DNA from: Emticicia sp. CRIBPO | Lineage (GTDB): Bacteria > Bacteroidota > Bacteroidia > Cytophagales > Spirosomataceae | Length of the DNA: 64,000 bases | NCBI RefSeq assembly: GCF_009905725.1 | Contig: NZ_JAAAKV010000002.1 | Span: 124,001 to 188,000 of the forward strand | Direction: 5' to 3' | Shown here: positions 1-64,000 of the stretch, in pieces | How positions within the stretch are numbered: the stretch's first letter is position 1 | How the letters are laid out: the number at the start of each line of letters is the position of its first letter | Made by a program: the position numbers and the translations under genes | The notes under the pieces: generated by a model | Seen by the model: only the letters and a program-made list of their open reading frames with translations | What the model was told of the DNA's origin: nothing | Database searches by the model: none

Positions 1-394
1 TGATTATCTAATCAATGGTTTTTTCTTCGCTCTTACTTTTTTTGAAAAAAATAACGGGGCGGCCCACGCAAAAAACATTAAAAATTCTAACTCGTAAATC
101 TGAGAATTAATTGCTGAACATTTGACATGGGGAAATTCTCAGCTTTACTCAGACAGAGATTTTTCACCGGGGCGGCGATCCGCCGGATGGTTCATTTCTT
201 AAGTTGATTTAATTCTTAGTTTTGCTCAGATAAAGAATTTGGTTCGGGCGGCGATCCGCTGGGCGGCATTTAGCAGTCGGTTACAATTAAGGGGAACTTC
301 CCTTTGTAATCATTTTACTTGAAAAACATCCATTTTTAATAGTTTTATTAAAAAAGTCATTATTTTTAATTCATTTTACAGAAATTAAAAAATA
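1..394. other. Intergenic region upstream of fic
   Basis: No convincing gene is seen here. The stretch is AT-rich but interrupted by GC-rich blocks (around 55-69, 169-186 and 245-266). Two of these belong to a degenerate direct repeat listed separately. I found no clean TAnnTTTG promoter for the downstream fic gene, so its control is unclear. The neighbour to the left lies outside the window. Confidence 0.6.
138..261 (+). repeat. Two imperfect direct repeats of about 48 bp
   Basis: Copy one spans about 138-186 and copy two about 214-261. Both run from a CT(C/T)AG(C/T)TTT(A/G)CTCAGA start through an AT-rich middle to a shared GC-rich end that reads CGGGGCGGCGATCCGC or close to it. A third fragment of the GC-rich block lies near 55-63. 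The copies are 76 bp apart from start to start. They could be remnants of a dispersed intergenic element. No coding capacity is visible. Confidence 0.5.
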
Positions 395-1894
395 ATGGTA
401 GCAAAAAATAGTCTGGTGGGTAGTATTTGGTTAAGACAATATTTCGGCTTGTCATCCTATCCATTGACACATCACTCTTACATCGGAAGCGGGCCTAAGA
501 CTGAAATTCTACCAAATGGCCACATCCAGCAGACGTTTGGCCCTGGATATGCCCCTTCTCTGAACACTCCTTTGTCTCATTGGGAATTTGCTCTTAAATA
601 TGACCATGTTGATCTTCCATTTTACAAAGCTGTTTTATCGAGAATAGACGAAGCGTATATAAAAACATACATCCACAATGCCCCGACGAGTAAGTACACC
701 CGGAAGACAGGTTTTCTATACGAATTTCTTTTGGGTAAAGATTTAGGTATTACGACGTCAACGGGTAATTATGTTGATCTGATTGACAGCAATCGCTATG
801 TTACTGGTAACATTCAAAAAAATAATAAATGGAGAGTTAACAACAATCTTTTAGGAAACGCTGCATTCTGCCCTATTATAAGACGTTCAGAAACTCTGGA
901 TAACTTGCTATCCTGGAATCTGCTTAGAGAAATCGAAAGTTTAAGAGAGAAATATTCCGCCGAAACTTTTATGAGAGCTGTAAACTATTTGTATAGAAAA
1001 GAGACCAAATCTTCTTATGAAATTGAACACGAGCGACCTTCTCCACAGCGTGTAGATCGATTCGTATCTCTTCTGCAACAAGCCGGTCAGGTCCCCTCTT
1101 CTATTTTTCTGGAAGAGCAATCGTTGACCAGCTGGCAAAATAGCATAGTAGATTCCAGATTTGCGGCCACAGGCTTCAGAGACTTTCAGAACTATGTCGG
1201 AGAAAGTATGCCAAATTTTATCGAAAAAATCCATTATATCTGCCCTCCGCCTCAATTAGTCGGGTCGTTAATGAAGGGATTAAGCGATCTGGCAGGCGAA
1301 ACAACGGGCTTGTCGTCACTGGTAAGAGCTTCCATGATAGCTTTCGGCTTTGTGTTCATCCATCCGTTTGAAGATGGTAATGGCAGATTACATCGGTTTC
1401 TTATACACGATGTACTTTTAAGAGACCTGGTCGTTCCTGGCGACATCATATTACCTGTTTCAGCTCACATTCTTAATCATATGAGTGAATACGACGCGGC
1501 ATTGGAAGCTTATTCTGTACCATTGGTAAAAATGGCAGATTACTTACTTGATTCCAAAGGAGAAATGACCATTAAAAATGCAGATGAGATTGAAGCTTAT
1601 TATCGCTACCCTGATTTGACAAAACAGACCCTCTATTTAACCCAAACTATCCGTTCTACTGTTCTTGAAGAGTTACCAATGGAGCTCTACTTTATTCAAC
1701 ATTATGATGAACTCAAAAAAGAAATTCAGGATATTGTGGACATGCCGGACAAGGATATTAATTTAATGATTCTTTTTCTCTATCAAAACAAAGGTAACCT
1801 CTCAAAAGGAAAAAGAAAATCCTTTGAAAAATTGACAGATGATGAAATAGCAAAAATGGAAGATAGTTTTAAGGCAATTTTTTTGAATTTTTAG
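395..1894 (+). CDS. Fic/DOC family protein (probable AMP-transferase)
   Basis: Fic enzymes usually transfer AMP from ATP to hydroxyl side chains of target proteins. The catalytic loop is intact, HPFEDGNGRLHR at residues 323-334, with the catalytic His at 323. Upstream, a stretch like the usual Fic beta-flap (FRDFQNYVG and a PPP run, about residues 268-295) is recognisable. At residues 206-213 the sequence SSYEIEHE fits the (S/T)xxxE inhibitory helix of Fic proteins, S207 to E211, with His instead of the usual Gly or Asn after the Glu. This suggests a self-inhibited enzyme rather than one needing a separate antitoxin, and no antitoxin-sized partner is seen next to it. The N-terminal ~200 residues and the C-terminal ~120 residues are not assigned. 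At 499 residues it is longer than minimal Fic proteins. It is flanked by repeats on both sides. Activity and target are inference. Confidence 0.85.
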   Translation: MVAKNSLVGSIWLRQYFGLSSYPLTHHSYIGSGPKTEILPNGHIQQTFGPGYAPSLNTPLSHWEFALKYDHVDLPFYKAVLSRIDEAYIKTYIHNAPTSKYTRKTGFLYEFLLGKDLGITTSTGNYVDLIDSNRYVTGNIQKNNKWRVNNNLLGNAAFCPIIRRSETLDNLLSWNLLREIESLREKYSAETFMRAVNYLYRKETKSSYEIEHERPSPQRVDRFVSLLQQAGQVPSSIFLEEQSLTSWQNSIVDSRFAATGFRDFQNYVGESMPNFIEKIHYICPPPQLVGSLMKGLSDLAGETTGLSSLVRASMIAFGFVFIHPFEDGNGRLHRFLIHDVLLRDLVVPGDIILPVSAHILNHMSEYDAALEAYSVPLVKMADYLLDSKGEMTIKNADEIEAYYRYPDLTKQTLYLTQTIRSTVLEELPMELYFIQHYDELKKEIQDIVDMPDKDINLMILFLYQNKGNLSKGKRKSFEKLTDDEIAKMEDSFKAIFLNF

Positions 1895-2190
1895 TTCTTA
1901 ATCGTTTTATAGATGAGTTACTATTGATAATTATTTTAAAGGAAAAACAACTATTGGTAATCGTTTTATAGGACAAGATGCTATTGATAATGGTTTTAAA
2001 GAAAAAAACAACTACTGGTAATCGTTTTATAGAACAAGATGCTATTGATAATGATTTTAAAGGAAAAACAACCGCTGGTAATCGTTTTATAGGACAAGAT
2101 GCTATCGATAATGATTTTAGAGGAAAAACAACTACTGGTAATCGTTTTATAGAACAAGATGCTATCGATAATGATTTTAGAGGAAAAAAC
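1895..2190 (+). repeat. Tandem repeat, about 60 bp period, roughly 4.5 copies
   Basis: Units of 60 bp start at about 1921, 1981, 2041, 2101 and 2161. The last is truncated at about 2190, and a degenerate fragment (1895-1920) precedes the array. Each unit carries blocks such as GGTAATCGTTTTATAG and GATGCTAT(T/C)GATAATG. The period is a multiple of three and can be read as a 20-residue repeat (GNRFIEQDAIDNDF plus a basic end), but the unit at 1981 is 61 bp and shifts the frame. The reading frame over the later units (1978-2364) runs on into unrelated sequence. I therefore treat it as a minisatellite or decayed repeat-coding sequence, not a gene. From 2191 to 2340 I see no further feature. Confidence 0.8.
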
Positions 2191-2340
2191 TTATCTATAA
2201 AGAGCGGTCACCAAAGTAATGTAAAATACAGATATCATGTCGTACCAAAACGCTCAGGACGTATGCAAGTTTTCCCGAGGCTATCGCGTCTTCCTTGTTC
2301 CGTTCTCCGTGTTCCTTATTCCGTCTTCGCAAGCAAACGA

Positions 2341-2375
2341 AAAAAAGAAAGCCGCCTGTTATAAACAAGCGGCTT
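2341..2375 (-). terminator. Terminator of the RND efflux operon
   Basis: On the minus strand an AAGCCGC/GCGGCTT stem (arms 2369-2375 and 2349-2355) with partial inner pairing is followed by a T-rich run (complement of the A run at 2341-2346). It lies 29 bp past the stop codon of the outer-membrane gene, which fits rho-independent termination. Confidence 0.8.
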
Positions 2376-2403
2376 GTCTGCGAACCCTAAACTAAAAAAT
2401 TAA

Positions 2404-3846
2404 TTACTTTTCCCAGCCTCCGCCGAGGGCTTTGTACATGTTGACCATGGCGTTCATGCGGAGCATCTTGGTTTCGATGAGTTCAAACTTCGATTCCAGG
2501 GCTTCACGCTGCGTCAGGAGCACCTCCATGTAGTCGGCCCGGGCTGATTTGAAGAGGTTGTTGGAAACGGTGATCGACTTCGTCAACGCATCCACTTCCT
2601 GCTCTTTCAGCTCGTATTTGCTCTCCAGGTTTTTGATTTTAGAAAGCTGGTTGACTACCTCTATGTAGCCCGACAAAATGCTTCGTTCATATTCATAAAC
2701 CGACTGTATCTGCCTGGCGTTGGCATTGAGATAGTCGGCCGTGATGGCGTTTTTATTGATGAGCGGGGCCACCATATCACCGGCCAGGTTAAAGAGGGCC
2801 GACTGGGGTTTTACCAGGTAAACAGGATTAAATGCCTGCAGACCTATGCCCGCTGAGAGTCCGAATGAGGGATAAAACCTGGCTTTGGCCACCTGCACAT
2901 CCAGTTTGTTGGCGGCAAGCTCAAGCTCCGCCTTTTTGATATCAGGCCTGTTGGCGAGGATGTCGGCGGGTAAACCCAGGCGGGTGACCTCTGGGAAAAG
3001 CTTTTCAATGCCTTCAGAGCTCCGCTCCACATGCTGCGGGAACCGCCCGGTCAGAAAATTGATGACGTTTTCGGTTTCGACGATTTTCTGCTGTATGTCA
3101 TACTGCATGGCCTGGGTTTTGAGCACCTGGGCCTGGAAACGCATCACGGCGAGTTCATTCGATCGTGTAGAGTTTTTGAGCAGCTTCACGGTGGTGAGGG
3201 CGTTGGTCTGTATCTCGATGTTCTGGTTGATGATCTCCAGCTCGTTGTCCAAAGCCAGCAACTCGTAATACGAATTGGCGATTTCAGCCACCAGGTTGGT
3301 GACCATGAAGTTTTTACCCTCTATGGTAGCCAGGTAACGCGTCGCAGCAGATTTACGGGCATTGCGGAGTTTATGCCAGACGTCGAGCTCCCAGGTGGCA
3401 AAGGCCCCCACGTTGTAGTCCCCGATGGGATCGGGCAGCTCTTTGCCGGGTTTGATCTCTACGCCATGTTCCACAGCTCCTTTGCTGGTATAGCGGGCTC
3501 CTTTATCAAGGCCCAGGCCTGCTTTCAGATTCACGAAAGGCATGTATTCCCCTTTGCGGGCACGGACCTCATTTTTGGCGATCTCGATTTCCTGCAGGGT
3601 GATTTTCAGTTCCTGGTTGTTGGCCAGGGCGGTGTCAATCAGGGCCCTCAGGTACGGGTCTTTAAAGTAGGTCCTCCAGTTTATTTTTCCTGAATTGACG
3701 GAATCTGCCGCCAAGGCAGTGTAAGAGCCCGGAACGCGGGCCGACTCGTTCTTTTGTACAAGAACGGGGGTTTTACACGCCAGTATGGTGAACAGTACGC
3801 AGACAATGCCTGCGTACCTGTAAATGATTCTCTTATGCATTTTCAA
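2404..3846 (-). CDS. RND efflux outer-membrane channel lipoprotein (NodT/OprM family)
   Basis: This is the outer-membrane exit duct of a tripartite RND efflux pump, of the TolC/OprM/NodT type. The 480-residue length is normal. The N-terminus has a lipoprotein signal with the lipobox ILAC and the acylated Cys at residue 24. The body shows two halves of long amphipathic helices typical of outer membrane efflux proteins, with the family-typical LGLPADILANRPDI segment in the middle (about residues 290-304). The start overlaps the stop of the upstream pump gene by 4 bp, so the two are translationally coupled. The gene order adaptor, pump, channel and a terminator at 2341-2375 mark it as the last gene of the operon. 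The substrate cannot be read from sequence. Confidence 0.93.
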   Translation of the reverse strand: MKMHKRIIYRYAGIVCVLFTILACKTPVLVQKNESARVPGSYTALAADSVNSGKINWRTYFKDPYLRALIDTALANNQELKITLQEIEIAKNEVRARKGEYMPFVNLKAGLGLDKGARYTSKGAVEHGVEIKPGKELPDPIGDYNVGAFATWELDVWHKLRNARKSAATRYLATIEGKNFMVTNLVAEIANSYYELLALDNELEIINQNIEIQTNALTTVKLLKNSTRSNELAVMRFQAQVLKTQAMQYDIQQKIVETENVINFLTGRFPQHVERSSEGIEKLFPEVTRLGLPADILANRPDIKKAELELAANKLDVQVAKARFYPSFGLSAGIGLQAFNPVYLVKPQSALFNLAGDMVAPLINKNAITADYLNANARQIQSVYEYERSILSGYIEVVNQLSKIKNLESKYELKEQEVDALTKSITVSNNLFKSARADYMEVLLTQREALESKFELIETKMLRMNAMVNMYKALGGGWEK

Positions 3847-6800
3847 ATGATTTCTGTTAATGGTTCTTCGTATTCATCCTGTATAATTTTACGGCCATCA
3901 GCAAGGCGGGCAAAGATGTAATAGAGCCCCGGAATGACGATGACGCCGAAAACAGTACCGAACAACATCCCTCCAAGGGCCGACGAACCGATGGTGCGGT
4001 TACCGATAGCCCCGGCCCCGGTGGCCACTATGAGGGGCACCATACCGGCAATAAAAGCAAAGGAAGTCATGAGGATAGGCCTGAAACGGGCCTTGGCCCC
4101 CTCGATCGCCGACTCCATGATGGTGGCCCCGGCCCTCCGCTTCTGGATGGCGATTTCGATGATCAGTACGGCGTTTTTACCCAGGAGCCCGACGAGCATG
4201 ATCAATCCAACCTGTGCGTAGATATCGTTGGCAAGACCCATGGCTTTGAGCATAAAGAAAGAGCCGAAGATACCGACAGGCAGTGATAATACCACCGCCA
4301 GCGGGATGATGAAGCTCTCGTACTGGGCAGCCAATACCATATAAACAAAGATCAGCACGACGGCAAAGACGTAAATGGACTCATTGCCGCGGTTGGCCTC
4401 GTCATAAGACAGACCTTCCCAGGCGATCTTGTAGCCGTGGGGCAGGGTTTTGAGGGCGGTTTCGTTGATGGCTTTGATGGCATCAGCGGTGGTGTAACCC
4501 GCAGCCGGCAAACCCCTGATGGCCGACGAATTGTACATATTATAACGGGTGATCTCGTTGGGTCCCTGTGTTTTTTTGAGGGTCATGAAGGCCGAGTAAG
4601 GGACCATTTCGCCGTGGTCGTTCTTCACGAAAAGATTGAGCACGTCGGAAGGAAGCCTTCTGAACTCAGGCGAAGACTGAACATAAACCTTAAAGAACTG
4701 CCCGAAACGGATAAAGCCCTGCTCGTAGTTACTACCGATAAGGATGTTGAGGTTTTCCATGGCTTTACCGATGGAGATGCCCTTCTGCATGGCTACTTCG
4801 TTATCAATCACCAACTCGTACTGAGGGTAGTTGGTCGCAAAGAAAGTAAAGAGCCCGGTGAGTTCCTTACGCTTGCCGAGGTCTTCCATGAATTGCTTAT
4901 TGACCTTATCAAACGCATTGTAATCTACTGTAGAACTCTGGTCCAGCAAACGCATCGAGAAACCACCTGATGAACCGAAACCCGGAATGGCAGGTGGTTC
5001 GAAAAACTCGATGGTGGCTCCAAGGCCCTTTGATTTGTGTTCAAGCTCTTCCATGATTTCGACGACGGTGTGCTTTCTTTCCGACCAGTCTTTGAGGTTG
5101 ATCAGACAGGTACCGGCGTTGGACCCGCGGCCTTCGGTCATGATTTCATACCCGGCCAGGGAAGCGACAGACTCGACGCCGTCAATTTCCTCACAGATTT
5201 TCTGCAGCTCTCTGGAGACCTTGTTGGTCCGCTCAAGGGTAGAACCCGGAGGGGTCTGGATGATGGCGTAAATGGTACCCTGGTCTTCACTCGGGATAAA
5301 GCCCCCGGCGAGGTACTTGCTCTGCACGTAAATACCGGCACAGAAAACGATCAGTATACCCCAGGTGACGGCTTTTCGGTTGACGATCTTTTTGAGGAGA
5401 CCGACGTACTTCCCGGTAATTTTATTGAAACCGTTGTTAAAGCCGTCCATGATCTTGTCGAAGAAGTTCTTCTTTTTATGATGCCCGTGGTGATTTTTTA
5501 GCAAAATGGCACACAAGACGGGCGTAAGCGTAAGGGCAATGAGGGCCGAGATAACGATAGAGCTGGCCATAGTAATAGAAAACTGGCGGTAGAAAGTACC
5601 AACCGGACCGCTCATGAAGGAGATCGGCATAAACACCGACACCATGACGAGGGTGATGGCGATGATGGCCCCGGAGATTTCTTTCATGACCTCCTGCACG
5701 GCCTTGTAAGGCGTGAGGTCACTGTCTTCCATTTTGGCATGGACGGCCTCGACGACGACGATGGCATCATCGACCACAATACCGATGGCCAGCACGAGGG
5801 CGAAGAGTGTCACCAGGTTAATGGATAAACCAAACATCTGGATCACAAAAAAGGCCCCGATGAGCGAAACCGGCACAGCCAGGATGGGGATCAGGGTAGA
5901 CCGCCAGTCGCCGAGGAAAACAAACACCACGAGGGCCACCAGGATAAACGCGTCCCTGAGGGTGTGGATCACCTGCTCAATGGAGGCGTCCAGGAACTTG
6001 GACACGTCATAGCTGATTTTATAGTCGACACCCGGCGGGAAACTTTTCTTCATCACTTCAAGCTGGTCTTTCACGCTGGCAATCACGTCGTTGGCGTTAC
6101 TGCCGTAGTTCTGTTTCAGCATGATAGAGGCAGAAGGGTGCCCGTCGAGGTTGGAATAAATATCGAAAAACTCACTTCCCAGTTCAACCTTCGCGATGTC
6201 TTTGAGGTGCACGTTCTGCCCTTCGGCATTGGCCCTGACGATCACGTTTTCATATTCTTCGGGCTTGTTGAGCTGGCCTTTGTAGGTAAGGACATACTCA
6301 AGCGACTGGGCCGCTATACCCGAACTCTGCCCCAGACGGCCGGGACGACCGATGATGCTCTGCTCTGAGAGAGCTTCCATCACTTCGTTGACAGAAATGT
6401 TGTAGGCACGCATACGGTCGGGATTTAGCCACACCCTCATGGCATAACGCCTGCTACCCAGGATCTGGGCTTTGGCAATACCCGGCACACGGGTGATTTC
6501 AGGGATCATGTTTACAGTAGCGTAATTGTACAGGAACTTCTCGTCCATGCTCTTATTGGTACTGTAAAGGTTGACATACATCAACATACTGGGCTGGATG
6601 GGCGTCACGATAACCCCCTCGTTACGGACAAGGTCCGGCAACATGGTCATGACCTGGTCAACCCTGTTTTTAACAATCACCATGGCGGCGTTGGGGTCTG
6701 TGCCGGGGTCAAAGACGACGTTGATGGTAGCCTCTCCGGCACTGGTGGCGTCGGTAGACATATAACGCATCCCCTGCACACCGTTGATGGCGTTTTCGAG

Positions 6801-6992
6801 GGTAATAAGGGACGATTTGACCAGTACGTCGGCACTGGCACCGGGGTATTCAATGGCCACACTCACCGTGGTGGGGGCAATCTGCGGAAACTGTGAAATG
6901 GGCAGCTGATTGATAGCCAGTGAACCCACAAACAGGATAAGGACGGAAATTACAATCGCAAAGACCGGCCGGTGTATGATTTTACTAAACAT
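3843..6992 (-). CDS. RND multidrug efflux transporter, HAE1/AcrB family
   Basis: This is the proton-driven inner-membrane pump of the RND complex, related to AcrB and MexB. The 1049-residue length matches the family. The N-terminal membrane helix starts directly after MFSKIIHRPVF, followed by the QFPQIAPTTV stretch that AcrB proteins share. The proton relay pair Asp408-Asp409 is present in the TM4 motif GIVVDDAI. The second half repeats the topology, with the expected Lys in TM10 in the GLLGKNAVLI segment. The gene follows the adaptor after 21 bp and overlaps the channel gene by 4 bp. The family exports hydrophobic drugs, bile salts or dyes; the real substrate is unknown. It belongs to the hydrophobe/amphiphile class, since the DD pair rather than the heavy-metal signature is present. 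Confidence 0.95.
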   Translation of the reverse strand: MFSKIIHRPVFAIVISVLILFVGSLAINQLPISQFPQIAPTTVSVAIEYPGASADVLVKSSLITLENAINGVQGMRYMSTDATSAGEATINVVFDPGTDPNAAMVIVKNRVDQVMTMLPDLVRNEGVIVTPIQPSMLMYVNLYSTNKSMDEKFLYNYATVNMIPEITRVPGIAKAQILGSRRYAMRVWLNPDRMRAYNISVNEVMEALSEQSIIGRPGRLGQSSGIAAQSLEYVLTYKGQLNKPEEYENVIVRANAEGQNVHLKDIAKVELGSEFFDIYSNLDGHPSASIMLKQNYGSNANDVIASVKDQLEVMKKSFPPGVDYKISYDVSKFLDASIEQVIHTLRDAFILVALVVFVFLGDWRSTLIPILAVPVSLIGAFFVIQMFGLSINLVTLFALVLAIGIVVDDAIVVVEAVHAKMEDSDLTPYKAVQEVMKEISGAIIAITLVMVSVFMPISFMSGPVGTFYRQFSITMASSIVISALIALTLTPVLCAILLKNHHGHHKKKNFFDKIMDGFNNGFNKITGKYVGLLKKIVNRKAVTWGILIVFCAGIYVQSKYLAGGFIPSEDQGTIYAIIQTPPGSTLERTNKVSRELQKICEEIDGVESVASLAGYEIMTEGRGSNAGTCLINLKDWSERKHTVVEIMEELEHKSKGLGATIEFFEPPAIPGFGSSGGFSMRLLDQSSTVDYNAFDKVNKQFMEDLGKRKELTGLFTFFATNYPQYELVIDNEVAMQKGISIGKAMENLNILIGSNYEQGFIRFGQFFKVYVQSSPEFRRLPSDVLNLFVKNDHGEMVPYSAFMTLKKTQGPNEITRYNMYNSSAIRGLPAAGYTTADAIKAINETALKTLPHGYKIAWEGLSYDEANRGNESIYVFAVVLIFVYMVLAAQYESFIIPLAVVLSLPVGIFGSFFMLKAMGLANDIYAQVGLIMLVGLLGKNAVLIIEIAIQKRRAGATIMESAIEGAKARFRPILMTSFAFIAGMVPLIVATGAGAIGNRTIGSSALGGMLFGTVFGVIVIPGLYYIFARLADGRKIIQDEYEEPLTEII

Positions 6993-7013
6993 GTTTTATT
7001 CTTTGAGGATGAA

Positions 7014-8099
7014 TTATTCGGCATAAAGATTCAGACCGGACAATACTTTGCCGGGTGCCAGTTCCTTGACCTTGATTTTATCGTTTTCTTTCACCATCCT
7101 GATGCCTTCAAGCAGGATCCTTTCGTCTTTCGCCAGACCGCTCTTGATGACGTAAATATGCGGCAGCTCGGCGTCTATGACTACCTCTCTTGATTTTACC
7201 TTGTTGTCTTTATCAATCACGAACACGTATCTTTTGTCCAATACCTCAAACGTGGCCTTCTGCGGAATGAGCAGGGCATTCTTTTTCCTGGTAGTGATGA
7301 CGATGTTACCGGTTTGTCCGTAACGGAGCAGCCCTTTCGGATTTGAGAACGTGGCTCTGAACGGGATGTTACCGGTTTCATGGTCAAAGTCAGCCTCGAT
7401 GGTTTCTACGACGCCATTCTGATCGAACATCTCGCCGTTGGCCATTTTCAGACCTACGTGTTTGAGGTTACCTTCGTTTTCCTTGTTCATATAAGCCAGG
7501 TATTCCGCCTCAGGTACGTTGAAATACACCCACATTTTGCTGTTGTCAGACAGCTCGGTGAGCAGTTCGCCTTCTTCAATGAGACTGCCCAGCCTCACAT
7601 GGAAACTGTTGAGGATACCGTCGAAAGGGGCCTTGATGATGGTAAGGCCCAGGTGGGTATTCATCAGGTCAAGTTCGGCTTTGGCTTTGTTGTATTTGGC
7701 TTTGGCCATGGCGAGTTCGTTGGGCGAAACCACGTTGTTATCTGTCAGGGCCTTGGTGTTCTGATATTCGATATCCGCAAAATTGGCTTCGGCTTCCGCT
7801 TTTTTCACCTCGGCTTCATATAAATTAGGCATGATCTTGAAGAGTGTCTGGCCTTTTCTGACCTTCTGTCCTTCATCTACATAAATGTTTTGTAAGTAAC
7901 CTTTTTCCTGAGCCCTCAATTCGATGTGGCTGATAGAGTGAATCTGGCAAACGTAATTCTTTGTGACCATGGTGTCAGTCACATAAGGGGTGGTGACCAG
8001 AAACTCTGTTTCTTTTTCTTTTTCTTCCTTTTCGGAGTGACAACTTGTAGCTATATACGCTACAGAAATCCCTGCCAGAAAGAGCACTTTCTTTAACAT
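7014..8099 (-). CDS. RND efflux periplasmic adaptor lipoprotein (AcrA/MexA type)
   Basis: This membrane-fusion protein links the RND pump to the outer-membrane channel. It has a lipoprotein-type N-terminus with a candidate acylated Cys20 in IATSC. A lipoyl-like half motif (about residues 60-95), a short coiled-coil hairpin rich in Ala, Glu and Lys (about 95-140), the returning lipoyl half, and beta-barrel and membrane-proximal domains follow in the usual order. The length of 361 residues is typical. It is the first pump gene of the operon, 21 bp ahead of the transporter. No regulator of the TetR or MarR type is adjacent, so expression may be constitutive or controlled from elsewhere. Confidence 0.93.
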   Translation of the reverse strand: MLKKVLFLAGISVAYIATSCHSEKEEKEKETEFLVTTPYVTDTMVTKNYVCQIHSISHIELRAQEKGYLQNIYVDEGQKVRKGQTLFKIMPNLYEAEVKKAEAEANFADIEYQNTKALTDNNVVSPNELAMAKAKYNKAKAELDLMNTHLGLTIIKAPFDGILNSFHVRLGSLIEEGELLTELSDNSKMWVYFNVPEAEYLAYMNKENEGNLKHVGLKMANGEMFDQNGVVETIEADFDHETGNIPFRATFSNPKGLLRYGQTGNIVITTRKKNALLIPQKATFEVLDKRYVFVIDKDNKVKSREVVIDAELPHIYVIKSGLAKDERILLEGIRMVKENDKIKVKELAPGKVLSGLNLYAE

Positions 8100-8211
8100 A
8101 AAATAAAAAAATTAAGATTAATAATGGTAGAAAGGGTGGATAAGAGCAGATGCAATCAGCAGATTACCTGAAGTACTCTTACAAACCAAAACGGGGAAAG
8201 ACCTTAGGGTA

Positions 8212-8625
8212 TCACAGCCTGAAGACCCTGAAAAAGATATAAAGTGTTTTTACAGGAAGGAGATAACTATCTGAAAATAGCTTTCTTGCAGAAAGAAAAA
8301 AGTCGGAAATCCTGAAACATTGCCTTGAATAACCCAAAACAACAGCAGCACTGCTGAATTTCAGGGTATTGTTGAGACTTTCTTCAACGATTTCAATACA
8401 AGCGAGGTTAAAAATGCCGGTATAAGTATGAGATACTGCGGCAGTGCCATGGGTGGTGGAAGTTGCCCGCTCAATCTCGCGGGTATCCCTGGAAACAGGG
8501 TGGTGAATTCTGACGGCAGAGTCTACGAATGTCTCCCTGCTCACCTGGCCGGCTGCCATGTGAGGCCCTCCACTTAATAAAAAAAGTAGTGGTAGAAAGA
8601 AGTATTTCTTAAAAAGCCCTTTCAT
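8212..8625 (-). CDS. Small secreted protein, unknown
   Basis: I do not recognise this 137-residue frame. It begins with a good Sec signal peptide (basic MKGLFKKY, hydrophobic core, then AAGQ as likely cleavage site near residue 26). The mature part of about 110 residues has two Cys (near residues 75 and 103) and no clear domain. The C-terminal 35 residues are hydrophobic and aromatic, which could mean the frame is shifted or that the tail enters the membrane. It lies 112 bp ahead of the RND adaptor on the same strand, so it may be co-transcribed and act in the envelope. The signal peptide is the only strong argument that it is real. Confidence 0.45.
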   Translation of the reverse strand: MKGLFKKYFFLPLLFLLSGGPHMAAGQVSRETFVDSAVRIHHPVSRDTREIERATSTTHGTAAVSHTYTGIFNLACIEIVEESLNNTLKFSSAAVVLGYSRQCFRISDFFLSARKLFSDSYLLPVKTLYIFFRVFRL

Positions 8626-8807
8626 TCAGGTGTAAAAGTATAGAGAAGATAATTTAACCACCAAGCAATTATAAAAATTTAATAAAAACGAAAGCTAAAA
8701 AACAGGAATTTTTATAAATTTTAGAGATTCTGTTCTATTTCCTTTCAGATTTTTTTTTATAAAACCGTAAAACCGGGCGATCATGTTGTATGCAGCTTGC
8801 CGGAATT

Positions 8808-10016
8808 TTATTTTTTCAACAGTAACCTCGCGAAGGCCAGCATTTCAGCGGTAGGCCTCAGCGAAAGGTATGGCATCCAGAAAGGCGAGCCCAGATCCCG
8901 CGATTCATTGAAATTGTTGGTTGACAAAAGCAGCTCGTTGGGATAAATACCCGACCTCAGCAATGGCCGGCTTTCAAACGCGGTGTACCGCATGACAATG
9001 TCTGAGGTAACGAGGAATTTCTTGTCCAGCTTGTCTTCAAAATCAACGACAAAACTCACCTGGGAATCCTGAAGCCGCCATTTGCCCTGGAATTTGCGGT
9101 ATTGTACATAAGCTTCGACGGTCTTTCCTGTGATTTTGATCGGACCTGAGTTGACATTGACCAGGTCGCGGACGCCTTCGGGGGTCAGTTTGTACTCGAT
9201 CCTGGCGATGGCCTTGGTTTCCGGGTCAATGTAAATCACCCCTTCCCTGGCGGCCTTTATCCTTTTATGTATGGGCTTAAACCTGATGACAAACAGGGGG
9301 ATTTCATCAAAGGTGGTCATGAGTGAGTCGATCCTGAATTCATAATCATCGATGTTCTTTTTATGAAAGTAATCAGGAATGGATGATTCAAGCGACTTAC
9401 AGACGATGTCAGTACCATTCTGAAAACCCCAGCCTTCCAGTTTGGAGGTCTGGCCTTTCCACTCGAGTCTTCTGCCTCTCAGCAGTTTTACCTTGTCCGG
9501 AATCTCTTTTTTGGGATCAGGGAACCGCTCCACTTTCACAATACCCTCGTTGATTTTGACAAAACCCAGCTTCTGGATTCTAAACAATTCCTGGAAAAAA
9601 CCGGTCTGGTAACTGGCCTTGTCCGGGTAATTATTCTTGATGCTGTCCAGTGCCGATTTAACAAAGACCTTGGCATCGGAAATACCGAGCGAGGCATTGA
9701 TCAGCGGCAGTGCCTCCATTTCTATGACGTTACTGTCAGGCTTCAGGGTGTTGGCAATGAAAGAAACCGACTTATAACCCATCAGGGAGACCACCACCTG
9801 TGAATCCAGGTTGATTTTAGGAAACTGGAAAACAAAGTCGCCGTCATGGTTGGTGCCGGTGCCGAAGCCCGTGGAAGGGATCACGATATAAGCCTCAGAT
9901 AAGGCCTTTTGCGTTACTTTATCCTGGATTTTCCCGGTTACGATCGTGTATCCGCCCTGAGAAAAAGCCTGAAAAAAGACAAAATAAAAGATGACAATTC
10001 CTGACAAAATCCGCAT
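8808..10016 (-). CDS. Secreted carboxypeptidase-regulatory-like domain protein
   Basis: The product is an exported Bacteroidota protein with an N-terminal CarboxypepD_reg-like beta-sandwich domain. The frame is open upstream to 10094, but I chose the ATG at 10016 because it starts a proper signal peptide (MRILSGIVIFYFVFF, ending at AFSQ). The domain (about residues 25-105 of the processed frame) has the pattern GKIQDKVTQKALSEAYIVIP followed by a GT-N-DGDFVF turn, as in the N-termini of SusC-like TonB-dependent receptors, but no TonB plug or barrel follows. The rest (about 300 residues) is unassigned and rich in beta-prone segments. Proteins of this layout occur singly in Bacteroidota and are thought to be periplasmic or outer-membrane associated. 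The exact role is unknown. Confidence 0.75.
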   Translation of the reverse strand: MRILSGIVIFYFVFFQAFSQGGYTIVTGKIQDKVTQKALSEAYIVIPSTGFGTGTNHDGDFVFQFPKINLDSQVVVSLMGYKSVSFIANTLKPDSNVIEMEALPLINASLGISDAKVFVKSALDSIKNNYPDKASYQTGFFQELFRIQKLGFVKINEGIVKVERFPDPKKEIPDKVKLLRGRRLEWKGQTSKLEGWGFQNGTDIVCKSLESSIPDYFHKKNIDDYEFRIDSLMTTFDEIPLFVIRFKPIHKRIKAAREGVIYIDPETKAIARIEYKLTPEGVRDLVNVNSGPIKITGKTVEAYVQYRKFQGKWRLQDSQVSFVVDFEDKLDKKFLVTSDIVMRYTAFESRPLLRSGIYPNELLLSTNNFNESRDLGSPFWMPYLSLRPTAEMLAFARLLLKK

Positions 10017-10396
10017 ACCTGGAGATGTTATATTTTCACTCAAAATTTCCCGACTGACATTAAGCCTTCCTGTTTCCGGCCCAATATCATGCAATTTAAT
10101 AAAATAAAAGATTGATTTGATGTATGTTAATTTCCATGCACATGATTTATCAAAACAAGCTTCACCTGACTTACTTTCTTAATCAACTTTAAAAAATCTG
10201 AAATCGTATGAAATCCGTGTTCTTTTTGGAAGTTCCGGCCTTAAAATCCTCCCTGCAGCAGTATTGAAACGTAATACACGGAATTACCATTTATACCTGC
10301 AAAAATGCTGATTATACAAACAAACAGGTCATCTGTTAAATTGGCTCGGATTCGTGTGCCTTTCCATTTATATTTGTTTATAAAAATACCCCATTT
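10017..10396. other. Divergent intergenic region
   Basis: The stretch separates the minus-strand carboxypeptidase-regulatory-like gene from plus-strand genes. It is AT-rich. Apart from a possible promoter near 10341-10376 and a short open frame starting at 10397, I see no gene, hairpin or repeat here. Confidence 0.5.
10341..10376 (+). promoter_or_regulatory. Candidate promoter (TAnnTTTG type)
   Basis: TATATTTG at 10369-10376 fits the Bacteroidota -7 consensus. A TTGG at 10341-10344 could be the -33 box, but the spacing of about 25 bp is longer than usual. It precedes the short frame at 10397 and the DUF4412 gene. Confidence 0.4.
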
Positions 10397-10558
10397 ATGG
10401 AAACAACCATGCTATTGGCATTCACCTGCTTTTCTTACCTGGTCTTATCAAAAAAATACCTGCGGAAAAACATCTGGATCACCGACGCCCTGCCACTTGA
10501 CCGCAGCCGGAGCAACCGCCAAAACACAAACATAAAACCATGGATACCAAATAATTAA
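10397..10558 (+). CDS. Possible 53-residue small protein
   Basis: A short frame opens with METTMLLAFTCFSYLVL, one hydrophobic segment, followed by a basic, polar tail ending in PWIPNN. It lies just behind a candidate promoter and 66 bp ahead of the DUF4412 gene. I do not recognise it. It may be a small membrane protein or a chance frame in the leader of the next gene. Confidence 0.3.
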   Translation: METTMLLAFTCFSYLVLSKKYLRKNIWITDALPLDRSRSNRQNTNIKPWIPNN

Positions 10559-10624
10559 TCAAATTAATCTGTAACTTAGTAGTGAGTTTAAATCTATGGA
10601 TTTACTAACAAAACGAATTGCCAA

Positions 10625-11578
10625 ATGAAAAAGTCAGCGTTATTCACCACAGTTCTTTTGATGGCCATGGCCATAAGCGTTTCGGGCATCGCCCAGATCA
10701 TCAATCCCGCCTCCGTTTTCAGGAGAAAAGCCGAACAGAAAGTTAATCAGAAAATAGAAGAGGGCGTTGATAAAGCGGTAGACAAGGCCATGACGCCTCC
10801 GCCTAAAAAAGAAGGATCAACCGGCAACAGCGAAGATCCGGAAGCAGCGGTCAACATTTTTTTCAAAAACCTCGACATGGGCGGCACCCCGAAAGCCAGC
10901 TATGACTTCAGCTCTTCGATGGTCATGAAACTGACCGTTGTCAGCTCAAAGGAAAAGAAGAACAATACGATGAAATCCAAATACATGTTCAGCCAGGACG
11001 GCAGTGCCATGGCCACCAGGTTCATTTCAAATGATAACCCTGACATGGCCAAAGCCTCTGAAAGTATGGATGCCATGGTTTTCGATTTTACGCAGAAGAA
11101 AATGTTCACCTTCATGAACAATAAAGGGTCTAAAACGGTAATGGCCATCGGGTTCAAAGGAGACGCCATCGAAAAATATGCAGAAAAGGAAAATTCCAAA
11201 ATGACCATTACGAAAACCTCACAAACCAAGACCATTGCCGGGTACGTGTGTGACGGATACCTGATGGACAATAACGGCGAGAAAATGACCATGTGGATCA
11301 GCCGCGACAGGGTTCCGGAAATAGCCAGGCTGGCACAAAAGATGAGCCAGGGAAGCAGCTCTCCCTACGGCGGACAGAAATCTAAAAGTTACGGAGCTTA
11401 TTATGCCCATCCGGAGCTGGTCAAAATAGCCGAGGAAGGCCGTATGACCATGGGATATACCGCTGTGAATGCCAATGGTGACGAAACCAACATGGAACTG
11501 GAAGAAATAAAAGCCAATGATCCATCGACCTTTAAGACCTCGGATTACAAACCCATGATGGGTGGCGGTAAGCCCTGA
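10625..11578 (+). CDS. Exported DUF4412 domain protein
   Basis: The 317-residue product has a clear Sec signal peptide (MKKSALFTTVLLMAMA to SGIAQ). After a basic, Gln- and Lys-rich stretch (about residues 30-60) comes a body matching DUF4412, a periplasmic family of Bacteroidota with an LolA/LolB-like flavour. Typical stretches are the KTIAGYVCDGY segment followed by MTMWIS (about residues 200-222), where the protein describes a processed state of itself. It is Met- and Lys-rich. Function is unknown; similarity to lipoprotein-carrier folds is a general impression, not proven. It is followed 66 bp later by a small membrane protein gene on the same strand, perhaps in one transcript. Confidence 0.75.
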   Translation: MKKSALFTTVLLMAMAISVSGIAQIINPASVFRRKAEQKVNQKIEEGVDKAVDKAMTPPPKKEGSTGNSEDPEAAVNIFFKNLDMGGTPKASYDFSSSMVMKLTVVSSKEKKNNTMKSKYMFSQDGSAMATRFISNDNPDMAKASESMDAMVFDFTQKKMFTFMNNKGSKTVMAIGFKGDAIEKYAEKENSKMTITKTSQTKTIAGYVCDGYLMDNNGEKMTMWISRDRVPEIARLAQKMSQGSSSPYGGQKSKSYGAYYAHPELVKIAEEGRMTMGYTAVNANGDETNMELEEIKANDPSTFKTSDYKPMMGGGKP

Positions 11579-11644
11579 TCTTTTTTCAACAACGTATTAT
11601 AGCCATGAAAATAACATATTTTATCAAAACCCTTTTAATTAACT

Positions 11645-12067
11645 ATGGATAATAATCTTAAACCTTTAGAGGCAGAATTGCTTCCTGTTTTCACGGATAA
11701 AGCACCTTTTCAATTGCCGGTGGCATGGAAAGAGCTGATAGTCAAAATCAGTCCCTGGATCATGCTGATCTTTGTGCCTTTATCACTTCTGGCGATAGGG
11801 CTCGGAACCCTGGCCACACTCCTTACTTTATTTACGCTTGACCTCCTGGCGGCTGTTTCTATCACAGTCTCTATCCTTGCTCTTGTATGTAGTTTATTGT
11901 CTATCAAAGGCTTATTCGACAGAGCCAGGGGCGGATGGGTCTGGTCATACTACAGCTTTTTGCTGTCGGCATTATCAAGCCTGATCGGCCTTCACTTTAT
12001 CAGTGCCATTATAGGGTTCCTGATCGGAGGCTTTTTCCTGTTTCAGATCAGGGAGTATTATAAGTAA
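11645..12067 (+). CDS. Small integral membrane protein, unknown
   Basis: The product has 140 residues. A 35-residue polar N-terminus is followed by about four hydrophobic segments (near residues 36-60, 62-85, 100-118 and 118-135), with the basic turn FDRARGGW between the second and third. No charged or metal-binding residues stand out inside the membrane parts. I do not recognise the family. It follows the DUF4412 gene on the same strand and may share its transcript. Confidence 0.65.
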   Translation: MDNNLKPLEAELLPVFTDKAPFQLPVAWKELIVKISPWIMLIFVPLSLLAIGLGTLATLLTLFTLDLLAAVSITVSILALVCSLLSIKGLFDRARGGWVWSYYSFLLSALSSLIGLHFISAIIGFLIGGFFLFQIREYYK

Positions 12068-12512
12068 TAACTGACGGAAGGGAGAAGGGAAAACGGAGAA
12101 AGGAGAAGAGATTAAGAGCTGCCTGATATTCATCTGTTATGTATTCCAATCAACCTTATTCATCCGTTTAATTTCATACAGCCATTGTTTTCTGCCCGGC
12201 CTGCTATCACGCAGGCCGGGCAGATATTTAAAGGGCCCTGCAAATCCTGTTGGCCTAAACCAGGGAAAATGAGAAACGCTTATTCTACACTGACAAGAGG
12301 GCCACTTATTAAAAAAGCATCCTGTAAATCCTGAAATCCTGTCAATTAAACCAGGAGGAAGACCTGCCTGACAACTCCTCCATACTCTTTACTCCATTAT
12401 CCTTTCTCCCCGATACCCCATATAATAAAAAACACACTATTTTACCCCGATTCTCAGAAAGTTTTGATATTTTGCAGCGTTTTTGGCAGGATTATTTGCA
12501 CAATCAAATTTG
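12068..12512. other. Gene-free region with hairpin and short repeats
   Basis: Some 445 bp hold no supported gene. A purine-rich stretch follows the membrane protein (12075-12115). A 13-bp perfect hairpin lies at 12192-12223. The octamer AAATCCTG recurs at about 12242, 12326 and 12334, a kind of intergenic repeat I associate with this phylum. Confidence 0.6.
12192..12223. terminator. Strong GC-rich hairpin, possible terminator
   Basis: A 13-bp perfect stem CTGCCCGGCCTGC / GCAGGCCGGGCAG encloses a 6-nt loop. Neither side has a clean T run, and it is 125 bp beyond the upstream stop codon. It may stop transcription or stabilise the 3' end of the upstream message. Confidence 0.4.
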
Positions 12513-13412
12513 ATGAAGATATTAATGATCAGTTTAAATTTTGTATTCACGCTTTTTACAGTTTTAGGTTTAAATTCGGACCAGTCGCTCCCCCTATCCA
12601 CCCATGGAGACCCGGATGTCTTTTTCAGGTTTAAAAATCTTCTCGTTTCTATCAGAGAACAGACTTTGGAGCCCGAAGCGGCCAGGGAAGAATTCAAATC
12701 CATTATGCGTGAGGTAAGACAAGCCTACCCGGCCCCTGCAGAACTGAAAGGGAGTGAAGGCATTGTATTTCCGCTGGCGGGCAGCAACTACACAGCCGTA
12801 GGCGGCGGCGGTACCGGCTATCGTGACGTGGGTTTCGACCTGTTTGATCATACCGTGAGCGGAAGCCACCCGGCCCATGATATTTTTATCCTTGACCGCA
12901 ATTATGATTGTGTTGACGACCGTAAAAACAAATACATTGATATCGTTTCTGTAGGTAACGGCATAGTGCTGGCTACAGAAAAAAACTGGCAGGACACCTC
13001 CTCTTACAGGGGCGGCAATTATGTCTGGGTATATGATTTCGAACGCGGCGGCCTCTGGTACTATGCCCATCACCGGAAAGTGGTGGTAGAACCCGGCCAG
13101 ATCGTTGCCCCCGGCGATAAACTGGGCGAAGTCGGAAGAACAGGTTTTAATGCCATCAACAAGCGTTCAGACACACACCTTCATCTGATGTTCCTGGCTT
13201 TGGAAGAAGACCTCCTTCCCTGCCCTGTCAACCATTTCGCCTGGCTAAAGCAGGCGAAAACCGTCGAATTATCCAGTTCTCCGCAATACGGCCCCAGGAT
13301 AAAATGGACGGCGAACAGCCTCAAAAAGCCTTCAACGCGTCTTCTTAAGTCACGTTTTACGACGATGACGATCAATTATAAGAAAAAGAAACCTTCTTAC
13401 AGAAAGGTATGA
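12513..13412 (+). CDS. Secreted M23 (LytM-type) metallopeptidase
   Basis: The product probably cleaves peptide cross-links in peptidoglycan, or acts as an inactive LytM factor. I chose the ATG at 12513, since it begins a signal peptide (MKILMISLNFVFTLF), over an upstream in-frame ATG at 12483. Zn ligands of the M23 fold are visible: HPAHD gives His119 and Asp123, and HLH gives His222 and His224. The stretch between contains the typical GNGIVLA and YAHH...PGQIVAPGDKLGEVG pieces, a LytM hallmark, broken here only by residue changes. The C-terminal 45 residues are basic and Ser/Lys-rich. The gene ends 7 bp from the convergent phosphatidylserine synthase gene. Confidence 0.85.
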   Translation: MKILMISLNFVFTLFTVLGLNSDQSLPLSTHGDPDVFFRFKNLLVSIREQTLEPEAAREEFKSIMREVRQAYPAPAELKGSEGIVFPLAGSNYTAVGGGGTGYRDVGFDLFDHTVSGSHPAHDIFILDRNYDCVDDRKNKYIDIVSVGNGIVLATEKNWQDTSSYRGGNYVWVYDFERGGLWYYAHHRKVVVEPGQIVAPGDKLGEVGRTGFNAINKRSDTHLHLMFLALEEDLLPCPVNHFAWLKQAKTVELSSSPQYGPRIKWTANSLKKPSTRLLKSRFTTMTINYKKKKPSYRKV

Positions 13413-13419
13413 AGCCTGT

Positions 13420-14109
13420 TTAGCTGATGACCTTAAGATGGATCAGCAGGGACAGCAGGAAATATAAAATAATGATCAGCGGAATAGCCGGTATCATCAA
13501 CAGTACGAGGATGATCAGGGAGAGGATCAGGAAAATGTATTTGATCCTGTTATCCTGCCAGGTAAAGTTTTTAAACTTCAGGGCAAACAGCGGAATTTCT
13601 GCAATCAGTAAGAAAGAAATGACAAAAGCGTAGGCAATCAGCACCCAGGGGTTAGCTAAAAAAGAAAGGTTGCTGTTGTCCAGTATAAAAGGAAACGCGG
13701 CCACGATCATACCGTTGGCAGGCGTAGGAAGCCCGATAAAAGATTCCGATTGTCTTGTGTCTATATTGAACTTCGCCAGCCTCAGAGCAGAAAAAACAGC
13801 AATGACAAAAGCCAGGTAAGGCAGGTATTCAGGAAATTCTCCGGTGGCGTTTCTCGCCAGTGAAAAAACAACAAAAGCGGGCAAAGCCCCGAAAGTCACC
13901 ATGTCTGCCAGTGAATCCAGTTCTTTACCGATCGGCGAAGCACTGTTGAGCAGCCTCGCCAGGAAACCGTCGCCAAAATCAAGAAGCAAGGCGAGGCCGG
14001 TCAGGTAAGAAGCCATTTTAAGGTCTCCTTCAAAGACAAAGAAAATACCGAAACAACCACAAAGCAGGTTGCCCAGGGTCAGTAAATTAGGAATAGTAAA
14101 TAATCTCAT
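13420..14109 (-). CDS. pssA: CDP-diacylglycerol--serine O-phosphatidyltransferase
   Basis: The enzyme condenses CDP-diacylglycerol and L-serine to phosphatidylserine, the precursor of phosphatidylethanolamine. The CDP-alcohol phosphotransferase signature DGx2ARx8Gx3Dx3D is complete, starting at DGFLAR (about residue 46). There are about seven hydrophobic segments over 229 residues, matching the membrane-embedded PssA type rather than the soluble E. coli type. The gene lies 18 bp behind the MBL hydrolase on the same strand. I rate PssA above other CDP-alcohol transferases because of the N-terminal PNLLTLGNLLCG stretch typical of bacterial PssA. Confidence 0.92.
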   Translation of the reverse strand: MRLFTIPNLLTLGNLLCGCFGIFFVFEGDLKMASYLTGLALLLDFGDGFLARLLNSASPIGKELDSLADMVTFGALPAFVVFSLARNATGEFPEYLPYLAFVIAVFSALRLAKFNIDTRQSESFIGLPTPANGMIVAAFPFILDNSNLSFLANPWVLIAYAFVISFLLIAEIPLFALKFKNFTWQDNRIKYIFLILSLIILVLLMIPAIPLIIILYFLLSLLIHLKVIS

Positions 14110-14127
14110 TGAAATCCGGCTTTGATA

Positions 14128-14766
14128 TTAATTAAAAAATGGATTGTATTTTTTCTCGGCACCAATCGTGGTCGGGTCCATGTGCCCCGCGTAAACCCTG
14201 TAGTCGTCCGGAAGGGTAAAGAACTTGTTCCGGATACTGTTCATCAGGTCTTCGTGGCTGCATAGCGGGAAATCCGTCCGGCCTATACTTCCTTTAAACA
14301 AACAGTCGCCACCGATAATAAATTTATCTGCATGAGAGATAAAAGCGATGTGCCCGGGAGCATGGCCTGGTACATGTACGATGTCCAGTTTTGAGTTACC
14401 GAATTCAAACACATCCCCTTCTTCCAGGAATTCGTCTGCCTCTACCGGTTCATAACCTCCTATCCCCCAGGTTTTGCAACGGAGCTCTACGTCACTCAAA
14501 ACGGGCAAATCAAGGCGGTGCATGTACATTTTTACCTTAAACTTCCGCTTTACGTAAGCAGAGCCAAAAACATGGTCGAGGTGCGTGTGTGTTTGCAGCA
14601 ACGCCTTCACAGTAAGTTTTTTATCCTCAATAAAACGGGACAGCCTTTCTTTTTCTGCCTGAGAGAGGCAACCTGGGTCAATAATTACCGCCTCATCTGT
14701 TTCGTCAAAAAGTACGTATGTATTCTCTGAAAATGGAGAAAATGAGAAAAAAAATATATTAATCAT
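14128..14766 (-). CDS. MBL-fold metal-dependent hydrolase (glyoxalase II-like)
   Basis: The product belongs to the metallo-beta-lactamase fold. The THTHLDH motif (about residues 59-65) supplies the first metal ligands, VPGHAPGH supplies the next His, GGDCLF supplies the bridging Asp, and YAGHMDPTT the last His. The length of 212 residues suits the short glyoxalase II-like proteins common in Bacteroidota, which lack the long C-terminal helical domain of true hydroxyacylglutathione hydrolases. Substrate is therefore open; a thioester or a related hydroxyacyl adduct is likely. The gene leads a two-gene operon with pssA, although no functional link is apparent. Confidence 0.88.
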   Translation of the reverse strand: MINIFFFSFSPFSENTYVLFDETDEAVIIDPGCLSQAEKERLSRFIEDKKLTVKALLQTHTHLDHVFGSAYVKRKFKVKMYMHRLDLPVLSDVELRCKTWGIGGYEPVEADEFLEEGDVFEFGNSKLDIVHVPGHAPGHIAFISHADKFIIGGDCLFKGSIGRTDFPLCSHEDLMNSIRNKFFTLPDDYRVYAGHMDPTTIGAEKKYNPFFN

Positions 14767-15010
14767 AAAAATTTAGCAACTTTGTAAAAAAAATCATATT
14801 AATTTAACACGTGAATCAAAAGCGAAAGCGATTAATTCTTTTTTTTACAAATATAAGCCCTCAATGTAGATATCCCTCACATATTTATTTTTGCGGCTTT
14901 TTATTGATCATTAATATACTAAAGTAAAATTCTTTCGTTTTATTTATTCAAACTTTTCACGTAACTATTTAGTTTTTGTATTGAGTTCATCTAACCAGAT
15001 TAAAATTTAT
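14767..15010. other. AT-rich divergent intergenic region
   Basis: The region separates the MBL hydrolase (minus) from the HNH endonuclease (plus). It is very AT-rich, with T runs near 14829-14840 and 14886-14893. No hairpin or gene is evident. A TAGTTTTTG near 14970 resembles a -7 box with one extra base. Confidence 0.4.
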
Positions 15011-15016
15011 AAGGAG
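15011..15016 (+). promoter_or_regulatory. Strong Shine-Dalgarno of the HNH gene
   Basis: AAGGAG lies 7 nt ahead of the ATG at 15024. Most genes in this window have no such core, as is usual in Bacteroidota, so this site is out of style and helps to fix the start. Confidence 0.7.
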
Positions 15017-15023
15017 AAAAATT

Positions 15024-15578
15024 ATGGCATTAACAAGCGAAAATTGGGTCCAGCTAAAAATTGATGTCGAAGGCGTTGAAAAACCACCTAGATACGCAAT
15101 TTCTAACTTCGGAAGAATCAAGAGTTTTCAAGGTTCAGAGTCTGGCACTATTATTAAAGGTTCAGTGATTCAGGGATACAAATCTTTGAACATCAGACTT
15201 CCCAAAGGTAAATCCTTTAATAAGTACATTCATAAGATAGTGGCGGAGGCATTTGTGAACAGACCTTCTGAGGATCACAAGTTTGTCATCCACCTGGATT
15301 ATGAAAAAACGAACAATCATTTCGAGAACCTTCAGTGGGCTACCAAAACGATGATGGTAGAGCACAACAGGAAAAACCCGAATGTGATTAACAAAGTAAT
15401 GCCGAAAAACTCTAAGCAATACAAGCTTACTGAAACTAAGGTGAGACTTATCAAAAAAATGCTTAAGTCTGATTCAACAAGGTTAAAGATGATCGCCAAA
15501 CAATTTGGTATCACACACACTCAGCTGAACAGAATCAGATCAGGTGAAAACTGGGGTTATGTAACGATTGATGATTAA
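15024..15578 (+). CDS. Free-standing HNH endonuclease with NUMOD4 domain
   Basis: The product looks like a homing-type nuclease. The first 60 residues match NUMOD4 (NWVQLKI, then RYAISNFGRIKS), a DNA-binding module found in homing endonucleases. The HNH part reads HKIVAEAFV followed by VIHLDYEKTNN (His90, Asp92, Asn98, Asn99) and FENLQW, the pattern of the HNH_3 family. The last 50 residues form a helix-turn-helix (KMIAKQFGITHTQLNRIRSG). All active-site positions seem intact. It is not inside an intron or an intein, and no phage genes are near. Its stop codon overlaps that of the convergent histidine kinase by 3 nt. A strong Shine-Dalgarno sequence, AT-rich flanks and this isolation suggest a mobile gene. 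Confidence 0.88.
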   Translation: MALTSENWVQLKIDVEGVEKPPRYAISNFGRIKSFQGSESGTIIKGSVIQGYKSLNIRLPKGKSFNKYIHKIVAEAFVNRPSEDHKFVIHLDYEKTNNHFENLQWATKTMMVEHNRKNPNVINKVMPKNSKQYKLTETKVRLIKKMLKSDSTRLKMIAKQFGITHTQLNRIRSGENWGYVTIDD

Positions 15579-18500
15579 TCAGCGATTGGTAAGTCAACAA
15601 AAAAAGTAGTTCCTTCATCTTCTTCGGTCTCGAACCAAATGTTACCGCCGGCATGTTCGATTCCTCTTTTGGCCATGGCCAGTCCAAGACCTGAGCCGCC
15701 GACTTTTGTACTGAAGTTGGGGATGAAGACTTTTTTTCTTATAGATTCCGGAATGCCGGCTCCGTTATCTTTGACTTCCATAATGGCGAAACTCTCTTCA
15801 TCGTTGCGATAAAGGTTGATATTAATCTGAGGCCTGCGGGTCGGAGGCACGGATTGTATACCATTGAGTATCAGGTTAGCGACAACTCTTCCAAGCAATT
15901 GCCGGTCACCGTTTACAAAAGTATGCTCTTCGGCCGTTTTCACATCAATGATAATGTTATTATTCTGTGAATAAAGATCCGCAGTCTTTCTTATTACCGG
16001 GATGATATCAAATTTCTCATTTCTCGGGATCGGCATCTTCGCAAATTCTGAAAAGGAATTCGCAATTTCGCTGATGTTGTCAATCTGCTCGGTAAGTGAA
16101 TTCAACGCCCTCTCTATCCTGTCTCTCGACTTAGGGTCATCCATAGGTAAAGTCCTCTGCAGCTGCTGAATAGACAATTTCATCGGCGTCAGCGGATTTT
16201 TGATTTCATGGGCCACCTGTTTGGCCATCTCTCTCCAGGCTGTCTGTTTTTCACTCTGCGACAAGGCGATCTTACTTTCTTCCAGCTGCTTCAGCATGTT
16301 GTTATAAGATTTTGTCAGCACGCCGATCTCATCATCCGATTTCCATTGTAAAGGCTCATTTAATCTGTCGAGGTTGGTTTTCTTTAAGCGTTGGGCGATA
16401 AACCTCAGCGGGTTAGTCAGCTGGTTTGAAGCAAAGTAAGACAATACAAGTAAGATCAGGAACATGATCAGAAAGACACTTAGTATCGTCGTCACAACCT
16501 CCGTCACCTGGCGGTCCAGGGCTTCCCGGGCGTCAAAAAACGGTATCCCCACGATGCCGAGGTTTTCATTGCTTTTTCCTTTTACATTAATGTATACCGT
16601 TTTATAGTTCAGCAGGCCCAGCGACTCATTAAAGAGGGCCTCATTTTCACGGTCTTCAATGATCTGTTTATAGGCATCGGGATTGATGTATCCTGACAAT
16701 AATTTGTATTGATAAACAAGCGGTCTGGTGCTGTATAATAGTTTCCCTTCATTACTGTAATAGTTGATATCTACCTTGGTGTCTCTGGCCAGGTCGTTTA
16801 TTTCCTGTTCAAAATAGGGCCTGCTCATCTTTTTCGCCAGGAGGTTTTCGAGCTGAAGCTGTACAGTGGAGGCAATATTTTTGGTGTTGTCAATGAATGA
16901 TTTCTCCTGGATCGAAACAAAAGTAGCTTTCACGATGCTCAGCGTAATGACGATAACGATGATCAGCGGTAAAAGGAAAGAGGCATTAAGATACAACTGG
17001 ATCTTGGTTGAGAAATTCATCGACAAATTCCTGGTGCCGTATCTGAAAGCATAAAAAAGCATCACGACTGAAATGCACAGCACCGAAAGCAGAAACAGGA
17101 AAGAGAAATTAGAAAAGACAGTTTTCAGGAAACGGTCTGGTGATGACACCACCATGATCCTGTTTTTTGAACCTCTCACACCCAGGTGTTTGTACCCGTT
17201 ATTTACAATTCCTTTAACATACAGCTCTCCGGATTTCAGGTCGTTCACATTAAACTTCATCAGGTAGTTGAAGCTACCCGAACTGAACAACAAACGCCCC
17301 GTATTGTCAAACAAACCATAGCTGTAGTTCTTCGACTCCGGATTCTGGACAAACTTCTTATCCAGCAAAAGTTCCGGATAGACATTCTCAGCATTGGGGT
17401 CTTTCAGGACAAGACTCAGCAATATCGTTCCTTTCGGCACTTTATCTGATTCAATATCAGAAAAGGCGAGATATTGTTTGATGAAATTATAGCCCGACTC
17501 ATTTTTAAAGAAAATATTCGGATTCGAGGTTTTAAAACCTTCTTTTTTAAAGTTCGTAACATAATAATCCAGGTTCTTGGAACTGTCTGAAGTATCCAGG
17601 TTTTCGCCACGGGTATCGAAAGCCAGTATTTCCACATCATATTTGTCAAAATACAGGTCCATGTGCTTTTCCTGGATCTGCTGCCGCACCGACTCTATGG
17701 CCAGGTTGGGCCTGGAAAGTGCCTGGGCAATCGCCGAATCGTTTTTAATCGACCTGGTGTATTTGTCCAGCAAAGCTTCGCCTAACAGGTCGTTTTCGGC
17801 CAGGTATCGTTTCCCGAAAGCCTGTTTATCCAGGAAGCTTTTACGAAGTTCCTGTTTGGTAATCACATCAATAGCGATCAGGGCAAATACAAAACTGCCG
17901 ATAACATAATAAACCGAGGTCTGCAACCTGAGTGTATAAAAGAACCTCGACAGCCTGAAATAATAGACAATCCAGAAATAAAAACCCGTGATCAGATAAA
18001 TCCAACGGAACTCATCCTTGAATAAGAGGATGATCAGGCCAAGGATAAACCCGTAAAGCCAGTGAAAGAAACCGGAGCGGTGATCCCTGTTCAGTCTCAG
18101 AAAGACATTGACACAGATATGAACACCGAAGAAGAAAATACCGAGGCATAAAACATAATAGGCCAGAGTGGCAATTTTGAGATTGGAAAAACTCAGGCTC
18201 AGCGAAAAACTCAGGGTATATCCTGATTTTTCATACACCGCTGAAAGCAACTTATGAGCAAGAAACGCAAAAAGAATACTGACGACCACTGACAACACTG
18301 AAACAATGCTTTTACTCACCACGTCATTCTTTACGAGGTCGAAGAAAATGGCTGAACGGTAGTAAAAAGAACTGACAAAGATCAGGAAAATGATAATAAA
18401 CAGGGCATTGACCAGGATATCCCCGAAGGTAGGCCCCAGCAAACTTCCTGAGTAATAGCCCGGGTTAAGAAAATCAGGAGCAAATAAGACAAACGGAATA

Positions 18501-19291
18501 CCCGTTCTGACCATCACGATCCTGATAAAAAAGCCGAATAAGAGTAATACCACGAAAGCTTTTTCAAACTGGTGCAGTTTAATCCATCTCACCAGTTGCA
18601 TAAATATAAAAACCGTGAAACAAACTAAAGAAACCGTCAGCAATAACAGCGTATTCTGAGGAATAGAAGAGTTACTGGTCTTTGAAGTTTTGGGTGAAAT
18701 AAAAGAAAAAAGGAAATTTCCATTCTGATCTCTGATCTCGTTAGCGGCTTCGGGATTCTGCCTGATAAAAATCTGCTGAGGACTGATGTTAAAAATGGCC
18801 TCATTAAAACCGGACTTCAGATAATCATTTTCATTCGGATATTTCACACAAACCGGAATCAGCGAAAACAACTCGAGGGTATCGTTTCTTGATCTGAAAT
18901 TAAGATAAGACACTAATCCTACCAGCTCTTTGGTTTTGATGACCTGAACTTTCTTGTTCTTATCAAATGACTGGTATTCAGGAACAAACCTGAAATCAGA
19001 CCAATAAATCAGCTGCTTGTTTTTGAATATATAATAAGGATAAGTGGTGGTACTTTTAAGATCTGAGAATAATTTACCTTTGCTGTTCTGATACCTGACG
19101 CCCGCTTCGGCGAGTTCAAGATTAGAAACTGCCAGCTCTTCAATGATCTTTTCCTGCAGATTCTGACCGTAAAATTTATCTGTGGCTTTCGGTTCGTTGC
19201 GTTCGAGCAAAAAATAATTCACCCCGGCGATCACAAGAATGAGAATCGACAGGATAAGAAATATGTACTTTTTTAAGGCAGATGATGGCAT
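15575..19291 (-). CDS. Large membrane sensor histidine kinase with HAMP domain
   Basis: The product autophosphorylates on a conserved His and passes the phosphate to an unseen response regulator. Its 1238 residues are laid out as follows: TM helix 8-28; a first extracytoplasmic region 29-210; a block of about eight TM helices 213-475; a second extracytoplasmic region about 480-730; two more TM helices within about 735-805; a third loop of about 120 residues; a TM helix near 930-955; HAMP about 955-1005; HisKA with His1028 in HEIKNPLTP; HATPase with GGSGLGLAMAKRG. Kinases with the HEIKNPLTPIKLS motif are often NtrY-like. The size and the number of sensing loops are unusual. No response regulator lies next to it, so its partner must be elsewhere. 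It ends overlapping the convergent HNH gene. Confidence 0.9.
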   Translation of the reverse strand: MPSSALKKYIFLILSILILVIAGVNYFLLERNEPKATDKFYGQNLQEKIIEELAVSNLELAEAGVRYQNSKGKLFSDLKSTTTYPYYIFKNKQLIYWSDFRFVPEYQSFDKNKKVQVIKTKELVGLVSYLNFRSRNDTLELFSLIPVCVKYPNENDYLKSGFNEAIFNISPQQIFIRQNPEAANEIRDQNGNFLFSFISPKTSKTSNSSIPQNTLLLLTVSLVCFTVFIFMQLVRWIKLHQFEKAFVVLLLFGFFIRIVMVRTGIPFVLFAPDFLNPGYYSGSLLGPTFGDILVNALFIIIFLIFVSSFYYRSAIFFDLVKNDVVSKSIVSVLSVVVSILFAFLAHKLLSAVYEKSGYTLSFSLSLSFSNLKIATLAYYVLCLGIFFFGVHICVNVFLRLNRDHRSGFFHWLYGFILGLIILLFKDEFRWIYLITGFYFWIVYYFRLSRFFYTLRLQTSVYYVIGSFVFALIAIDVITKQELRKSFLDKQAFGKRYLAENDLLGEALLDKYTRSIKNDSAIAQALSRPNLAIESVRQQIQEKHMDLYFDKYDVEILAFDTRGENLDTSDSSKNLDYYVTNFKKEGFKTSNPNIFFKNESGYNFIKQYLAFSDIESDKVPKGTILLSLVLKDPNAENVYPELLLDKKFVQNPESKNYSYGLFDNTGRLLFSSGSFNYLMKFNVNDLKSGELYVKGIVNNGYKHLGVRGSKNRIMVVSSPDRFLKTVFSNFSFLFLLSVLCISVVMLFYAFRYGTRNLSMNFSTKIQLYLNASFLLPLIIVIVITLSIVKATFVSIQEKSFIDNTKNIASTVQLQLENLLAKKMSRPYFEQEINDLARDTKVDINYYSNEGKLLYSTRPLVYQYKLLSGYINPDAYKQIIEDRENEALFNESLGLLNYKTVYINVKGKSNENLGIVGIPFFDAREALDRQVTEVVTTILSVFLIMFLILLVLSYFASNQLTNPLRFIAQRLKKTNLDRLNEPLQWKSDDEIGVLTKSYNNMLKQLEESKIALSQSEKQTAWREMAKQVAHEIKNPLTPMKLSIQQLQRTLPMDDPKSRDRIERALNSLTEQIDNISEIANSFSEFAKMPIPRNEKFDIIPVIRKTADLYSQNNNIIIDVKTAEEHTFVNGDRQLLGRVVANLILNGIQSVPPTRRPQININLYRNDEESFAIMEVKDNGAGIPESIRKKVFIPNFSTKVGGSGLGLAMAKRGIEHAGGNIWFETEEDEGTTFFVDLPIAD

Positions 19292-19347
19292 TCGTTATTT
19301 TTTTCAGCGGTAAACACTGACAAGGGTCATGAAAAAATCATGCCAAC

Positions 19348-19626
19348 TTAAAGTTTAACGATCGTAAAGCCTTTACCGGTTTCTGCGTCCGAATAATCGA
19401 CCTGAACACCAATAAGATACATGAGATGTCTTTTATCCACGAACACCCTGATACCGTTGATGTCGAGGGCTTCGTCGCCCGAACCGCCCTTGTCAAGCCC
19501 CAGCAGATAGGAGGCGGAACATGCTCCGCCCTTAAGCCCCAGCCTCAATCCGTAGCCTTCCGGAATCTCAGGTGAACTGAGGCTTTTCAAAATTTCTTCC
19601 TCCGCTTTTTTTGTAAACGATATCAT
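19348..19626 (-). CDS. IscA/HesB-like protein lacking the C-terminal CGC motif
   Basis: A-type iron-sulfur carriers hold a cluster on three Cys, one in the middle and two in a C-terminal CGC. This 92-residue member starts at 19626 (MISFTKKAEEEI); an upstream frame without homology extends further but is discounted. The middle of the family is clear: GLRLGLKGGACSASYLLGLD with Cys35, and RVFVDKRHLMYLIGVQVDY. The chain ends in TGKGFTIVKL, so the CGC segment is missing altogether. This places it with the HesB-like branch that cannot bind a cluster in the normal way, or it binds a different ligand. It is a single gene, divergent from a membrane protein 52 bp away. Confidence 0.85.
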   Translation of the reverse strand: MISFTKKAEEEILKSLSSPEIPEGYGLRLGLKGGACSASYLLGLDKGGSGDEALDINGIRVFVDKRHLMYLIGVQVDYSDAETGKGFTIVKL

Positions 19627-19642
19627 TTTTATAGCTTTGATG

Positions 19643-19667
19643 CAAAGATAACAGTTTATCATAACAA
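19643..19667 (-). promoter_or_regulatory. Candidate promoter of the IscA/HesB-like gene
   Basis: Read on the minus strand there is a TATCTTTG (complement at 19643-19650) and a TTG 14 bp upstream (19665-19667). The spacing is short, but the -7 box is exact and sits 17 bp before the start codon. Confidence 0.4.
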
Positions 19668-19678
19668 CATCCGGATAC

Positions 19679-20203
19679 ATGGATCTATTAAAAGACATAC
19701 TTTTGGTTTTGATACCTTCGGGCTTACTTCTGTTCGGGATGTTCAGCCTTGCCCAGAGTTTCCTCCAGAAACAGTACGAGCAAAAAATACTTGACCTTAA
19801 AATGAAGAATACGGAGATCATCCTGCCTATCAGGCTTCAGGCCTATGAAAGGATCATACTCCTGCTGGAACGCATCAGTCCGAACAACCTGTTGCTCAGG
19901 CTCAGCAGCAACGGCACACACGTCGGCGATTTTCAGCAAATACTTTTATCTGAAATACGGTCGGAATTTAATCACAACCTGGCACAGCAGGTCTATATCT
20001 CTGCAGAAGCCTGGGAAACGGTAGTTGCTGCCCTGAATGATACGATATCGACGGTCAACCTGGCGGCTATCGGCCTGGACCCTGCCCTGCCTTCCATCGA
20101 ACTTTCGAAGAAAATTTTTGAAATTGACATCAATAAAGACCCTAAAAAAATCAAAGAAGCCATTCATCAATTAAAGGATGAAATTCAACTGGTTTTTAAT
20201 TAA
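19679..20203 (+). CDS. Conserved membrane-anchored protein, unknown (DUF7935-like)
   Basis: The product has 174 residues. One N-terminal membrane helix (about 5-26) is followed by a soluble, mostly helical domain with the stretch IRLQAYERIILLLERI. Single-helix proteins of this kind, with an RLQAYER segment, are widespread in Bacteroidota and listed as DUF7935 as far as I recall. No catalytic motif is visible. It is followed 42 bp later by a YtxH-type small protein, and the two are probably one transcript. Confidence 0.7.
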   Translation: MDLLKDILLVLIPSGLLLFGMFSLAQSFLQKQYEQKILDLKMKNTEIILPIRLQAYERIILLLERISPNNLLLRLSSNGTHVGDFQQILLSEIRSEFNHNLAQQVYISAEAWETVVAALNDTISTVNLAAIGLDPALPSIELSKKIFEIDINKDPKKIKEAIHQLKDEIQLVFN

Positions 20204-20245
20204 CTTTAATTTTCATTCATAACAAAACTTTAAATTATTACAATC

Positions 20246-20581
20246 ATGGGCGTAACATCAAAACACCTGGCCACATTCATTCTGGGAGCAGCAGCGGGCG
20301 TAGCATTACATAAGTATATGAAAACAGAAGAAGGAGAGCAACTGATGGAAGACCTGAAAGCCAAGGGCAACGAGTTGAAATCAGAAGCTGAATCAGCTAT
20401 GGAAAAAGCTCCGGAATATTTCGAAGACCTTAAAAACGGAGCCTCAGTAAAAATAAATGAAGCCATTGCTTCTCTGAAGGAGAGATTCCCGGATGCAGAG
20501 AAAATGCTTCAGGAGCTTTTCGGGACCCTGAATAAAGACACTGCTGCCACTAACACGGATACTCCGGAGAAACCTGTTTAA
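20246..20581 (+). CDS. YtxH-type small membrane-associated protein
   Basis: The 111-residue product opens with a Gly/Ala-rich hydrophobic segment (ATFILGAAAGVALHKYM), as in YtxH and gas-vesicle-like stress proteins. An amphipathic, Lys/Glu-rich helical body of about 70 residues and a Thr/Pro-rich tail follow. Such proteins are often induced under stress, but their role is not settled. A strong terminator at 20604-20635 ends the transcript. Confidence 0.78.
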   Translation: MGVTSKHLATFILGAAAGVALHKYMKTEEGEQLMEDLKAKGNELKSEAESAMEKAPEYFEDLKNGASVKINEAIASLKERFPDAEKMLQELFGTLNKDTAATNTDTPEKPV

Positions 20582-20603
20582 GGTCGCATCGTCATAAAAT
20601 ATC

Positions 20604-20635
20604 AATGCCGGACATCCCTCATGTCCGGCATTTTT
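20604..20635 (+). terminator. Rho-independent terminator
   Basis: A 12-bp perfect stem AATGCCGGACAT / ATGTCCGGCATT with a 5-nt loop is followed by TTTTC. It lies 23 bp past the YtxH-type gene. Confidence 0.9.
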
Positions 20636-20712
20636 CTTACTATTCTACTCCAATTTCTACATTTATCCCCATATCTGGATAATATTGTACCATATGTAGT
20701 TAATTTCTACTC

Positions 20713-20742
20713 TTTTTGATTTGATCCGACCGGCTATCTTTG
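20713..20742 (+). promoter_or_regulatory. Promoter of the hydroxyproline operon
   Basis: TTTTTG (20713-20718) and TATCTTTG (20735-20742) are 16 bp apart, matching the Bacteroidota -33/-7 pattern. The first start codon follows 22 bp later. Confidence 0.7.
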
Positions 20743-20764
20743 TTAAAAAAAATACTGATATATT

Positions 20765-21670
20765 ATGAAACCATCATGGATCGGAGTTTATCCTGCAGTT
20801 ACAACCAATTTTCACGAAGATGAAAGCCTGGACCTGAAAACGTTTGCTTTCAATATTGAAGAACAAATCAAAGCCGGAGTACACGGTATTATTGTTTGTG
20901 GTTCATTAGGAGAAAACGGAACATTGTCTACCGACGAGAAACTTGAATTGTTAAGCACCGCAAAATCTGTTATCGCTGACAGGGTTCCTCTGATTATCTG
21001 TATTGCGGAATGCATCACCCGCGAAGCCGTGGCCTTTGCCAAAGCTTCAGAACAAACCGGGGCTGACGGCTTCATGCTTTTGCCTCCGATGCGTTACCCT
21101 GCAGACGAACGTGAAATCGTTCACTACCTGAACAGGGTCGCTGATGCCACCGACCTTCCGACCATGCTTTATAATAACCCGCTGGCTTACAAAAATTTCA
21201 TCTCTATTGATATGTTTAAAGATCTGGCTCATAACCAGCACTTTGAATCTATGAAAGAGTCTACAGGTGATATCCGTTATATGACCGACATCATCAATGA
21301 ACTGGGCGGCAGGTACAAAATCCTGAGTGGCGTGGATGACCTGGCATTTGAAAGCCTGGTGATGGGTGCTGACGGCTGGGTGGCAGGTCTGGTAGATGCC
21401 TTCCCGAGAGAAACCGTGGTCATTTATGAACTGGTTAAACAAGGCAGAATAGAAGAGGCGAGAGACATTTACCGTTGGTTCTTCCCGCTTCTGCACCTGG
21501 ATGTTTCCACCAAGTTCGTTCAGAATATTAAACTGGCAGAAGTAGCTACCGGACTCGGAACCGAGTGGGTACGTGAACCAAGACTTCCGTTGACAGCCGA
21601 AGAAAGAGAAAGGGTTTTAAATGTTATTAATTCATCTTTAAAAAACAGGCCTGTTTTACCGGCCATCTGA
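20765..21670 (+). CDS. DapA-family lyase, probable pyrroline-4-hydroxy-2-carboxylate deaminase
   Basis: The product is a 301-residue (beta/alpha)8 aldolase of the dihydrodipicolinate synthase family. Schiff-base Lys164 lies in MKESTGD and the paired Tyr136 in LYNNPL. The N-terminal GSLGENGTLS loop matches the family. The next gene, 2 bp downstream, is a hydroxyproline epimerase, and the third is an FAD-dependent D-amino acid oxidoreductase. In hydroxyproline catabolism the imine formed by the oxidase is deaminated and dehydrated by a DapA-family enzyme to 2-oxoglutarate semialdehyde, so that role is inferred from context. True DapA would be expected near lysine genes. A promoter lies at 20713-20742. 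Confidence 0.85.
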   Translation: MKPSWIGVYPAVTTNFHEDESLDLKTFAFNIEEQIKAGVHGIIVCGSLGENGTLSTDEKLELLSTAKSVIADRVPLIICIAECITREAVAFAKASEQTGADGFMLLPPMRYPADEREIVHYLNRVADATDLPTMLYNNPLAYKNFISIDMFKDLAHNQHFESMKESTGDIRYMTDIINELGGRYKILSGVDDLAFESLVMGADGWVAGLVDAFPRETVVIYELVKQGRIEEARDIYRWFFPLLHLDVSTKFVQNIKLAEVATGLGTEWVREPRLPLTAEERERVLNVINSSLKNRPVLPAI

Positions 21671-21672
21671 CC

Positions 21673-22674
21673 ATGAGTCATGTTTTTGAATGTATAGATG
21701 CCCACACTTGCGGCAATCCTGTCAGGCTGGTGGCCAAAGGCGGCCCTCAGCTTGAAGGGAAAAATATGTCTGAAAAAAGACAACATTTCCTCCGGGAATT
21801 CGACTGGATCAGGAAAGGCCTTATGTTTGAGCCCCGTGGTCATGACATGATGTCGGGCAGTATTCTTTATCCTCCGCATGATCCTGAGAACGATGTGGCA
21901 GTACTCTTCATCGAAACAAGCGGCTGTCTTCCGATGTGTGGCCACGGAACGATAGGAACCATTACTATAGCCATAGAAAAAGGGCTCATAAAGCCCAAAA
22001 CACCCGGAATAGTCCGGATGGAAGCCCCGGCAGGGTTGGTCAACATTGCGTACAAGACCACCGGAAACAAGGTAAGTTCTGTAAAATTAACGAACGTGCC
22101 TTCTTTTCTGGCTGCTGAAAAAATCGAGGTGGAATGTCCTGAATTAGGGCTTCTTTACCTTGATGTAGCTTACGGTGGCAACTATTATGGTATTGTAGAC
22201 CCACAGGAAAATTTCCCGGGCCTGGAACATTTCAAAGCCGAACAGCTGATTGCCTGGGCCAGGGAACTGAGGATAAGAGTCAATGAAAAATATACTTTTG
22301 TTCACCCCGAGAACCCGACCATCAACGGCATGAGCCATATTGAATGGACCGGGGCGGTGATTGACAAAACCTCCACTGCCAGAAACGCCGTTTTTTATGG
22401 AGATAAGGCGATTGACCGTTCGCCATGCGGCACCGGCACTTCCGCCAGACTGGCTCAATGGGCGGCCAAAGGCCTGCTGAAAGAAGGAGAAGACTTTATT
22501 CATGAAAGCATTATAGGCAGTAAATTTACAGGAAGAATTGAAGGCAGAACCAAAGTCGGAGACTTTGACGCCATCATCCCGAGTGTGGAAGGCTGGGCCA
22601 AAATATACGGAGAAAACAAAATAACCATCGACCCCGACGACGATCCTTACGCGTTTGGGTTTCAGGTAATTTAA
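21673..22674 (+). CDS. 4-hydroxyproline 2-epimerase (proline racemase family)
   Basis: The enzyme converts trans-4-hydroxy-L-proline into cis-4-hydroxy-D-proline. Both catalytic thiols are present: Cys89 in PMCGHGTIG and Cys252 in SPCGTGTSARLA. A Thr in place of the second Cys would mark a hydroxyproline dehydratase, so that alternative is unlikely. The length of 333 residues matches the family. It starts 2 bp after the stop of the DapA-family gene, which argues for one message and coordinated synthesis. Between proline racemase and hydroxyproline epimerase, the neighbouring D-amino acid oxidase and deaminase favour the second. Confidence 0.92.
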   Translation: MSHVFECIDAHTCGNPVRLVAKGGPQLEGKNMSEKRQHFLREFDWIRKGLMFEPRGHDMMSGSILYPPHDPENDVAVLFIETSGCLPMCGHGTIGTITIAIEKGLIKPKTPGIVRMEAPAGLVNIAYKTTGNKVSSVKLTNVPSFLAAEKIEVECPELGLLYLDVAYGGNYYGIVDPQENFPGLEHFKAEQLIAWARELRIRVNEKYTFVHPENPTINGMSHIEWTGAVIDKTSTARNAVFYGDKAIDRSPCGTGTSARLAQWAAKGLLKEGEDFIHESIIGSKFTGRIEGRTKVGDFDAIIPSVEGWAKIYGENKITIDPDDDPYAFGFQVI

Positions 22675-22852
22675 TTTAGAATTTTGAATGAGAGAATGAT
22701 TGAATGAGAAATTCTATCATTCTTTCATAGAACATGCATTAGTACTAATTCAGAATATTGAATAATTGCATACTGAGATAAGGAATTCTATTATTGAAAA
22801 TTCTCTCTTTTTCATATTCTATCATTCTATCATTGAACATTCATCATTGTTT
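22675..22852. repeat. Intergenic direct repeats and hairpin
   Basis: Two 29-bp direct repeats with three differences lie at 22711-22739 and 22816-22844, both starting ATTCTATCATTCT. The first copy also pairs with the upstream ATGAGAGAATGAT at 22688-22700 as a 13-bp inverted repeat (one G-T pair). No T run follows. The arrangement looks like a small intergenic element within the hydroxyproline operon, and it could affect expression of the oxidase gene behind it. Confidence 0.6.
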
Positions 22853-24115
22853 ATGCATCAGGACAAACCCATCGTCATAGCCGGAGCAGGTATTATCGGA
22901 TTATTTTCTGCTTATTTTCTGAATAAGTCGGGGCATGAAGTATTGATCATTGATAAGGACCCGGGTGAAGACGGATGTTCTTTCGGCAATGCCGGTATGG
23001 TGGTTCCAAGCCATTTTATTCCGCTGGCGGCACCGGGGATGATCGAAAAAGGTTTGAAATGGATGTTTGATTCTGAAAGCCCGTTTTATGTAAAACCCCG
23101 TTTTTCACTGGACCTGCTCAGATGGGGGGTGAATTTTTACCAGGCAGCCAACAAAGCAAAAGTAGACAAAGCTGTGCCGGCCCTCAGAGACCTTGGTCTG
23201 CTCAGCAAAAAACTATACCAGGACTTTTCCAAAGAAGCCGGGTTCAACTTCTTTTTTGAAGAGAAAGGCCTGTTGATGCTCTGCAAAACCGGGCATACGC
23301 TGGAAGAAGAATCTGAAGTCGCTCATCTTGCCAATAAAATAGGCATCAAAGCGGACATCCTTTCGAAAGAAGAAGTATCTAAGCTTGAACCGGAATTAAA
23401 ACCAGACGTGGAAGGTGGCATCTTGTTTCCCGGAGACGCCCATCTGTATCCCAATGAACTGATCAAAAACCTGAAGAAACATTTGGCTGAGCAAGGGGTT
23501 AAGTTCATCTACAATGCTGAAATCACCGGATTCAAAAAGAACGGCCAATCGGTAGAAGCAGTGAAGATCAGCACACCTGAAGAAAAAACCATTGCCTGTT
23601 CAAAGCTTGTAATTGCTACCGGTTCATGGTCACAGAACCTGGGTAAACTCCTGAACATCAACCTGCCCATTCAGGCAGGAAAAGGCTATAGCATCACAAA
23701 AAAACAAGCGGAAGGTAAAAACCTGAAGACCCCTTCTATCCTGGTTGAAGCCCGCGTGGCCATTACCCCGATGGCGGATGACCTCATCCGTTTCGGAGGC
23801 ACTATGGAAATCGGGGGGATTAACGACAACATCAACATGAACAGGGTAAACGGCATCATCAAAGCCGTTCCCGAATATTTCCCCTCCTACCCTATCCAGA
23901 CACCGCCAAAAGAACAGATATGGTACGGATTAAGACCATGCTCCCCGGATGGATTGCCATACATCGGAAAAGCGGCAGAAAATTTATACATCGCCTCAGG
24001 CCACGCGATGATGGGTCTGAGCCTCGCTCCCGGCACCGGAAAACTGATGCAGGAAATCATCGAAGGGAAAAAGCCCTCGGTGGATATCAGTCTGTATGAG
24101 CCGGGGAGGTTTTGA
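22853..24115 (+). CDS. FAD-dependent D-amino acid oxidoreductase, probable D-hydroxyproline dehydrogenase
   Basis: The enzyme should oxidise cis-4-hydroxy-D-proline to pyrroline-4-hydroxy-2-carboxylate. The product (420 residues from the ATG at 22853) begins with the Rossmann FAD motif IVIAGAGIIGL and ends with GHAMMGLSLAPGTGKLMQEI, the C-terminal FAD-binding signature of the DadA/glycine oxidase family. An earlier in-frame ATG at 22766 lies within repeated intergenic DNA and is not favoured. It has no membrane anchor. The gene completes the hydroxyproline set after the epimerase and deaminase. The last enzyme of the pathway, an oxoglutarate semialdehyde dehydrogenase, is not in the window. 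Confidence 0.88.
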   Translation: MHQDKPIVIAGAGIIGLFSAYFLNKSGHEVLIIDKDPGEDGCSFGNAGMVVPSHFIPLAAPGMIEKGLKWMFDSESPFYVKPRFSLDLLRWGVNFYQAANKAKVDKAVPALRDLGLLSKKLYQDFSKEAGFNFFFEEKGLLMLCKTGHTLEEESEVAHLANKIGIKADILSKEEVSKLEPELKPDVEGGILFPGDAHLYPNELIKNLKKHLAEQGVKFIYNAEITGFKKNGQSVEAVKISTPEEKTIACSKLVIATGSWSQNLGKLLNINLPIQAGKGYSITKKQAEGKNLKTPSILVEARVAITPMADDLIRFGGTMEIGGINDNINMNRVNGIIKAVPEYFPSYPIQTPPKEQIWYGLRPCSPDGLPYIGKAAENLYIASGHAMMGLSLAPGTGKLMQEIIEGKKPSVDISLYEPGRF

Positions 24116-24439
24116 GGCCGCCATTACCAATACCATTTGCTTCGATATTTTACCCGCGATACGCTTCTATGAAAATTTACTTGGGCTAAACAGTTCATTT
24201 TTATTGGCTTTTAAAACTTTTATTTGCAAATTTGCTGCCGCTTACGTTTAGGTATGTATATATAATAACGGATATATACTGCTTAAAAGCCATTAAATGT
24301 TTTATCTCTAATTATTATAACTTCTGTTAAATATTAAGTTAACTATTTTCCAAAGTAGAGCGGATATTATCGTTACGATATCTGTCTTCTCTACCACCAT
24401 TTTATTGTCTTACTAACAACTAAACCCAAAGAGTAATTT
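24116..24439. other. Structured 324-bp leader ahead of the exported-protein operon
   Basis: No gene is visible. Three inverted repeats are nested or adjacent: TGGCTTTTAA (24205-24214) with TTAAAAGCCA (24283-24292), enclosing GTATATAT (24256-24263) with ATATATAC (24272-24279), and further down GTAGAG (24355-24360) with CTCTAC (24389-24394), which also holds GATAT/ATATC. They may act in termination, regulation or RNA folding. The stretch is AT-rich like the operon that follows. Confidence 0.55.
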
Positions 24440-25237
24440 ATGAACAAGTTTATATGTTCACTGTTTATGCTTTTTCTTTTTTTCAGCAATCACGCCTTCG
24501 GTCAGAAAAGAATTGGTATCTGGAGTATACAAGGAACTTCCTCTGCCATGAATAAATATGTAACCCTCTCTGCAGAGCAAAAGAGAAATTTCATACCGAT
24601 GGTCTCTGAAATCGTAGATTTTTATTCTAATAATAAAGACTTTATTACCATCGACAGACAAAATCTTTCATACATCAATAATGAAAGAGAACTTCAGAAA
24701 TCAGAGGATTTTATGGATGGATATACCGTTGCTCAGGGAAAATCTGAAGGTCTTGATTTAATGTTAAGTAGTCTATATGATATTGATACCAGAAATTTAA
24801 CCATTGGGATCATTAACGTAGAAGATAAGAAAGTTCTTGGCAGTGTCGAAAGGATACTTGACAAAAACTGGATAGGGATCAAAGATCTTAAACAGCAAAT
24901 GGCTATCATGCTTAATGATCTTAATTCTAAATGCTTTGATGCTCCTATCAGTTTCGTAAGAATTACTGCCAGTAAAGGCCCAAAAGCCAGGGAAGCCCTT
25001 ATTTCAGTTGGACGGGATCAAAAAATAAAATCCGGATATGTTTTCGAAATTTTTGAAATAACAGAGGAAGACGTAAATGGTAAAAAGGTTAAAAGGCAGG
25101 CTGTTTTAGGAGAAGGAGAAGTAAAGAAAGTTGAAGATGACAATTTTTCCACTATTGAAATCAACAAGGGCGGCGATGTAATTATGACCTCTGTTCAGGA
25201 AAAAAAGAAACTATTCTGTAGACTAATTAAAAATTGA
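24440..25237 (+). CDS. Exported CsgG/LpoB-like protein
   Basis: The first gene of a six-gene operon encodes 265 residues with a signal peptide (MNKFICSLFMLFLFF to AFGQ). The mature part starts RIGIWSIQG and carries a region about DRQNLSYINNERELQKSEDF (residues about 75-94), the sort of arrangement found in CsgG/LpoB-type periplasmic proteins. The last 80 residues form a module that recurs in the next gene product (VNGKKVKRQAVLGEGEV). There is no lipobox. The substrate or partner is unknown; a role in envelope assembly is inferred from the family and the neighbours. Spacing to the next gene is 1 bp. Family assignment is tentative. Confidence 0.55.
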   Translation: MNKFICSLFMLFLFFSNHAFGQKRIGIWSIQGTSSAMNKYVTLSAEQKRNFIPMVSEIVDFYSNNKDFITIDRQNLSYINNERELQKSEDFMDGYTVAQGKSEGLDLMLSSLYDIDTRNLTIGIINVEDKKVLGSVERILDKNWIGIKDLKQQMAIMLNDLNSKCFDAPISFVRITASKGPKAREALISVGRDQKIKSGYVFEIFEITEEDVNGKKVKRQAVLGEGEVKKVEDDNFSTIEINKGGDVIMTSVQEKKKLFCRLIKN

Positions 25238-25238
25238 G

Positions 25239-26885
25239 ATGAAAAAAAACCTTTGGCTTGTACTCATTCTGTTATCGTTTATTTCCAAAGCACAGGAAAA
25301 TAAGAACTCGGCTGTGCTTTTACTTAAGAAGCCCGATGACAACAAATACGTTAGAGTTTTAAAAGAGGCTTTCCAGGAAGTTGCTGATAACAGAAAAGAA
25401 CCTGATTATTATTTTTATGAGTGGGATGAAAAGAAAACACTTCGTTTTTTACCAGGAAAACACTCAGAAGAAAATGTCGTTAGCCGTGTTCATTTCGTAG
25501 ATTTCAGAACCAGAGCAGACGATGATCCGAAAATAGTAATAACAACCGATACTTCAGGAAAAACCAAGTCTGTCCATTTTCCTGTATTTGCTCTTTTAGA
25601 AGTTGCAACCAAAACCGTTGATCTTGCTACCTCTCAGGTAATCGACTATTCTCCTAAATCCAGCCCCTCGCTTTCGGAGAAAGAAAGAGAAAAAAAATAT
25701 GATGTAGTGATTTATGATTTTGTAAAAGAGTTTGGAGGGGATCCTGCTTTAATGAAGAAAAAAGATGCAAAAGAATATCAGAAAATTGAGGATCGGATAA
25801 AAGCCAAATATAAGCCGCTCATTTCTGAAAGAATTTTGGAACTCTATAAAGACTGGGGATCATCAATGGCCTACAAATTATACGATTGGGAGAGGATTGG
25901 CATATATAAATTCTATTCTGTTGTCAAAGAAAATCTATCAGAAGATGAAAATAAAATCAGAACCATAAACTCCACGGCTACATCCAAAGACGGCTTCAGA
26001 GTTGGCCATGGCCTGACTTTATACGAAGTCATTCCCTATGGAAATTACACTTCCACGAAGCTCGTTCACCATTTTACCATCAAAAAAATTGATGAAAATG
26101 GAAGTGAATTAGATATGTCGATGATGGGAAACAGGAAGAAGCTGGCCGAGATAATGAAATCAGGCAATGAAATGGTCCTTACCAACAGTCCTTATTATTT
26201 TGAAAGGGATTATAATCGTAAACTCAACAAACTGGAAGACTTCAAAACTGTTGCTGTAAGAAAAAGCTGTTTTTTCTGTGAAAGCCGTTTGGAAACAAAT
26301 CTTCTGAAAGTGCCCTCTATTAAGCTAATTGAAAGAGCGGAAGGTGAATTAAGGTATTTCAGAAATCTGGCTAAATCTGAAAAATTCATAGATCTTGATG
26401 AAGGAGAAAGCCAGTACAAGCAGCTGGGGGTAAATTATCTTTTCTACTCAGATAATTCCATTCTGAAAAGTACAGACATTGAGACAGGAAGAATTATAGG
26501 ATCGGTAGAAAGTGAGGCTAAATTTCTTGGAGCTTCCCGTGATGATTCTAGATCTGCAAGTACTATAAGAGCATTGTTGTTAGAAACTTTTAATAAGCAG
26601 ATCGAAGTTCTTTCTTTTTCAAAAGAATCAAAAGGAAAGATCAAAGAAATGATCATTGGCAGTCCTTATGGCATCAGTGATAAAGAGTCGTTTAAAATTT
26701 TCATCGAAGAAACAGAAGAAGTTAACGGCAAAAAAATAAACCGCTTAGTTCAGATAGGAGATGGTAATATCAGTGATGATATATCTGATCTGGTGGGCAA
26801 ACTCAATGTAAAAGATGGAGAAAAGGAAGTATTCGAAGCTAAAACACAAGGAAAAAAAATAATAATCAAATACAATCTGAAATAG
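25239..26885 (+). CDS. Exported protein with C-terminal module shared with its neighbour
   Basis: The 548-residue product has a short signal peptide (MKKNLWLVLILLSFISKAQ). Residues about 20-450 are Lys- and Glu-rich and match no family I know. The last ~90 residues (from KESKGKIKEMIIG, with EETEEVNGKKINR and IGDG) align by eye with the C-terminal module of the preceding protein (IGEG and VNGKKVKR). That suggests duplication of a domain within the operon. A CFFCE cysteine pair lies near residue 345. The start lies 1 bp after the stop of the upstream gene and the next gene starts 4 bp downstream. No catalytic motif is visible. Confidence 0.6.
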   Translation: MKKNLWLVLILLSFISKAQENKNSAVLLLKKPDDNKYVRVLKEAFQEVADNRKEPDYYFYEWDEKKTLRFLPGKHSEENVVSRVHFVDFRTRADDDPKIVITTDTSGKTKSVHFPVFALLEVATKTVDLATSQVIDYSPKSSPSLSEKEREKKYDVVIYDFVKEFGGDPALMKKKDAKEYQKIEDRIKAKYKPLISERILELYKDWGSSMAYKLYDWERIGIYKFYSVVKENLSEDENKIRTINSTATSKDGFRVGHGLTLYEVIPYGNYTSTKLVHHFTIKKIDENGSELDMSMMGNRKKLAEIMKSGNEMVLTNSPYYFERDYNRKLNKLEDFKTVAVRKSCFFCESRLETNLLKVPSIKLIERAEGELRYFRNLAKSEKFIDLDEGESQYKQLGVNYLFYSDNSILKSTDIETGRIIGSVESEAKFLGASRDDSRSASTIRALLLETFNKQIEVLSFSKESKGKIKEMIIGSPYGISDKESFKIFIEETEEVNGKKINRLVQIGDGNISDDISDLVGKLNVKDGEKEVFEAKTQGKKIIIKYNLK

Positions 26886-26889
26886 TAAA

Positions 26890-27360
26890 ATGAGAATAAA
26901 CTATATATATACCTTCTTTGCAGGATTTTTGCTTTTTATATCATGTGCAAAACCTGTCTCACAAAACACTTCTTATCAAAGAACCGGAATGGTTAATTAT
27001 CTTACCTACACTAAAAGTGAATTAACCGTTACCAGCGAACATGCTGCCGAGAACGTGGGAAAGGCTATTTCATATGCAGAAATAAATGCACTGGAAAATA
27101 TTCTTTTCAGAGGTATTCCAGGATCTCCTTCAGAAGCTCCCTTGATTTCAGATGAGATTGAAGCTGTAAAAAATCATAAGCAAATTCTTAACACCTTTAT
27201 TTTTGAAACCGGGTGTAAAGAGTATGTAACCAAATCGGAGACTATCAGCAGAGAAAGGCAGGGAACACTGACTTTCGTGAAACAAAAAGTAACATTCGAT
27301 TTAAATGGAATTAGAAAATTCCTTGAAAAAAATAATATTGTTAAACGATTCGGACTCTAA
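26890..27360 (+). CDS. Small lipoprotein, unknown
   Basis: The product has 156 residues with a clear lipoprotein signal: hydrophobic core, then LFISCAKP with the acylated Cys at about residue 20. The mature part is mixed helix and strand, with the segment AGKAISYAEINALENILFRGIPG-like (about residues 57-77) reminiscent of LPP20/FlgP-type lipoproteins, which also feature a repeated helix and a Gly-Pro turn. This family relation is a guess. The gene lies 4 bp from both neighbours in the operon. Confidence 0.65.
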   Translation: MRINYIYTFFAGFLLFISCAKPVSQNTSYQRTGMVNYLTYTKSELTVTSEHAAENVGKAISYAEINALENILFRGIPGSPSEAPLISDEIEAVKNHKQILNTFIFETGCKEYVTKSETISRERQGTLTFVKQKVTFDLNGIRKFLEKNNIVKRFGL

Positions 27361-27364
27361 GAAA

Positions 27365-28276
27365 ATGACAAAATATAACATGCAGATCAAACAATTCGCA
27401 AAGGGGTTTTTCCTGATTACCATATTATTATCTTCTTTCTCCGGCAGTGCTCAGGAAAAGAAACCAGCCGCTACCCAAAATGCCCAACCAACAATTATGG
27501 TTATTCCTTTTACTCCTGCAGGTCAGGACCTCAGGGCAAATTTCGAAAGTAATGAATTATTAAGAGTTGCCATTACAAAAGTAAAAGAGGCTTTTGATCA
27601 GAGAGGAGTCAATACCATAGATTTCAGAGCTAAACTAAAACAGTTAAGTAATGCAGAAGCTCTTCAAAGCGACCAAAAAACCTCTATAAAAGATGATGTC
27701 ATTGCCATATCCGGGGCAGATGTCTATATTGAAGTAGAAGCTAATCCTAATTACTCTTCAACAGGAAACAGCGTAACTATTATCATGAGTGCCTATGACG
27801 CTTTCTCAGGAGAGTCCTATGCTAACAAAGTATCCAACTCCGCAAAATTCTATACTACCAATTACGAAAAATTAGTAGAAAAATCAGTGGCAACGGAAGT
27901 TCCTAACTTGTTAAGTACCATCCAGGAAAAATTCGATGACATCCAGGTTAATGGCCGGACTATAACCATCCGCGTTGGGATTGATGAAAAATCAAAGTTA
28001 AAAATGGACTCGGAAGTAGATAAGGAAGGGAACTATCTGGGTGATATTATTGAAGACTATGTGAGAGATAACAGTTTTAAAAACAAATACCATCTTCAAG
28101 GTGTTTCAGATACAAAAATAACGTTTGATCTGGTGAAGGTACCGTTAAAAGATGCCTCTGATAATCCTTTCAGGCTTTCAAGATTTGCTTCCGATTTCAG
28201 AAGATTCCTGAGAACCAAGGAAATTCAATGTTCACAGGTGTTAGTAGGTAACAGTTTAGTATTTACTCTAAATTAA
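27365..28276 (+). CDS. Exported DUF6175 family protein
   Basis: The product (303 residues from the ATG at 27365; a start at 27380 is also possible) begins with a signal peptide ending at GSAQ. The mature region opens with PTIMVIPFTPAGQDLRA, and has ISGADVYIEVE and RLSRFASDFRRFLR segments that I associate with DUF6175, a Bacteroidota family of unknown function. An earlier in-frame start at 27305 would overlap the upstream gene and is not favoured. Tight spacing (4 bp before and 6 bp after) confirms the operon. Family members tend to occur with CsgG-like and LPP20-like genes, which supports an envelope role. No enzyme motif is seen. Confidence 0.7.
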   Translation: MTKYNMQIKQFAKGFFLITILLSSFSGSAQEKKPAATQNAQPTIMVIPFTPAGQDLRANFESNELLRVAITKVKEAFDQRGVNTIDFRAKLKQLSNAEALQSDQKTSIKDDVIAISGADVYIEVEANPNYSSTGNSVTIIMSAYDAFSGESYANKVSNSAKFYTTNYEKLVEKSVATEVPNLLSTIQEKFDDIQVNGRTITIRVGIDEKSKLKMDSEVDKEGNYLGDIIEDYVRDNSFKNKYHLQGVSDTKITFDLVKVPLKDASDNPFRLSRFASDFRRFLRTKEIQCSQVLVGNSLVFTLN

Positions 28277-28282
28277 AAATAC

Positions 28283-29140
28283 ATGAACCGGAATCTTACG
28301 TTTATATTTGTTAGTTTACTTTCTTGCCTTAAAGTTGCTTATGCCCAGCAAGTTATCATTGATGCAAACAGAAGTAGCAATCATCAGTACTATGCAGAAA
28401 TAAAGCTGGATAACTATATCCAAAGCGAGCTTTCAAAGGAATTTAAGCTGAGTGCAAATTCTCTGATTGGTATATCCTGGAAAGTTGACTTATCTAAAGT
28501 AGTAATGCTGGAAGGAATCAATACCCAATTGTCGGGTGGATCGAGAATTGCATTCAGACTTGTAAATAAGCTGGACAATAGCGATTCAACTTTTTTTTAC
28601 ACTAAAAATATCAAAACTTCATCTAAAAATGAACTAGTTGAATTATTGGTTAATAACTACATCGACGACAAAACCAATCTTATCACCTTAAACAAGGCCA
28701 TTTCATCTTTTTTTAACAGCAGGTTTGGTAAAAGCTGTGACACTGGGATTCAAAAGGTAACGAGTGAATTAGGAAAAGAAAACTTTTCTGGAGCCTTACA
28801 AATATTAAATTTCTACAGGGAATCTCCATGTCAGGCAAAATTATCAGAACTAAGAACCCATGTTTTAGCAAAATATGGAGAGAGAGTATGCGAAAACGAC
28901 ATGCAAAAAATAAAAATTCTTGCTAATTCAGGTATTGAGTACCAGATGGTAAAAGCCGTTGATATGCTTTATAAGATACCACCTAAATCGCCTTGTTCTG
29001 AAGAAGCTATTAAAGTTTCCAAAGAAATCGGAGAGTATATGTTAAAAAAATCCCCAGGAAATAGTGAAAAAATTAAAGTGCTTATCAAAATATACACTGA
29101 TCAGGATCTCAATTCATGGAATGGCTTAAATATGTTTTAA
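28283..29140 (+). CDS. Exported helical-repeat protein with paired cysteines
   Basis: The 285-residue product has a signal peptide (MNRNLTFIFVSLLSCLKVAYAQ). Its second half contains two units of about 70 residues. The first runs from Cys155 to about residue 205 (SCDTGIQKV, then FYRESPC), the second from about Cys212 (VCENDMQKI, then IPPKSPC). Each unit holds one Cys at its start and one in a SPC turn, with a helical core between that resembles TPR-like repeats. The first half (about 22-150) is unassigned. I do not recognise a family. It lies sixth of seven positions by spacing, 6 bp after DUF6175 and 26 bp before the last gene. Confidence 0.6.
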   Translation: MNRNLTFIFVSLLSCLKVAYAQQVIIDANRSSNHQYYAEIKLDNYIQSELSKEFKLSANSLIGISWKVDLSKVVMLEGINTQLSGGSRIAFRLVNKLDNSDSTFFYTKNIKTSSKNELVELLVNNYIDDKTNLITLNKAISSFFNSRFGKSCDTGIQKVTSELGKENFSGALQILNFYRESPCQAKLSELRTHVLAKYGERVCENDMQKIKILANSGIEYQMVKAVDMLYKIPPKSPCSEEAIKVSKEIGEYMLKKSPGNSEKIKVLIKIYTDQDLNSWNGLNMF

Positions 29141-29166
29141 GAATCAACTTATTAGCAAACAGAAGA

Positions 29167-29748
29167 ATGATAATTCCATCAAAAAAGACTTTTCTTATTT
29201 CATTTGCCGTTCTTTTTATCTCACTTTCGAATGTATATTCACAGTCGGAAGTCTCGTCGACTGGAAAAAATTTCCTTGACCAATTTGTTTCAAAGAACAT
29301 AAAACTAGGGTCTGAGAGAAAAGAAGTCATTGGAAAGTTAAAAACATACGGAGGCAAACCAAAAGGTTCTGAAGATCAAAAATCAATCATTTACGATAAT
29401 GTTCTGTTTACAGATAATATGGAATCTCTGATTACCAATGTAAAGTTCAAGAAAGACGTATTTAATGAAATTACCTTTGGGATACCTACAGACTTATTTC
29501 CAGGACGTCCAAAAAATCCGGGCGAAAGATTACCCTACGATCAGCTGATTGCTCAACTAAAAGATCTTATTTCAAAACATTATGGAAAACCTCTAAAGGA
29601 AAATCTCTCTGGTAAAAAGATGGGAAATATAACTTTATGGGAAGTCGATAAGAAAATAGGTATCTTTATTAGCACTCTTAATTCCTTAAATGGCATGGCT
29701 GTTACTATTTCTTTCAAAAATGAGCCTTACGAGGTATCAGATTTATAA
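29167..29748 (+). CDS. Exported protein with BamE/SmpA-like segment
   Basis: The product has 193 residues from the ATG at 29167, which starts a signal peptide (MIIPSKKTFLISFAVLF, ending VYSQ). The segment IKLGSERKEVIGKLKTYGGKP resembles the LGxxRxEVxxxLGxP pattern of the BamE/SmpA fold, but the rest does not clearly match. An in-frame start at 29116 would overlap the upstream gene, so I prefer 29167. This is the last gene of the operon, followed by a hairpin with T run at 29764-29803. Confidence 0.6.
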   Translation: MIIPSKKTFLISFAVLFISLSNVYSQSEVSSTGKNFLDQFVSKNIKLGSERKEVIGKLKTYGGKPKGSEDQKSIIYDNVLFTDNMESLITNVKFKKDVFNEITFGIPTDLFPGRPKNPGERLPYDQLIAQLKDLISKHYGKPLKENLSGKKMGNITLWEVDKKIGIFISTLNSLNGMAVTISFKNEPYEVSDL

Positions 29749-29763
29749 TGGTCCGAAATGATT

Positions 29764-29803
29764 TTACTTCTTTGAAATCAATGTATTTCGGAGAAGTAAT
29801 TTT
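29764..29803 (+). terminator. Terminator of the exported-protein operon
   Basis: An outer stem TTACTTCT (29764-29771) / AGAAGTAA (29792-29799) with an inner GAAAT/ATTTC pairing is followed by TTTT. It starts 15 bp past the last stop codon. Confidence 0.65.
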
Positions 29804-29815
29804 CATGTAATCCAA

Positions 29816-30256
29816 TCACTTACCCACAAATTCTTTCATCGCAAACTCCGCCTCCGAAATCAGCATTTCGGGAGTAAAGACACCGTCCAGTCTCAGCAGA
29901 ACTTCCCCGTTGGGTTTCAGGAAAAGGAAGGTTGGATAAGCGTTCACTTTATATTTGGAAGCAAAGGCAACACCGTCGGCATCTTCGGCATTTACTTTAA
30001 AAGGAATAAGGTCTCTGTTGAATTTCTCAATCACAGAAGGGGCGGTAAAAACTTTCTCGTCCATGTATTTACACGGCCCGCACCAGACAGTGTAAACATC
30101 TACAAATATCAGCTTATTTTGCTTCTTCGCCTGCTCCAGTACTGTTTCAAACGGAATTTGCTGTATCCTCTGAAAATCCAGTACTTTCTTTTCAGGAGGT
30201 TTGCTGCATGACAAAATGACCAGGAAAACGAAAACAAAACTCAATGTCAATCCCAT
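29816..30256 (-). CDS. Thioredoxin-family lipoprotein
   Basis: The product is a periplasmic thiol oxidoreductase or chaperone. The 146 residues begin with a lipoprotein signal ending LVILSC. The redox motif WCGPCKYMDEKVF (about residues 60-72) is that of thioredoxin-fold proteins of the DsbD-C/thioredoxin_7 kind. The cis-Pro segment (about NAYPTFLFL) is present. It is monocistronic, 15 to 20 bp from the terminator of the convergent operon. A candidate promoter lies at 30276-30308. Confidence 0.88.
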   Translation of the reverse strand: MGLTLSFVFVFLVILSCSKPPEKKVLDFQRIQQIPFETVLEQAKKQNKLIFVDVYTVWCGPCKYMDEKVFTAPSVIEKFNRDLIPFKVNAEDADGVAFASKYKVNAYPTFLFLKPNGEVLLRLDGVFTPEMLISEAEFAMKEFVGK

Positions 30257-30275
30257 AAGCTTTTTGATATTTTGA

Positions 30276-30308
30276 CAAAAATAAGTGCAAATCGTCCGAT
30301 TATGTCAA
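30276..30308 (-). promoter_or_regulatory. Promoter of the thioredoxin lipoprotein gene
   Basis: On the minus strand the -7 box is TATTTTTG (complement at 30276-30283). A TTG lies about 22 bp upstream (complement 30306-30308). It sits 20 bp before the start codon. Confidence 0.5.
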
Positions 30309-30456
30309 CAATTGGATTTATTGTTCTGTTTTTCATCAATATTACTCATTATCAAACGTTTATTTATCATATTCGTTACGCCATATTCGTGAACACTCCT
30401 TCTGGAAATTGTCATATTTTTTTCACATTTAAAACCTTTCTAAACTAAAAAGGGCG

Positions 30457-30464
30457 TAGATTTG
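30457..30464 (+). promoter_or_regulatory. Candidate -7 box for the haem lyase gene
   Basis: TAGATTTG lies 26 bp before the start codon of the CcmF-type gene. No clear TTG -33 box is found at the usual distance, so only the -7 element is well supported. Confidence 0.45.
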
Positions 30465-30490
30465 TAGTTTAAAAACATTATCACTTTATC

Positions 30491-33016
30491 ATGCTGAGAC
30501 AGTATTTAGGGGAAATTGGACATTTGAGTGTTATTTTATCTTTCATTACCGCAATCATTTCCACCTACGCATACTGGAATGCATCCAGGGCCAATGCCGA
30601 TGAAAATATGAACTGGAAAAAGATAGCCAGATATACTTTTATCGCCCATTCTGTGTTCATTCTGATCGTAGTTTCGGTTCTTTTCACGATTATTTTTAAT
30701 CACTATTTTGAATATCACTATGCCTGGGATAACTCTTCCCTGAGTCTTCCGCTTGGCTATGCCATTTCGTGTTTCTGGCAGGATCAGGAAGGCAGTTTCC
30801 TGCTCTGGATGTTCTGGAATGTCTTTGTAGGGCTTTGCCTTCTGATCTGGTTTAAAAGACAGAATAAGTCGGTGGATTCTTACGAGCCGCCTATGATGAC
30901 AGTTTTTTCAGCGGTTCAGGCTTTCCTTACTTCCATGATCCTTGGGGTTGTTTTGTTCGGAGAATTCAAATTGGGCAGTTCGCCGTTTCTTTTGCTCCGC
31001 GAATCCATGCCTAACATCCCGGTATGGAAAACCAACCCGGACTTTATTCCGAAAGATGGTAACGGCTTGAATCCTTTGCTTCAGAACTACTGGATGGTTA
31101 TCCACCCTCCTACCCTGTTTTTTGGCTTTGCAGCCACACTTGTTCCGTTCTCATTTGCGGTGGCAGCCCTCTGGAAAAAAGATTATGTCAACTGGATAAA
31201 AATCGCTTTGCCTTGGACGCTGGTAGCCGTTGTAATTCTCGGAACCGGCATCATGATGGGTGGTATCTGGGCTTACGAAACCCTTAACTTCGGTGGATAC
31301 TGGAACTGGGACCCTGTCGAAAACGCAGTGTATGTTCCATGGCTCATTTTGGTAGCCTGTTTGCATACGATGCTGATCGCCCGTAAAAACAGTTCTGCTC
31401 TGAAATCTACCTATATCCTGGTCATTGCCCAGTTTATCCTGATTTTATATTCTACTTTCCTGACCAGAAGCGGTATTCTGGGCAATGCCTCTGTCCACTC
31501 TTTTACAGACCTGGGCTTATCGGGACAATTACTGGTTTACCTGCTTTTCTTTACTATCCTGGCCATCATCCTGTTGGTTTTCAGATGGAAGCACCTTCCG
31601 AAAGACGAAAAAGAAACCTCGACTTACTCTGCCGAGTTCTGGATCTTTATCGGGGTCATCATCCTGTGTCTTTCAGGTTTCCAGGTGATACTGACGACTT
31701 CCATCCCTGTTTATAACAAAATCGCCGAGTTCTTCAATGTAAAACTCAACATGGCCCTGCCGACCGACCAGATCAAACACTACACCAGTTTCCAAATGTG
31801 GCTGTTTATCCCTGTAATGTTTTTAAGCGGTGTGGCCCAGTATTTCTGGTGGAAAAGGGTTGGCAAAAACGCCCTGAACAAACTAACCAATCCGCTGATC
31901 ATCACTCTGCTTGTCACCTCGCTGGTGATCACCTTCTCCGGAGTTAAGCACTGGCAATACATCATTTTGCTGACAGCAGGTATATTCTCCATCATTGCCA
32001 ACGGAAGTATCCTGCTCGACATCATCAAAGGCAATTTCAAAGTAGCCGGAGGGGCTGTAACCCATATTGGTGTTGCTTTTATGCTGATAGGGATCATGTA
32101 CTCTTCAGCTTATGAAAAAGTGGTTTCACTGAATCTGACAAACGAGGCCATCTTCAAATCCGAAAAAGATAACAAAGAGAACGTTGTATTATACCTTAAC
32201 AGGCCAAATGAGATCATGGACTTTTCGCTTAATTACCGCGGAGAGTTTGTGGATGTAAGGAAAGTGCCCGGATTCATCGAGAAAAAATACATACAGCCGG
32301 TTCCGGCCAGCGATTACAAAGGCATTGCCAAAGCCGATATTATGGATGGTGACAAGCTTTATTACAAACGCGGGGATACCGTGGAATATGAAGCTGAAAA
32401 CACCTACTACCAGGTGAATTATGAGAAAAAAGGCGAAAAGTCGTATAACCTTTATCCGAGATACCAGATCAACCAGAAAATGGGTAATGTCTCCTCTCCC
32501 GACATTAAACACTACTGGAACAAAGATATTTATACCAACGTCAACTATGTAACCAACGACGAAGACCGTGAATGGTCGGCTCCGGAAAGTTACAGCGTAG
32601 CCCTGAAAGACACCTTCTTCCTGAATGACTATGTCGCTATCCTGGATGATGTGACAGGTGTCCGTGAAGTGGATGGCATCGAACTGAAAGAGGGTGACGC
32701 AGCTGCTCAGGCTACTTTAAGAATCCTGGAACGCGACGGCGAAAAAATCCTTAAGCCGGTGTTTGCCATCAAAGACCGCGAAGTATGGAGCAAGCCTGTA
32801 GTCAGCAATGAACTTGGCCTTCGTGCCCAGCTGACTCAGATTGACCCGGTAAATGGTAATTTTACCTTCTCTATCAGCAGGGGACAAAGAGATTATATCG
32901 TATTGAAAGCGGTAGAAAAACCACACATTAATTTACTGTGGTTAGGAATTGGCCTGCTGGTTATTGGGGTCACCCTTTCAGCGATCAGACGTTTTTCTAT
33001 TGCATCAAAAGGCTGA
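30491..33016 (+). CDS. CcmF/CcsA-type cytochrome c haem lyase
   Basis: The product attaches haem to apocytochrome c in the periplasm, with CcmE as haem donor in system I. It has 841 residues and about 14 hydrophobic segments. The WWD haem-binding motif reads GGYWNWDPVENA, with W271 and W273, and His residues flanking it as usual (for example HTMLIA, HSFTDL). After the last block of helices a periplasmic part (about residues 545-810) precedes a final C-terminal helix, as in CcmF. It stands alone: no ccmA-E, no apocytochrome and no thiol-reducing partner is adjacent, although the thioredoxin lipoprotein lies divergently upstream. Length and architecture point to CcmF more than to CcsA. Confidence 0.85.
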   Translation: MLRQYLGEIGHLSVILSFITAIISTYAYWNASRANADENMNWKKIARYTFIAHSVFILIVVSVLFTIIFNHYFEYHYAWDNSSLSLPLGYAISCFWQDQEGSFLLWMFWNVFVGLCLLIWFKRQNKSVDSYEPPMMTVFSAVQAFLTSMILGVVLFGEFKLGSSPFLLLRESMPNIPVWKTNPDFIPKDGNGLNPLLQNYWMVIHPPTLFFGFAATLVPFSFAVAALWKKDYVNWIKIALPWTLVAVVILGTGIMMGGIWAYETLNFGGYWNWDPVENAVYVPWLILVACLHTMLIARKNSSALKSTYILVIAQFILILYSTFLTRSGILGNASVHSFTDLGLSGQLLVYLLFFTILAIILLVFRWKHLPKDEKETSTYSAEFWIFIGVIILCLSGFQVILTTSIPVYNKIAEFFNVKLNMALPTDQIKHYTSFQMWLFIPVMFLSGVAQYFWWKRVGKNALNKLTNPLIITLLVTSLVITFSGVKHWQYIILLTAGIFSIIANGSILLDIIKGNFKVAGGAVTHIGVAFMLIGIMYSSAYEKVVSLNLTNEAIFKSEKDNKENVVLYLNRPNEIMDFSLNYRGEFVDVRKVPGFIEKKYIQPVPASDYKGIAKADIMDGDKLYYKRGDTVEYEAENTYYQVNYEKKGEKSYNLYPRYQINQKMGNVSSPDIKHYWNKDIYTNVNYVTNDEDREWSAPESYSVALKDTFFLNDYVAILDDVTGVREVDGIELKEGDAAAQATLRILERDGEKILKPVFAIKDREVWSKPVVSNELGLRAQLTQIDPVNGNFTFSISRGQRDYIVLKAVEKPHINLLWLGIGLLVIGVTLSAIRRFSIASKG

Positions 33017-33069
33017 TATCAGTTTATTTATTTAAATTCGAACATTAATATTCAACCATTTACAAATCT

Positions 33070-33825
33070 ATGAAAAATCACATCCTTGCTTTTATCCTGC
33101 TTTTCGGCCTGACAACAACACTTGTACAGGCCCAGAACACCGATTCTAAATACTATGAACTTCGCATCTACTACTGCAATGAAGGCAAGTTAGATGCTTT
33201 GATCCAGAGGTTTCAGAATCACACCCTGGCTTTGTTTGAAAAACATGGTTTTGAGAACATCGGCTATTGGCTGCCTGTCCAGAATGACAAGAATGCCCTT
33301 TATTATATCATAGCTTCTCCGAGTAAAGAAGCTCACGCCAAAACCTGGAAGGATTTCCTGGCAGACCCGGAATGGCAGGCCGCTGCAAAAAAATCTGAAG
33401 AAAACGGGAAAATATTAACAGGTATAGAATCTATTATTCTGGATATTGCAGACGATATCTCTCCGAAAGTACAGGCTTCTGTTTCCAATACAGACCGTAT
33501 TTTCGAACTGAGAACTTACTATTGTTTCCCGGGTAAATTACCGAACCTGATCACTCGTTTTAAAGACCATACCCTTAAATTATTTGAGAAACACGGTATG
33601 ACCAACTTCCCTTATTGGACTACCGTAGAAAAAGACGGTTCTCAGGGCAAACTGGTTTATCTGTTGGCTCATAAGTCTGTGGATGATGCCAAGGCATCTT
33701 TTAAAACTTTCGGTTCAGATCCTGAATGGGTGAAGGCCAGAGATGCTTCAGAAGCCGGAGGTAAAATAGTAGAAAAAGTAGAATCGGTATACCTTAAAGG
33801 ACTACCATTCTCCAAAATAAGATAA
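33070..33825 (+). CDS. Secreted tandem NIPSNAP protein
   Basis: The 251-residue product has a signal peptide (ending LVQAQ). Two NIPSNAP-like domains follow, each opening with YELRIYYC or FELRTYYC, then G(K)LxxLIxRFxxHTLxLFEKHG and, after a gap, a DPEW...EGGKI end. They occupy about residues 28-130 and 135-245. These dimeric alpha/beta barrels usually form in pairs, and here the two halves sit in one chain. Function is not established. A terminator lies immediately after. Confidence 0.88.
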   Translation: MKNHILAFILLFGLTTTLVQAQNTDSKYYELRIYYCNEGKLDALIQRFQNHTLALFEKHGFENIGYWLPVQNDKNALYYIIASPSKEAHAKTWKDFLADPEWQAAAKKSEENGKILTGIESIILDIADDISPKVQASVSNTDRIFELRTYYCFPGKLPNLITRFKDHTLKLFEKHGMTNFPYWTTVEKDGSQGKLVYLLAHKSVDDAKASFKTFGSDPEWVKARDASEAGGKIVEKVESVYLKGLPFSKIR

Positions 33826-33845
33826 TTCTTCCTAATTGTTATATC

Positions 33846-33873
33846 AAGGCGGGCCTCAAAGCCCGCCTTTTTT
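33846..33873 (+). terminator. Rho-independent terminator
   Basis: Stem AAGGCGGGC / GCCCGCCTT followed by six T. It lies 20 bp past the NIPSNAP gene. Confidence 0.93.
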
Positions 33874-33957
33874 ATTTCCATTTTCACACCAATATCTTCA
33901 AAAAAATATTTACGCCAGACAACATAATACACGTAAACCGGATTCTTGTGTATAGAA

Positions 33958-34500
33958 ATGGATAATCAGAAATTAATACAGGATTGCATAAAAAACAAAA
34001 GAGGGGCCCAGCAGGCTCTTTATAAAAGCTATGCAAACGTATTTTTCAGGCTGGCATTCAGGTATGTAAAACACAAAGAAGACGCAGAAGACGTGGTGCT
34101 GGAATCTTTTATGCAGATTTTTGACCATATGTCAGCTTTCATTTATCATTCTGAGGCACAAACAGAAGCCTGGATGAAAAGAATTGTCATTAACCAGGCC
34201 TTGAAAAAACTCAGAAAAGCCAATTCTTTTTTATTCACGGATTTTGACCAGGTCGAAATGGAAGACCACTCAGCTGTGGGCATCGAAGACTATATGACGG
34301 CTAACGAGATCCTTGACCTGATTTGTACCTTGCCCCCGGGATACAGGACCGTTTTCAACCTCTTCGTGGTTGAAGGCTACTCCCACAATGAAATAGCCGG
34401 GATGTTAAATATTACTGAAAACACCTCAAGATCACAGCTTTTCAAAGCCAAGGCATTTCTGAAAGAAAAAATCGAAAGAAGAAACCGAAACATCATCTGA
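33958..34500 (+). CDS. ECF-type RNA polymerase sigma factor
   Basis: The product is a sigma-70 family factor of the extracytoplasmic-function group (180 residues). Region 2 includes the RLAFRYVKHKEDAEDVVLESFMQIF segment, where the -10 contact lies; region 4 has YSHNEIAGMLNITENTSRSQLFKAKAFLKE, a helix-turn-helix for the -35 element. The TTG at 33946 is in frame, but I chose the ATG at 33958. One base separates its stop codon from the next gene, which looks like a membrane anti-sigma factor. The pair probably regulates its own operon. Confidence 0.9.
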   Translation: MDNQKLIQDCIKNKRGAQQALYKSYANVFFRLAFRYVKHKEDAEDVVLESFMQIFDHMSAFIYHSEAQTEAWMKRIVINQALKKLRKANSFLFTDFDQVEMEDHSAVGIEDYMTANEILDLICTLPPGYRTVFNLFVVEGYSHNEIAGMLNITENTSRSQLFKAKAFLKEKIERRNRNII

Positions 34501-34501
34501 C

Positions 34502-35125
34502 ATGACAGAAGAACAATTAATACGCCGGAAAATAGCAGACCTCAATGATCTCGATCTCAGTTTTAACACCGAAAAAGGCTGGAAAAAGCTGGATCAGCGT
34601 CGGAAAAAACCGGCGGGCAACTGGTTAACCCATATGCAGAGAGTAGCCGCTCTCCTGGTTTTGGTTGGGGCAATATGGCTCCTGGTTTCAAAACTGGCCT
34701 ATTTCCGTAAAATAGAAATAAGTGAGCAGAAACCTTTGCCTGCAGTCAGAACAAAACAGACGGTTAAACAACCTGAAAAAGTTCTGGCCATAAAGAAACC
34801 GGCATCTAAAGCCAGGACTCATGTCCCTGTTAAAACCTTAAAAGCGGAACAAAAAATAAACTTCGACGTCAAAGCCATTCAAAGTGAAATACCAAAGCTA
34901 AACCTGAGCATAAAAACCATCAAACCGGAATTTAAACAGACCGATTCCATCCCGGAAGCGGGTAATCGTTCAGCAGTTAGGGTAGTTCATCTGAATGACA
35001 TCCCACGGACCTTCCTCCACACCAATCCGGCAAAACCAAAAGTATTTTATGTCAGAATCGGGACGGAGAGCGTAGAAGTCAATCCTGAAAGTCAGTCTAA
35101 AACCATATCCTATATTATCAAATAA
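34502..35125 (+). CDS. Single-pass membrane protein, probable anti-sigma factor
   Basis: The product (207 residues) has a cytoplasmic N-terminus of about 45 residues, a membrane helix (about 46-65, ALLVLVGAIWLLVSK), and a Lys/Pro-rich periplasmic part. This layout (small cytoplasmic domain, one helix, periplasmic tail) is that of FecR-like or RseA-like anti-sigma factors. No ZAS zinc motif is seen. The assignment rests on its position 1 bp after an ECF sigma gene and the topology, not on sequence identity. Confidence 0.6.
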   Translation: MTEEQLIRRKIADLNDLDLSFNTEKGWKKLDQRRKKPAGNWLTHMQRVAALLVLVGAIWLLVSKLAYFRKIEISEQKPLPAVRTKQTVKQPEKVLAIKKPASKARTHVPVKTLKAEQKINFDVKAIQSEIPKLNLSIKTIKPEFKQTDSIPEAGNRSAVRVVHLNDIPRTFLHTNPAKPKVFYVRIGTESVEVNPESQSKTISYIIK

Positions 35126-35136
35126 ATCAAACCTGA

Positions 35137-36237
35137 ATGAAAAAGCTATTATTCATAACCCTGGCATTGCTATGCCATAAAATCATCGCCCAGGAATTCC
35201 AGATGGGTAAATACAATCAGAAGCTGGAAATAGAACTGGAAAAACAGCAGAAACTGATCGTTACATCCAATGTTACACCGCTGATCATGCATGCAAGTCA
35301 CATCAGTTTCGACTCTTTAAAAACACAGTTTGAAACAATGAAGAAACTTCTACCTGAAAAAATATCACCGCTGAATTCAGCCACCTATCTACTTAATTAT
35401 GACCTGAAAAGTAAAAAGCCACTCATCTCGGTCATACAGCACAAATCAAAAGGCAATACTTATTTACTTGACCAGGAAGACGATCTGAGTGCCGTCAGAA
35501 CCGGTCAGGATTCGGTCATATTCTCTTTCAGATACAATGAACTACCTAAAGAGATATTTTTCATTCAAAAATATAAAAGCAAATTGCCTGACGAATGGCT
35601 TACTCTCAGCTATTGTTTTGTTTTAAACACTACGGATAATCTTGCGGAAGTCGATTCTGATTTCCTGGTCAATCAGATCAAAAACAAAATCGACAAAATA
35701 AGCTCAAAAGTCAACGACGCCGGCCTTTACGGAAATCCTGAAATGAAAATAGAAAGCCGTGCAGATCAGCACCTCGAATGGGATTATAAAACACAGGATT
35801 TCCTGGCTCTGACAGGAAGGGCCAGCGGCGGCTGGATCAGGGAAAAGTTTGTGCCGGAAATCGGGCTGAATGCAGAACTCATACTAAAAGGTAAATTCGG
35901 TATCGGCGTCGGGGTGAATCAGTTCTTTCACTTTCAGAATCCCCAGTCCGAAAACTTTAAAGTGCGGTCAAGCACATTTATCAACCTCAGCTTTTCACCA
36001 CGGAAGTTTGTTAAGGATGATAACAGCGGCATGACTTTCAGCAAAGTAACTTCTGAGTTTATGGGCAGCTTTTCTGTTGGATATATGATCAGGGACAACA
36101 GCGGGTTTTTCCCGAAAAATACCTGGAGAGTCAGCGGTACATTTCCCGTCATGAAGCATTTATATGTAGAACCTGAAATATTCTTTAATGATGCCTTCAA
36201 AAGGATTTACCCCGGCATCCGTATCAAAATCATGTAA
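35137..36237 (+). CDS. Exported protein with beta-barrel-like C-terminus, third gene of the sigma operon
   Basis: The 366-residue product has a signal peptide (MKKLLFITLALLCHKIIAQ). The N-terminal half is mixed, including a region from about residue 40 to 200 without known domains. The C-terminal third (about 225-366) has alternating hydrophobic residues in repeated strands and ends in the aromatic- and Ile-rich GIRIKIM, as in outer-membrane barrels. It starts 11 bp after the anti-sigma gene and is thus likely in the same regulon, perhaps a sensor or target of the envelope signal. I do not recognise a family. Confidence 0.6.
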   Translation: MKKLLFITLALLCHKIIAQEFQMGKYNQKLEIELEKQQKLIVTSNVTPLIMHASHISFDSLKTQFETMKKLLPEKISPLNSATYLLNYDLKSKKPLISVIQHKSKGNTYLLDQEDDLSAVRTGQDSVIFSFRYNELPKEIFFIQKYKSKLPDEWLTLSYCFVLNTTDNLAEVDSDFLVNQIKNKIDKISSKVNDAGLYGNPEMKIESRADQHLEWDYKTQDFLALTGRASGGWIREKFVPEIGLNAELILKGKFGIGVGVNQFFHFQNPQSENFKVRSSTFINLSFSPRKFVKDDNSGMTFSKVTSEFMGSFSVGYMIRDNSGFFPKNTWRVSGTFPVMKHLYVEPEIFFNDAFKRIYPGIRIKIM

Positions 36238-36240
36238 AAC

Positions 36241-36275
36241 AAAAGAGGCTGCCCTGAAAAGGCAGCCTCTTTTTA
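36241..36275. terminator. Bidirectional terminator
   Basis: A stem AAAGAGGCTGCC / GGCAGCCTCTTT with 7-nt loop is followed by T residues on the plus strand and preceded by A residues, so it can serve both the sigma operon and the convergent DUF1080 gene. Confidence 0.92.
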
Positions 36276-36288
36276 TGGTTATACAACC

Positions 36289-36897
36289 TTACAAAGGTTT
36301 CACATTGATATTTCTCCAGCTCACTTTGATTCCACCACCGTCATGAATCTGTAATGCTATCTTACCGTCAACAGATCCGATCGCCGCATCATCCAGTTTA
36401 ACCATCTCTGTGCCGTTAAGCCAGGTAGTCACCACATTGCCTTCTACCCTGATTTTCATTTTGTTCCACTCCCCCATCTTAAGGGCCGCATCTTTTTCTG
36501 CTGTCGGTTTAATGATCCAGCCTCTTTTATACGATTCGTAGATCCCACCTGTGCTGTGACCCGGAGGAGCCACCTCTACCTGCCATCCGGCTACCCTGGT
36601 ACCTGTAATAGAAGAATGGAAGAACACACCGCTGTTTCCGTTGGCATCCTGCTTAAATTCAAGGTCCAGCTCGAAATTCTTAAATGATTGCTCAGTTCCC
36701 AGATAACCGTATCCTTTGTCAGGGCCACTCTCACAAACCAATAAACCATCTTTTACAAACCATTTTTCAGTTCCGTAGACCACCCAGCCTGTGAGGTCCT
36801 TTCCATTAAACAATGAGATACTACCTGATTTAGACGGTGGCATTTTACAGGCTGAAACAAACGCTACGGCAATGACGAAGAAAATTATTTTTTTCAT
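36289..36897 (-). CDS. DUF1080 (3-keto-disaccharide hydrolase-like) lipoprotein
   Basis: The product has 202 residues and a lipoprotein signal ending AFVSACK. The mature part begins with FNGKDLTGWVVYG and contains the LEFKQDANGNSGVFFHS and IALQIHDGGGIKVSWRNI stretches of DUF1080, a concanavalin-like beta-sandwich. Family members in Bacteroidota are thought to act on 3-keto-glycosides, and a sugar isomerase-like gene (43489-44391) lies 7 kb away. The gene stands alone, with a divergent C25 gene behind a 258-bp space. Confidence 0.88.
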   Translation of the reverse strand: MKKIIFFVIAVAFVSACKMPPSKSGSISLFNGKDLTGWVVYGTEKWFVKDGLLVCESGPDKGYGYLGTEQSFKNFELDLEFKQDANGNSGVFFHSSITGTRVAGWQVEVAPPGHSTGGIYESYKRGWIIKPTAEKDAALKMGEWNKMKIRVEGNVVTTWLNGTEMVKLDDAAIGSVDGKIALQIHDGGGIKVSWRNINVKPL

Positions 36898-37100
36898 AAA
36901 GAGTTTGAAATAAAAATGGTTGAATTGTTAAGAATATCAAACATAATAAAATTTTTTAATATTGCGAAATCCTGACCTGATCGCTTCCCGTAATTATTCC
37001 CCCTCCCGTTTGAGAAAATTTCTTTTCATTCCGGCTGTAAAAACCGGGTATACCTGTCTTTTACCCAAATCTCAGGATTTATTGACAAAAAAATGACTAA

Positions 37101-37122
37101 AAATGTGTCTTTATGCACATTT
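37101..37122. promoter_or_regulatory. Dyad symmetry upstream of the C25 protein
   Basis: AAATGTG (37101-37107) and CACATTT (37116-37122) form a 7-bp inverted repeat with 8-nt spacer, 33 bp before the start codon. It could be an operator or a small stem in the leader. Confidence 0.35.
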
Positions 37123-37155
37123 GACCGTCTAAAAAGTAACTATTAATTAATTGTC

Positions 37156-40100
37156 ATGATCAAAGTATCCCGGATTATTTACTTTCTAACTTTCAGAGTG
37201 TTATTTACTATTACTTGTTTTATTTCATTTATCCCTTCTTCCAGTGCTCAATCTCAGGTTTTCGGTAATGAATGGATTGTTTCCGGTCAAAAATATTACA
37301 AAGCCGGGATCTCCTCCAACGGAATTTACAGAATTACTTACCAGGAGCTGAAAAATGCCGGGATGGATATAAGTACAGTCAATCCAAAGAAAATCCAAGT
37401 GTTTCATCACGGACGCGAAATGGCCGTGAGGATAGAAGGCGAGTCTGATAATGAATTCAATACCAATGATTACATAGAATTCTATGCAGAAAAAAACAAC
37501 GGGGAACTTGACAGCCTGGTTTATAAATATGCAAAAAGACCGCATCCTTATCAGACACTTTATTCGGAACAGACATCTTATTTTATCACAGCAGGGCAAA
37601 ATGATGGGAAAAGGACACAGGCCTACGCCTCCGGCAACGACCCTGTTACGGATACTTATCATATAGAAGAACAGATCGTTGCCACCAATGCCCAGTTCTC
37701 GTTCAACAACTTCACCAGCCTTGTGCCGCTGGTGCAGCAAAGCTATTATGAAGAAGGCGAAGGCTGGTCGGGAAAATACATGACCGTCGATTCCACTGCC
37801 CGTTTTCCTCTTAAAATGACCAGCCGGGTCAACATAAGCAATCAGAAACCAAAACTGGAGTTTCAGCTCAACGGCCGTTCCCGTAACAGCCACAAAGTCT
37901 GGTACGCTCTCAACGAAGAGAAATCCATTGACACCGTTATCATTGCCCCGTATTCTCCGTTCAAAATCTCTCTGGATTTAAATACCAGTCAGATCGTTGA
38001 TGAAAAGATTGTCCTGAAAACAAGGCTGATGGGTTCGAGCATCTCAGACTGGTACTCTATGAATTACATCAAACTATCCTACCCACAGGCCTTTGCAATG
38101 AGCGGAGCAAAGAGCAAATACTTTAACCTAGCAGAAAACAAAGCGGGTAACTCAGTGATACAAATTCAGGACATCAGCCAGGATAACATCATTTACGATA
38201 TTACCGACCGCTATAACCAACGCACAGCTACCCTGAACAACGGGAAATTCAGAGTGGAGAATACAACCGTCAAAAGGAAGCTTTTTGTAAGTAATGAAAT
38301 CAAAAAAACACAGTCTGTAGAGGCCGTTAGTTTTCGTCGGCTGGACCAGGAAGCCAATTATCTGATCATTACGCATAAGTCTCTGCTTGAATCTGCGTAT
38401 GAATATGCCTCTTACCGCTCCTCTGCACAGGGAGGTGGTTTCAAACCGCTGATTGTTGAAACCCGCGAAATCTATGATCAGTTTAACTATGGAGAAAGAA
38501 ATCCGGCAGCCATTAAAAAATTCTCGGGATATATGCTGGCTAAAGGCCAGGATAAATACATGATGCTGCTCGGCAGAGCCATAAGTTTCCCGGATTCTCT
38601 TAAAAAATCTGAAGCTTCAGACTTGGTACCTACCGTTGGTTACCCCGGTTCCGATGTTCTACTGACTGAAGGCATTGCAGGATACCCGGAATTTGTCCAG
38701 GCCATTCCCACAGGCCGGCTGAACATTACGACCAATGAACAGGTCCGCAATTATCTCGGCAAAGTCAAAGAGTTTGAAGCCGCCCAGCCCGCGGGTTGGA
38801 ACAAAAGAGTCCTTCACCTGAGCGGCGGTAAGACAAAATCTGAAATCAACAGCCTTAAAGGCTTTCTTGAGGAGATCAAATCTATCGCAGAAAACCAATA
38901 CCTGGGAGGTCAGGTAACTTCTAAAAATAAACAAACAGAAGAGGATGTTGAACCTATAGACATTTCAGCACAGGTCAATGAAGGCGTTTCTATGATCACT
39001 TTTGCAGGGCATGGATCACCGACGGTCATTGACCTTAACTTCGGATATGTATCTGATCCTAAATACAATTTCAAAAACAAAGGCAAATACCCTCTCATGT
39101 TTTTCAACGGCTGCGGTGTAGGTAATATCTTTTACCGTTATCAGACCCTGAGCACCGACTGGCTTGTCACTCCTGACAAAGGCAGTATAGTCATCCTGGC
39201 CAATTCCTTCTGGAGTTACGTAAGTTCAACACAGACCTACCTGCAGACCCTGTACAAAAAATCATTTGAAGATCCCTCAGGATTAAACGCATCTATCGGG
39301 AAAATACAGCAGGAAATGCACAAAAGCCTGGCCAAACAGGCTCAAACCGACCAGCTGTTAAGAATGGACCTTCAGCAGGTGATACTCCAGGGTGACCCTG
39401 CCATCAAAATATTCAAGTTGTCAAAACCGGATTTCTCAGCGGGTAAAATATTCATTTCTTCCGCCAAACCAGGCTCGCCCATGAACTCCGGTGATTCGTT
39501 GAATGTAGGTATCATTGCTTCCAACTACGGAAAATATGAGAGCGGAAAACAAATACCTGTAGGCATAACCGTAAAAATGGCCAACGGACAAAGCCGCCCT
39601 TACAGTTTCCGGATGAACGTTATGGCTTTCACTGATACTGTTTCTTTCTCTGTCAAAAGAGAACCGGGAATAAAGAGCATTGAAGTATTTCTGGATCATC
39701 GTTCAGAAACAGAAGAATTGAATGAAAACAACAATTCAGCTGCACTTGACCTGAGCAACTGGGATGAAATCAGTAAAAACAACAGCTATCCGAACAATAT
39801 CCTACCGGATAAACTCAGCCCGCTTTTAATGGTCACTATTGATGGCAAAGCCATTGCAAACAATGATTTTGTCAGTAAAAATCCTGCAATAGAAGTCACT
39901 CTTGCTGATGACAACGACATTCCCGTTGAAAACAAAGACAACCTTGAAACCTTCATCAGGAAATGTGAAAGCTGCAGTTTTGAAAAATTAAACCATGAAA
40001 CCGGGGTTCAGAATTTACCCGGCAAACTGATCATCAGCTATCAGTTGGATGATCTTGTTCCGGGTACTTACGAATTACTGGCCAGGGGAAGCGATCTAGC

Positions 40101-40434
40101 CGGCAATGTGACCCGGAATCCCTACCTGATCAGTTTCAGGGTAGCCGAAGCCTCCGAGCCCTTCCAGTGGTCGGTATTCCCTAATCCGGGTCAATATTTT
40201 GTAAAGATCAACTTTAAAGTCATCGGCCAGGCAGCCCCTGAAAGTGCCACAGCCTATTTTTACAATAACCAGGGAGCGATAGTAGATACCTTGAGTATCC
40301 AGCCAACGGTGGGAGAAAACACTTTTTACTGGGAAAAAATATCAGAACTGCCTGCGGGGATTTATCACTTGCTCCTGAAAATCGCCGTAAATGGCAAACA
40401 GGAGATCATCAAAGGAAAGATATTAAAAAATTAA
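37156..40434 (+). CDS. C25-family T9SS protein, PorU/PorU2-like sortase
   Basis: The product (1092 residues) resembles the sortase PorU, which cleaves the C-terminal signals of type IX secretion cargo and attaches them at the cell surface. A signal peptide ends at SSSAQS. The C25 (gingipain-like) domain has the catalytic pair His619 in FAGHGSP and Cys653 in FNGCGVG. The fold around it (an Asp-rich N-terminal beta domain to about residue 400) fits PorU2-type proteins. It ends with a T9SS type A sorting domain starting at about Trp1005 (WSVFPNPG) and closing with a Gly- and Lys-rich GKQEIIKGKILKN. An alternative is a gingipain-like peptidase exported by the T9SS. It stands alone; other T9SS genes are not in the window. 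Confidence 0.88.
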   Translation: MIKVSRIIYFLTFRVLFTITCFISFIPSSSAQSQVFGNEWIVSGQKYYKAGISSNGIYRITYQELKNAGMDISTVNPKKIQVFHHGREMAVRIEGESDNEFNTNDYIEFYAEKNNGELDSLVYKYAKRPHPYQTLYSEQTSYFITAGQNDGKRTQAYASGNDPVTDTYHIEEQIVATNAQFSFNNFTSLVPLVQQSYYEEGEGWSGKYMTVDSTARFPLKMTSRVNISNQKPKLEFQLNGRSRNSHKVWYALNEEKSIDTVIIAPYSPFKISLDLNTSQIVDEKIVLKTRLMGSSISDWYSMNYIKLSYPQAFAMSGAKSKYFNLAENKAGNSVIQIQDISQDNIIYDITDRYNQRTATLNNGKFRVENTTVKRKLFVSNEIKKTQSVEAVSFRRLDQEANYLIITHKSLLESAYEYASYRSSAQGGGFKPLIVETREIYDQFNYGERNPAAIKKFSGYMLAKGQDKYMMLLGRAISFPDSLKKSEASDLVPTVGYPGSDVLLTEGIAGYPEFVQAIPTGRLNITTNEQVRNYLGKVKEFEAAQPAGWNKRVLHLSGGKTKSEINSLKGFLEEIKSIAENQYLGGQVTSKNKQTEEDVEPIDISAQVNEGVSMITFAGHGSPTVIDLNFGYVSDPKYNFKNKGKYPLMFFNGCGVGNIFYRYQTLSTDWLVTPDKGSIVILANSFWSYVSSTQTYLQTLYKKSFEDPSGLNASIGKIQQEMHKSLAKQAQTDQLLRMDLQQVILQGDPAIKIFKLSKPDFSAGKIFISSAKPGSPMNSGDSLNVGIIASNYGKYESGKQIPVGITVKMANGQSRPYSFRMNVMAFTDTVSFSVKREPGIKSIEVFLDHRSETEELNENNNSAALDLSNWDEISKNNSYPNNILPDKLSPLLMVTIDGKAIANNDFVSKNPAIEVTLADDNDIPVENKDNLETFIRKCESCSFEKLNHETGVQNLPGKLIISYQLDDLVPGTYELLARGSDLAGNVTRNPYLISFRVAEASEPFQWSVFPNPGQYFVKINFKVIGQAAPESATAYFYNNQGAIVDTLSIQPTVGENTFYWEKISELPAGIYHLLLKIAVNGKQEIIKGKILKN

Positions 40435-40462
40435 ACCGGCTTATTCAAGGCCGGTTTCTTTT
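40433..40462. terminator. Terminator between convergent genes
   Basis: AAACCGGC (40433-40440) and GCCGGTTT (40450-40457) form a stem with 9-nt loop and are followed by CTTTT. It covers the stop codons of both convergent genes. Confidence 0.8.
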
Positions 40463-41145
40463 AAAGTCCAGAAGGTCTTTTTGCCAAAATCAATGATACC
40501 GGCACCGATACATTCTGATTTCTGACAATAGGTGAGTGATATTACTTCTTTGTAGATCAGACCTTTTTCCAGGGCATAAACATCCGTTTTACGATCCATT
40601 GTGAGAGCAGTGGAATCGTTAACCGTACTCACTTTAAGTGTCCTGGGATATAATGTTGTTTCATTCAGCTGATAACTGCCTCCTACTTTCACGTATTTCA
40701 GTTCCTGGGGCTCAGCAGTATTTAACGCATTGGTGTTCCATTCAGAGCCTTCTTCTGCAGGAAAAATCAGTTTGGTAAGCGACACATTATTTTCAATCCT
40801 GATAAGTTTATCCGGCAATGGTCTGATCAACCACACAGAATCTGCCTTCCAGTCTTCCGAAAGTGTATTCTTTTTGTACCTTACCAGCTGATAAAACCGG
40901 TTGTCGTGATCATCTTCTATCATATTACCGATGCTCTCCTTAATCCAGTAATGCCGGGTCTCTGGCTTGTTGGTCAGTGAAAATAATTCCTCCGACACTT
41001 CGTAAACCCAGAATCTTCCTTTTTCAACAGGATAATAAGCAGTATCTGCAACCCTGACGACATCGTCGGTTTGACAAGCAGAAAATAATACTCCTGACAG
41101 CATCACTGCCCACCTAATATTCACGAACACCTTAAGACTTTTCAT
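40441..41145 (-). CDS. Lipoprotein, third gene of the RiPP-like operon
   Basis: The product has 234 residues and a lipoprotein signal ending LFSACQ. The mature part begins with ADTAYYPVEKGRFWVYEV, a pattern seen in Bacteroidota lipoproteins whose N-terminal domain looks like a beta sandwich, and it has a late YCQKSEC cysteine pair (about residues 207-212). Function is not known. Its start is 14 bp behind the stop codon of the asparagine-synthetase-like gene, so both are probably co-transcribed. Whether it helps export or immunity of a RiPP is speculation. Confidence 0.7.
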   Translation of the reverse strand: MKSLKVFVNIRWAVMLSGVLFSACQTDDVVRVADTAYYPVEKGRFWVYEVSEELFSLTNKPETRHYWIKESIGNMIEDDHDNRFYQLVRYKKNTLSEDWKADSVWLIRPLPDKLIRIENNVSLTKLIFPAEEGSEWNTNALNTAEPQELKYVKVGGSYQLNETTLYPRTLKVSTVNDSTALTMDRKTDVYALEKGLIYKEVISLTYCQKSECIGAGIIDFGKKTFWTLKETGLE

Positions 41146-41159
41146 TTTTATGGTTTTTT

Positions 41160-43046
41160 TTACAAGACAGGCCCGTCCTGTACTTTGTATCGATGATTAT
41201 ATTGCTCTACAAAATCAAGCCAGATAGCGAGATAAAGCACCCTGCTGGCCTGCCAGATATGTCTGTTTTTTTTGCTGGCCTTAAGTTTTCCATTATAGAT
41301 CACTTCAAGACTGAAGTCAAAAGCTTCTCTGGAAATAATATCCCAAACCGGATGAGTCCATGCGTCAGGTCTCCTCTTAAAATCCTGCCATAAAGACTTA
41401 AAGGCCCTGTAACCATACTCGGAAAACTCACCCTTGGAGGTGCGTTCAGCAACCTTTTGCGGAAGATAATCCTGCATAGCATCTCTCAGAATCCCACGCC
41501 CCTTCCCTTCTCTGAATGAATCCGACAGCGTAACATTGATGGTCAGCTCCAGCAATTCCTTATCGAAAAACGGATAGTCCACCTGCAGGTTCTGTTTTGA
41601 AAACAGAGCAAACATTTCTTCATTATGTATTATTCCCGGATCAGAAAAGCAGTATTTAAGTTGTTGTTTCTGGTAATCAGAAAGGGTATAATGCCCCACC
41701 AACTCATCAGTATCAAATGTTTTCACGGATTCCGTGATGAGATCATCATTGAAAGCCGGCTTGACAAACATCATGGTTTCAGGCACTTTGTCCTTCCGTG
41801 TGGTTTTAGTCTTTAATAACCTGAAAATCTCATGAGCCCTGATCCCGAAGTACTTATTCAATACAAAAACACTGCTGAAGATATTTTTCAGACTCTTTTT
41901 CTTCTTCCATTTACTGACAAAAAAATACAGGGCAAACATCCTCACCTTTGCTCTTTTGGTAGATTGTCCCCATTTCGGAGAAAGGAATGCATATTGACTT
42001 TCATAATGCCTCAGATACTGACGCATGGCTACAGAAAGTTTCTTCCAGTTTTCAGATTCAAACAATTCCTCCATGTAGTCAAACCCATACCCAATCACCT
42101 GGTCTCCCCCGTTTCCGGAAAGAATAATGTCAGACCCTTTCAGGTGGGCGGTTTCAGCCAGGGGTTCGAAAATACTGATCGGAATCGCCATCATCTCAGG
42201 TTGGGCAATATCTGCGGTAAGTTCTGTAATGATCCGGCTGAATTCTTTTCCGGGCTTGACAGAGTAATGCCGGGAATCGGAACCTTCACGCTGCCATTTA
42301 GATAATACGGCATTCACAAATTCCTTTTCTTCTGCATCTTCTGAGTCAATATCAACATAAAAGGTCTGAAGCTCTGATTTTGATTGGATAACGGACGAAA
42401 TAGCAGAAGAATCCAGCCCTCCGCTCAGGTTGGCTCCTATGGAATTGAAACCATTGGCTTTACGAAAAACCGAGTGCTCGAAAGTATGTTTGAATTGATC
42501 CGAAAGTTGCCGGTAGGTCAGGGCATTATTTTTCTTCAGGTCCAGAAAACCGGTCATTTTCCATTCTATGACACCGTTTTTTATAATCAGGGCCTGAGAA
42601 GGTAAGATCCGGTGAATATGCCTGAAAAAAGTCTGGTCATTGACCAGTCCCCCGCGGTTTTCACGGTCAAAATACCGGACAATTCTCTCTGGGTTGATCT
42701 CAGCTTTCTGATTCCAGCCATCCAGGATAGCCTTTATCGAAAAACTAAAAAAAAGAGGAACATCGTCAGCAGCAACATCTGCAGACGGACTTCCTTCAGG
42801 GGAAGGGTAAGCATAAAAGAGAGGAAACAGACCAAAGAAGTCACGGAATGCCGCAACATAGTTATTCTTGCGGTCATGAATGACAAAGGAATGATCTTCA
42901 AATGCGGTATTGAGAAAAGACTCTCCCAAACTGAGGTACCCGTCAATCAGTGTTTCTCCAAATGAAATGGAAGAACACCAGACGGTAACTTCTCCTTTTG
43001 TGACAAATCGATTCTCAAAACCGCAGAATCTGACTTTTAAAGACAT
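41160..43046 (-). CDS. Asparagine-synthetase-like protein, probable lasso-type cyclase
   Basis: The product has 628 residues. It shows the ATP-pyrophosphatase P-loop SGGLDSS at residues 208-214 and the family-typical GGDQVIGYG stretch further on (about 312-320). The glutaminase half is degenerate: there is no Cys at position 2, so ammonia from glutamine is unlikely. Lasso-peptide cyclases (McjC type) are AsnB relatives that use ATP to activate a side-chain carboxylate for macrolactam formation and also lack the N-terminal Cys. The precursor gene ends 17 bp upstream, which supports that role. Asparagine synthesis itself cannot be excluded from sequence, but the missing Cys argues against it. 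Confidence 0.8.
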   Translation of the reverse strand: MSLKVRFCGFENRFVTKGEVTVWCSSISFGETLIDGYLSLGESFLNTAFEDHSFVIHDRKNNYVAAFRDFFGLFPLFYAYPSPEGSPSADVAADDVPLFFSFSIKAILDGWNQKAEINPERIVRYFDRENRGGLVNDQTFFRHIHRILPSQALIIKNGVIEWKMTGFLDLKKNNALTYRQLSDQFKHTFEHSVFRKANGFNSIGANLSGGLDSSAISSVIQSKSELQTFYVDIDSEDAEEKEFVNAVLSKWQREGSDSRHYSVKPGKEFSRIITELTADIAQPEMMAIPISIFEPLAETAHLKGSDIILSGNGGDQVIGYGFDYMEELFESENWKKLSVAMRQYLRHYESQYAFLSPKWGQSTKRAKVRMFALYFFVSKWKKKKSLKNIFSSVFVLNKYFGIRAHEIFRLLKTKTTRKDKVPETMMFVKPAFNDDLITESVKTFDTDELVGHYTLSDYQKQQLKYCFSDPGIIHNEEMFALFSKQNLQVDYPFFDKELLELTINVTLSDSFREGKGRGILRDAMQDYLPQKVAERTSKGEFSEYGYRAFKSLWQDFKRRPDAWTHPVWDIISREAFDFSLEVIYNGKLKASKKNRHIWQASRVLYLAIWLDFVEQYNHRYKVQDGPVL

Positions 43047-43063
43047 CCTTTAAGAAGTTTTGC

Positions 43064-43255
43064 TTAGGCTGAAAACCCGCCTTCCAATGGAGCATCACTT
43101 GCGGATCCTGCTTTCATGGTAAGCCTGGTAATTTCGCCGTACTTCATCAGCATCGGTGTCTGATATTCCATTTTTTCAACGTGTCTGTTTTCATTTGCAC
43201 TGGTATTGACAGTATCCGCTGCCATGTTTTTACTGTCTGGGTGTAAATTGGTCAT
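43064..43255 (-). CDS. RiPP precursor peptide with lasso-type leader
   Basis: The 63-residue product contains the leader recognition pattern YxxPxLxxxG at residues 31-40 (YQTPMLMKYG), with a Thr at position 46 exactly six residues after the Gly, as in lasso precursors where that Thr is at -2. The putative core would then be residues 48-63 (KAGSASDAPLEGGFSA), with Asp54 at core position 7. If the core starts at Gly50, Glu58 is at position 9, which would also allow a ring. The N-terminal 30 residues are polar and lack a signal peptide. It leads the operon with the cyclase-like gene 17 bp downstream. No leader peptidase (B2) or RRE protein (B1) is found nearby, so the final structure is unknown. 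Confidence 0.78.
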   Translation of the reverse strand: MTNLHPDSKNMAADTVNTSANENRHVEKMEYQTPMLMKYGEITRLTMKAGSASDAPLEGGFSA

Positions 43256-43446
43256 ATGTTATAAATTAATTTGATATTTATTACCATCAACATTTTAGAC
43301 GGAGAAATATCAAAAAGTCACATTTCCCCTGAAATTTTTCCAAAGACTTTATAGAAAATAAAAAAATGGTATCAGAAAATACGGAAGAAGTCTGCAGGCA
43401 GAGAAATGAAATAAAAATACCAATCTCGTTATCAGCCAGATAACGA

Positions 43447-43481
43447 TAAAAAAAGCCGGAGGAATTAAATCTCCGGCCTGA
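43447..43481 (-). terminator. Terminator of the sugar isomerase gene
   Basis: On the minus strand a GCCGGAG / CTCCGGC stem with a 9-nt loop is followed by TTTTTTT. It lies just past the stop codon at 43489. Confidence 0.88.
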
Positions 43482-43488
43482 TGTCCGC

Positions 43489-44391
43489 TTATAAACGGGA
43501 TGACATATATTTTATGTATTCCGGAAAAACCACCTCCGGATTTTCAATTGTGGGATGCCAGCGTTTTTCCCACTCGAAACTGTAGTATCCTTTGTACTTA
43601 TTATCCTTCAGTATTTTGACAGCCTCTGCTATAGGCCCGTTTCCGTCACCTGCTGCCAGGTATTTGAACTTTCCGTCCTGTTCTATGATCCCGTCTTTTA
43701 AATGGGTGTGCCTGATATACGGCTTCAGGGTATCATACATCAGTTGCGGAGATTCTCTTGTGACAATATACATATTAAAGAAGTCCCAGATCAAACCTGT
43801 GTTTTTGGAAGATACATTTTGCATAATCCACAACAGGTCTTTGGAATAAACCACTTCTCCATGGGTTTCCAGTAAGACCGTCACCCCGGTTTTCCCGGCA
43901 AAAGTACCCAGTTCATTCATCCCTGAGGCTATCTTTTCCAGTGTGGCTTCTTTACTGTATTCTTTTGGCAGGTTGTTAGGAAATACCCTCACAAAAGGGC
44001 AGCCCAGTTTCTCAGCCAGTTCAATATAGCCTTTGGCCTGGTCCAGTTCCGTTTTCCGGCGGGTTTCCTCATGAAAATGCAGATTGGCAGAAGAGCCCAG
44101 GTTAACAATAGAAAGGCCTGCATCCTTAAACTTCTTCACGGTTTCCGTTATTCCTTTTCCAGTAAATTCAGGGCATTTCAACAAGTCTATTTCCTTGCCG
44201 AGTCCCCTGAACTCAATTCCGGAATAGCCCCATTTAACGGCATTTGAAATAATTTCATCCAGATTCCAATCCGGGCATCCGAGGGTGGAAAAAGAAAGCT
44301 CGTGCTTTGATTTTAACCAGCTGAAATCAGCATTGATTGAAAAAACCAAAGGAACGGCACTTAGAAAAGTCCTTCTGTTGATCATAAACAA
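43489..44391 (-). CDS. Exported sugar phosphate isomerase/epimerase-like TIM barrel
   Basis: The product has about 300 residues. It opens with a twin-arginine signal (NRRTFLSAVPLVF), so it is probably exported folded. The body is a xylose-isomerase-like/AP-endonuclease-2 TIM barrel; likely metal ligands lie in LLETHGE, WDFFN, RHTHLKD and the FEWEKRW end. Such enzymes act on sugars or inositols and often sit near DUF1080 proteins in Bacteroidota. The ATG at 44385 (starting MINRRT) is an equally good start. The gene stands alone and has a terminator. Confidence 0.85.
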   Translation of the reverse strand: MFMINRRTFLSAVPLVFSINADFSWLKSKHELSFSTLGCPDWNLDEIISNAVKWGYSGIEFRGLGKEIDLLKCPEFTGKGITETVKKFKDAGLSIVNLGSSANLHFHEETRRKTELDQAKGYIELAEKLGCPFVRVFPNNLPKEYSKEATLEKIASGMNELGTFAGKTGVTVLLETHGEVVYSKDLLWIMQNVSSKNTGLIWDFFNMYIVTRESPQLMYDTLKPYIRHTHLKDGIIEQDGKFKYLAAGDGNGPIAEAVKILKDNKYKGYYSFEWEKRWHPTIENPEVVFPEYIKYMSSRL

Positions 44392-44625
44392 TAAGAGGTT
44401 TTATAAAGGTTGAATACGAAAATGTAATCAAATCTAAAAAACTTAAATTCAAAAATGAGATTTTCTCCTCCTTATTTATCTGAATCCAAACGTTTTCTGA
44501 TAAATAAACATAAAAGTCACATAAAGTTTTTACATAATTTAAATACTTTGCCTAGTTTCGTTGTTACAGTTATGTAAGGATCGCATTCCGTTTTATTACA
44601 ACCATTTCTAAATTTTGACCCTCTG

Positions 44626-45228
44626 ATGATTAGATTTTATGGTAGAATTCTGACTCTCGCTGTCTTGATTGTCGTGGCTATTTTTATCTGGGAAAAAATC
44701 AAAGGCATCAGCTTGTTTGGAAATACCCGGACTGAAACTACGCATAATATGGTTTTGAAAGAAATCACCGCGATGGGAAAACTCGAGCTGGCTAAATATT
44801 CTTACCGCGATGTGGTGGAGCAAAAAATCATCCGTGATTACCTTCCTGACCCAAAGGCCATGCTCATTATTCAGGGGGAAGCCATCGGTTGTATTGATCT
44901 TTCGAAAATCAAGGCTGACGACATCGTTTCTGAGGGCGATACCATTATTATCAATATGCCTGATCCGGAAATCTGCAATCATAAAATAGACCATTCAAAA
45001 TCAAAGATATACCATACAGAATATGCTTTTATGAATGAAAAACTGCTGATGGAAGAGGCGTATAAAAAAGCGGAGCAGCAGATTTTTGAAACCGCCCTGG
45101 CTTCTGACATCCTGGAACAGACCAAAAAGAACGCTGAAATGGTTTTAAAGCCGCTTCTTGAAAATGCTTCAGGTAAAAAAGTGGTATTGAAATATAAGCT
45201 CCGGTCAACACTGGAGCGACTAAAATAA
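44626..45228 (+). CDS. DUF4230 membrane-anchored protein
   Basis: The 200-residue product has one N-terminal membrane helix (ILTLAVLIVVAIFIW) followed by a soluble part with the DUF4230 pattern, in which VLKEITAMGKLELAKYSYRDVVE lies near residues 42-64. The family is common in Bacteroidota and its function is unknown; the domain has a band-7-like flavour to my eye. It precedes a secreted hydrolase gene by 31 bp on the same strand. Confidence 0.85.
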   Translation: MIRFYGRILTLAVLIVVAIFIWEKIKGISLFGNTRTETTHNMVLKEITAMGKLELAKYSYRDVVEQKIIRDYLPDPKAMLIIQGEAIGCIDLSKIKADDIVSEGDTIIINMPDPEICNHKIDHSKSKIYHTEYAFMNEKLLMEEAYKKAEQQIFETALASDILEQTKKNAEMVLKPLLENASGKKVVLKYKLRSTLERLK

Positions 45229-45259
45229 AATCATCAATCAATTAAAACCGGTTATTATT

Positions 45260-46105
45260 ATGTTTAAAAAAGTTCTTCTGACACTTTCAGTTCTGACCGC
45301 AGGATTTTCTTCGTTTTCTCAATCCTGTTGTGAAATGGTTTTTGCATCCAACGACGGCAACATGTCTGCTTTTGTGGCTGATGCTAATTTCAGAAATATG
45401 CACCCGAGCCCGCTTCCTTATGTACATATCAGTGAGTTCGGCGGTGAAATGATCCAGATAAATACTTCGGGAGAAAAAGCCAATGCTTATCTTATAAAAT
45501 CCAGGGTAAAATCAGATAAATGGCTGTTTGTCTACCAGGAATGGTGGGGTTTGAACGATCACATCAAAAAACAGGCAGAAGTGTTTTACAAGGACCTGGG
45601 ACAATCTGTTAATGTACTGGCCCTGGACATGTATGATGGAAAAATCGCCACCAACCCCGGAGATGCGGGACAGTACATGCAGTCTGCGAAAGAGGACCGC
45701 CTGGAAGCCATCATGAAAGGCGGGATAGATTTTGCCGGGAAAAAGGCAAAAATTGCGAGTGTGGGCTGGTGTTTCGGAGGAAGCCTTTCGCTTAAATCAG
45801 CTATTCTTGAAGGAAAGCAGGCTGTCGGCTGCGTGATGTATTATGGCATGCCCGTAAAAGATATCGCTAAACTAAAAACATTGAATACCGATGTGCTGGG
45901 GTTGTTCGCCACCGAGCAATGGATTTCAAAAGAAGTCATCGAAGAATTTGCAGCCAATATGAAAGCCGCCGGTGAAAAACTGGACTACAAGATTTTTAAC
46001 GCTGCCCATGCTTTTGCCAACCCGAGCAATGCCAAGTTTGATGCCGAAGCTGCCGGTGAAGCCTATGCCCTGGCTATCAATTATCTGAAAAAGAAATTAA
46101 AGTAA
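45260..46105 (+). CDS. Secreted dienelactone hydrolase family protein, Asp position altered
   Basis: The product has 281 residues and a signal peptide (MFKKVLLTLSVLTAGFSSFSQS). It belongs to the alpha/beta-hydrolase family with a Cys nucleophile: SVGWCFGGS is the elbow and NAAHAFANP supplies the His. The third member of the usual triad is an Asp in a GxxDxxV strand; here the matching stretch reads LFATEQWIS, so Asp is replaced, probably by Gln or Glu. The protein may therefore be less active or use another acid. It starts 31 bp after the DUF4230 gene and ends a short transcript. Confidence 0.85.
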   Translation: MFKKVLLTLSVLTAGFSSFSQSCCEMVFASNDGNMSAFVADANFRNMHPSPLPYVHISEFGGEMIQINTSGEKANAYLIKSRVKSDKWLFVYQEWWGLNDHIKKQAEVFYKDLGQSVNVLALDMYDGKIATNPGDAGQYMQSAKEDRLEAIMKGGIDFAGKKAKIASVGWCFGGSLSLKSAILEGKQAVGCVMYYGMPVKDIAKLKTLNTDVLGLFATEQWISKEVIEEFAANMKAAGEKLDYKIFNAAHAFANPSNAKFDAEAAGEAYALAINYLKKKLK

Positions 46106-46472
46106 CAGGAACGCCCGGCGGTTTTCATAAGTCACCGGCAAGCTGAATTGGAAACTACGGGGCTTTTTCTGATAGGAAAAGGCCATACTAAATGAGGTTA
46201 AGGGCATATTCAAGACTATTTGTCAGTATTCCAGGGCCAAAAGTCCATGTAATTCAAAATCAGAATAACCCACTAATAACCAACATTTTAAATACGATAT
46301 TCCGTGTACCCGGCTTGACCCGGTTGTCTGCCAAATTGACCATTCTTACCTAAAAAAAGATTTGCTGCACTATTCTTGCAGACAAACCGTTTGAAATAAG
46401 TAAATTTGCATTTTCCCTGAAAGTAAAATATTTACTAAACAGAAATATAATACTATATATAAAGATATTACG
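46106..46472. other. Intergenic region ahead of secA
   Basis: Some 367 bp hold no gene. Short repeated pieces of CGGCTTGACC and CGGTTG type lie near 46310-46325. The end carries the secA promoter at 46376-46408. No tRNA or stable hairpin stands out. Confidence 0.55.
46376..46408 (+). promoter_or_regulatory. Candidate secA promoter
   Basis: TTG at 46376-46378 and TAAATTTG at 46401-46408 are 22 bp apart, near the phylum consensus. The start codon follows 64 bp later. Confidence 0.6.
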
Positions 46473-49400
46473 ATGTTTAATTTTTTAACTAAAAGCATTA
46501 CCAAAGTATTTGGTACGAAATCAGACAGAGACGTTAAGGAGCTTAATCCTTATGTAGACGCTACCAATCTTGAGTTTGCAAAACTGCAGAACTTATCGAA
46601 TGATGAGTTCAGAGCCAAAACCAAAGAGCTTCAGGATTACATCCAGGAAAGACTTTCGGTAATCGATAATGAAGTAAAATCGCTGAAGGAAGGATTGGAT
46701 AACAATCCTGAACAAACGGTGGATCAGAAAGAGTTTGTCTTCAAGAAGATTGACGAACTTAAAATCAAACGCAATGAAGAGCTTGAAAAAGTCTTATTGG
46801 ATATACTTCCGAGAGGCTTTGCGATTGTGAAAGAAACCGCCAGAAGATTCAAAGAAAATGAAACCATCACGGTAACAGCTACTCATCTTGACAGGGAGCT
46901 GGCCATGAAAAAGTCTCATATAGAAATCCAGGGAGATAAAGCCATCTGGAAAAACGAATGGCTGGCTGCAGGTACTCTTGTGAAATGGGACATGCTTCAC
47001 TATGACGTTCAGATCATCGGTGGTGCGGCTCTTCATAAAGGCAATATCTCAGAAATGGCTACAGGTGAAGGTAAAACACTCGTGGCAACTTTCCCGGCAT
47101 TCCTTAATGCCCTTGCAGGCAAAGGCGTTCACATTGTAACCGTCAATGATTACCTGGCACGACGTGACTCTGAGTGGATGGGGCCTATCTTTGAATTTAA
47201 CGGTATTACCTGTGATTGTATAGATAAACACCCTGCCAACTCGCAAGCCAGAAGGTCTGCCTACAATGCAGGAATCGTTTACGGAACCAACAATGAATTC
47301 GGCTTTGACTACCTTCGTGACAACATGGTGAATGACCCTCAGGAAATGGTGCAAAGAGAACACCACTACGCGATGGTCGATGAGGTTGACTCCGTTTTGA
47401 TTGATGATGCCCGTACTCCGCTGATTATCAGTGGCCCTATGACCAAGAAAAACGATGATGAGCTTTTCAATACACTTAAACCAAGGGTTTCTCAGATTGT
47501 TGAAATGCAGAAAAACCTGGTTAACAATTATCTGATTGAAGCTAAAAAGCAAATAGCTGCAGGAAATAAAAAAGAAGGAGGGCTGGCCTTGTTCAGAGCC
47601 TTCAGGGGTTTACCTAAAAACAAGCCTTTGATCAAATTCCTTTCTGAAGTAGGTAACAAAAAACTGCTTCTTGAAACTGAGGCCATCTACCTGGCAGAAA
47701 ACCAGAAACTGATGCCGGAAGCAGATGCTCCCCTCTATTTCACTATTGAAGAAAAAAACAATTCAGTTGAATTGACCGATAAAGGTATTGACTACCTGAC
47801 AGGACACGATAATGACCCAAATTTCTTCGTGATGCCGGATTTGAGTATCACAATGGCGGAAATCGAAAATTCTGACCTGGTTGAACAGGAAAAAATCCTT
47901 AAAAAGGACGAACTGATCAGAGACTACTCTACCAAAGCTGAGCGTATTCACGCAGTCAACCAGCTCCTTAAAGCCTACACCCTGTTTGAAAAAGACGTGG
48001 AGTATGTCCTGATGGATGGTAAAGTGAAGATTGTGGATGAGCAGACAGGTCGTATCATGGATGGCCGTCGCTGGTCAGACGGGCTCCACCAGGCTGTTGA
48101 AGCCAAGGAGAACGTAAAAGTGGAAGATTCTACCCAGACTTACGCTACGATTACCTTACAGAACTACTTCAGGATGTATCACAAACTGGCCGGTATGACC
48201 GGTACAGCTGAAACTGAGGCAGGTGAATTCTGGAAAATATACAAACTAGATGTAGTTACGATACCAACCAACCGTAACATCATCAGGAATGACCACCAGG
48301 ATAAAGTTTATAAAACCGTAAGAGAGAAATACAACGCCGTAGCTGACGAAATCGTGGAAATGGTTTCTATTGGTCGCCCGGTACTGGTAGGTACTACTTC
48401 GGTTGAAAACTCTGAGCTGATCAGCCGTATGCTGACAATGAAGAAAATCCCGCACCAGGTATTGAACGCCAAGCAACACGCCCGTGAAGCAGACATCGTG
48501 GCCGAAGCCGGTAAGCCGGGAACTGTAACCATCGCCACCAATATGGCCGGTAGAGGTACCGATATCAAGCTGACCGTCGACAGCCGCAATTCAGGTGGTC
48601 TGGCCATTATCGGTACAGAAAGACACGAATCAAGAAGGGTCGACAGACAGCTGAGAGGTCGTGCGGGACGCCAGGGAGACCCGGGTTCTTCACAGTTCTT
48701 CGTCAGTCTTGAAGACGGCCTGATGCGTATGTTCGGGTCAGACAGGATTGCGAAAGTGATGGACAGAATGGGTATGGAAGAAGGTGAAGTGATTCAACAC
48801 TCCATGATCACCAACTCGATCGAAAGAGCACAAAGAAAAGTAGAAGAAAATAACTTTGGTATCCGTAAGCGTCTGATCGAATATGATGATGTCATGAACA
48901 TTCAGCGTGATACCATCTACAAAAGAAGGAAAAATGCCCTTTTCGGAGACCGGCTTTCACTCGATATCGCCAATATTATCTATGATACCTGTGCCGACAT
49001 CGTTTCTATCGCCAATCGCAATTACGATGAGTTTGAAGTAAGAAGCATGCAGAAATTAGGCTTCCAGCCTGAAATCAGCAGGGAAGAATTCAACAAACTG
49101 GGCGACAAAGTAACAGAGACACTTTACAACCTGGCTGAGAAGCACTATAAAATCAAGAACGATGCCATCAGGGCCAATATCGTCAATGTGCTTAACAATG
49201 TCAAAAACGACAGACAGATACAGTCAGACGAGCCGTTTATGGCAGTTGTAAGCGACGGCAATCAAAGTATTGCGGTATTCTGCGACATCAAAAAAACGCT
49301 TGAAACCGAAGGTCGTGAGCTGATCCTCGAAATGGAAAAAAGCATCACTTTAGGACTGATCGACCAGGAATGGAAGGAGCACCTGAGAGACATGGACGAC

Positions 49401-49787
49401 CTGAAGCAATCGGTACAAAATGCCTCTTACGAACAGAAAGACCCTTTACTGATCTATAAATTTGAAGCCGTCGAGTTATTCAGAAACTTCCTGAACAAAG
49501 TCAACAGCGATACGGTAAGCTTCCTGGTCAAAGCGGGAATTGCCGAACTGAGATTCCATCAGTCGTCACCGGTGAAAGTCGATAAGCCGAAATTGTCAAC
49601 CAACCGTGCGGATGAAGATGGGGAGTCTTCAGGAGCAGTGATGCTTGCCCCGGCAAAATCTCAGAAAGTAGCCAATAGAAATGACAAAGTGAATGTCCAG
49701 TACAGAGACGGTTCCGTTAAAAAAGATGTCAAATTCAAATATGTTGAAGAAGACGTCCTGAGTGGCAACGCCGTTTTGGTGGATTAA
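46473..49787 (+). CDS. secA: Preprotein translocase ATPase SecA
   Basis: SecA drives unfolded proteins through SecYEG by ATP hydrolysis. The Walker A motif ATGEGKT is at residues 196-202, the DEVD (Walker B) motif follows at about residue 305 in MVDEVDSVLIDDARTP, and the helicase-like second domain has TNMAGRGTDIKL. The length of 1104 residues is about 200 more than in E. coli; Bacteroidota SecA has extra segments, such as at about residues 50-115 and 350-400. The C-terminus lacks the Cys-rich zinc domain. It is monocistronic, with a promoter upstream and a terminator at 49805-49838. Confidence 0.97.
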   Translation: MFNFLTKSITKVFGTKSDRDVKELNPYVDATNLEFAKLQNLSNDEFRAKTKELQDYIQERLSVIDNEVKSLKEGLDNNPEQTVDQKEFVFKKIDELKIKRNEELEKVLLDILPRGFAIVKETARRFKENETITVTATHLDRELAMKKSHIEIQGDKAIWKNEWLAAGTLVKWDMLHYDVQIIGGAALHKGNISEMATGEGKTLVATFPAFLNALAGKGVHIVTVNDYLARRDSEWMGPIFEFNGITCDCIDKHPANSQARRSAYNAGIVYGTNNEFGFDYLRDNMVNDPQEMVQREHHYAMVDEVDSVLIDDARTPLIISGPMTKKNDDELFNTLKPRVSQIVEMQKNLVNNYLIEAKKQIAAGNKKEGGLALFRAFRGLPKNKPLIKFLSEVGNKKLLLETEAIYLAENQKLMPEADAPLYFTIEEKNNSVELTDKGIDYLTGHDNDPNFFVMPDLSITMAEIENSDLVEQEKILKKDELIRDYSTKAERIHAVNQLLKAYTLFEKDVEYVLMDGKVKIVDEQTGRIMDGRRWSDGLHQAVEAKENVKVEDSTQTYATITLQNYFRMYHKLAGMTGTAETEAGEFWKIYKLDVVTIPTNRNIIRNDHQDKVYKTVREKYNAVADEIVEMVSIGRPVLVGTTSVENSELISRMLTMKKIPHQVLNAKQHAREADIVAEAGKPGTVTIATNMAGRGTDIKLTVDSRNSGGLAIIGTERHESRRVDRQLRGRAGRQGDPGSSQFFVSLEDGLMRMFGSDRIAKVMDRMGMEEGEVIQHSMITNSIERAQRKVEENNFGIRKRLIEYDDVMNIQRDTIYKRRKNALFGDRLSLDIANIIYDTCADIVSIANRNYDEFEVRSMQKLGFQPEISREEFNKLGDKVTETLYNLAEKHYKIKNDAIRANIVNVLNNVKNDRQIQSDEPFMAVVSDGNQSIAVFCDIKKTLETEGRELILEMEKSITLGLIDQEWKEHLRDMDDLKQSVQNASYEQKDPLLIYKFEAVELFRNFLNKVNSDTVSFLVKAGIAELRFHQSSPVKVDKPKLSTNRADEDGESSGAVMLAPAKSQKVANRNDKVNVQYRDGSVKKDVKFKYVEEDVLSGNAVLVD

Positions 49788-49804
49788 TTTTCTATAAATC
49801 CTTT

Positions 49805-49838
49805 AAAAGACCTTCTGGATTTATCCGGAGGGTCTTTT
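49805..49838 (+). terminator. Terminator of secA
   Basis: AAAAGACC (49805-49812) and GGTCTTTT (49831-49838) with further inner pairing form a long stem with a 4-nt loop, ending in a T run. It starts 18 bp past the stop codon. Confidence 0.88.
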
Positions 49839-49896
49839 CTGTTCAACACAATTGGCAAGGCTTAATTGTACTGATTCTAAAGTAGCGGAAGGACTG

Positions 49897-49925
49897 TTTT
49901 GAATCAATTTTTGGGGTTATTTTTG
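49897..49925 (+). promoter_or_regulatory. Promoter of nadA
   Basis: TTTTG (49897-49901) and TATTTTTG (49918-49925) are 16 bp apart, 22 bp before the start codon. This fits the local pattern well. Confidence 0.65.
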
Positions 49926-49947
49926 TTCATTAAATAACAGAGCTTCT

Positions 49948-50919
49948 ATGTCCGATACCTTAATAACAGAAAAAATAGATTACGTAGCAGAGATTGCACG
50001 GCTGAAGAAAGAGAAAAATGCCGTCATTCTTGCTCATTACTACCAGACAGCCGACATACAGGATGTAGCCGACTACATTGGCGACAGTCTGGGTTTATCA
50101 CAACAGGCAGCTAAAACCGAAGCCGACATCATCGTTTTTGCCGGAGTAAGATTCATGGCAGAAACAGCCAAAATATTGTCTCCAACAAAGAAGGTGGTCT
50201 TACCTGATATCAATGCGGGCTGCTCACTGGAAGAATCAGCCCCGGCTGATAAATTCAAAGCATTTAAAGATCAGTATCCTGATGCCCTTGTCATTTCATA
50301 CGTCAACTGTTCTGCTGAGCTGAAAACCCTCACGGACATTGTATGCACAAGTACCAATGCCGTAAAAATCGTTGAAAGCTTACCGAAAGACCAGCAGATC
50401 ATCTTTGCTCCTGATAAAAACCTGGGGGCCTACATCAATCGTGTAACGGGAAGAAACATGATCCTGTGGGATGGGGCCTGTATGGTACACGAAACTTTCT
50501 CAGGTAAAATGATTCAAGACCTTAAGGTCAAGCATCCGGCGGCCCTGGTCATTGCCCACCCTGAAAGTGAGCAATCTGTCCTTGATCATGCTGATTATAT
50601 CGGCTCTACCACCGGATTGCTGAAGTATACCATAAGTAATCCTAATAATGAGTTTATTGTCGCTACAGAATCAGGCATTCTTCATCAGATGAGAAAAGCC
50701 TCTCCTGGCAAGAAATTCCATGTGGCCCCTACTTCAAGAAACGGACATGCCTGCAAAGCCTGCTCAGACTGCCCGCATATGAAGTTAAACACCATGGCAA
50801 AACTCTATTATTGCCTGAAAGACGAAACTCCGGAAATTATTCTGCCGCAATCAATTATTGAGGCGGCTCAAAAGCCTATCGAAAGAATGCTGGAGATTTC
50901 TGCTCAATTCGGATTGTAA
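49948..50919 (+). CDS. nadA: Quinolinate synthase (NadA)
   Basis: NadA condenses iminoaspartate with dihydroxyacetone phosphate to quinolinate, using a [4Fe-4S] cluster. The three clusters of Cys expected of the family are present: one in GCSLEESAP (about residue 93), one in VNCSAEL (about 120), one near the end in [13 protein letters not shown] (about 270). The [21 protein letters not shown] start is typical. The length of 323 residues is normal. It has its own promoter and a terminator, so it forms a single transcription unit. nadB is not adjacent. Confidence 0.96.
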
Positions 50920-50941
50920 TCCTTTTTGAAAAATAATATTT

Positions 50942-50968
50942 AAAAAAGCGGCTACGGGCCGCTTTTTT
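50942..50968 (+). terminator. Terminator of nadA
   Basis: AAAAAAGCGGC / GCCGCTTTTTT with a 5-nt loop and a T run, 23 bp past the nadA stop. Confidence 0.93.
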
Positions 50969-51052
50969 GTTGAATTAATTGAAATAAAAGTTTTCTTGAT
51001 AAATTCATAATTGTTTGCTTATTTACCGACTGCAAACTTAAACCCGCTCATT

Positions 51053-51781
51053 ATGCAAAACCTAAACCAGCAACTTAAAAACACCTTGTTTATTGACATT
51101 GAAACGGTGTCCAGCCATGCTTCATTTACTGAAATGGATGACCGGAAGCAAAAGCTATGGGAGAAAAAATCTTCTACATTTAAAAGCGATACAGATAAAA
51201 CTCCTCAGGATTTTTTCCAGGAAAAGGCAGCCATTTTTGCCGAATTCGGAAAAGTCATTTGTATAGGCATGGGGGCCTTTTATGAAAATAAGGAGGGTGA
51301 ACTTTGCTTTAAGGTCAAATCACTGGGTGGCGACGATGAGAAAGCCCTCTTAATCGATTTTAAGAACATCATTGAAGACCATAAATCAAAAAAAGACCTC
51401 ATCCTTTGTGCCCACAACGGAAAGGAATTCGATTTTCCTTATTTATGCAGGAGAATGCTGGTCAATGGTATAACCCTGCCGCATATTCTGAAAATATCAG
51501 GAAAAAAGCCGTGGGAAATTAACCATGTTGATACGATGGAGCTATGGAAATTCGGTGACTATAAGCACTTCACTTCCCTTGATCTGCTTTCTGCCATCTT
51601 TGACATACCTTCCAGCAAGTCCGAAATAGACGGTTCTGACGTAAACAGGGTGTATTATGAAGAAAAAGATCTGGAAAAAATACAAAAATACTGCAGGGCG
51701 GATGTAGTGGTATTGGCTCAGCTTTTTCTGAAACTCAACGGAGAGGGCCTTATTCCTGAAGAGAGAATATTTCAATCTTAA
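51053..51781 (+). CDS. 3'-5' exonuclease of the DnaQ-like (DEDDy) superfamily
   Basis: The product has 242 residues from the ATG at 51053; an upstream in-frame start at 51011 is less likely as it adds no conserved part. Exo I is FIDIETVS (Asp, Glu), Exo II is CAHNGKEFDFPYL (Asp), and Exo III is YCRADVVVL, giving a DEDDy set with the Tyr. Proteins like this are named PolB-like 3'-5' exonucleases and probably act on DNA or RNA 3' ends, in repair. The gene is alone and has its own terminator. Confidence 0.86.
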   Translation: MQNLNQQLKNTLFIDIETVSSHASFTEMDDRKQKLWEKKSSTFKSDTDKTPQDFFQEKAAIFAEFGKVICIGMGAFYENKEGELCFKVKSLGGDDEKALLIDFKNIIEDHKSKKDLILCAHNGKEFDFPYLCRRMLVNGITLPHILKISGKKPWEINHVDTMELWKFGDYKHFTSLDLLSAIFDIPSSKSEIDGSDVNRVYYEEKDLEKIQKYCRADVVVLAQLFLKLNGEGLIPEERIFQS

Positions 51782-51783
51782 AA

Positions 51784-51811
51784 AAAATGCCGGAATTATT
51801 TCCGGCATTTT
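51784..51811. terminator. Bidirectional terminator
   Basis: AAAATGCCGGAA / TTCCGGCATTTT with a short loop and T-rich ends lies between the convergent exonuclease and FKBP genes. Confidence 0.88.
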
Positions 51812-51829
51812 CTGTTAGTATCTGTCCTG

Positions 51830-52699
51830 TTATTTTACACTGACAATTTCAATATCAAACATAAGTGGCGTATAAGGTGGTATTTTCCCATCCTGAGTAC
51901 CTGTCGTACCATATCCAAGACTTGATGGGAACACAAACCGGGCTTTCTCTCCTGTTTTCAATTTTTTAACACCTTCTTCAAAACCGGCTACGACCTGGCC
52001 AACTCCCATGTTCAGATCAAAAGTTCCTGCATTAAATGATTTCTCCGTTAAAAATTTTCCATCATACTTAAGATTCACAACACTTTTATCTGTAATAGCA
52101 GTTCCCGTCGGATTTTCAGCATTTAAACGTATTATTCTCAATCCCGAAGCTGTCTTTTCATTTACAGTCAATTTCTTCTTAAAAACATACTCATCTATCC
52201 TGTCATCTTCAGACACCAATTTTACAACTTCGATATCGGCCCTGATCACTGCCCAATTGGGTACCCCTGCCGGTGGACTGTCCTGATAGGCAAGATATCC
52301 CGGAATTAGAAACACTCCTTTTTCACCTTCCTTCAAGGTAAAAAGAGCCCTGAGAAAACCTTCGAAACCCTTACTTAGAAAAAAGCTAAATCTTGTAGAA
52401 TCACTCTGAACCTTCTGTTCAATTACTTTCCCGTCCAAGGTGGACAGTTTATAATTGATATCAAGATCATACGCGACACCCGTAGCTCTTCCACCGGGAT
52501 TTTCTTGCGTAATCTGATAGTATATTTTAAGATCCGTTTTTATATAAGGTTCACCGCTTTTAGCAACATAAGCATCTATCTCTTTTTCATTGTCTTTGAT
52601 AGATTTCTCAACGTCACCTTCAATAAACTTACCTAAACAAGAACCAAGAATAAAGGGTAAAGCAAGAAGAATAACCCAGGATTTTTTGTTTTTCATCAT
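51830..52699 (-). CDS. FKBP-type peptidyl-prolyl isomerase lipoprotein, two-domain
   Basis: The product should catalyse prolyl cis-trans isomerisation in the periplasm or at the outer membrane. It has 289 residues and a lipoprotein signal ending FILGSC. The first domain (about 60-165) is FKBP-like with a degenerate active site (GEKGVFLIPGYLAYQ); the second (about 190-289) is more normal and has FPSSLGYGTTGTQDGKIPPYTPLMFDIEIV. It overlaps the stop of the next FKBP gene upstream by 4 bp, so the two are coupled. A gliding-motility GldI role is possible: GldI is an FKBP lipoprotein, and I recall that its genes often lie near nrnA and ndk in this phylum. Confidence 0.9.
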   Translation of the reverse strand: MMKNKKSWVILLALPFILGSCLGKFIEGDVEKSIKDNEKEIDAYVAKSGEPYIKTDLKIYYQITQENPGGRATGVAYDLDINYKLSTLDGKVIEQKVQSDSTRFSFFLSKGFEGFLRALFTLKEGEKGVFLIPGYLAYQDSPPAGVPNWAVIRADIEVVKLVSEDDRIDEYVFKKKLTVNEKTASGLRIIRLNAENPTGTAITDKSVVNLKYDGKFLTEKSFNAGTFDLNMGVGQVVAGFEEGVKKLKTGEKARFVFPSSLGYGTTGTQDGKIPPYTPLMFDIEIVSVK

Positions 52700-53541
52700 T
52701 TTCTAATATCAATTAATTCAATTTCAAATACCAAAGATGTATTTGGAGGAATAACTCCACCTGCACCTTGCTCGCCGTAAGCCAGTTTAGAAGGGATCAC
52801 GAATGTACTTTTACCACCTTTTTTCATGGTAAGAAGTGCTTTGTCCCAACCCGGAATAACCGCTCCTGATCCAACAACAAATGTAAACGGCTCGTTTGGA
52901 GCAGACTGATCGAAAGGTTTTCCACCTTCCATAAACTTACCTATATAATTAACTATAACGCTGTCACCGGCTACAGGCGTTGCCCCGGTGCCTATTTTAT
53001 TTTCAGAATACTGAATTCCATCAGCAGTTTTGATCGGATTTTTCAGATTTTTAGCTGCATATTCATCAACAAATTTGCCTTCGTTGACTTTTTTATCGTT
53101 CATTTCTTTTTCGAACTCTTTCATGGTCTGGATTTTTCTCATCTTAACCGTGAATTTCAAATCACTGCCTTTCGTTACGCCCGGAGGAAGCGGCTGCTGA
53201 ATTTTAGTAAATAATGAGTCGGCACTTACCAGGACAGTGGTACTGTCGCCTTCAGCAATATGGAAAAGGGCGTTTTCAAACGAGCCTTTGAACTGACCTT
53301 TCTGAAGAGGCACTTTGAAAGGCTGTCCTTCTTTATATGTATCTTTAAAAACTGAGTCAATCGAAGATTTAATCACTAGATCAAAGGTTAAAATATCACC
53401 TTCTTTTCCGACTTTTTTAGAATCACCTTCCTCATGTATCTGAAGACGATCCCCGTTCTCCGTTTTGGTTACTTTGAACTGATCACAAGAAAGCAAGGCT
53501 ACGGCCGCAAACACACCTAATACTGAATTTACTAATTTCAT
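52696..53541 (-). CDS. FKBP-type peptidyl-prolyl isomerase lipoprotein, canonical C-terminal domain
   Basis: The 281-residue product is an envelope prolyl isomerase with a lipoprotein signal (ending VALLSC). The N-terminal part (about 40-135) resembles a worn FKBP domain. The C-terminal domain (about 175-281) is canonical: KPFDQSAPNEPFTFVVG, VIPGWDKALL and AYGEQGAGGVIPPNTSLVFEIEL, the drug-binding fold of FKBP. It lies 27 bp behind nrnA and overlaps the second FKBP gene by 4 bp, so all three form an operon. Paralogy with its neighbour points to a local duplication. Confidence 0.93.
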   Translation of the reverse strand: MKLVNSVLGVFAAVALLSCDQFKVTKTENGDRLQIHEEGDSKKVGKEGDILTFDLVIKSSIDSVFKDTYKEGQPFKVPLQKGQFKGSFENALFHIAEGDSTTVLVSADSLFTKIQQPLPPGVTKGSDLKFTVKMRKIQTMKEFEKEMNDKKVNEGKFVDEYAAKNLKNPIKTADGIQYSENKIGTGATPVAGDSVIVNYIGKFMEGGKPFDQSAPNEPFTFVVGSGAVIPGWDKALLTMKKGGKSTFVIPSKLAYGEQGAGGVIPPNTSLVFEIELIDIRK

Positions 53542-53568
53542 TGATTATTTATTTTAATGATTCTAAAA

Positions 53569-54618
53569 CTATGATTTTGGTTGGGACAATAATTGATTTT
53601 TATAAAATGGTAACAAATTTAAGAACTTTTGCTCAGTTTCTTCTAAATTAAGATCCGACTTTCCTCCGGCAGCATTATGATGTCCTCCCCCGCTGAAATG
53701 ATCACGGGCCAGCTGACTTACAGAAAACTCATCCACAGACCTGAAAGAGATTTTGATCATCTGGTCTTTTTCTATGAATATGACGGACATCACCGCATCC
53801 TTGATAGATAAACCGTAATTGACAATACCTTCTGTCTCCCCGTTTTTTGAATTGTACTGTTTGAGTTCACTTTCAGAAATCTTCATATAAGCTACCCGGT
53901 ATTCAGGCAGATATACCATCTTTTTGCTCAACACATATCCCAGAAGCCTGAGCCTGTCAAATGAATTGGTATCAAACAGGTCGCGGTTGATTTTGTTGGG
54001 TCTTACTCCTTTTCGCAGTAACTCTCCGGCTATCCTGTGCACTTCAGGGCCTGTACTGTCAAATTTAAATGACCCTGTATCGGTCAATATCCCCGTATAG
54101 AGACAATTGGCAGCATCAAGACTGATTCTACCGGTAAGGTCAAGGGCTTCGATAAGCTGATAAACCAGCTCGCAGGTAGAAGAGGCCAGCTCATTCCAGA
54201 AAACAAAATCAGCAAACTGATCCGGCTCCTGGTGATGGTCAATCAGGACCTTAACGGCAGATGAATTACGGACAAGCTCTTCCATGTCTTTAAGCCTCCC
54301 CAATGAAGAAAAATCAAGACAAAAAATGGCATCGGCCTCACTGATCAACTGTCTGGCTTGCTCTTTGGCAGAAGACTCAAAATTCAAAACGTCTTTAACC
54401 CCCGGCATCCATCCCAGAAAATCTGTATGGTCTGTAGGGCTTATTACCGTGATCTTGTGAATATCGAATGATTTGAGAAAAAAATACAAACCCAGGGAAG
54501 AGCCAAAGGCATCTCCATCAGGATTTTGATGGCTCGTAATTACAAATTTACCAGGATTATTCAGTAATTTATAGAACGCATTTAACCTCTCTTCACTCTC
54601 CGTAAAAAATCTTTTCAT
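53569..54618 (-). CDS. nrnA: DHH-family phosphoesterase, NrnA-like
   Basis: The product probably degrades short oligoribonucleotides (nanoRNA) and may also hydrolyse 3',5'-phosphoadenosine phosphate. I took the ATG at 54618 (MKRFFTESEERL); an upstream in-frame start at 54639 is possible. The DHH motif is HQNPDGDA (about residues 28-35), then DHHQEPDQF, and the DHHA1 domain has GGGHHNAAGG. The length is 349 residues. It heads an operon with two FKBP lipoproteins and lies divergent from ndk. Confidence 0.88.
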   Translation of the reverse strand: MKRFFTESEERLNAFYKLLNNPGKFVITSHQNPDGDAFGSSLGLYFFLKSFDIHKITVISPTDHTDFLGWMPGVKDVLNFESSAKEQARQLISEADAIFCLDFSSLGRLKDMEELVRNSSAVKVLIDHHQEPDQFADFVFWNELASSTCELVYQLIEALDLTGRISLDAANCLYTGILTDTGSFKFDSTGPEVHRIAGELLRKGVRPNKINRDLFDTNSFDRLRLLGYVLSKKMVYLPEYRVAYMKISESELKQYNSKNGETEGIVNYGLSIKDAVMSVIFIEKDQMIKISFRSVDEFSVSQLARDHFSGGGHHNAAGGKSDLNLEETEQKFLNLLPFYKNQLLSQPKS

Positions 54619-54698
54619 ATACAAAATTTTCGGAGACAAAGTTACGAAGGTTATTTTGTAAACGAATTTTTAATGCACCTAATTTTAGAAAACGCTGA

Positions 54699-54725
54699 TT
54701 GTTACATTGATTTTAACTATTTTTG
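54699..54725 (+). promoter_or_regulatory. Promoter of ndk
   Basis: TTG at 54699-54701 and TATTTTTG at 54718-54725 are 16 bp apart, 33 bp ahead of the start codon. The divergent nrnA gene starts 80 bp away, and its own -7 (complement of CAAAGTTA at 54637-54644) is weaker. Confidence 0.65.
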
Positions 54726-54758
54726 CATACTTTTTTATTAATCAAAACCAAAAGAAAG

Positions 54759-55178
54759 ATGGCGAATAACAGAACTTTCACTATGATAAAACCACATGCC
54801 GTTGCTGATAATAACGTAGGTGGAATAATTAAACTAATCGAAGAGGGTGGTTTCAGAATAGTGGCAATCAAAAAACTTCAGTTAACCCCGGGACAGGCAG
54901 GAAAATTCTATGAAGTTCATAAGGAAAGGCCTTTTTACGGTGAACTTTGTGAGATGATGTCTGAAGGACCTATTTTCCCGATGATCCTTGAAAAAGATAA
55001 TGCGGTAGCAGATTTCAGAACACTGATCGGATCAACGGATCCTGCAGAAGCAGCTGAAGGCACCATCAGGAAAGTATATGCTAAATCAAAAGCTGAAAAT
55101 GCGATACACGGCTCAGATTCTGATGAAAATGCAGCTATAGAAAGTTCGTTCTTCTTTTCAGAATTAGAAAGGTTTTAA
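54759..55178 (+). CDS. ndk: Nucleoside diphosphate kinase
   Basis: The enzyme equilibrates nucleoside di- and triphosphates through a phosphohistidine. The product has 139 residues from the ATG at 54759 ([15 protein letters not shown]), the normal size; an upstream extension to 54723 is unlikely. The active-site His117 lies in [12 protein letters not shown]. The R-x-x-x-G...NxxHGSD arrangement is complete. It is monocistronic. Confidence 0.96.
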
Positions 55179-55190
55179 TGGCTTTTATTG

Positions 55191-55219
55191 TTTAGCGAGG
55201 TCTCTGTGATCTCGCTAAA
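55191..55219 (+). terminator. Hairpin after ndk
   Basis: A 9-bp stem TTTAGCGAG / CTCGCTAAA with an 11-nt loop lies 12 bp past the ndk stop. No T run follows, so termination is less certain. Confidence 0.5.
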
Positions 55220-55290
55220 TCAACTAATTCCAGCGTAATTAACTCTCCTTGAATACTCCCGGCTTTTTATAACCAACTAAAGATATTACT

Positions 55291-56880
55291 GTGTTAAAAA
55301 ACATTTCACTCTGCTTTTTTTTAATTCTGTTTATTTCATGCGGTGAATCTGTAAAGAAGAAAGAATACAAATCTCCGGACGAAACTTACGGAAAACTCTT
55401 TGAAGACGTACAATTAAAAGCAGTATTCCCCGATTCAAAAACTTTTGCCGATGGCATTCCGCTCTACAAACCTGAAGATATTCTGAAGGCGTACGAAACC
55501 GAAAAAAAACAAAGCGGGTTTGACCTGAAAGCCTTCGTTTTAAAAAACTTCAGGTTCTCCAAGCCGGACACCAATTCAGTCAGTATTACTACTGACAGCT
55601 CTGTCGCTAACCATATCAATGCCCTCTGGCCTTTACTGACCCGTAAACCTAAAGACGACGGAGGAAGCCTTATTCCGCTGAGAAAAGAGTATGTAGTGCC
55701 CGGCGGAAGATTCGGAGAAATTTACTACTGGGATTCTTACTTTACGATGTTAGGACTTCAGGCCGCCCGCAAAGACACGCTGGTGGAAAACATGGTGCTT
55801 AACTTCGCACAGCTGATCCAGGATTTCGGACACGTCCCTAATGGTAACCGCTCTTATTATCTCAGTCGCTCCCAGCCCCCTTTCTTTTCTCTTATGGTGG
55901 AGCTGCTGGCTGAGATGAAAAATGATGATCAGATTTATGTAAGAAATACCGCCCAGCTTCTTAAAGAGTACCAGTACTGGATGGCGGCAGAATCTAAAGA
56001 AGAAGCCATAAAACAGGCAGAAGCCAAAGCCACCAACCATAAAGCTTATCGTAAAGCCGTTTTCCTGAAAGACGATCAGTTACTTAACAGGTATTACGAC
56101 GAATCGGATACCCCGAGACCGGAGGCCTATAAAGAGGATGTAAAAACAGCACTGAAATCAGGAAGAGACAAAAAAGATGTTTACCGCCACCTGAGGTCCG
56201 GTGCCGAATCTGGCTGGGATTATTCTACAAGATGGTTTAAAGATGAGCAAAATATCACCTCTATACATACCACAGAAATTATCCCTGTTGATCTAAATGC
56301 CCTGCTTTATCACCTGGAGATTGTCCTCGCGAAGGCTTATCGGGTAGGCAAACAGGAAACTTATGCCAAGAGCATGGAAACCCTGGCGGCCAAGAGAAAG
56401 GCTGTTTTCGACACCTATTTCTGGAATGAACAAAAAGGCTTTTATTTTGACTACGATTTTGAGGCAGGAAAACAAAAAGACGTTTATTCACTCGCCGCTG
56501 TTTATCCTTTGTTTATGGGGATTGCCTCTCCGCAGCAGGCAGAGAAAGTGTCACGAGTCCTGGAAAAGAAATTCCTGATGCCGGGTGGACTAACCACCAC
56601 CCTGACAAAAAGCGGACAACAGTGGGACGCTCCGAATGGCTGGGCACCTTTACAATGGATAGCGATTCAGGGCCTCCGTAAATATCAATACCGTGAGCTG
56701 GCCAATGAAATCAAATATCGCTGGGTACAAAACAATCAAAGGGTTTATAAAAACACCGGAAAACTGGTGGAAAAATACAACGTGGAAAATGTTGCCCTCA
56801 AAGGTGGTGGCGGAGAATATCCGCTGCAGGATGGGTTCGGCTGGACCAACGGGGTTCTGCTTCGTCTGCTTTCTGAATAA
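55291..56880 (+). CDS. treA: Trehalase lipoprotein (GH37)
   Basis: The enzyme hydrolyses alpha,alpha-trehalose to two glucose units, here on the periplasmic side. The GTG at 55291 starts a lipoprotein signal (ILFISCGESVKKK), so the protein is anchored in the envelope. GH37 signatures are present: PGGRFGEIYYWDSYF at about residues 137-151 and QWDAPNGWAPLQW further on. The catalytic Asp is expected in the GWDYSTRW stretch and the catalytic Glu in the VEKYN stretch. Length 529 residues is normal. The gene is alone, followed by a terminator. Confidence 0.94.
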   Translation: MLKNISLCFFLILFISCGESVKKKEYKSPDETYGKLFEDVQLKAVFPDSKTFADGIPLYKPEDILKAYETEKKQSGFDLKAFVLKNFRFSKPDTNSVSITTDSSVANHINALWPLLTRKPKDDGGSLIPLRKEYVVPGGRFGEIYYWDSYFTMLGLQAARKDTLVENMVLNFAQLIQDFGHVPNGNRSYYLSRSQPPFFSLMVELLAEMKNDDQIYVRNTAQLLKEYQYWMAAESKEEAIKQAEAKATNHKAYRKAVFLKDDQLLNRYYDESDTPRPEAYKEDVKTALKSGRDKKDVYRHLRSGAESGWDYSTRWFKDEQNITSIHTTEIIPVDLNALLYHLEIVLAKAYRVGKQETYAKSMETLAAKRKAVFDTYFWNEQKGFYFDYDFEAGKQKDVYSLAAVYPLFMGIASPQQAEKVSRVLEKKFLMPGGLTTTLTKSGQQWDAPNGWAPLQWIAIQGLRKYQYRELANEIKYRWVQNNQRVYKNTGKLVEKYNVENVALKGGGGEYPLQDGFGWTNGVLLRLLSE

Positions 56881-56901
56881 AAAACGTATGCCTTTGTAAA
56901 C

Positions 56902-56940
56902 AAAAAAGGGTTATTGCCAATGTGACAATAACCCTTTTTT
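56902..56940. terminator. Strong bidirectional terminator
   Basis: A 15-bp perfect stem AAAAAAGGGTTATTG / CAATAACCCTTTTTT with a 9-nt loop lies between the convergent trehalase and DUF5606 genes. Confidence 0.95.
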
Positions 56941-56953
56941 ACTTATTCATTTC

Positions 56954-57391
56954 TTATTTCTCCGCTTCAGCTTCTTCAGAAGCAGCCTTCACTTCAAAAA
57001 TTTCAGGCAAATTCTTTGACAAAAGATTGTACCACTGAATGATCTTCTTCACATCTGTGTGATATACTTTCTCGCGGTCATAATCAGGCATGATCTTCTC
57101 AAAGAACGAGAAGACATCTTTATTTGAAACCGTTTTAACATCTATTTCTACCTTCTCCCCATGCAATTCCCTGATTTTAAAGAAAATATCGGACAATGGT
57201 GTAGATTTATTATAATCTTCACTGTAGATGGATATTTCTTTCAAAACCGAGACTTTGGCATTGGCATTCACCATCTCACGTTTCTTTACGTCATCCAATG
57301 ACTCAACGATGACACCGGTTCTTCCCGGCTTTACAATCCTGTACAATCCCGGCTTGCCTGAAATATTAGCTATCTCCTGTAATAATTCCAT
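56954..57391 (-). CDS. DUF5606 family protein
   Basis: The product has 145 residues and no signal peptide. The N-terminus MELLQEIANISGKPGLYRIVKPGRTGVIVESLD resembles a small SH3-like fold, and the rest (about 60-130) is a helical domain. The pattern matches DUF5606, found in Cytophagia and Sphingobacteria. Function is unknown. It ends in an Ala/Glu-rich tail and lies near the SDR-murF pair but is separated by 77 bp. Confidence 0.85.
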   Translation of the reverse strand: MELLQEIANISGKPGLYRIVKPGRTGVIVESLDDVKKREMVNANAKVSVLKEISIYSEDYNKSTPLSDIFFKIRELHGEKVEIDVKTVSNKDVFSFFEKIMPDYDREKVYHTDVKKIIQWYNLLSKNLPEIFEVKAASEEAEAEK

Positions 57392-57468
57392 ATTTATTTA
57401 TTGATTTTTCTAAAAACGACGCAAAGTAAGCAAAAAATTAGCTGCTTTTGAAATATAATTATCTAAGA

Positions 57469-58173
57469 TCAGATATCGCCCAGTTGAGGCCGCATGATAA
57501 TTTCCTCAATAACAACACTGTCAGACAACGAAAAAGCCGACCAGATGGTAGCTGCAACATCCTCAGGCTGAATAAATCTTTCAGACGGTAAATCAACTCC
57601 CGCCCATGAATTTGTCAGGGTGGCCCCCGGCATTACGGAACTCACCTTTACCCCGAAAGGCTTGAATTCTTCTCTCAGGCTTTTACTGAATCCCAGTAAG
57701 GCAAACTTGGAGATGGTATAAGATCCGCCATTGTCGTAAGCTTTAAGACTGGCGATGGAACACATATTGAAGATATAACCTTTCTTTTGCTCCAGGAACT
57801 TCCCGGCCAATGAACGCGTCAGATGATAAGCACTGTAAAGGTTCGTACTGATCTGTTTTTCAAGCGTACCCTCCTCTTCCGAAATGATGTTTCCCTGGAC
57901 AAAAACACCGGCGTTATTTACCAACACAGCAATGGGCGACTGTATTTTCTTCACAAACTCACCAAACTCAAGCACCTCCGCTTTATCAGCTACATCAGTC
58001 TTTTTGATGAAACAATTGACCTGATACTTACTTTCAATATCAGATTTTAAATCTTCGAGGTCTTGTTGTGACCTGGCACAAACCGCCACATCGTAACCCT
58101 GCTGTGCAAATTTTTCGGCCAAAGCTTTTCCTATTCCTTTGGTACCTCCTGAAACAACCACCAATTCACGCAT
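57469..58173 (-). CDS. Short-chain dehydrogenase/reductase
   Basis: The product (234 residues) has the SDR Rossmann motif GGTKGIGKA near its start and the catalytic Tyr-x3-Lys in YTISK (about residues 152-156), with Ser of SIASL before it. A likely acceptor is 3-oxoacyl-like or a ketone, but the substrate cannot be read. It lies 21 bp after murF on the same strand and is probably its operon partner. The coenzyme is expected to be NADP because of basic residues after the glycine loop, but this is a weak sign. Confidence 0.9.
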   Translation of the reverse strand: MRELVVVSGGTKGIGKALAEKFAQQGYDVAVCARSQQDLEDLKSDIESKYQVNCFIKKTDVADKAEVLEFGEFVKKIQSPIAVLVNNAGVFVQGNIISEEEGTLEKQISTNLYSAYHLTRSLAGKFLEQKKGYIFNMCSIASLKAYDNGGSYTISKFALLGFSKSLREEFKPFGVKVSSVMPGATLTNSWAGVDLPSERFIQPEDVAATIWSAFSLSDSVVIEEIIMRPQLGDI

Positions 58174-58194
58174 AAAACTTATTTTAATTCGATA

Positions 58195-59478
58195 TTAAAG
58201 AAACCTCACCACACTTTCAAGACCCACTCCCCTGGAACCCTTGATCAGAATGCAGGCGTTTTCAATTTTTTTATCCTCCAGCCAGTTATGTAACGAAAAT
58301 TTATCTGTAAAATAGTACGCCTGGGGCAAATGGACCAGGGCATGTTTCATATTCTCTCCATATAAAACAACCAAACCGAAATTGCCTTCTGCCACCAGCC
58401 TGCCCAACTCGGCATGTTCATGGTCTGAATATTCTCCCAGCTCAAACATATCCCCCAAAATCACGACCTTCTGTTTTGAGGTCTCCAGGTTAATAAAGTT
58501 TTTCAGCGAGGCCGCCATCGAAGACGGATTGGCATTGTAAGCATCCATAAACAAAGAGTTTGACCCTTGTTCTATAATCTGTGACCGGTTATTATCCGGA
58601 TTGTAGCCGGCTATGGCTTCACAGGCGTCTTCTTCAGGCACTTCAAAGTGCAATCCTACCGCAAACGCTGTCTGCATATTTTCAAAATTGTAATACCCAG
58701 ACAGGTGCGAGAAATAGGTCTTATCTCCTTTGGTAAAGCTGATCCTCGGACTTTCATGCTCCAGTTTCAAAGTATGATCATCAGATCCGTAATAAACGAT
58801 CTTGTCAAAACTCCGGGTAGATGCCATATCCAGCAAAACCGGGTTTTTATCATTGATAAACACCGTCCCGTGATGATGCGAAAGAAAATCGAACAACTCC
58901 CCCTTCCCTTTTTTGACGCCTTCAACACCTCCGAAGCCCTCCAGATGTGCTTTGCCTACATTGGTGATAAAACCATGGGTGGGCTCACAGATATTACAAA
59001 GCATCTCAATTTCCTTCTGATGATTGGCCCCCATTTCTACCACCGCCATTTCACAGTCGTCCTTGATAGAAAGTAAGGTCAGGGGCACTCCGATATGGTT
59101 ATTTAAATTACCCTTTGTAGCGTAAACCACATATTTTTTTGACAAAACACCCGACAAAAGCTCCTTATTCGTCGTTTTCCCGTTAGATCCGGTAAGACCG
59201 ATGACAGGAAATGCAAAAGTCTTCCGGTGAAAATTTGCCAGATCCTGAAGGGTTTTCAAAACATCTTCAACGACAATAAATCTTTCATCAGCTGCAAATT
59301 CTGCCTGATCAATGACCGCAAGACCTGCACCTGCCTCCAATGCCTGTGCGGCGAATTCGTTGGCATTGAATTTATCACCTTTCAAGGCAAAAAATATAGA
59401 ACCGGGTTCTATTTTCCTTGTGTCGGTTGAGATCCCTGATGAATTTTTAAACTTAGCGTATAATTCTGATATGCTCAT
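58195..59478 (-). CDS. murF: UDP-N-acetylmuramoyl-tripeptide--D-alanyl-D-alanine ligase
   Basis: The product completes the UDP-MurNAc-pentapeptide by ATP-dependent ligation of D-Ala-D-Ala, in the cytoplasm. Its 427 residues show the three Mur ligase domains. The P-loop is GLTGSNGKTTNKE (about residues 95-107). The second domain has VEMGANHQKEIEMLC with the Mg-binding site, and the C-terminal domain has DAYNANPSSM. It heads a two-gene operon with an SDR; other mur genes are not near. Confidence 0.94.
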   Translation of the reverse strand: MSISELYAKFKNSSGISTDTRKIEPGSIFFALKGDKFNANEFAAQALEAGAGLAVIDQAEFAADERFIVVEDVLKTLQDLANFHRKTFAFPVIGLTGSNGKTTNKELLSGVLSKKYVVYATKGNLNNHIGVPLTLLSIKDDCEMAVVEMGANHQKEIEMLCNICEPTHGFITNVGKAHLEGFGGVEGVKKGKGELFDFLSHHHGTVFINDKNPVLLDMASTRSFDKIVYYGSDDHTLKLEHESPRISFTKGDKTYFSHLSGYYNFENMQTAFAVGLHFEVPEEDACEAIAGYNPDNNRSQIIEQGSNSLFMDAYNANPSSMAASLKNFINLETSKQKVVILGDMFELGEYSDHEHAELGRLVAEGNFGLVVLYGENMKHALVHLPQAYYFTDKFSLHNWLEDKKIENACILIKGSRGVGLESVVRFL

Positions 59479-59550
59479 TTCTTATTATTCTCTTTTCAAA
59501 ACCAAAGTTCAGGGTTTTTGCTTAGATTCGTATTAAAATTCATCAAATAA

Positions 59551-60048
59551 GTGGAAGAAAAATTTTCAGCCTGTTTACTTCAGAAACATTTTAAGATTGA
59601 AGTGCTCACCAACTCCGATGCCGTGCTTGCCATATCTTTTCGTGACCTCGATTTTGCAGAAACTGAACACAACCGGGAACAACCTGAAATTCTTAAATCA
59701 GCACTTCAACAACTTTCTGAATATTTTGACGGACAAAGGGAGGAATTTGACTTTAAAATAGCTCCTGAAGGTACCGATTTCCAGAAAAAAGTATGGGATG
59801 AACTCCTCAAAATACCCTTTGGAAAAACCATCAGCTACAAAGAACTCGCCAAAAGACTCGGAGATGAAAAAGTGATCAGGGCTGCAGCGTCTGCCAATGG
59901 TAAAAACCCGATCGGCATCGTCATTCCCTGCCACAGGGTCATTGGAAACTCAGGAGACCTGGTGGGTTACGCCGGGGGACTGAGCCGTAAAAGAGCATTG
60001 CTGGACCTGGAAAACAGTGTGAAGAACGGTGTTCTGGAATTGTTCTGA
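59551..60048 (+). CDS. ogt: Methylated-DNA--protein-cysteine methyltransferase
   Basis: The enzyme removes alkyl groups from O6-alkylguanine by transfer to its own Cys127 in GIVIPCHRVIG. The 165 residues agree with Ogt length. The start is GTG at 59551, since a stop codon lies just before it and no later in-frame ATG occurs in the N-terminal part. The C-terminal DNA-binding domain shows IPFGKTISYKELAKRLG, including the winged-helix site. The gene lies divergent from murF and 2 bp from the convergent AraC gene. Confidence 0.94.
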   Translation: MEEKFSACLLQKHFKIEVLTNSDAVLAISFRDLDFAETEHNREQPEILKSALQQLSEYFDGQREEFDFKIAPEGTDFQKKVWDELLKIPFGKTISYKELAKRLGDEKVIRAAASANGKNPIGIVIPCHRVIGNSGDLVGYAGGLSRKRALLDLENSVKNGVLELF

Positions 60049-60050
60049 TT

Positions 60051-60908
60051 TCAGAGTTTATTGGGTGTCACCCCAAAATGACTTTTAAATGCTTTGATGA
60101 AATGCGACACGCTGCTATAGCCGGTGGCCTCAGAGACTTCCATTACGTTGGCATCCCTGGTTTTCAGAAGAAATGCGGCATGTTCCAGTCTTTTATTTTT
60201 GATCCAGATGCCCGGTGACACTCCGAATTCTTTTTGAAAATCCCTTTTAAAAGCAGAAAGACTCCGTCCTGACATCCTCGCCAGCTCATTCAGATTAAAA
60301 GGCTTCAGATAATAGTTATTGATCAGATATTGAAGATCCGTTTTCTGTCCGGCATAGATGGAAAACAACAATATCTTCAGTTGATTTTTCTGGTCAAACT
60401 CCAGTAAATGCAATAAAAGCTCCTGGAGTTTGAGTTTGAGAAACTGATTCAGGTAAATGGTTTTCGACTTAAAATAAGGCAGCAATGACTCGACATATTT
60501 CCCGAAAGTCTCATTTGAACTTAAGGTAAGCAGCCTGCTCATATCTTTAGGGGTGGAAGAAATATCTTCAAAAAGTTCGAGGTGCTGGGTCACAAATTCC
60601 TTCAGCAATTTCTCATCAAAGAAAAATACCAGGCTTTTATAAGACTCATTGATTGACTCCGACATCAGGTAATATCCACGGCGGATAAAAAGCACGTCCC
60701 CTTTCTTAACCCTTACTTCCTGGTCGGGGCTGCTGAATATCTTGTCCCCCTCAATGACATAAATCACTGCGTTTTCTTCAAAAAAGACATCATTTTTAGA
60801 GGGATAAACATCACTTCTGTAGGCCACAAAAGTAGAATCCTGAATCTTTAAAGACTCAAACTGCTCGGCTTTTATTTCTGACGGGACCCTCAGCATACTT
60901 TCTTCCAT
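60051..60908 (-). CDS. AraC family transcriptional regulator
   Basis: The product has 285 residues: an N-terminal cupin-like sensing part (about 15-130) and a C-terminal double helix-turn-helix of AraC/XylS type (about 195-285), with LNELARMSGRSLSAFKRDFQKEFGVSP and the second helix pair EVSEATGYSSVSHFIKAFKSHFG. It is single and lies 30 bp after a glycosyltransferase gene of the same strand. The effector is not predictable. Target genes could be the nearby ogt or others. Confidence 0.9.
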   Translation of the reverse strand: MEESMLRVPSEIKAEQFESLKIQDSTFVAYRSDVYPSKNDVFFEENAVIYVIEGDKIFSSPDQEVRVKKGDVLFIRRGYYLMSESINESYKSLVFFFDEKLLKEFVTQHLELFEDISSTPKDMSRLLTLSSNETFGKYVESLLPYFKSKTIYLNQFLKLKLQELLLHLLEFDQKNQLKILLFSIYAGQKTDLQYLINNYYLKPFNLNELARMSGRSLSAFKRDFQKEFGVSPGIWIKNKRLEHAAFLLKTRDANVMEVSEATGYSSVSHFIKAFKSHFGVTPNKL

Positions 60909-60938
60909 GTTAGAAAATTCAGAGAACCGGCTGCAGAC

Positions 60939-61883
60939 CTATTTTTTCTCAATCACCTCTTCGATGACAAAAAACGGTCTTCTTTTAACTTCAATATAGA
61001 TCCTTCCGATATACTCACCCAGAATCCCTAAAATAATCAGGATCACTCCACCCAGGAAATACATCCCCACAGCTAAGGTAGCTGTGCCGGGGGTTTCTCC
61101 CGGAGAATGCCCGAAAATCTTAAATCCTATAATCCGGTGAACGATAAAGAAAAAACCTACCAGAAATGAAGGAATAGCGATGATAAAGCCTAAATAAGTG
61201 GCCATTCTCAGCGGGAAATTTGAAAATCCGAACAGCCCGTCCAGGGCAAGTTCCATCAGCTTTTTGAAGGTGTATTTCACTTCTCCGGCCGCCCTTTCTG
61301 CTCTTTCATACTTCACACCTATCTGCTTAAACCCTGCATAAGCCCGTAATCCACGGACAAACCGTACCTGCTCCGGCATCTCTTTCACAATGGTATTAAC
61401 AACTTTCCTGTCCATCACACAGAAATCGCCTGAATCCAGCGGGATCTCAATATCTGAAATCCAGGCCAGTATCCTGTAAAAAGCGGCATAGGCAATTTTC
61501 TTAAAAAAGCCTTCCTTTCTTTTAGTTCTGACAGCATATACCACATCATATCCTTCTCTCCACTTATCCAGGAACCGGTGCAATTCTTCCGGCGGATCCT
61601 GCAAGTCACCATCCATAATAACTACACAATCACCCTTAGCTGACTGAATTCCCGCGGAGATAGCGGGCTGGTGGCCAAAATTCCTGGAAAGCTTAATTAC
61701 CCTCACACAGTCATCAGCAGCTGCAAACGACTTCATTATATCAAGGGAGTTGTCTCTGGATCCATCATCTACCAATACAATTTCGTAAGACTCTCCCCAT
61801 GAAGGAGCTGCGTTTTTCAATCTTGAATAAAGGTGCTGGAGGTTTTCTTCTTCGTTAAATATGGGTATAACTATCGAAATCAT
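60939..61883 (-). CDS. Family 2 glycosyltransferase, polyprenyl-phosphate sugar transferase type
   Basis: The 314-residue product has the GT-A fold of DPM1/GtrB-like enzymes. The N-terminus IVIPIFNEEENL, then LVDDGSRDNSL and the DGDLQDPPE DxD motif (about residue 91-99) are clear. Two C-terminal membrane helices (about 230-250 and 270-290) fit transferases that move a sugar from UDP or GDP to undecaprenyl phosphate. It is followed by the AraC gene on the same strand. The sugar is not predictable; a role in lipid-linked surface glycans is likely. Confidence 0.9.
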   Translation of the reverse strand: MISIVIPIFNEEENLQHLYSRLKNAAPSWGESYEIVLVDDGSRDNSLDIMKSFAAADDCVRVIKLSRNFGHQPAISAGIQSAKGDCVVIMDGDLQDPPEELHRFLDKWREGYDVVYAVRTKRKEGFFKKIAYAAFYRILAWISDIEIPLDSGDFCVMDRKVVNTIVKEMPEQVRFVRGLRAYAGFKQIGVKYERAERAAGEVKYTFKKLMELALDGLFGFSNFPLRMATYLGFIIAIPSFLVGFFFIVHRIIGFKIFGHSPGETPGTATLAVGMYFLGGVILIILGILGEYIGRIYIEVKRRPFFVIEEVIEKK

Positions 61884-62024
61884 GTATTAGATTTTATAAT
61901 ATTAACTGCAAATCTACTTGGTTTAGATCAATTTTAGTAATCTTCCTTTCAATCAATTGAACAAATTACAAAAAAATAAACCGGGAAAAGTCAAAACCTG
62001 CCCCTATTTCTTATATTGTTATGC

Positions 62025-62055
62025 TTGCATACTATTATTTTGAAATGTATATTTG
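62025..62055 (+). promoter_or_regulatory. Promoter of the acyl-CoA dehydrogenase gene
   Basis: TTG at 62025-62027 and TATATTTG at 62048-62055 are 20 bp apart and end 43 bp before the start codon. Confidence 0.65.
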
Positions 62056-62097
62056 GAAAGTCAACGCTTAAAATCAAAACATTGAATTAACTAATTT

Positions 62098-63237
62098 ATG
62101 GATTTCACATTATCAGAAGAACACATTTCTGTACAGCAGGCGGCGAGAGACTTCGCTCAGAACGACCTTTTTCCAGGTGTTATTGAAAGAGATATTGAAA
62201 CCAGATTTCCGGCAGCCCAGGTAAAGAAAATGGGTGAGCTCGGCTTTATGGGAATGATGGTTTCACCGGAATACGGTGGTGGCGGTATGGATACGCTCAG
62301 CTATGTGCTGGCCATGGAAGAAATAGCCAAGGTTGATGCGTCAGCCGCCGTGGTTATGTCTGTTAACAACTCATTGGTGTGCTGGGGACTTGAGAAATAC
62401 GGCACAGAAGCCCAGAAAACAAAATATCTGACGCCTCTGGCTTCAGGCGAGGTCATCGGAGCATTCTGTCTGTCAGAACCCGAAGCGGGCTCGGATGCGA
62501 CATCGCAGAAAACAACCGCTGAAGACCAGGGTGACACCTATTTATTAAACGGGACAAAAAACTGGATCACCAACGGCAACAGTTCGTCCATTTACCTGGT
62601 GATGGCTCAGACGCACCCTGAACTCAAACATAAAGGAATCAACTGCCTGATTGTAGAAAAAGGCTGGGAAGGCTTTTCTGTTGGAAAAAAAGAAGACAAA
62701 ATGGGCATCCGGGCTTCCGATACCCACTCCCTGATGTTTTCTGACGTAAAAGTACCTAAGGAAAACAGGATCGGTGAAGATGGTTTCGGTTTCAAATTCG
62801 CGATGGGTACGCTCAACGGCGGAAGAATCGGCATAGCAGCCCAGGCCCTCGGGATAGCGGCGGGAGCTTATGAACTGTCCGTCAAATATTCAAAAGAAAG
62901 AAAAGCCTTCGGAAAATCTATTTCCGAGCACCAGGCCATTCAATTTAAACTGGCAGATATGCGGACGAGAATCGAAGCCGCACGATTACTGGTTTATAAG
63001 GCAGCGAGAGTAAAAGACATGGGGCATGATTATGTAGAAGCCGCCGCGATGGCCAAACTCTACGCCTCAGAAGTGGCGATGTGGGTGACCACTGAAGCCG
63101 TACAGATTCACGGAGGATACGGATATGTCCGCGAATACCATGTGGAAAGAATGATGAGGGATGCCAAAATCACCCAGATTTACGAAGGGACTTCTGAAAT
63201 TCAAAAAATGGTCATAGCCCGGGAAATATTAAAGTAA
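62098..63237 (+). CDS. Acyl-CoA dehydrogenase
   Basis: The FAD enzyme introduces a trans-2,3 double bond in acyl-CoA substrates. The product (379 residues) starts FTLSEEHISVQQAARDFAQND and carries the signature GAFCLSEPEAGSDA in the middle. The catalytic base is Glu363 in YEGTSEIQ, the position used by short-chain enzymes. The C-terminal HGGYGYVREYHVERMMRDAK segment is typical. Substrate chain length is not decided by sequence. It stands alone, with its own promoter and a terminator. Confidence 0.95.
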   Translation: MDFTLSEEHISVQQAARDFAQNDLFPGVIERDIETRFPAAQVKKMGELGFMGMMVSPEYGGGGMDTLSYVLAMEEIAKVDASAAVVMSVNNSLVCWGLEKYGTEAQKTKYLTPLASGEVIGAFCLSEPEAGSDATSQKTTAEDQGDTYLLNGTKNWITNGNSSSIYLVMAQTHPELKHKGINCLIVEKGWEGFSVGKKEDKMGIRASDTHSLMFSDVKVPKENRIGEDGFGFKFAMGTLNGGRIGIAAQALGIAAGAYELSVKYSKERKAFGKSISEHQAIQFKLADMRTRIEAARLLVYKAARVKDMGHDYVEAAAMAKLYASEVAMWVTTEAVQIHGGYGYVREYHVERMMRDAKITQIYEGTSEIQKMVIAREILK

Positions 63238-63264
63238 AAACATAAAGTATTGTACTATTTTGAT

Positions 63265-63287
63265 GGGGGAGAAATCCCCTTTTTTTT
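63265..63287 (+). terminator. Terminator after the acyl-CoA dehydrogenase gene
   Basis: A short GGGGA/TCCCC stem with a 5-nt loop and eight T. It lies 28 bp past the stop codon. Confidence 0.75.
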
Positions 63288-63436
63288 GTTTAAAATGATT
63301 ATTTCTATGTTTTTTACTAATTTTTTTGTACCCGTTAAATAAATTTTTCAAGGTATTTATAAGACTTTTTATAGAAAAAACCGCATTTTTGATACTAAAT
63401 ATATGATTTATTAAACATCCTCCATTAATATTACAC

Positions 63437-63466
63437 TTGCATCTTAAAAAAAATTTATTAGATTTG
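63437..63466 (+). promoter_or_regulatory. Promoter of the regulator at the window edge
   Basis: TTG at 63437-63439 and TAGATTTG at 63459-63466 are 19 bp apart, a near-ideal Bacteroidota promoter. The leader of about 90 nt is longer than most here. Confidence 0.7.
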
Positions 63467-63562
63467 TACAAACTAATTTGTTTTTTCGTTGTTATTACTG
63501 TTAATACATAATATCGATAAACTACTTTACAAATAAGCCATTAATATTTAAACTCTTTATAT

Positions 63563-64000
63563 ATGGAGGATTATAATAAAATATTAGAATCACTAGGCGT
63601 TAAGTTTGGCAAAGCCAGACATATTAACATTCTCCAGCCTATCACTATCAAAAGTTTTTATGACGTTGAAAATACCCTCCTGGTACTTTATAACGGAGAT
63701 GTAAAACTTGAAGGTGTTGACGAGAAAATTGAACCGGGAGACATGCTGTTTATTCCGGGTGGTAAAGCCGCCACAATCACTTATGGTGTGGGTGAGCCGA
63801 AACCTATCTCTTACGAAGAATTCATGACCCGTCGTGAGCACTATTTTGAGCCCATGACCGATCCATCTGAAATAGGAAAAGTAAAAAACTCCTGCGGACT
63901 GATCGCTTTTGAAGCCAAAGTTTTTGACTCTGTCAACTTCTTTACTTCTCTGGATATCCCGCCGTTTTTTATCCATAAAAATACCAAACTGGCTAACCTG
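63563..64000 (+). CDS. Cupin-domain protein, probable AraC-type regulator (cut by window end)
   Basis: The frame is open from the ATG at 63563 to the window end, giving 146 residues. It begins MEDYNKILESLGVKFG. A cupin-like sensing part follows, with YNGDVKLEGVDEKIEPGDMLFIPGG (about residues 43-67), which places a beta barrel over the ligand site. Only the N-terminal half is here. Many Bacteroidota AraC regulators have such a cupin at the N-terminus, so a helix-turn-helix domain is expected beyond the edge. An overlapping antisense frame (63593-63976) is ignored as it has no domain. Confidence 0.75.
   Translation, partial: MEDYNKILESLGVKFGKARHINILQPITIKSFYDVENTLLVLYNGDVKLEGVDEKIEPGDMLFIPGGKAATITYGVGEPKPISYEEFMTRREHYFEPMTDPSEIGKVKNSCGLIAFEAKVFDSVNFFTSLDIPPFFIHKNTKLANL

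Follow-up and report, generated by a model that had tools for sequence, protein, structure and literature searches.

Lasso peptides are mainly known as free secreted antibiotics, inhibitors and signals. In the split-B type of lasso peptide biosynthesis, a precursor (A) with a YxxPxLxxxG...T leader is accompanied by an RRE protein (B1), a B2 protease and an AsnB-like cyclase (C). Another described system that comes close to the locus studied here is the PorU system of type IX secretion (T9SS), which likewise has a sortase-like protein of the C25 family and whose cargo bears a Por-type tail; to our knowledge, no lasso peptide is known in it. One report on Porphyromonas gingivalis describes PorU as removing the sorting domain of the cargo and attaching A-LPS, and proposes that an amino group attacks a thioester intermediate (PMC8545088). 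Literature searches found no paper joining "lasso peptide" with "type IX secretion", none joining lasso peptides with curli, none for PorU2 by name and, among the titles listed for RiPP and type IX secretion, none on a lasso-T9SS link.

The window, i.e. the whole stretch of 64,000 nucleotides analysed here (C12:124001-188000), contains a real lasso-type peptide locus whose helper genes are located elsewhere in the genome. Its features are as follows:

43064-43255, minus strand: precursor A, 63 aa; read from the sequence, leader 1-47, predicted core K48-A63, predicted ring from K48 to D54 and putative aromatic plug F61
41160-43046, minus strand: cyclase C, 628 aa, AsnB-like, 17 bp after A
40441-41145, minus strand: lipoprotein, 234 aa, 14 bp after C
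37156-40434, plus strand: PorU2, C25-family, second T9SS sortase-like protein (NF052324 and PF01364 matches)

The clustering of A, C and the lipoprotein gene on one strand had been recognized in a sequence-only reading of this DNA and was reproduced here. That account did not include PorU2, which is part of the conserved neighbourhood: its gene is convergent with the A-C-lipoprotein unit, 6 bp beyond where the lipoprotein gene ends. Compared with described lasso peptide biosynthesis, the system differs in having B1-B2 in trans, precursors that are often multicopy and scattered over the genome, a conserved core with Lys at position 1 and a predicted 7-residue ring, and a linkage to PorU2 and T9SS cargo.

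The precursor in the window follows the YxxPxLxxxG...T leader pattern, and the residues in which the sequence-only reading had seen a lasso leader consensus (Y31, P34, L36, G40 and T46) did not vary among seven aligned precursors, this one included. Its best NCBIfam match was NF033528 with 20.2 bits (cut-off 33) and the lasso leader model NF033521 gave 15.8 bits (cut-off 19), both below threshold; the precursors of loci L044 and L045 exceed the NF033521 cut-off with 25.7 and 22.5 bits, respectively. The core had been proposed to start at residue 48 or 50. The former is the best reading, with T46 at position -2, a predicted K1-D7 ring and a bulky tail residue in F61. A nine-residue ring from G50 to E58 was possible from the window alone and was rejected, as many relatives keep the Asp at position 7. 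When cores were assigned by a core-start rule, 54 of 66 precursors had Asp or Glu at ring position 7 or 8; the first such residue fell at position 7 in 34 and at position 8 in 20. In the other 12 it lay elsewhere: some of these (the window's among them) were mis-split by the rule because an earlier Thr was taken, and others truly differ. A KxGSxxD core motif was found in 53 of the 66 distinct precursors and is conserved across genera; the conserved Lys is absent from the precursors of loci L080 and L096-L098, which are near a PorU2.

A profile search at E 1e-6 showed that 54 of 150 genomes from this bacterial family carry the precursor, as do 3 of 296 genomes of a phylum sample, namely this genome and two others of the same bacterial family, so that the observation is not due to chance. 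Precursor A is also conserved at the same place in the genomes of relatives. Several C-lipoprotein-PorU2 loci had appeared to be without precursor; a six-frame profile search located precursors in L046, L047, L049, L053, L055 and L058, where they lay beneath longer overlapping ORFs. In addition, scattered precursors were located by genome searches in G001, G006, G023, G028, G030 and G064.

Within this bacterial family, the genes for A, C and the lipoprotein go with one particular group of PorU2 genes. C or A is present at 54 of 80 PorU2 loci, and the lipoprotein gene at 51 of these 54 versus 1 of the remaining 26; in a tree of 68 PorU2 proteins, the linkage label needs 3 changes, versus a mean of 13.7 after shuffling. 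PorU2 itself scores 889.8 bits against NF052324 (cut-off 450) and matches PF01364 with 224 bits. It differs from PorU in adjoining lasso genes and in its score of 200.3 bits against the PorU model NF033707, whose cut-off is 420. Two residues, His619 and Cys653, which from general knowledge of C25 enzymes we take to be catalytic, are invariant in 14 aligned PorU2 sequences. The sole other C25 match in the genome, at C36:228610, is a PorU candidate.

The lipoprotein contains a lipobox-type Cys24 and the late Cys pair (Cys207/Cys212) that had been noticed in the window, all of which are invariant in 15 sequences including the window's. It is beta-rich (AlphaFold2 mean pLDDT 90.8), and a fold search returned weak matches only, such as the Parabacteroides lipoprotein 4fvs (TM 0.43-0.46). 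No support was found for the earlier suggestion that it is an immunity or export part: it accompanies PorU2, and its paralogues adjoin another protease-like gene (S8-like by inspection) in genomes free of A, e.g. G010, G011, G024, G025, G027, G029 and G034.

Outside the main loci, 39 further A genes were examined. Directly beside 27 of them, on the same strand, is a gene whose product is a T9SS cargo protein marked by a distinctive module at its C-terminus; counted by ORF, 27 of 49 ORFs adjacent to further A genes bear the module, versus 2 of 265 other ORFs. The pairing is one-to-one in G001 (4 A genes and 4 cargos) and G006 (6 and 6), L046 and L089 have duplicate cargo-A units, and five identical cores in G020 are each beside a different cargo. 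KxGS is present in all 27 cargo-paired further precursors, which were retrieved by a profile with the Lys in 15 of its 16 rows, and is absent from the three precursors beside curlin-like genes. It is also carried by 7 of the 12 further precursors that lack an adjacent module cargo under the rule applied, so that the Lys by itself is no marker of pairing. Module proteins of at least 120 bits occur in all 8 genomes with A and in none of the 7 that lack it, a line that was set after the scores had been seen (the A-free G035 has one protein at 118.5) and that relates to a profile, A7, built solely from cargos beside A. Five of the positive genomes (G001, G006, G020, G030 and G064) supplied rows to this profile and the other three (G000, G028 and G156) did not. 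The window's own genome has six module cargos; none of them has an A gene of this type as its neighbour, and the window itself yielded no module cargo. The Dyadobacter-like genome G156 (genus g53) has one A versus 21 module cargos; in these two genomes, one or two precursors are available for several cargos.

As read from sequence, the genes and their linkage, the B1-B2 pair in trans (see below), the pairing with cargos and the co-occurrence of the module point to a trans-acting lasso machine serving PorU2-dependent T9SS cargo, of which A-C-lipoprotein-PorU2 would be the local part. It is probable that such a distributed system exists. Points against it include the one-to-21 ratio in G156, the lack of A-cargo adjacency in the window's genome, the 12 further A genes with no adjacent module cargo, the score of C given below and the presence, at the four loci of Runella type (L080 and L096-L098), of a gene that by inspection resembles an ABC transporter, as fits an ordinary secreted peptide.

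Such a lasso peptide would be an antibiotic or a signal. PorU2, lipoprotein and cargo genes would then lie near it because they share its surface regulation or because synteny decays slowly, and nothing would connect them chemically. Besides the transporter-like gene, this is consistent with the ordinary biosynthetic set and with the kinase- and nucleotidyltransferase-like genes that adjoin B1-B2 in many relatives (by inspection; NTP_transf_5 was confirmed for one), a feature of paeninodin-type lasso clusters. However, the core motif is shared by different genera, G020 has the same core next to different cargos, and precursors distant from C track module cargos, for which synteny decay cannot account. 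This explanation is unlikely. It was also considered that the lasso peptide binds PorU2 tightly, as an inhibitor, activator or folding partner, or shields the cargo from PorU2, without attachment. PorU2 is a C25 protein with invariant His and Cys, and some lasso peptides inhibit proteases, but one precursor gene per cargo gene, as in G001 and G006, better suits a cargo-specific partner than an enzyme inhibitor, and we consider such a role rather improbable.

Like asparagine synthetase B, C has an Asn_synthase domain (Pfam, 110 bits) and an ATP loop, SGGLDSS at 208-214, conserved in 14 cyclase sequences including the window's. Unlike it, C lacks the N-terminal Cys for glutamine hydrolysis (none of the 14 starts with Met-Cys), and in a tree that includes no characterised lasso cyclase, a 100/100 branch lies between C and a set of 13 MCG-type proteins plus E. 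coli AsnB. With C apart from true asparagine synthetases and A conserved in place, the earlier proposal of a lasso-type precursor and cyclase is supported. The best NCBIfam match of C is the lasso cyclase model NF033535 at 176 bits, below the cut-off of 525, and asparagine synthase TIGR01536 gives 134. This score, together with the solved structures closest to C in sequence (entries for AsnB, a hydroxyamidotransferase and beta-lactam synthetase), would agree with an enzyme that is not a lasso cyclase and makes an unthreaded macrolactam or another amide, e.g. a direct peptide-to-protein bond. On the other hand, lasso-type B1/B2 co-occur, and Asp/Glu at 7 or 8 plus an aromatic tail residue in most precursors matches lasso rules, so that we give this possibility little credence. 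Among the matches listed in a plasmid search with C (40 of 100), one was a Runella plasmid locus and the remaining 39 were all from Sinorhizobium, with 22-23% identity.

No match to B2 (PF13471, NF033537) or PqqD/RRE (PF05402) was found in the window, which agrees with the sequence-only reading that neither B gene flanks A-C. Its suggestion that the B genes are elsewhere was confirmed by a B1-B2 pair at C11:49566-50232, standing alone on contig C11, which stops ~0.7 kb past B1. This B2 exceeds the lasso cut-off of NF033537 (65.5 versus 33), and B1 exceeds that of PF05402 (58 versus 23.4), its NF033536 score of 62.7 falling below 80. The closest relatives of B2 and B1 are those of L083 (49.6% and 50.6%), the locus whose PorU2 also comes closest to that of the window in the PorU2 tree. 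Of 37 genomes examined, 34 have B2; G005, G008 and G009, which lack it, belong to the same genus and also lack A. In genus g53, B2 is present in 13 of 13 genomes, and the precursor and the over-cut-off B2 are on different contigs or >500 kb apart. The second earlier suggestion, that the cyclase itself recognizes and removes the leader and the B proteins are unused, could draw on the absence of B1/B2 beside A-C here and from 32 of 45 PorU2 loci holding A and C (within the locus DNA examined), but it is unneeded with a B1-B2 pair in trans and, given this distribution of B2, is hardly conceivable.

In the distributed lasso machine, B1 (RRE) and B2 (protease) of contig C11 would cut A, and C would close the core into a small Lys1-Asp7 ring, presumably threaded and plugged by an aromatic tail residue. 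Once mature, the peptide would serve T9SS cargos that carry the C-terminal module and would be handled by PorU2, with the lipoprotein as a surface partner. In the mechanism that we find most likely, PorU2, a paralogue of the PorU transpeptidase, would cut off the sorting domain of the cargo and link the C-terminus thus exposed to the lasso peptide, with the conserved Lys providing its side-chain amine, or else would hold the peptide as a co-substrate. The attack of an amino group on a thioester, as proposed for PorU in PMC8545088, is counted in favour of this reading of PorU2. Taken on its own, conjugation of cargo and peptide is possible but doubtful. Similarly tentative is a broader view in which PorU2 is a sortase with the conserved Lys of a ring-locked lasso peptide as acceptor, generating lasso-capped or lasso-anchored surface proteins from dedicated T9SS cargos once their C-terminal sorting domain is cut off; cargos might bring their own lasso gene, with a central B1-B2 and C maturing all, and a Lys-free branch might go with curli genes.

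The link of a lasso peptide to a secretion system and a sortase-like protein, together with a core motif shared across genera, suggests a structural or anchoring job. Cluster-based mining could overlook such loci; in the Runella rosea record, the lipoprotein and precursor genes are "hypothetical proteins" and the cyclase is "asparagine synthase-related". If the proposed system is true, it would explain the purpose of PorU2, provide T9SS with a peptide-based attachment route and represent a RiPP pathway with scattered precursors matured in trans.

The sequence-only reading had described a precursor, an AsnB-like protein and a lipoprotein in one arrangement, and the gene positions confirmed it as a three-gene unit on the minus strand. 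A C25-family gene related to type IX secretion system (T9SS) sortases converges on this unit:

43064-43255, minus strand: A, the precursor (63 residues), first of the three
41160-43046, minus strand: C, the AsnB-like protein (628 residues), beginning 17 bp past A
40441-41145, minus strand: lipoprotein (234 residues), beginning 14 bp past C
37156-40434, plus strand: PorU2

The lasso-leader residues noticed in A (Y31, P34, L36, G40 and T46) proved to be invariant across seven aligned precursors, as were G50 and S51. From its sequence, the core is read as K48-A63, with a putative ring K48-D54 and F61 as plug. The cyclase alignment also supported the ATP loop of C at residues 208-214 (SGGLDSS) and the lack of Cys2. 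The top NCBIfam family for C was lasso cyclase (176 bits versus a cut-off of 525); asparagine synthase scored 134. When 38 proteins were placed in a tree, a branch supported at 100/100 separated 13 MCG-start relatives and E. coli AsnB from 24 others that include C; C stands apart from true asparagine synthetases. Because characterised lasso cyclases were not among the 38, this tree is stronger evidence against an asparagine synthetase than for a lasso cyclase.

The convergent gene scored 889.8 bits with the NCBIfam model "putative type IX secretion system sortase PorU2", whose cut-off is 450. Its score with the PorU model was 200.3 (cut-off 420). His619 and Cys653 were invariant in 14 aligned sequences, and the other C25 match of the genome, on contig C36, is a PorU candidate. 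Public genomes were scanned with the PorU2 alignment and 80 loci were kept, named Spirosoma, Dyadobacter, Runella, Larkinella, Lacihabitans, Arundinibacter, Persicitalea, Fibrisoma, Jiulongibacter and others. C or A was present in 54 of them, and the lipoprotein was found in 51 of these 54 versus 1 of the 26 remaining loci, 12 of which belong to Larkinella. In L156, L161 and L166, PorU2 scores like the lasso-linked ones, yet no A or C was observed within about 10 kb on each side (less at contig ends). When mapped on a 68-protein PorU2 tree, the lasso label required 3 changes versus a shuffled mean of 13.7; since hits to C or the lipoprotein had been the source of part of this set and the loci of a Dyadobacter-like genus (g53) give two proteins each, the 80-locus count is cleaner evidence.

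Dyadobacter-type loci (L104-L106, L108-L111, L114 and many of L192-L232) encode a further C25 protein, about 1000 aa long; among the named PorU2 loci, this protein also matches the cargo C-terminal profile described below. A PorU2-lipoprotein-C-A-cargo locus (L234) was found on a Runella rosea plasmid (NZ_CP030852.1), and because of this location the locus may move between strains. RefSeq names its genes C25 peptidase, hypothetical protein, asparagine synthase-related protein, a second hypothetical protein (the precursor) and ice-binding family protein.

The lipoprotein was predicted with high confidence to be beta-rich (pLDDT 90.8). All its fold matches were weak, the best being an uncharacterised Parabacteroides lipoprotein, with LolA-type proteins weaker; a role as carrier or surface partner is our guess. 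Lipoprotein paralogues in L066-L077, L079 and L082 adjoin an S8-protease-like gene (by inspection, about 550 aa), and such pairs occur whether or not the genome has the lasso system.

One possibility raised earlier was that B1 (the RRE/PqqD-type protein) and B2 (the transglutaminase-like leader protease) are encoded elsewhere. A whole-genome search identified two transglutaminase-like PF13471 proteins and five PqqD-type proteins, and a B1-B2 pair was indeed found away from the window, on contig C11. This pair stands alone, with the end of the contig some 0.7 kb away. Its B2 scored 65.5 with NF033537, the lasso B2 model of NCBIfam (cut-off 33), and its B1 scored 58 with the PqqD model (cut-off 23.4). 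Among the sequences compared, the nearest to B1 and B2 were those of locus L083 (50.6% and 49.6% identity), whose PorU2 is also the nearest neighbour of the window PorU2 in the PorU2 tree. As all three proteins are nearest to L083, the C11 pair and the window locus probably have a common history. The other B pair, whose B2 is only 24% identical, belongs to a separate cluster on contig C1 with its own AsnB-like protein (L038). This cluster (6596-13121) contains B2-like, PqqD, sulfotransferase-like (by inspection), TauD dioxygenase and AsnB-like genes, with a 47-aa possible precursor at 7859-8002.

B in trans is common in this bacterial group. No B1 or B2 was found within about 10 kb on each side (less at contig ends) in 32 of the 45 loci, among the 80 named PorU2 loci, that have both A and C. 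In g53, none of the eight stretches read that hold A and C contained B1 or B2, and all 13 examined genomes had a B2 over the cut-off, located over 500 kb away from the precursor or on a different contig. An NF033537 match was present in 34 of 37 genomes examined and missing from G005, G008 and G009, which belong to the same genus and also lack the precursor. In genome G016, which has A and C on a different contig, a B2-type gene (L122, 7936-8376) lies just upstream of a PorU2-like gene, itself long at about 1650 aa.

Among 66 distinct precursor sequences (from the YxxP motif onward), 53 contained KxGSxxD. By a scripted rule, the first Asp/Glu fell at position 7 of the core in 34 precursors and at position 8 in 20, the remaining 12 being partly mis-split by the rule (window's own included) and partly truly different. 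Precursors whose core starts with Lys usually have the Asp at position 7; those of g53 usually have a Gly ahead of the Lys, and the Asp is then at position 8. Of 25 chosen genomes, 18 gave a match to the precursor profile; the seven with no PorU2 near the cut-off, judged by E-value, gave none. The family was present in 54 of 150 genomes of the bacterial family and in 3 of 296 in a phylum sample, namely Emticicia sp. CRIBPO and two of the same bacterial family. Copies at E 0.05 or better reached nine in G020, seven in G032, six in G006 and four in G001. Emticicia sp. CRIBPO has a second A-C pair on contig C13 (L040), with no B genes found in the stretch read:

6987-7157: second precursor, core GGGSLFPD, without Lys
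7185-9011: second cyclase

Next in this locus (6987-13121) comes a 1252-aa protein whose Por secretion tail matched PF18962 with 44.8 bits.

The 58 profile matches comprised 15 in loci already read, three weak ones (E >0.005), one with stops and 39 further precursors, read in 37 newly fetched stretches (L271 being part of a main locus previously cut off). For 27 of the 39, the immediately adjacent gene on the same strand matched a module, the distinctive C-terminal region of the T9SS-exported cargos. The pairing profile was built from this region of 21 proteins, cargos beside A in main loci, two of which showed the Pfam Por secretion tail. When ORFs of at least 100 aa in the fetched stretches were counted, matches numbered 27 of 49 for adjacent ORFs and 2 of 265 for the others, these two being in L235 and L243. 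In L235 the end of the cargo gene lies right before the precursor, and overlapping frames made the adjacency rule miss it. The 12 unpaired precursors include three adjoining curlin-like genes in curli loci (L266-L268, by inspection), a truncated one (L270) and eight unpaired by rule, L235 and L243 among them. The Pfam secretion tail occurs in 30-44 proteins per genome (six genomes), and therefore a random neighbour would rarely be such a protein. In G001 and G006, precursor and cargo numbers are equal and every precursor adjoins one cargo, and cargo-precursor units were duplicated jointly in L046 and L089. However, strict pairing is contradicted by G156 (one precursor, 21 cargos) and by Emticicia sp. 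CRIBPO (two precursors, six cargos, none adjacent).

Scored against the module profile, the 27 cargos paired with A, which had been selected at 80 bits or more, reached at least 86.7 bits, and 18 readable T9SS proteins unpaired with A (G006, G030) all scored 55 bits or less. At a 120-bit line chosen post hoc, when scores were already known, a module profile (A7) gave proteins in 8/8 genomes with A and 0/7 without A (15 genomes); its rows come from five of the eight positive genomes, with none from G000 (Emticicia sp. CRIBPO), G028 or G156. Proteins at or above the line numbered six in G000, four in G001, six in G006, ten in G020, two in G028, five in G030, four in G064 and 21 in G156. The top scores in genomes without A were 118.5 (G035) and 94.1 (G005).

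Lasso-type cyclases were also observed beside curli-type genes (L059-L062, L266-L268, by inspection), where Ala or another residue replaces Lys in the curlin-adjacent precursor cores. On contig C1 (L292, 12976-14870), three short peptides in tandem, which have Gly-rich ends and a YxxPxLxxxG leader, adjoin an HprK-like gene (by inspection), near two module-bearing T9SS cargos, and are possibly another RiPP family.

In a literature search with most subscription papers outside its reach, "lasso peptide" never occurred together with "type IX secretion" or "curli", and "PorU2" was not found. As described for P. gingivalis in PMC8545088, PorU cuts off the sorting domain and attaches A-LPS, and an amino group is proposed to attack the thioester intermediate. 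Analogy suggests that PorU2 could take the Lys amine of the lasso peptide as its acceptor. In line with this idea, each of the 27 further precursors paired with a cargo has the Lys, and none of the three curli-linked ones does. The idea is an inference, since Lys is also present in seven unpaired precursors and is absent from those of L080 and L096-L098, though these are near a PorU2. In these four Runella-type loci, an ABC-transporter-like gene (by inspection, about 590 aa) is near the cyclase. In the mechanism we consider probable, B1 and B2 would work on A in trans, C would close its ring, and the mature peptide would then be used with a module-bearing T9SS cargo and PorU2.
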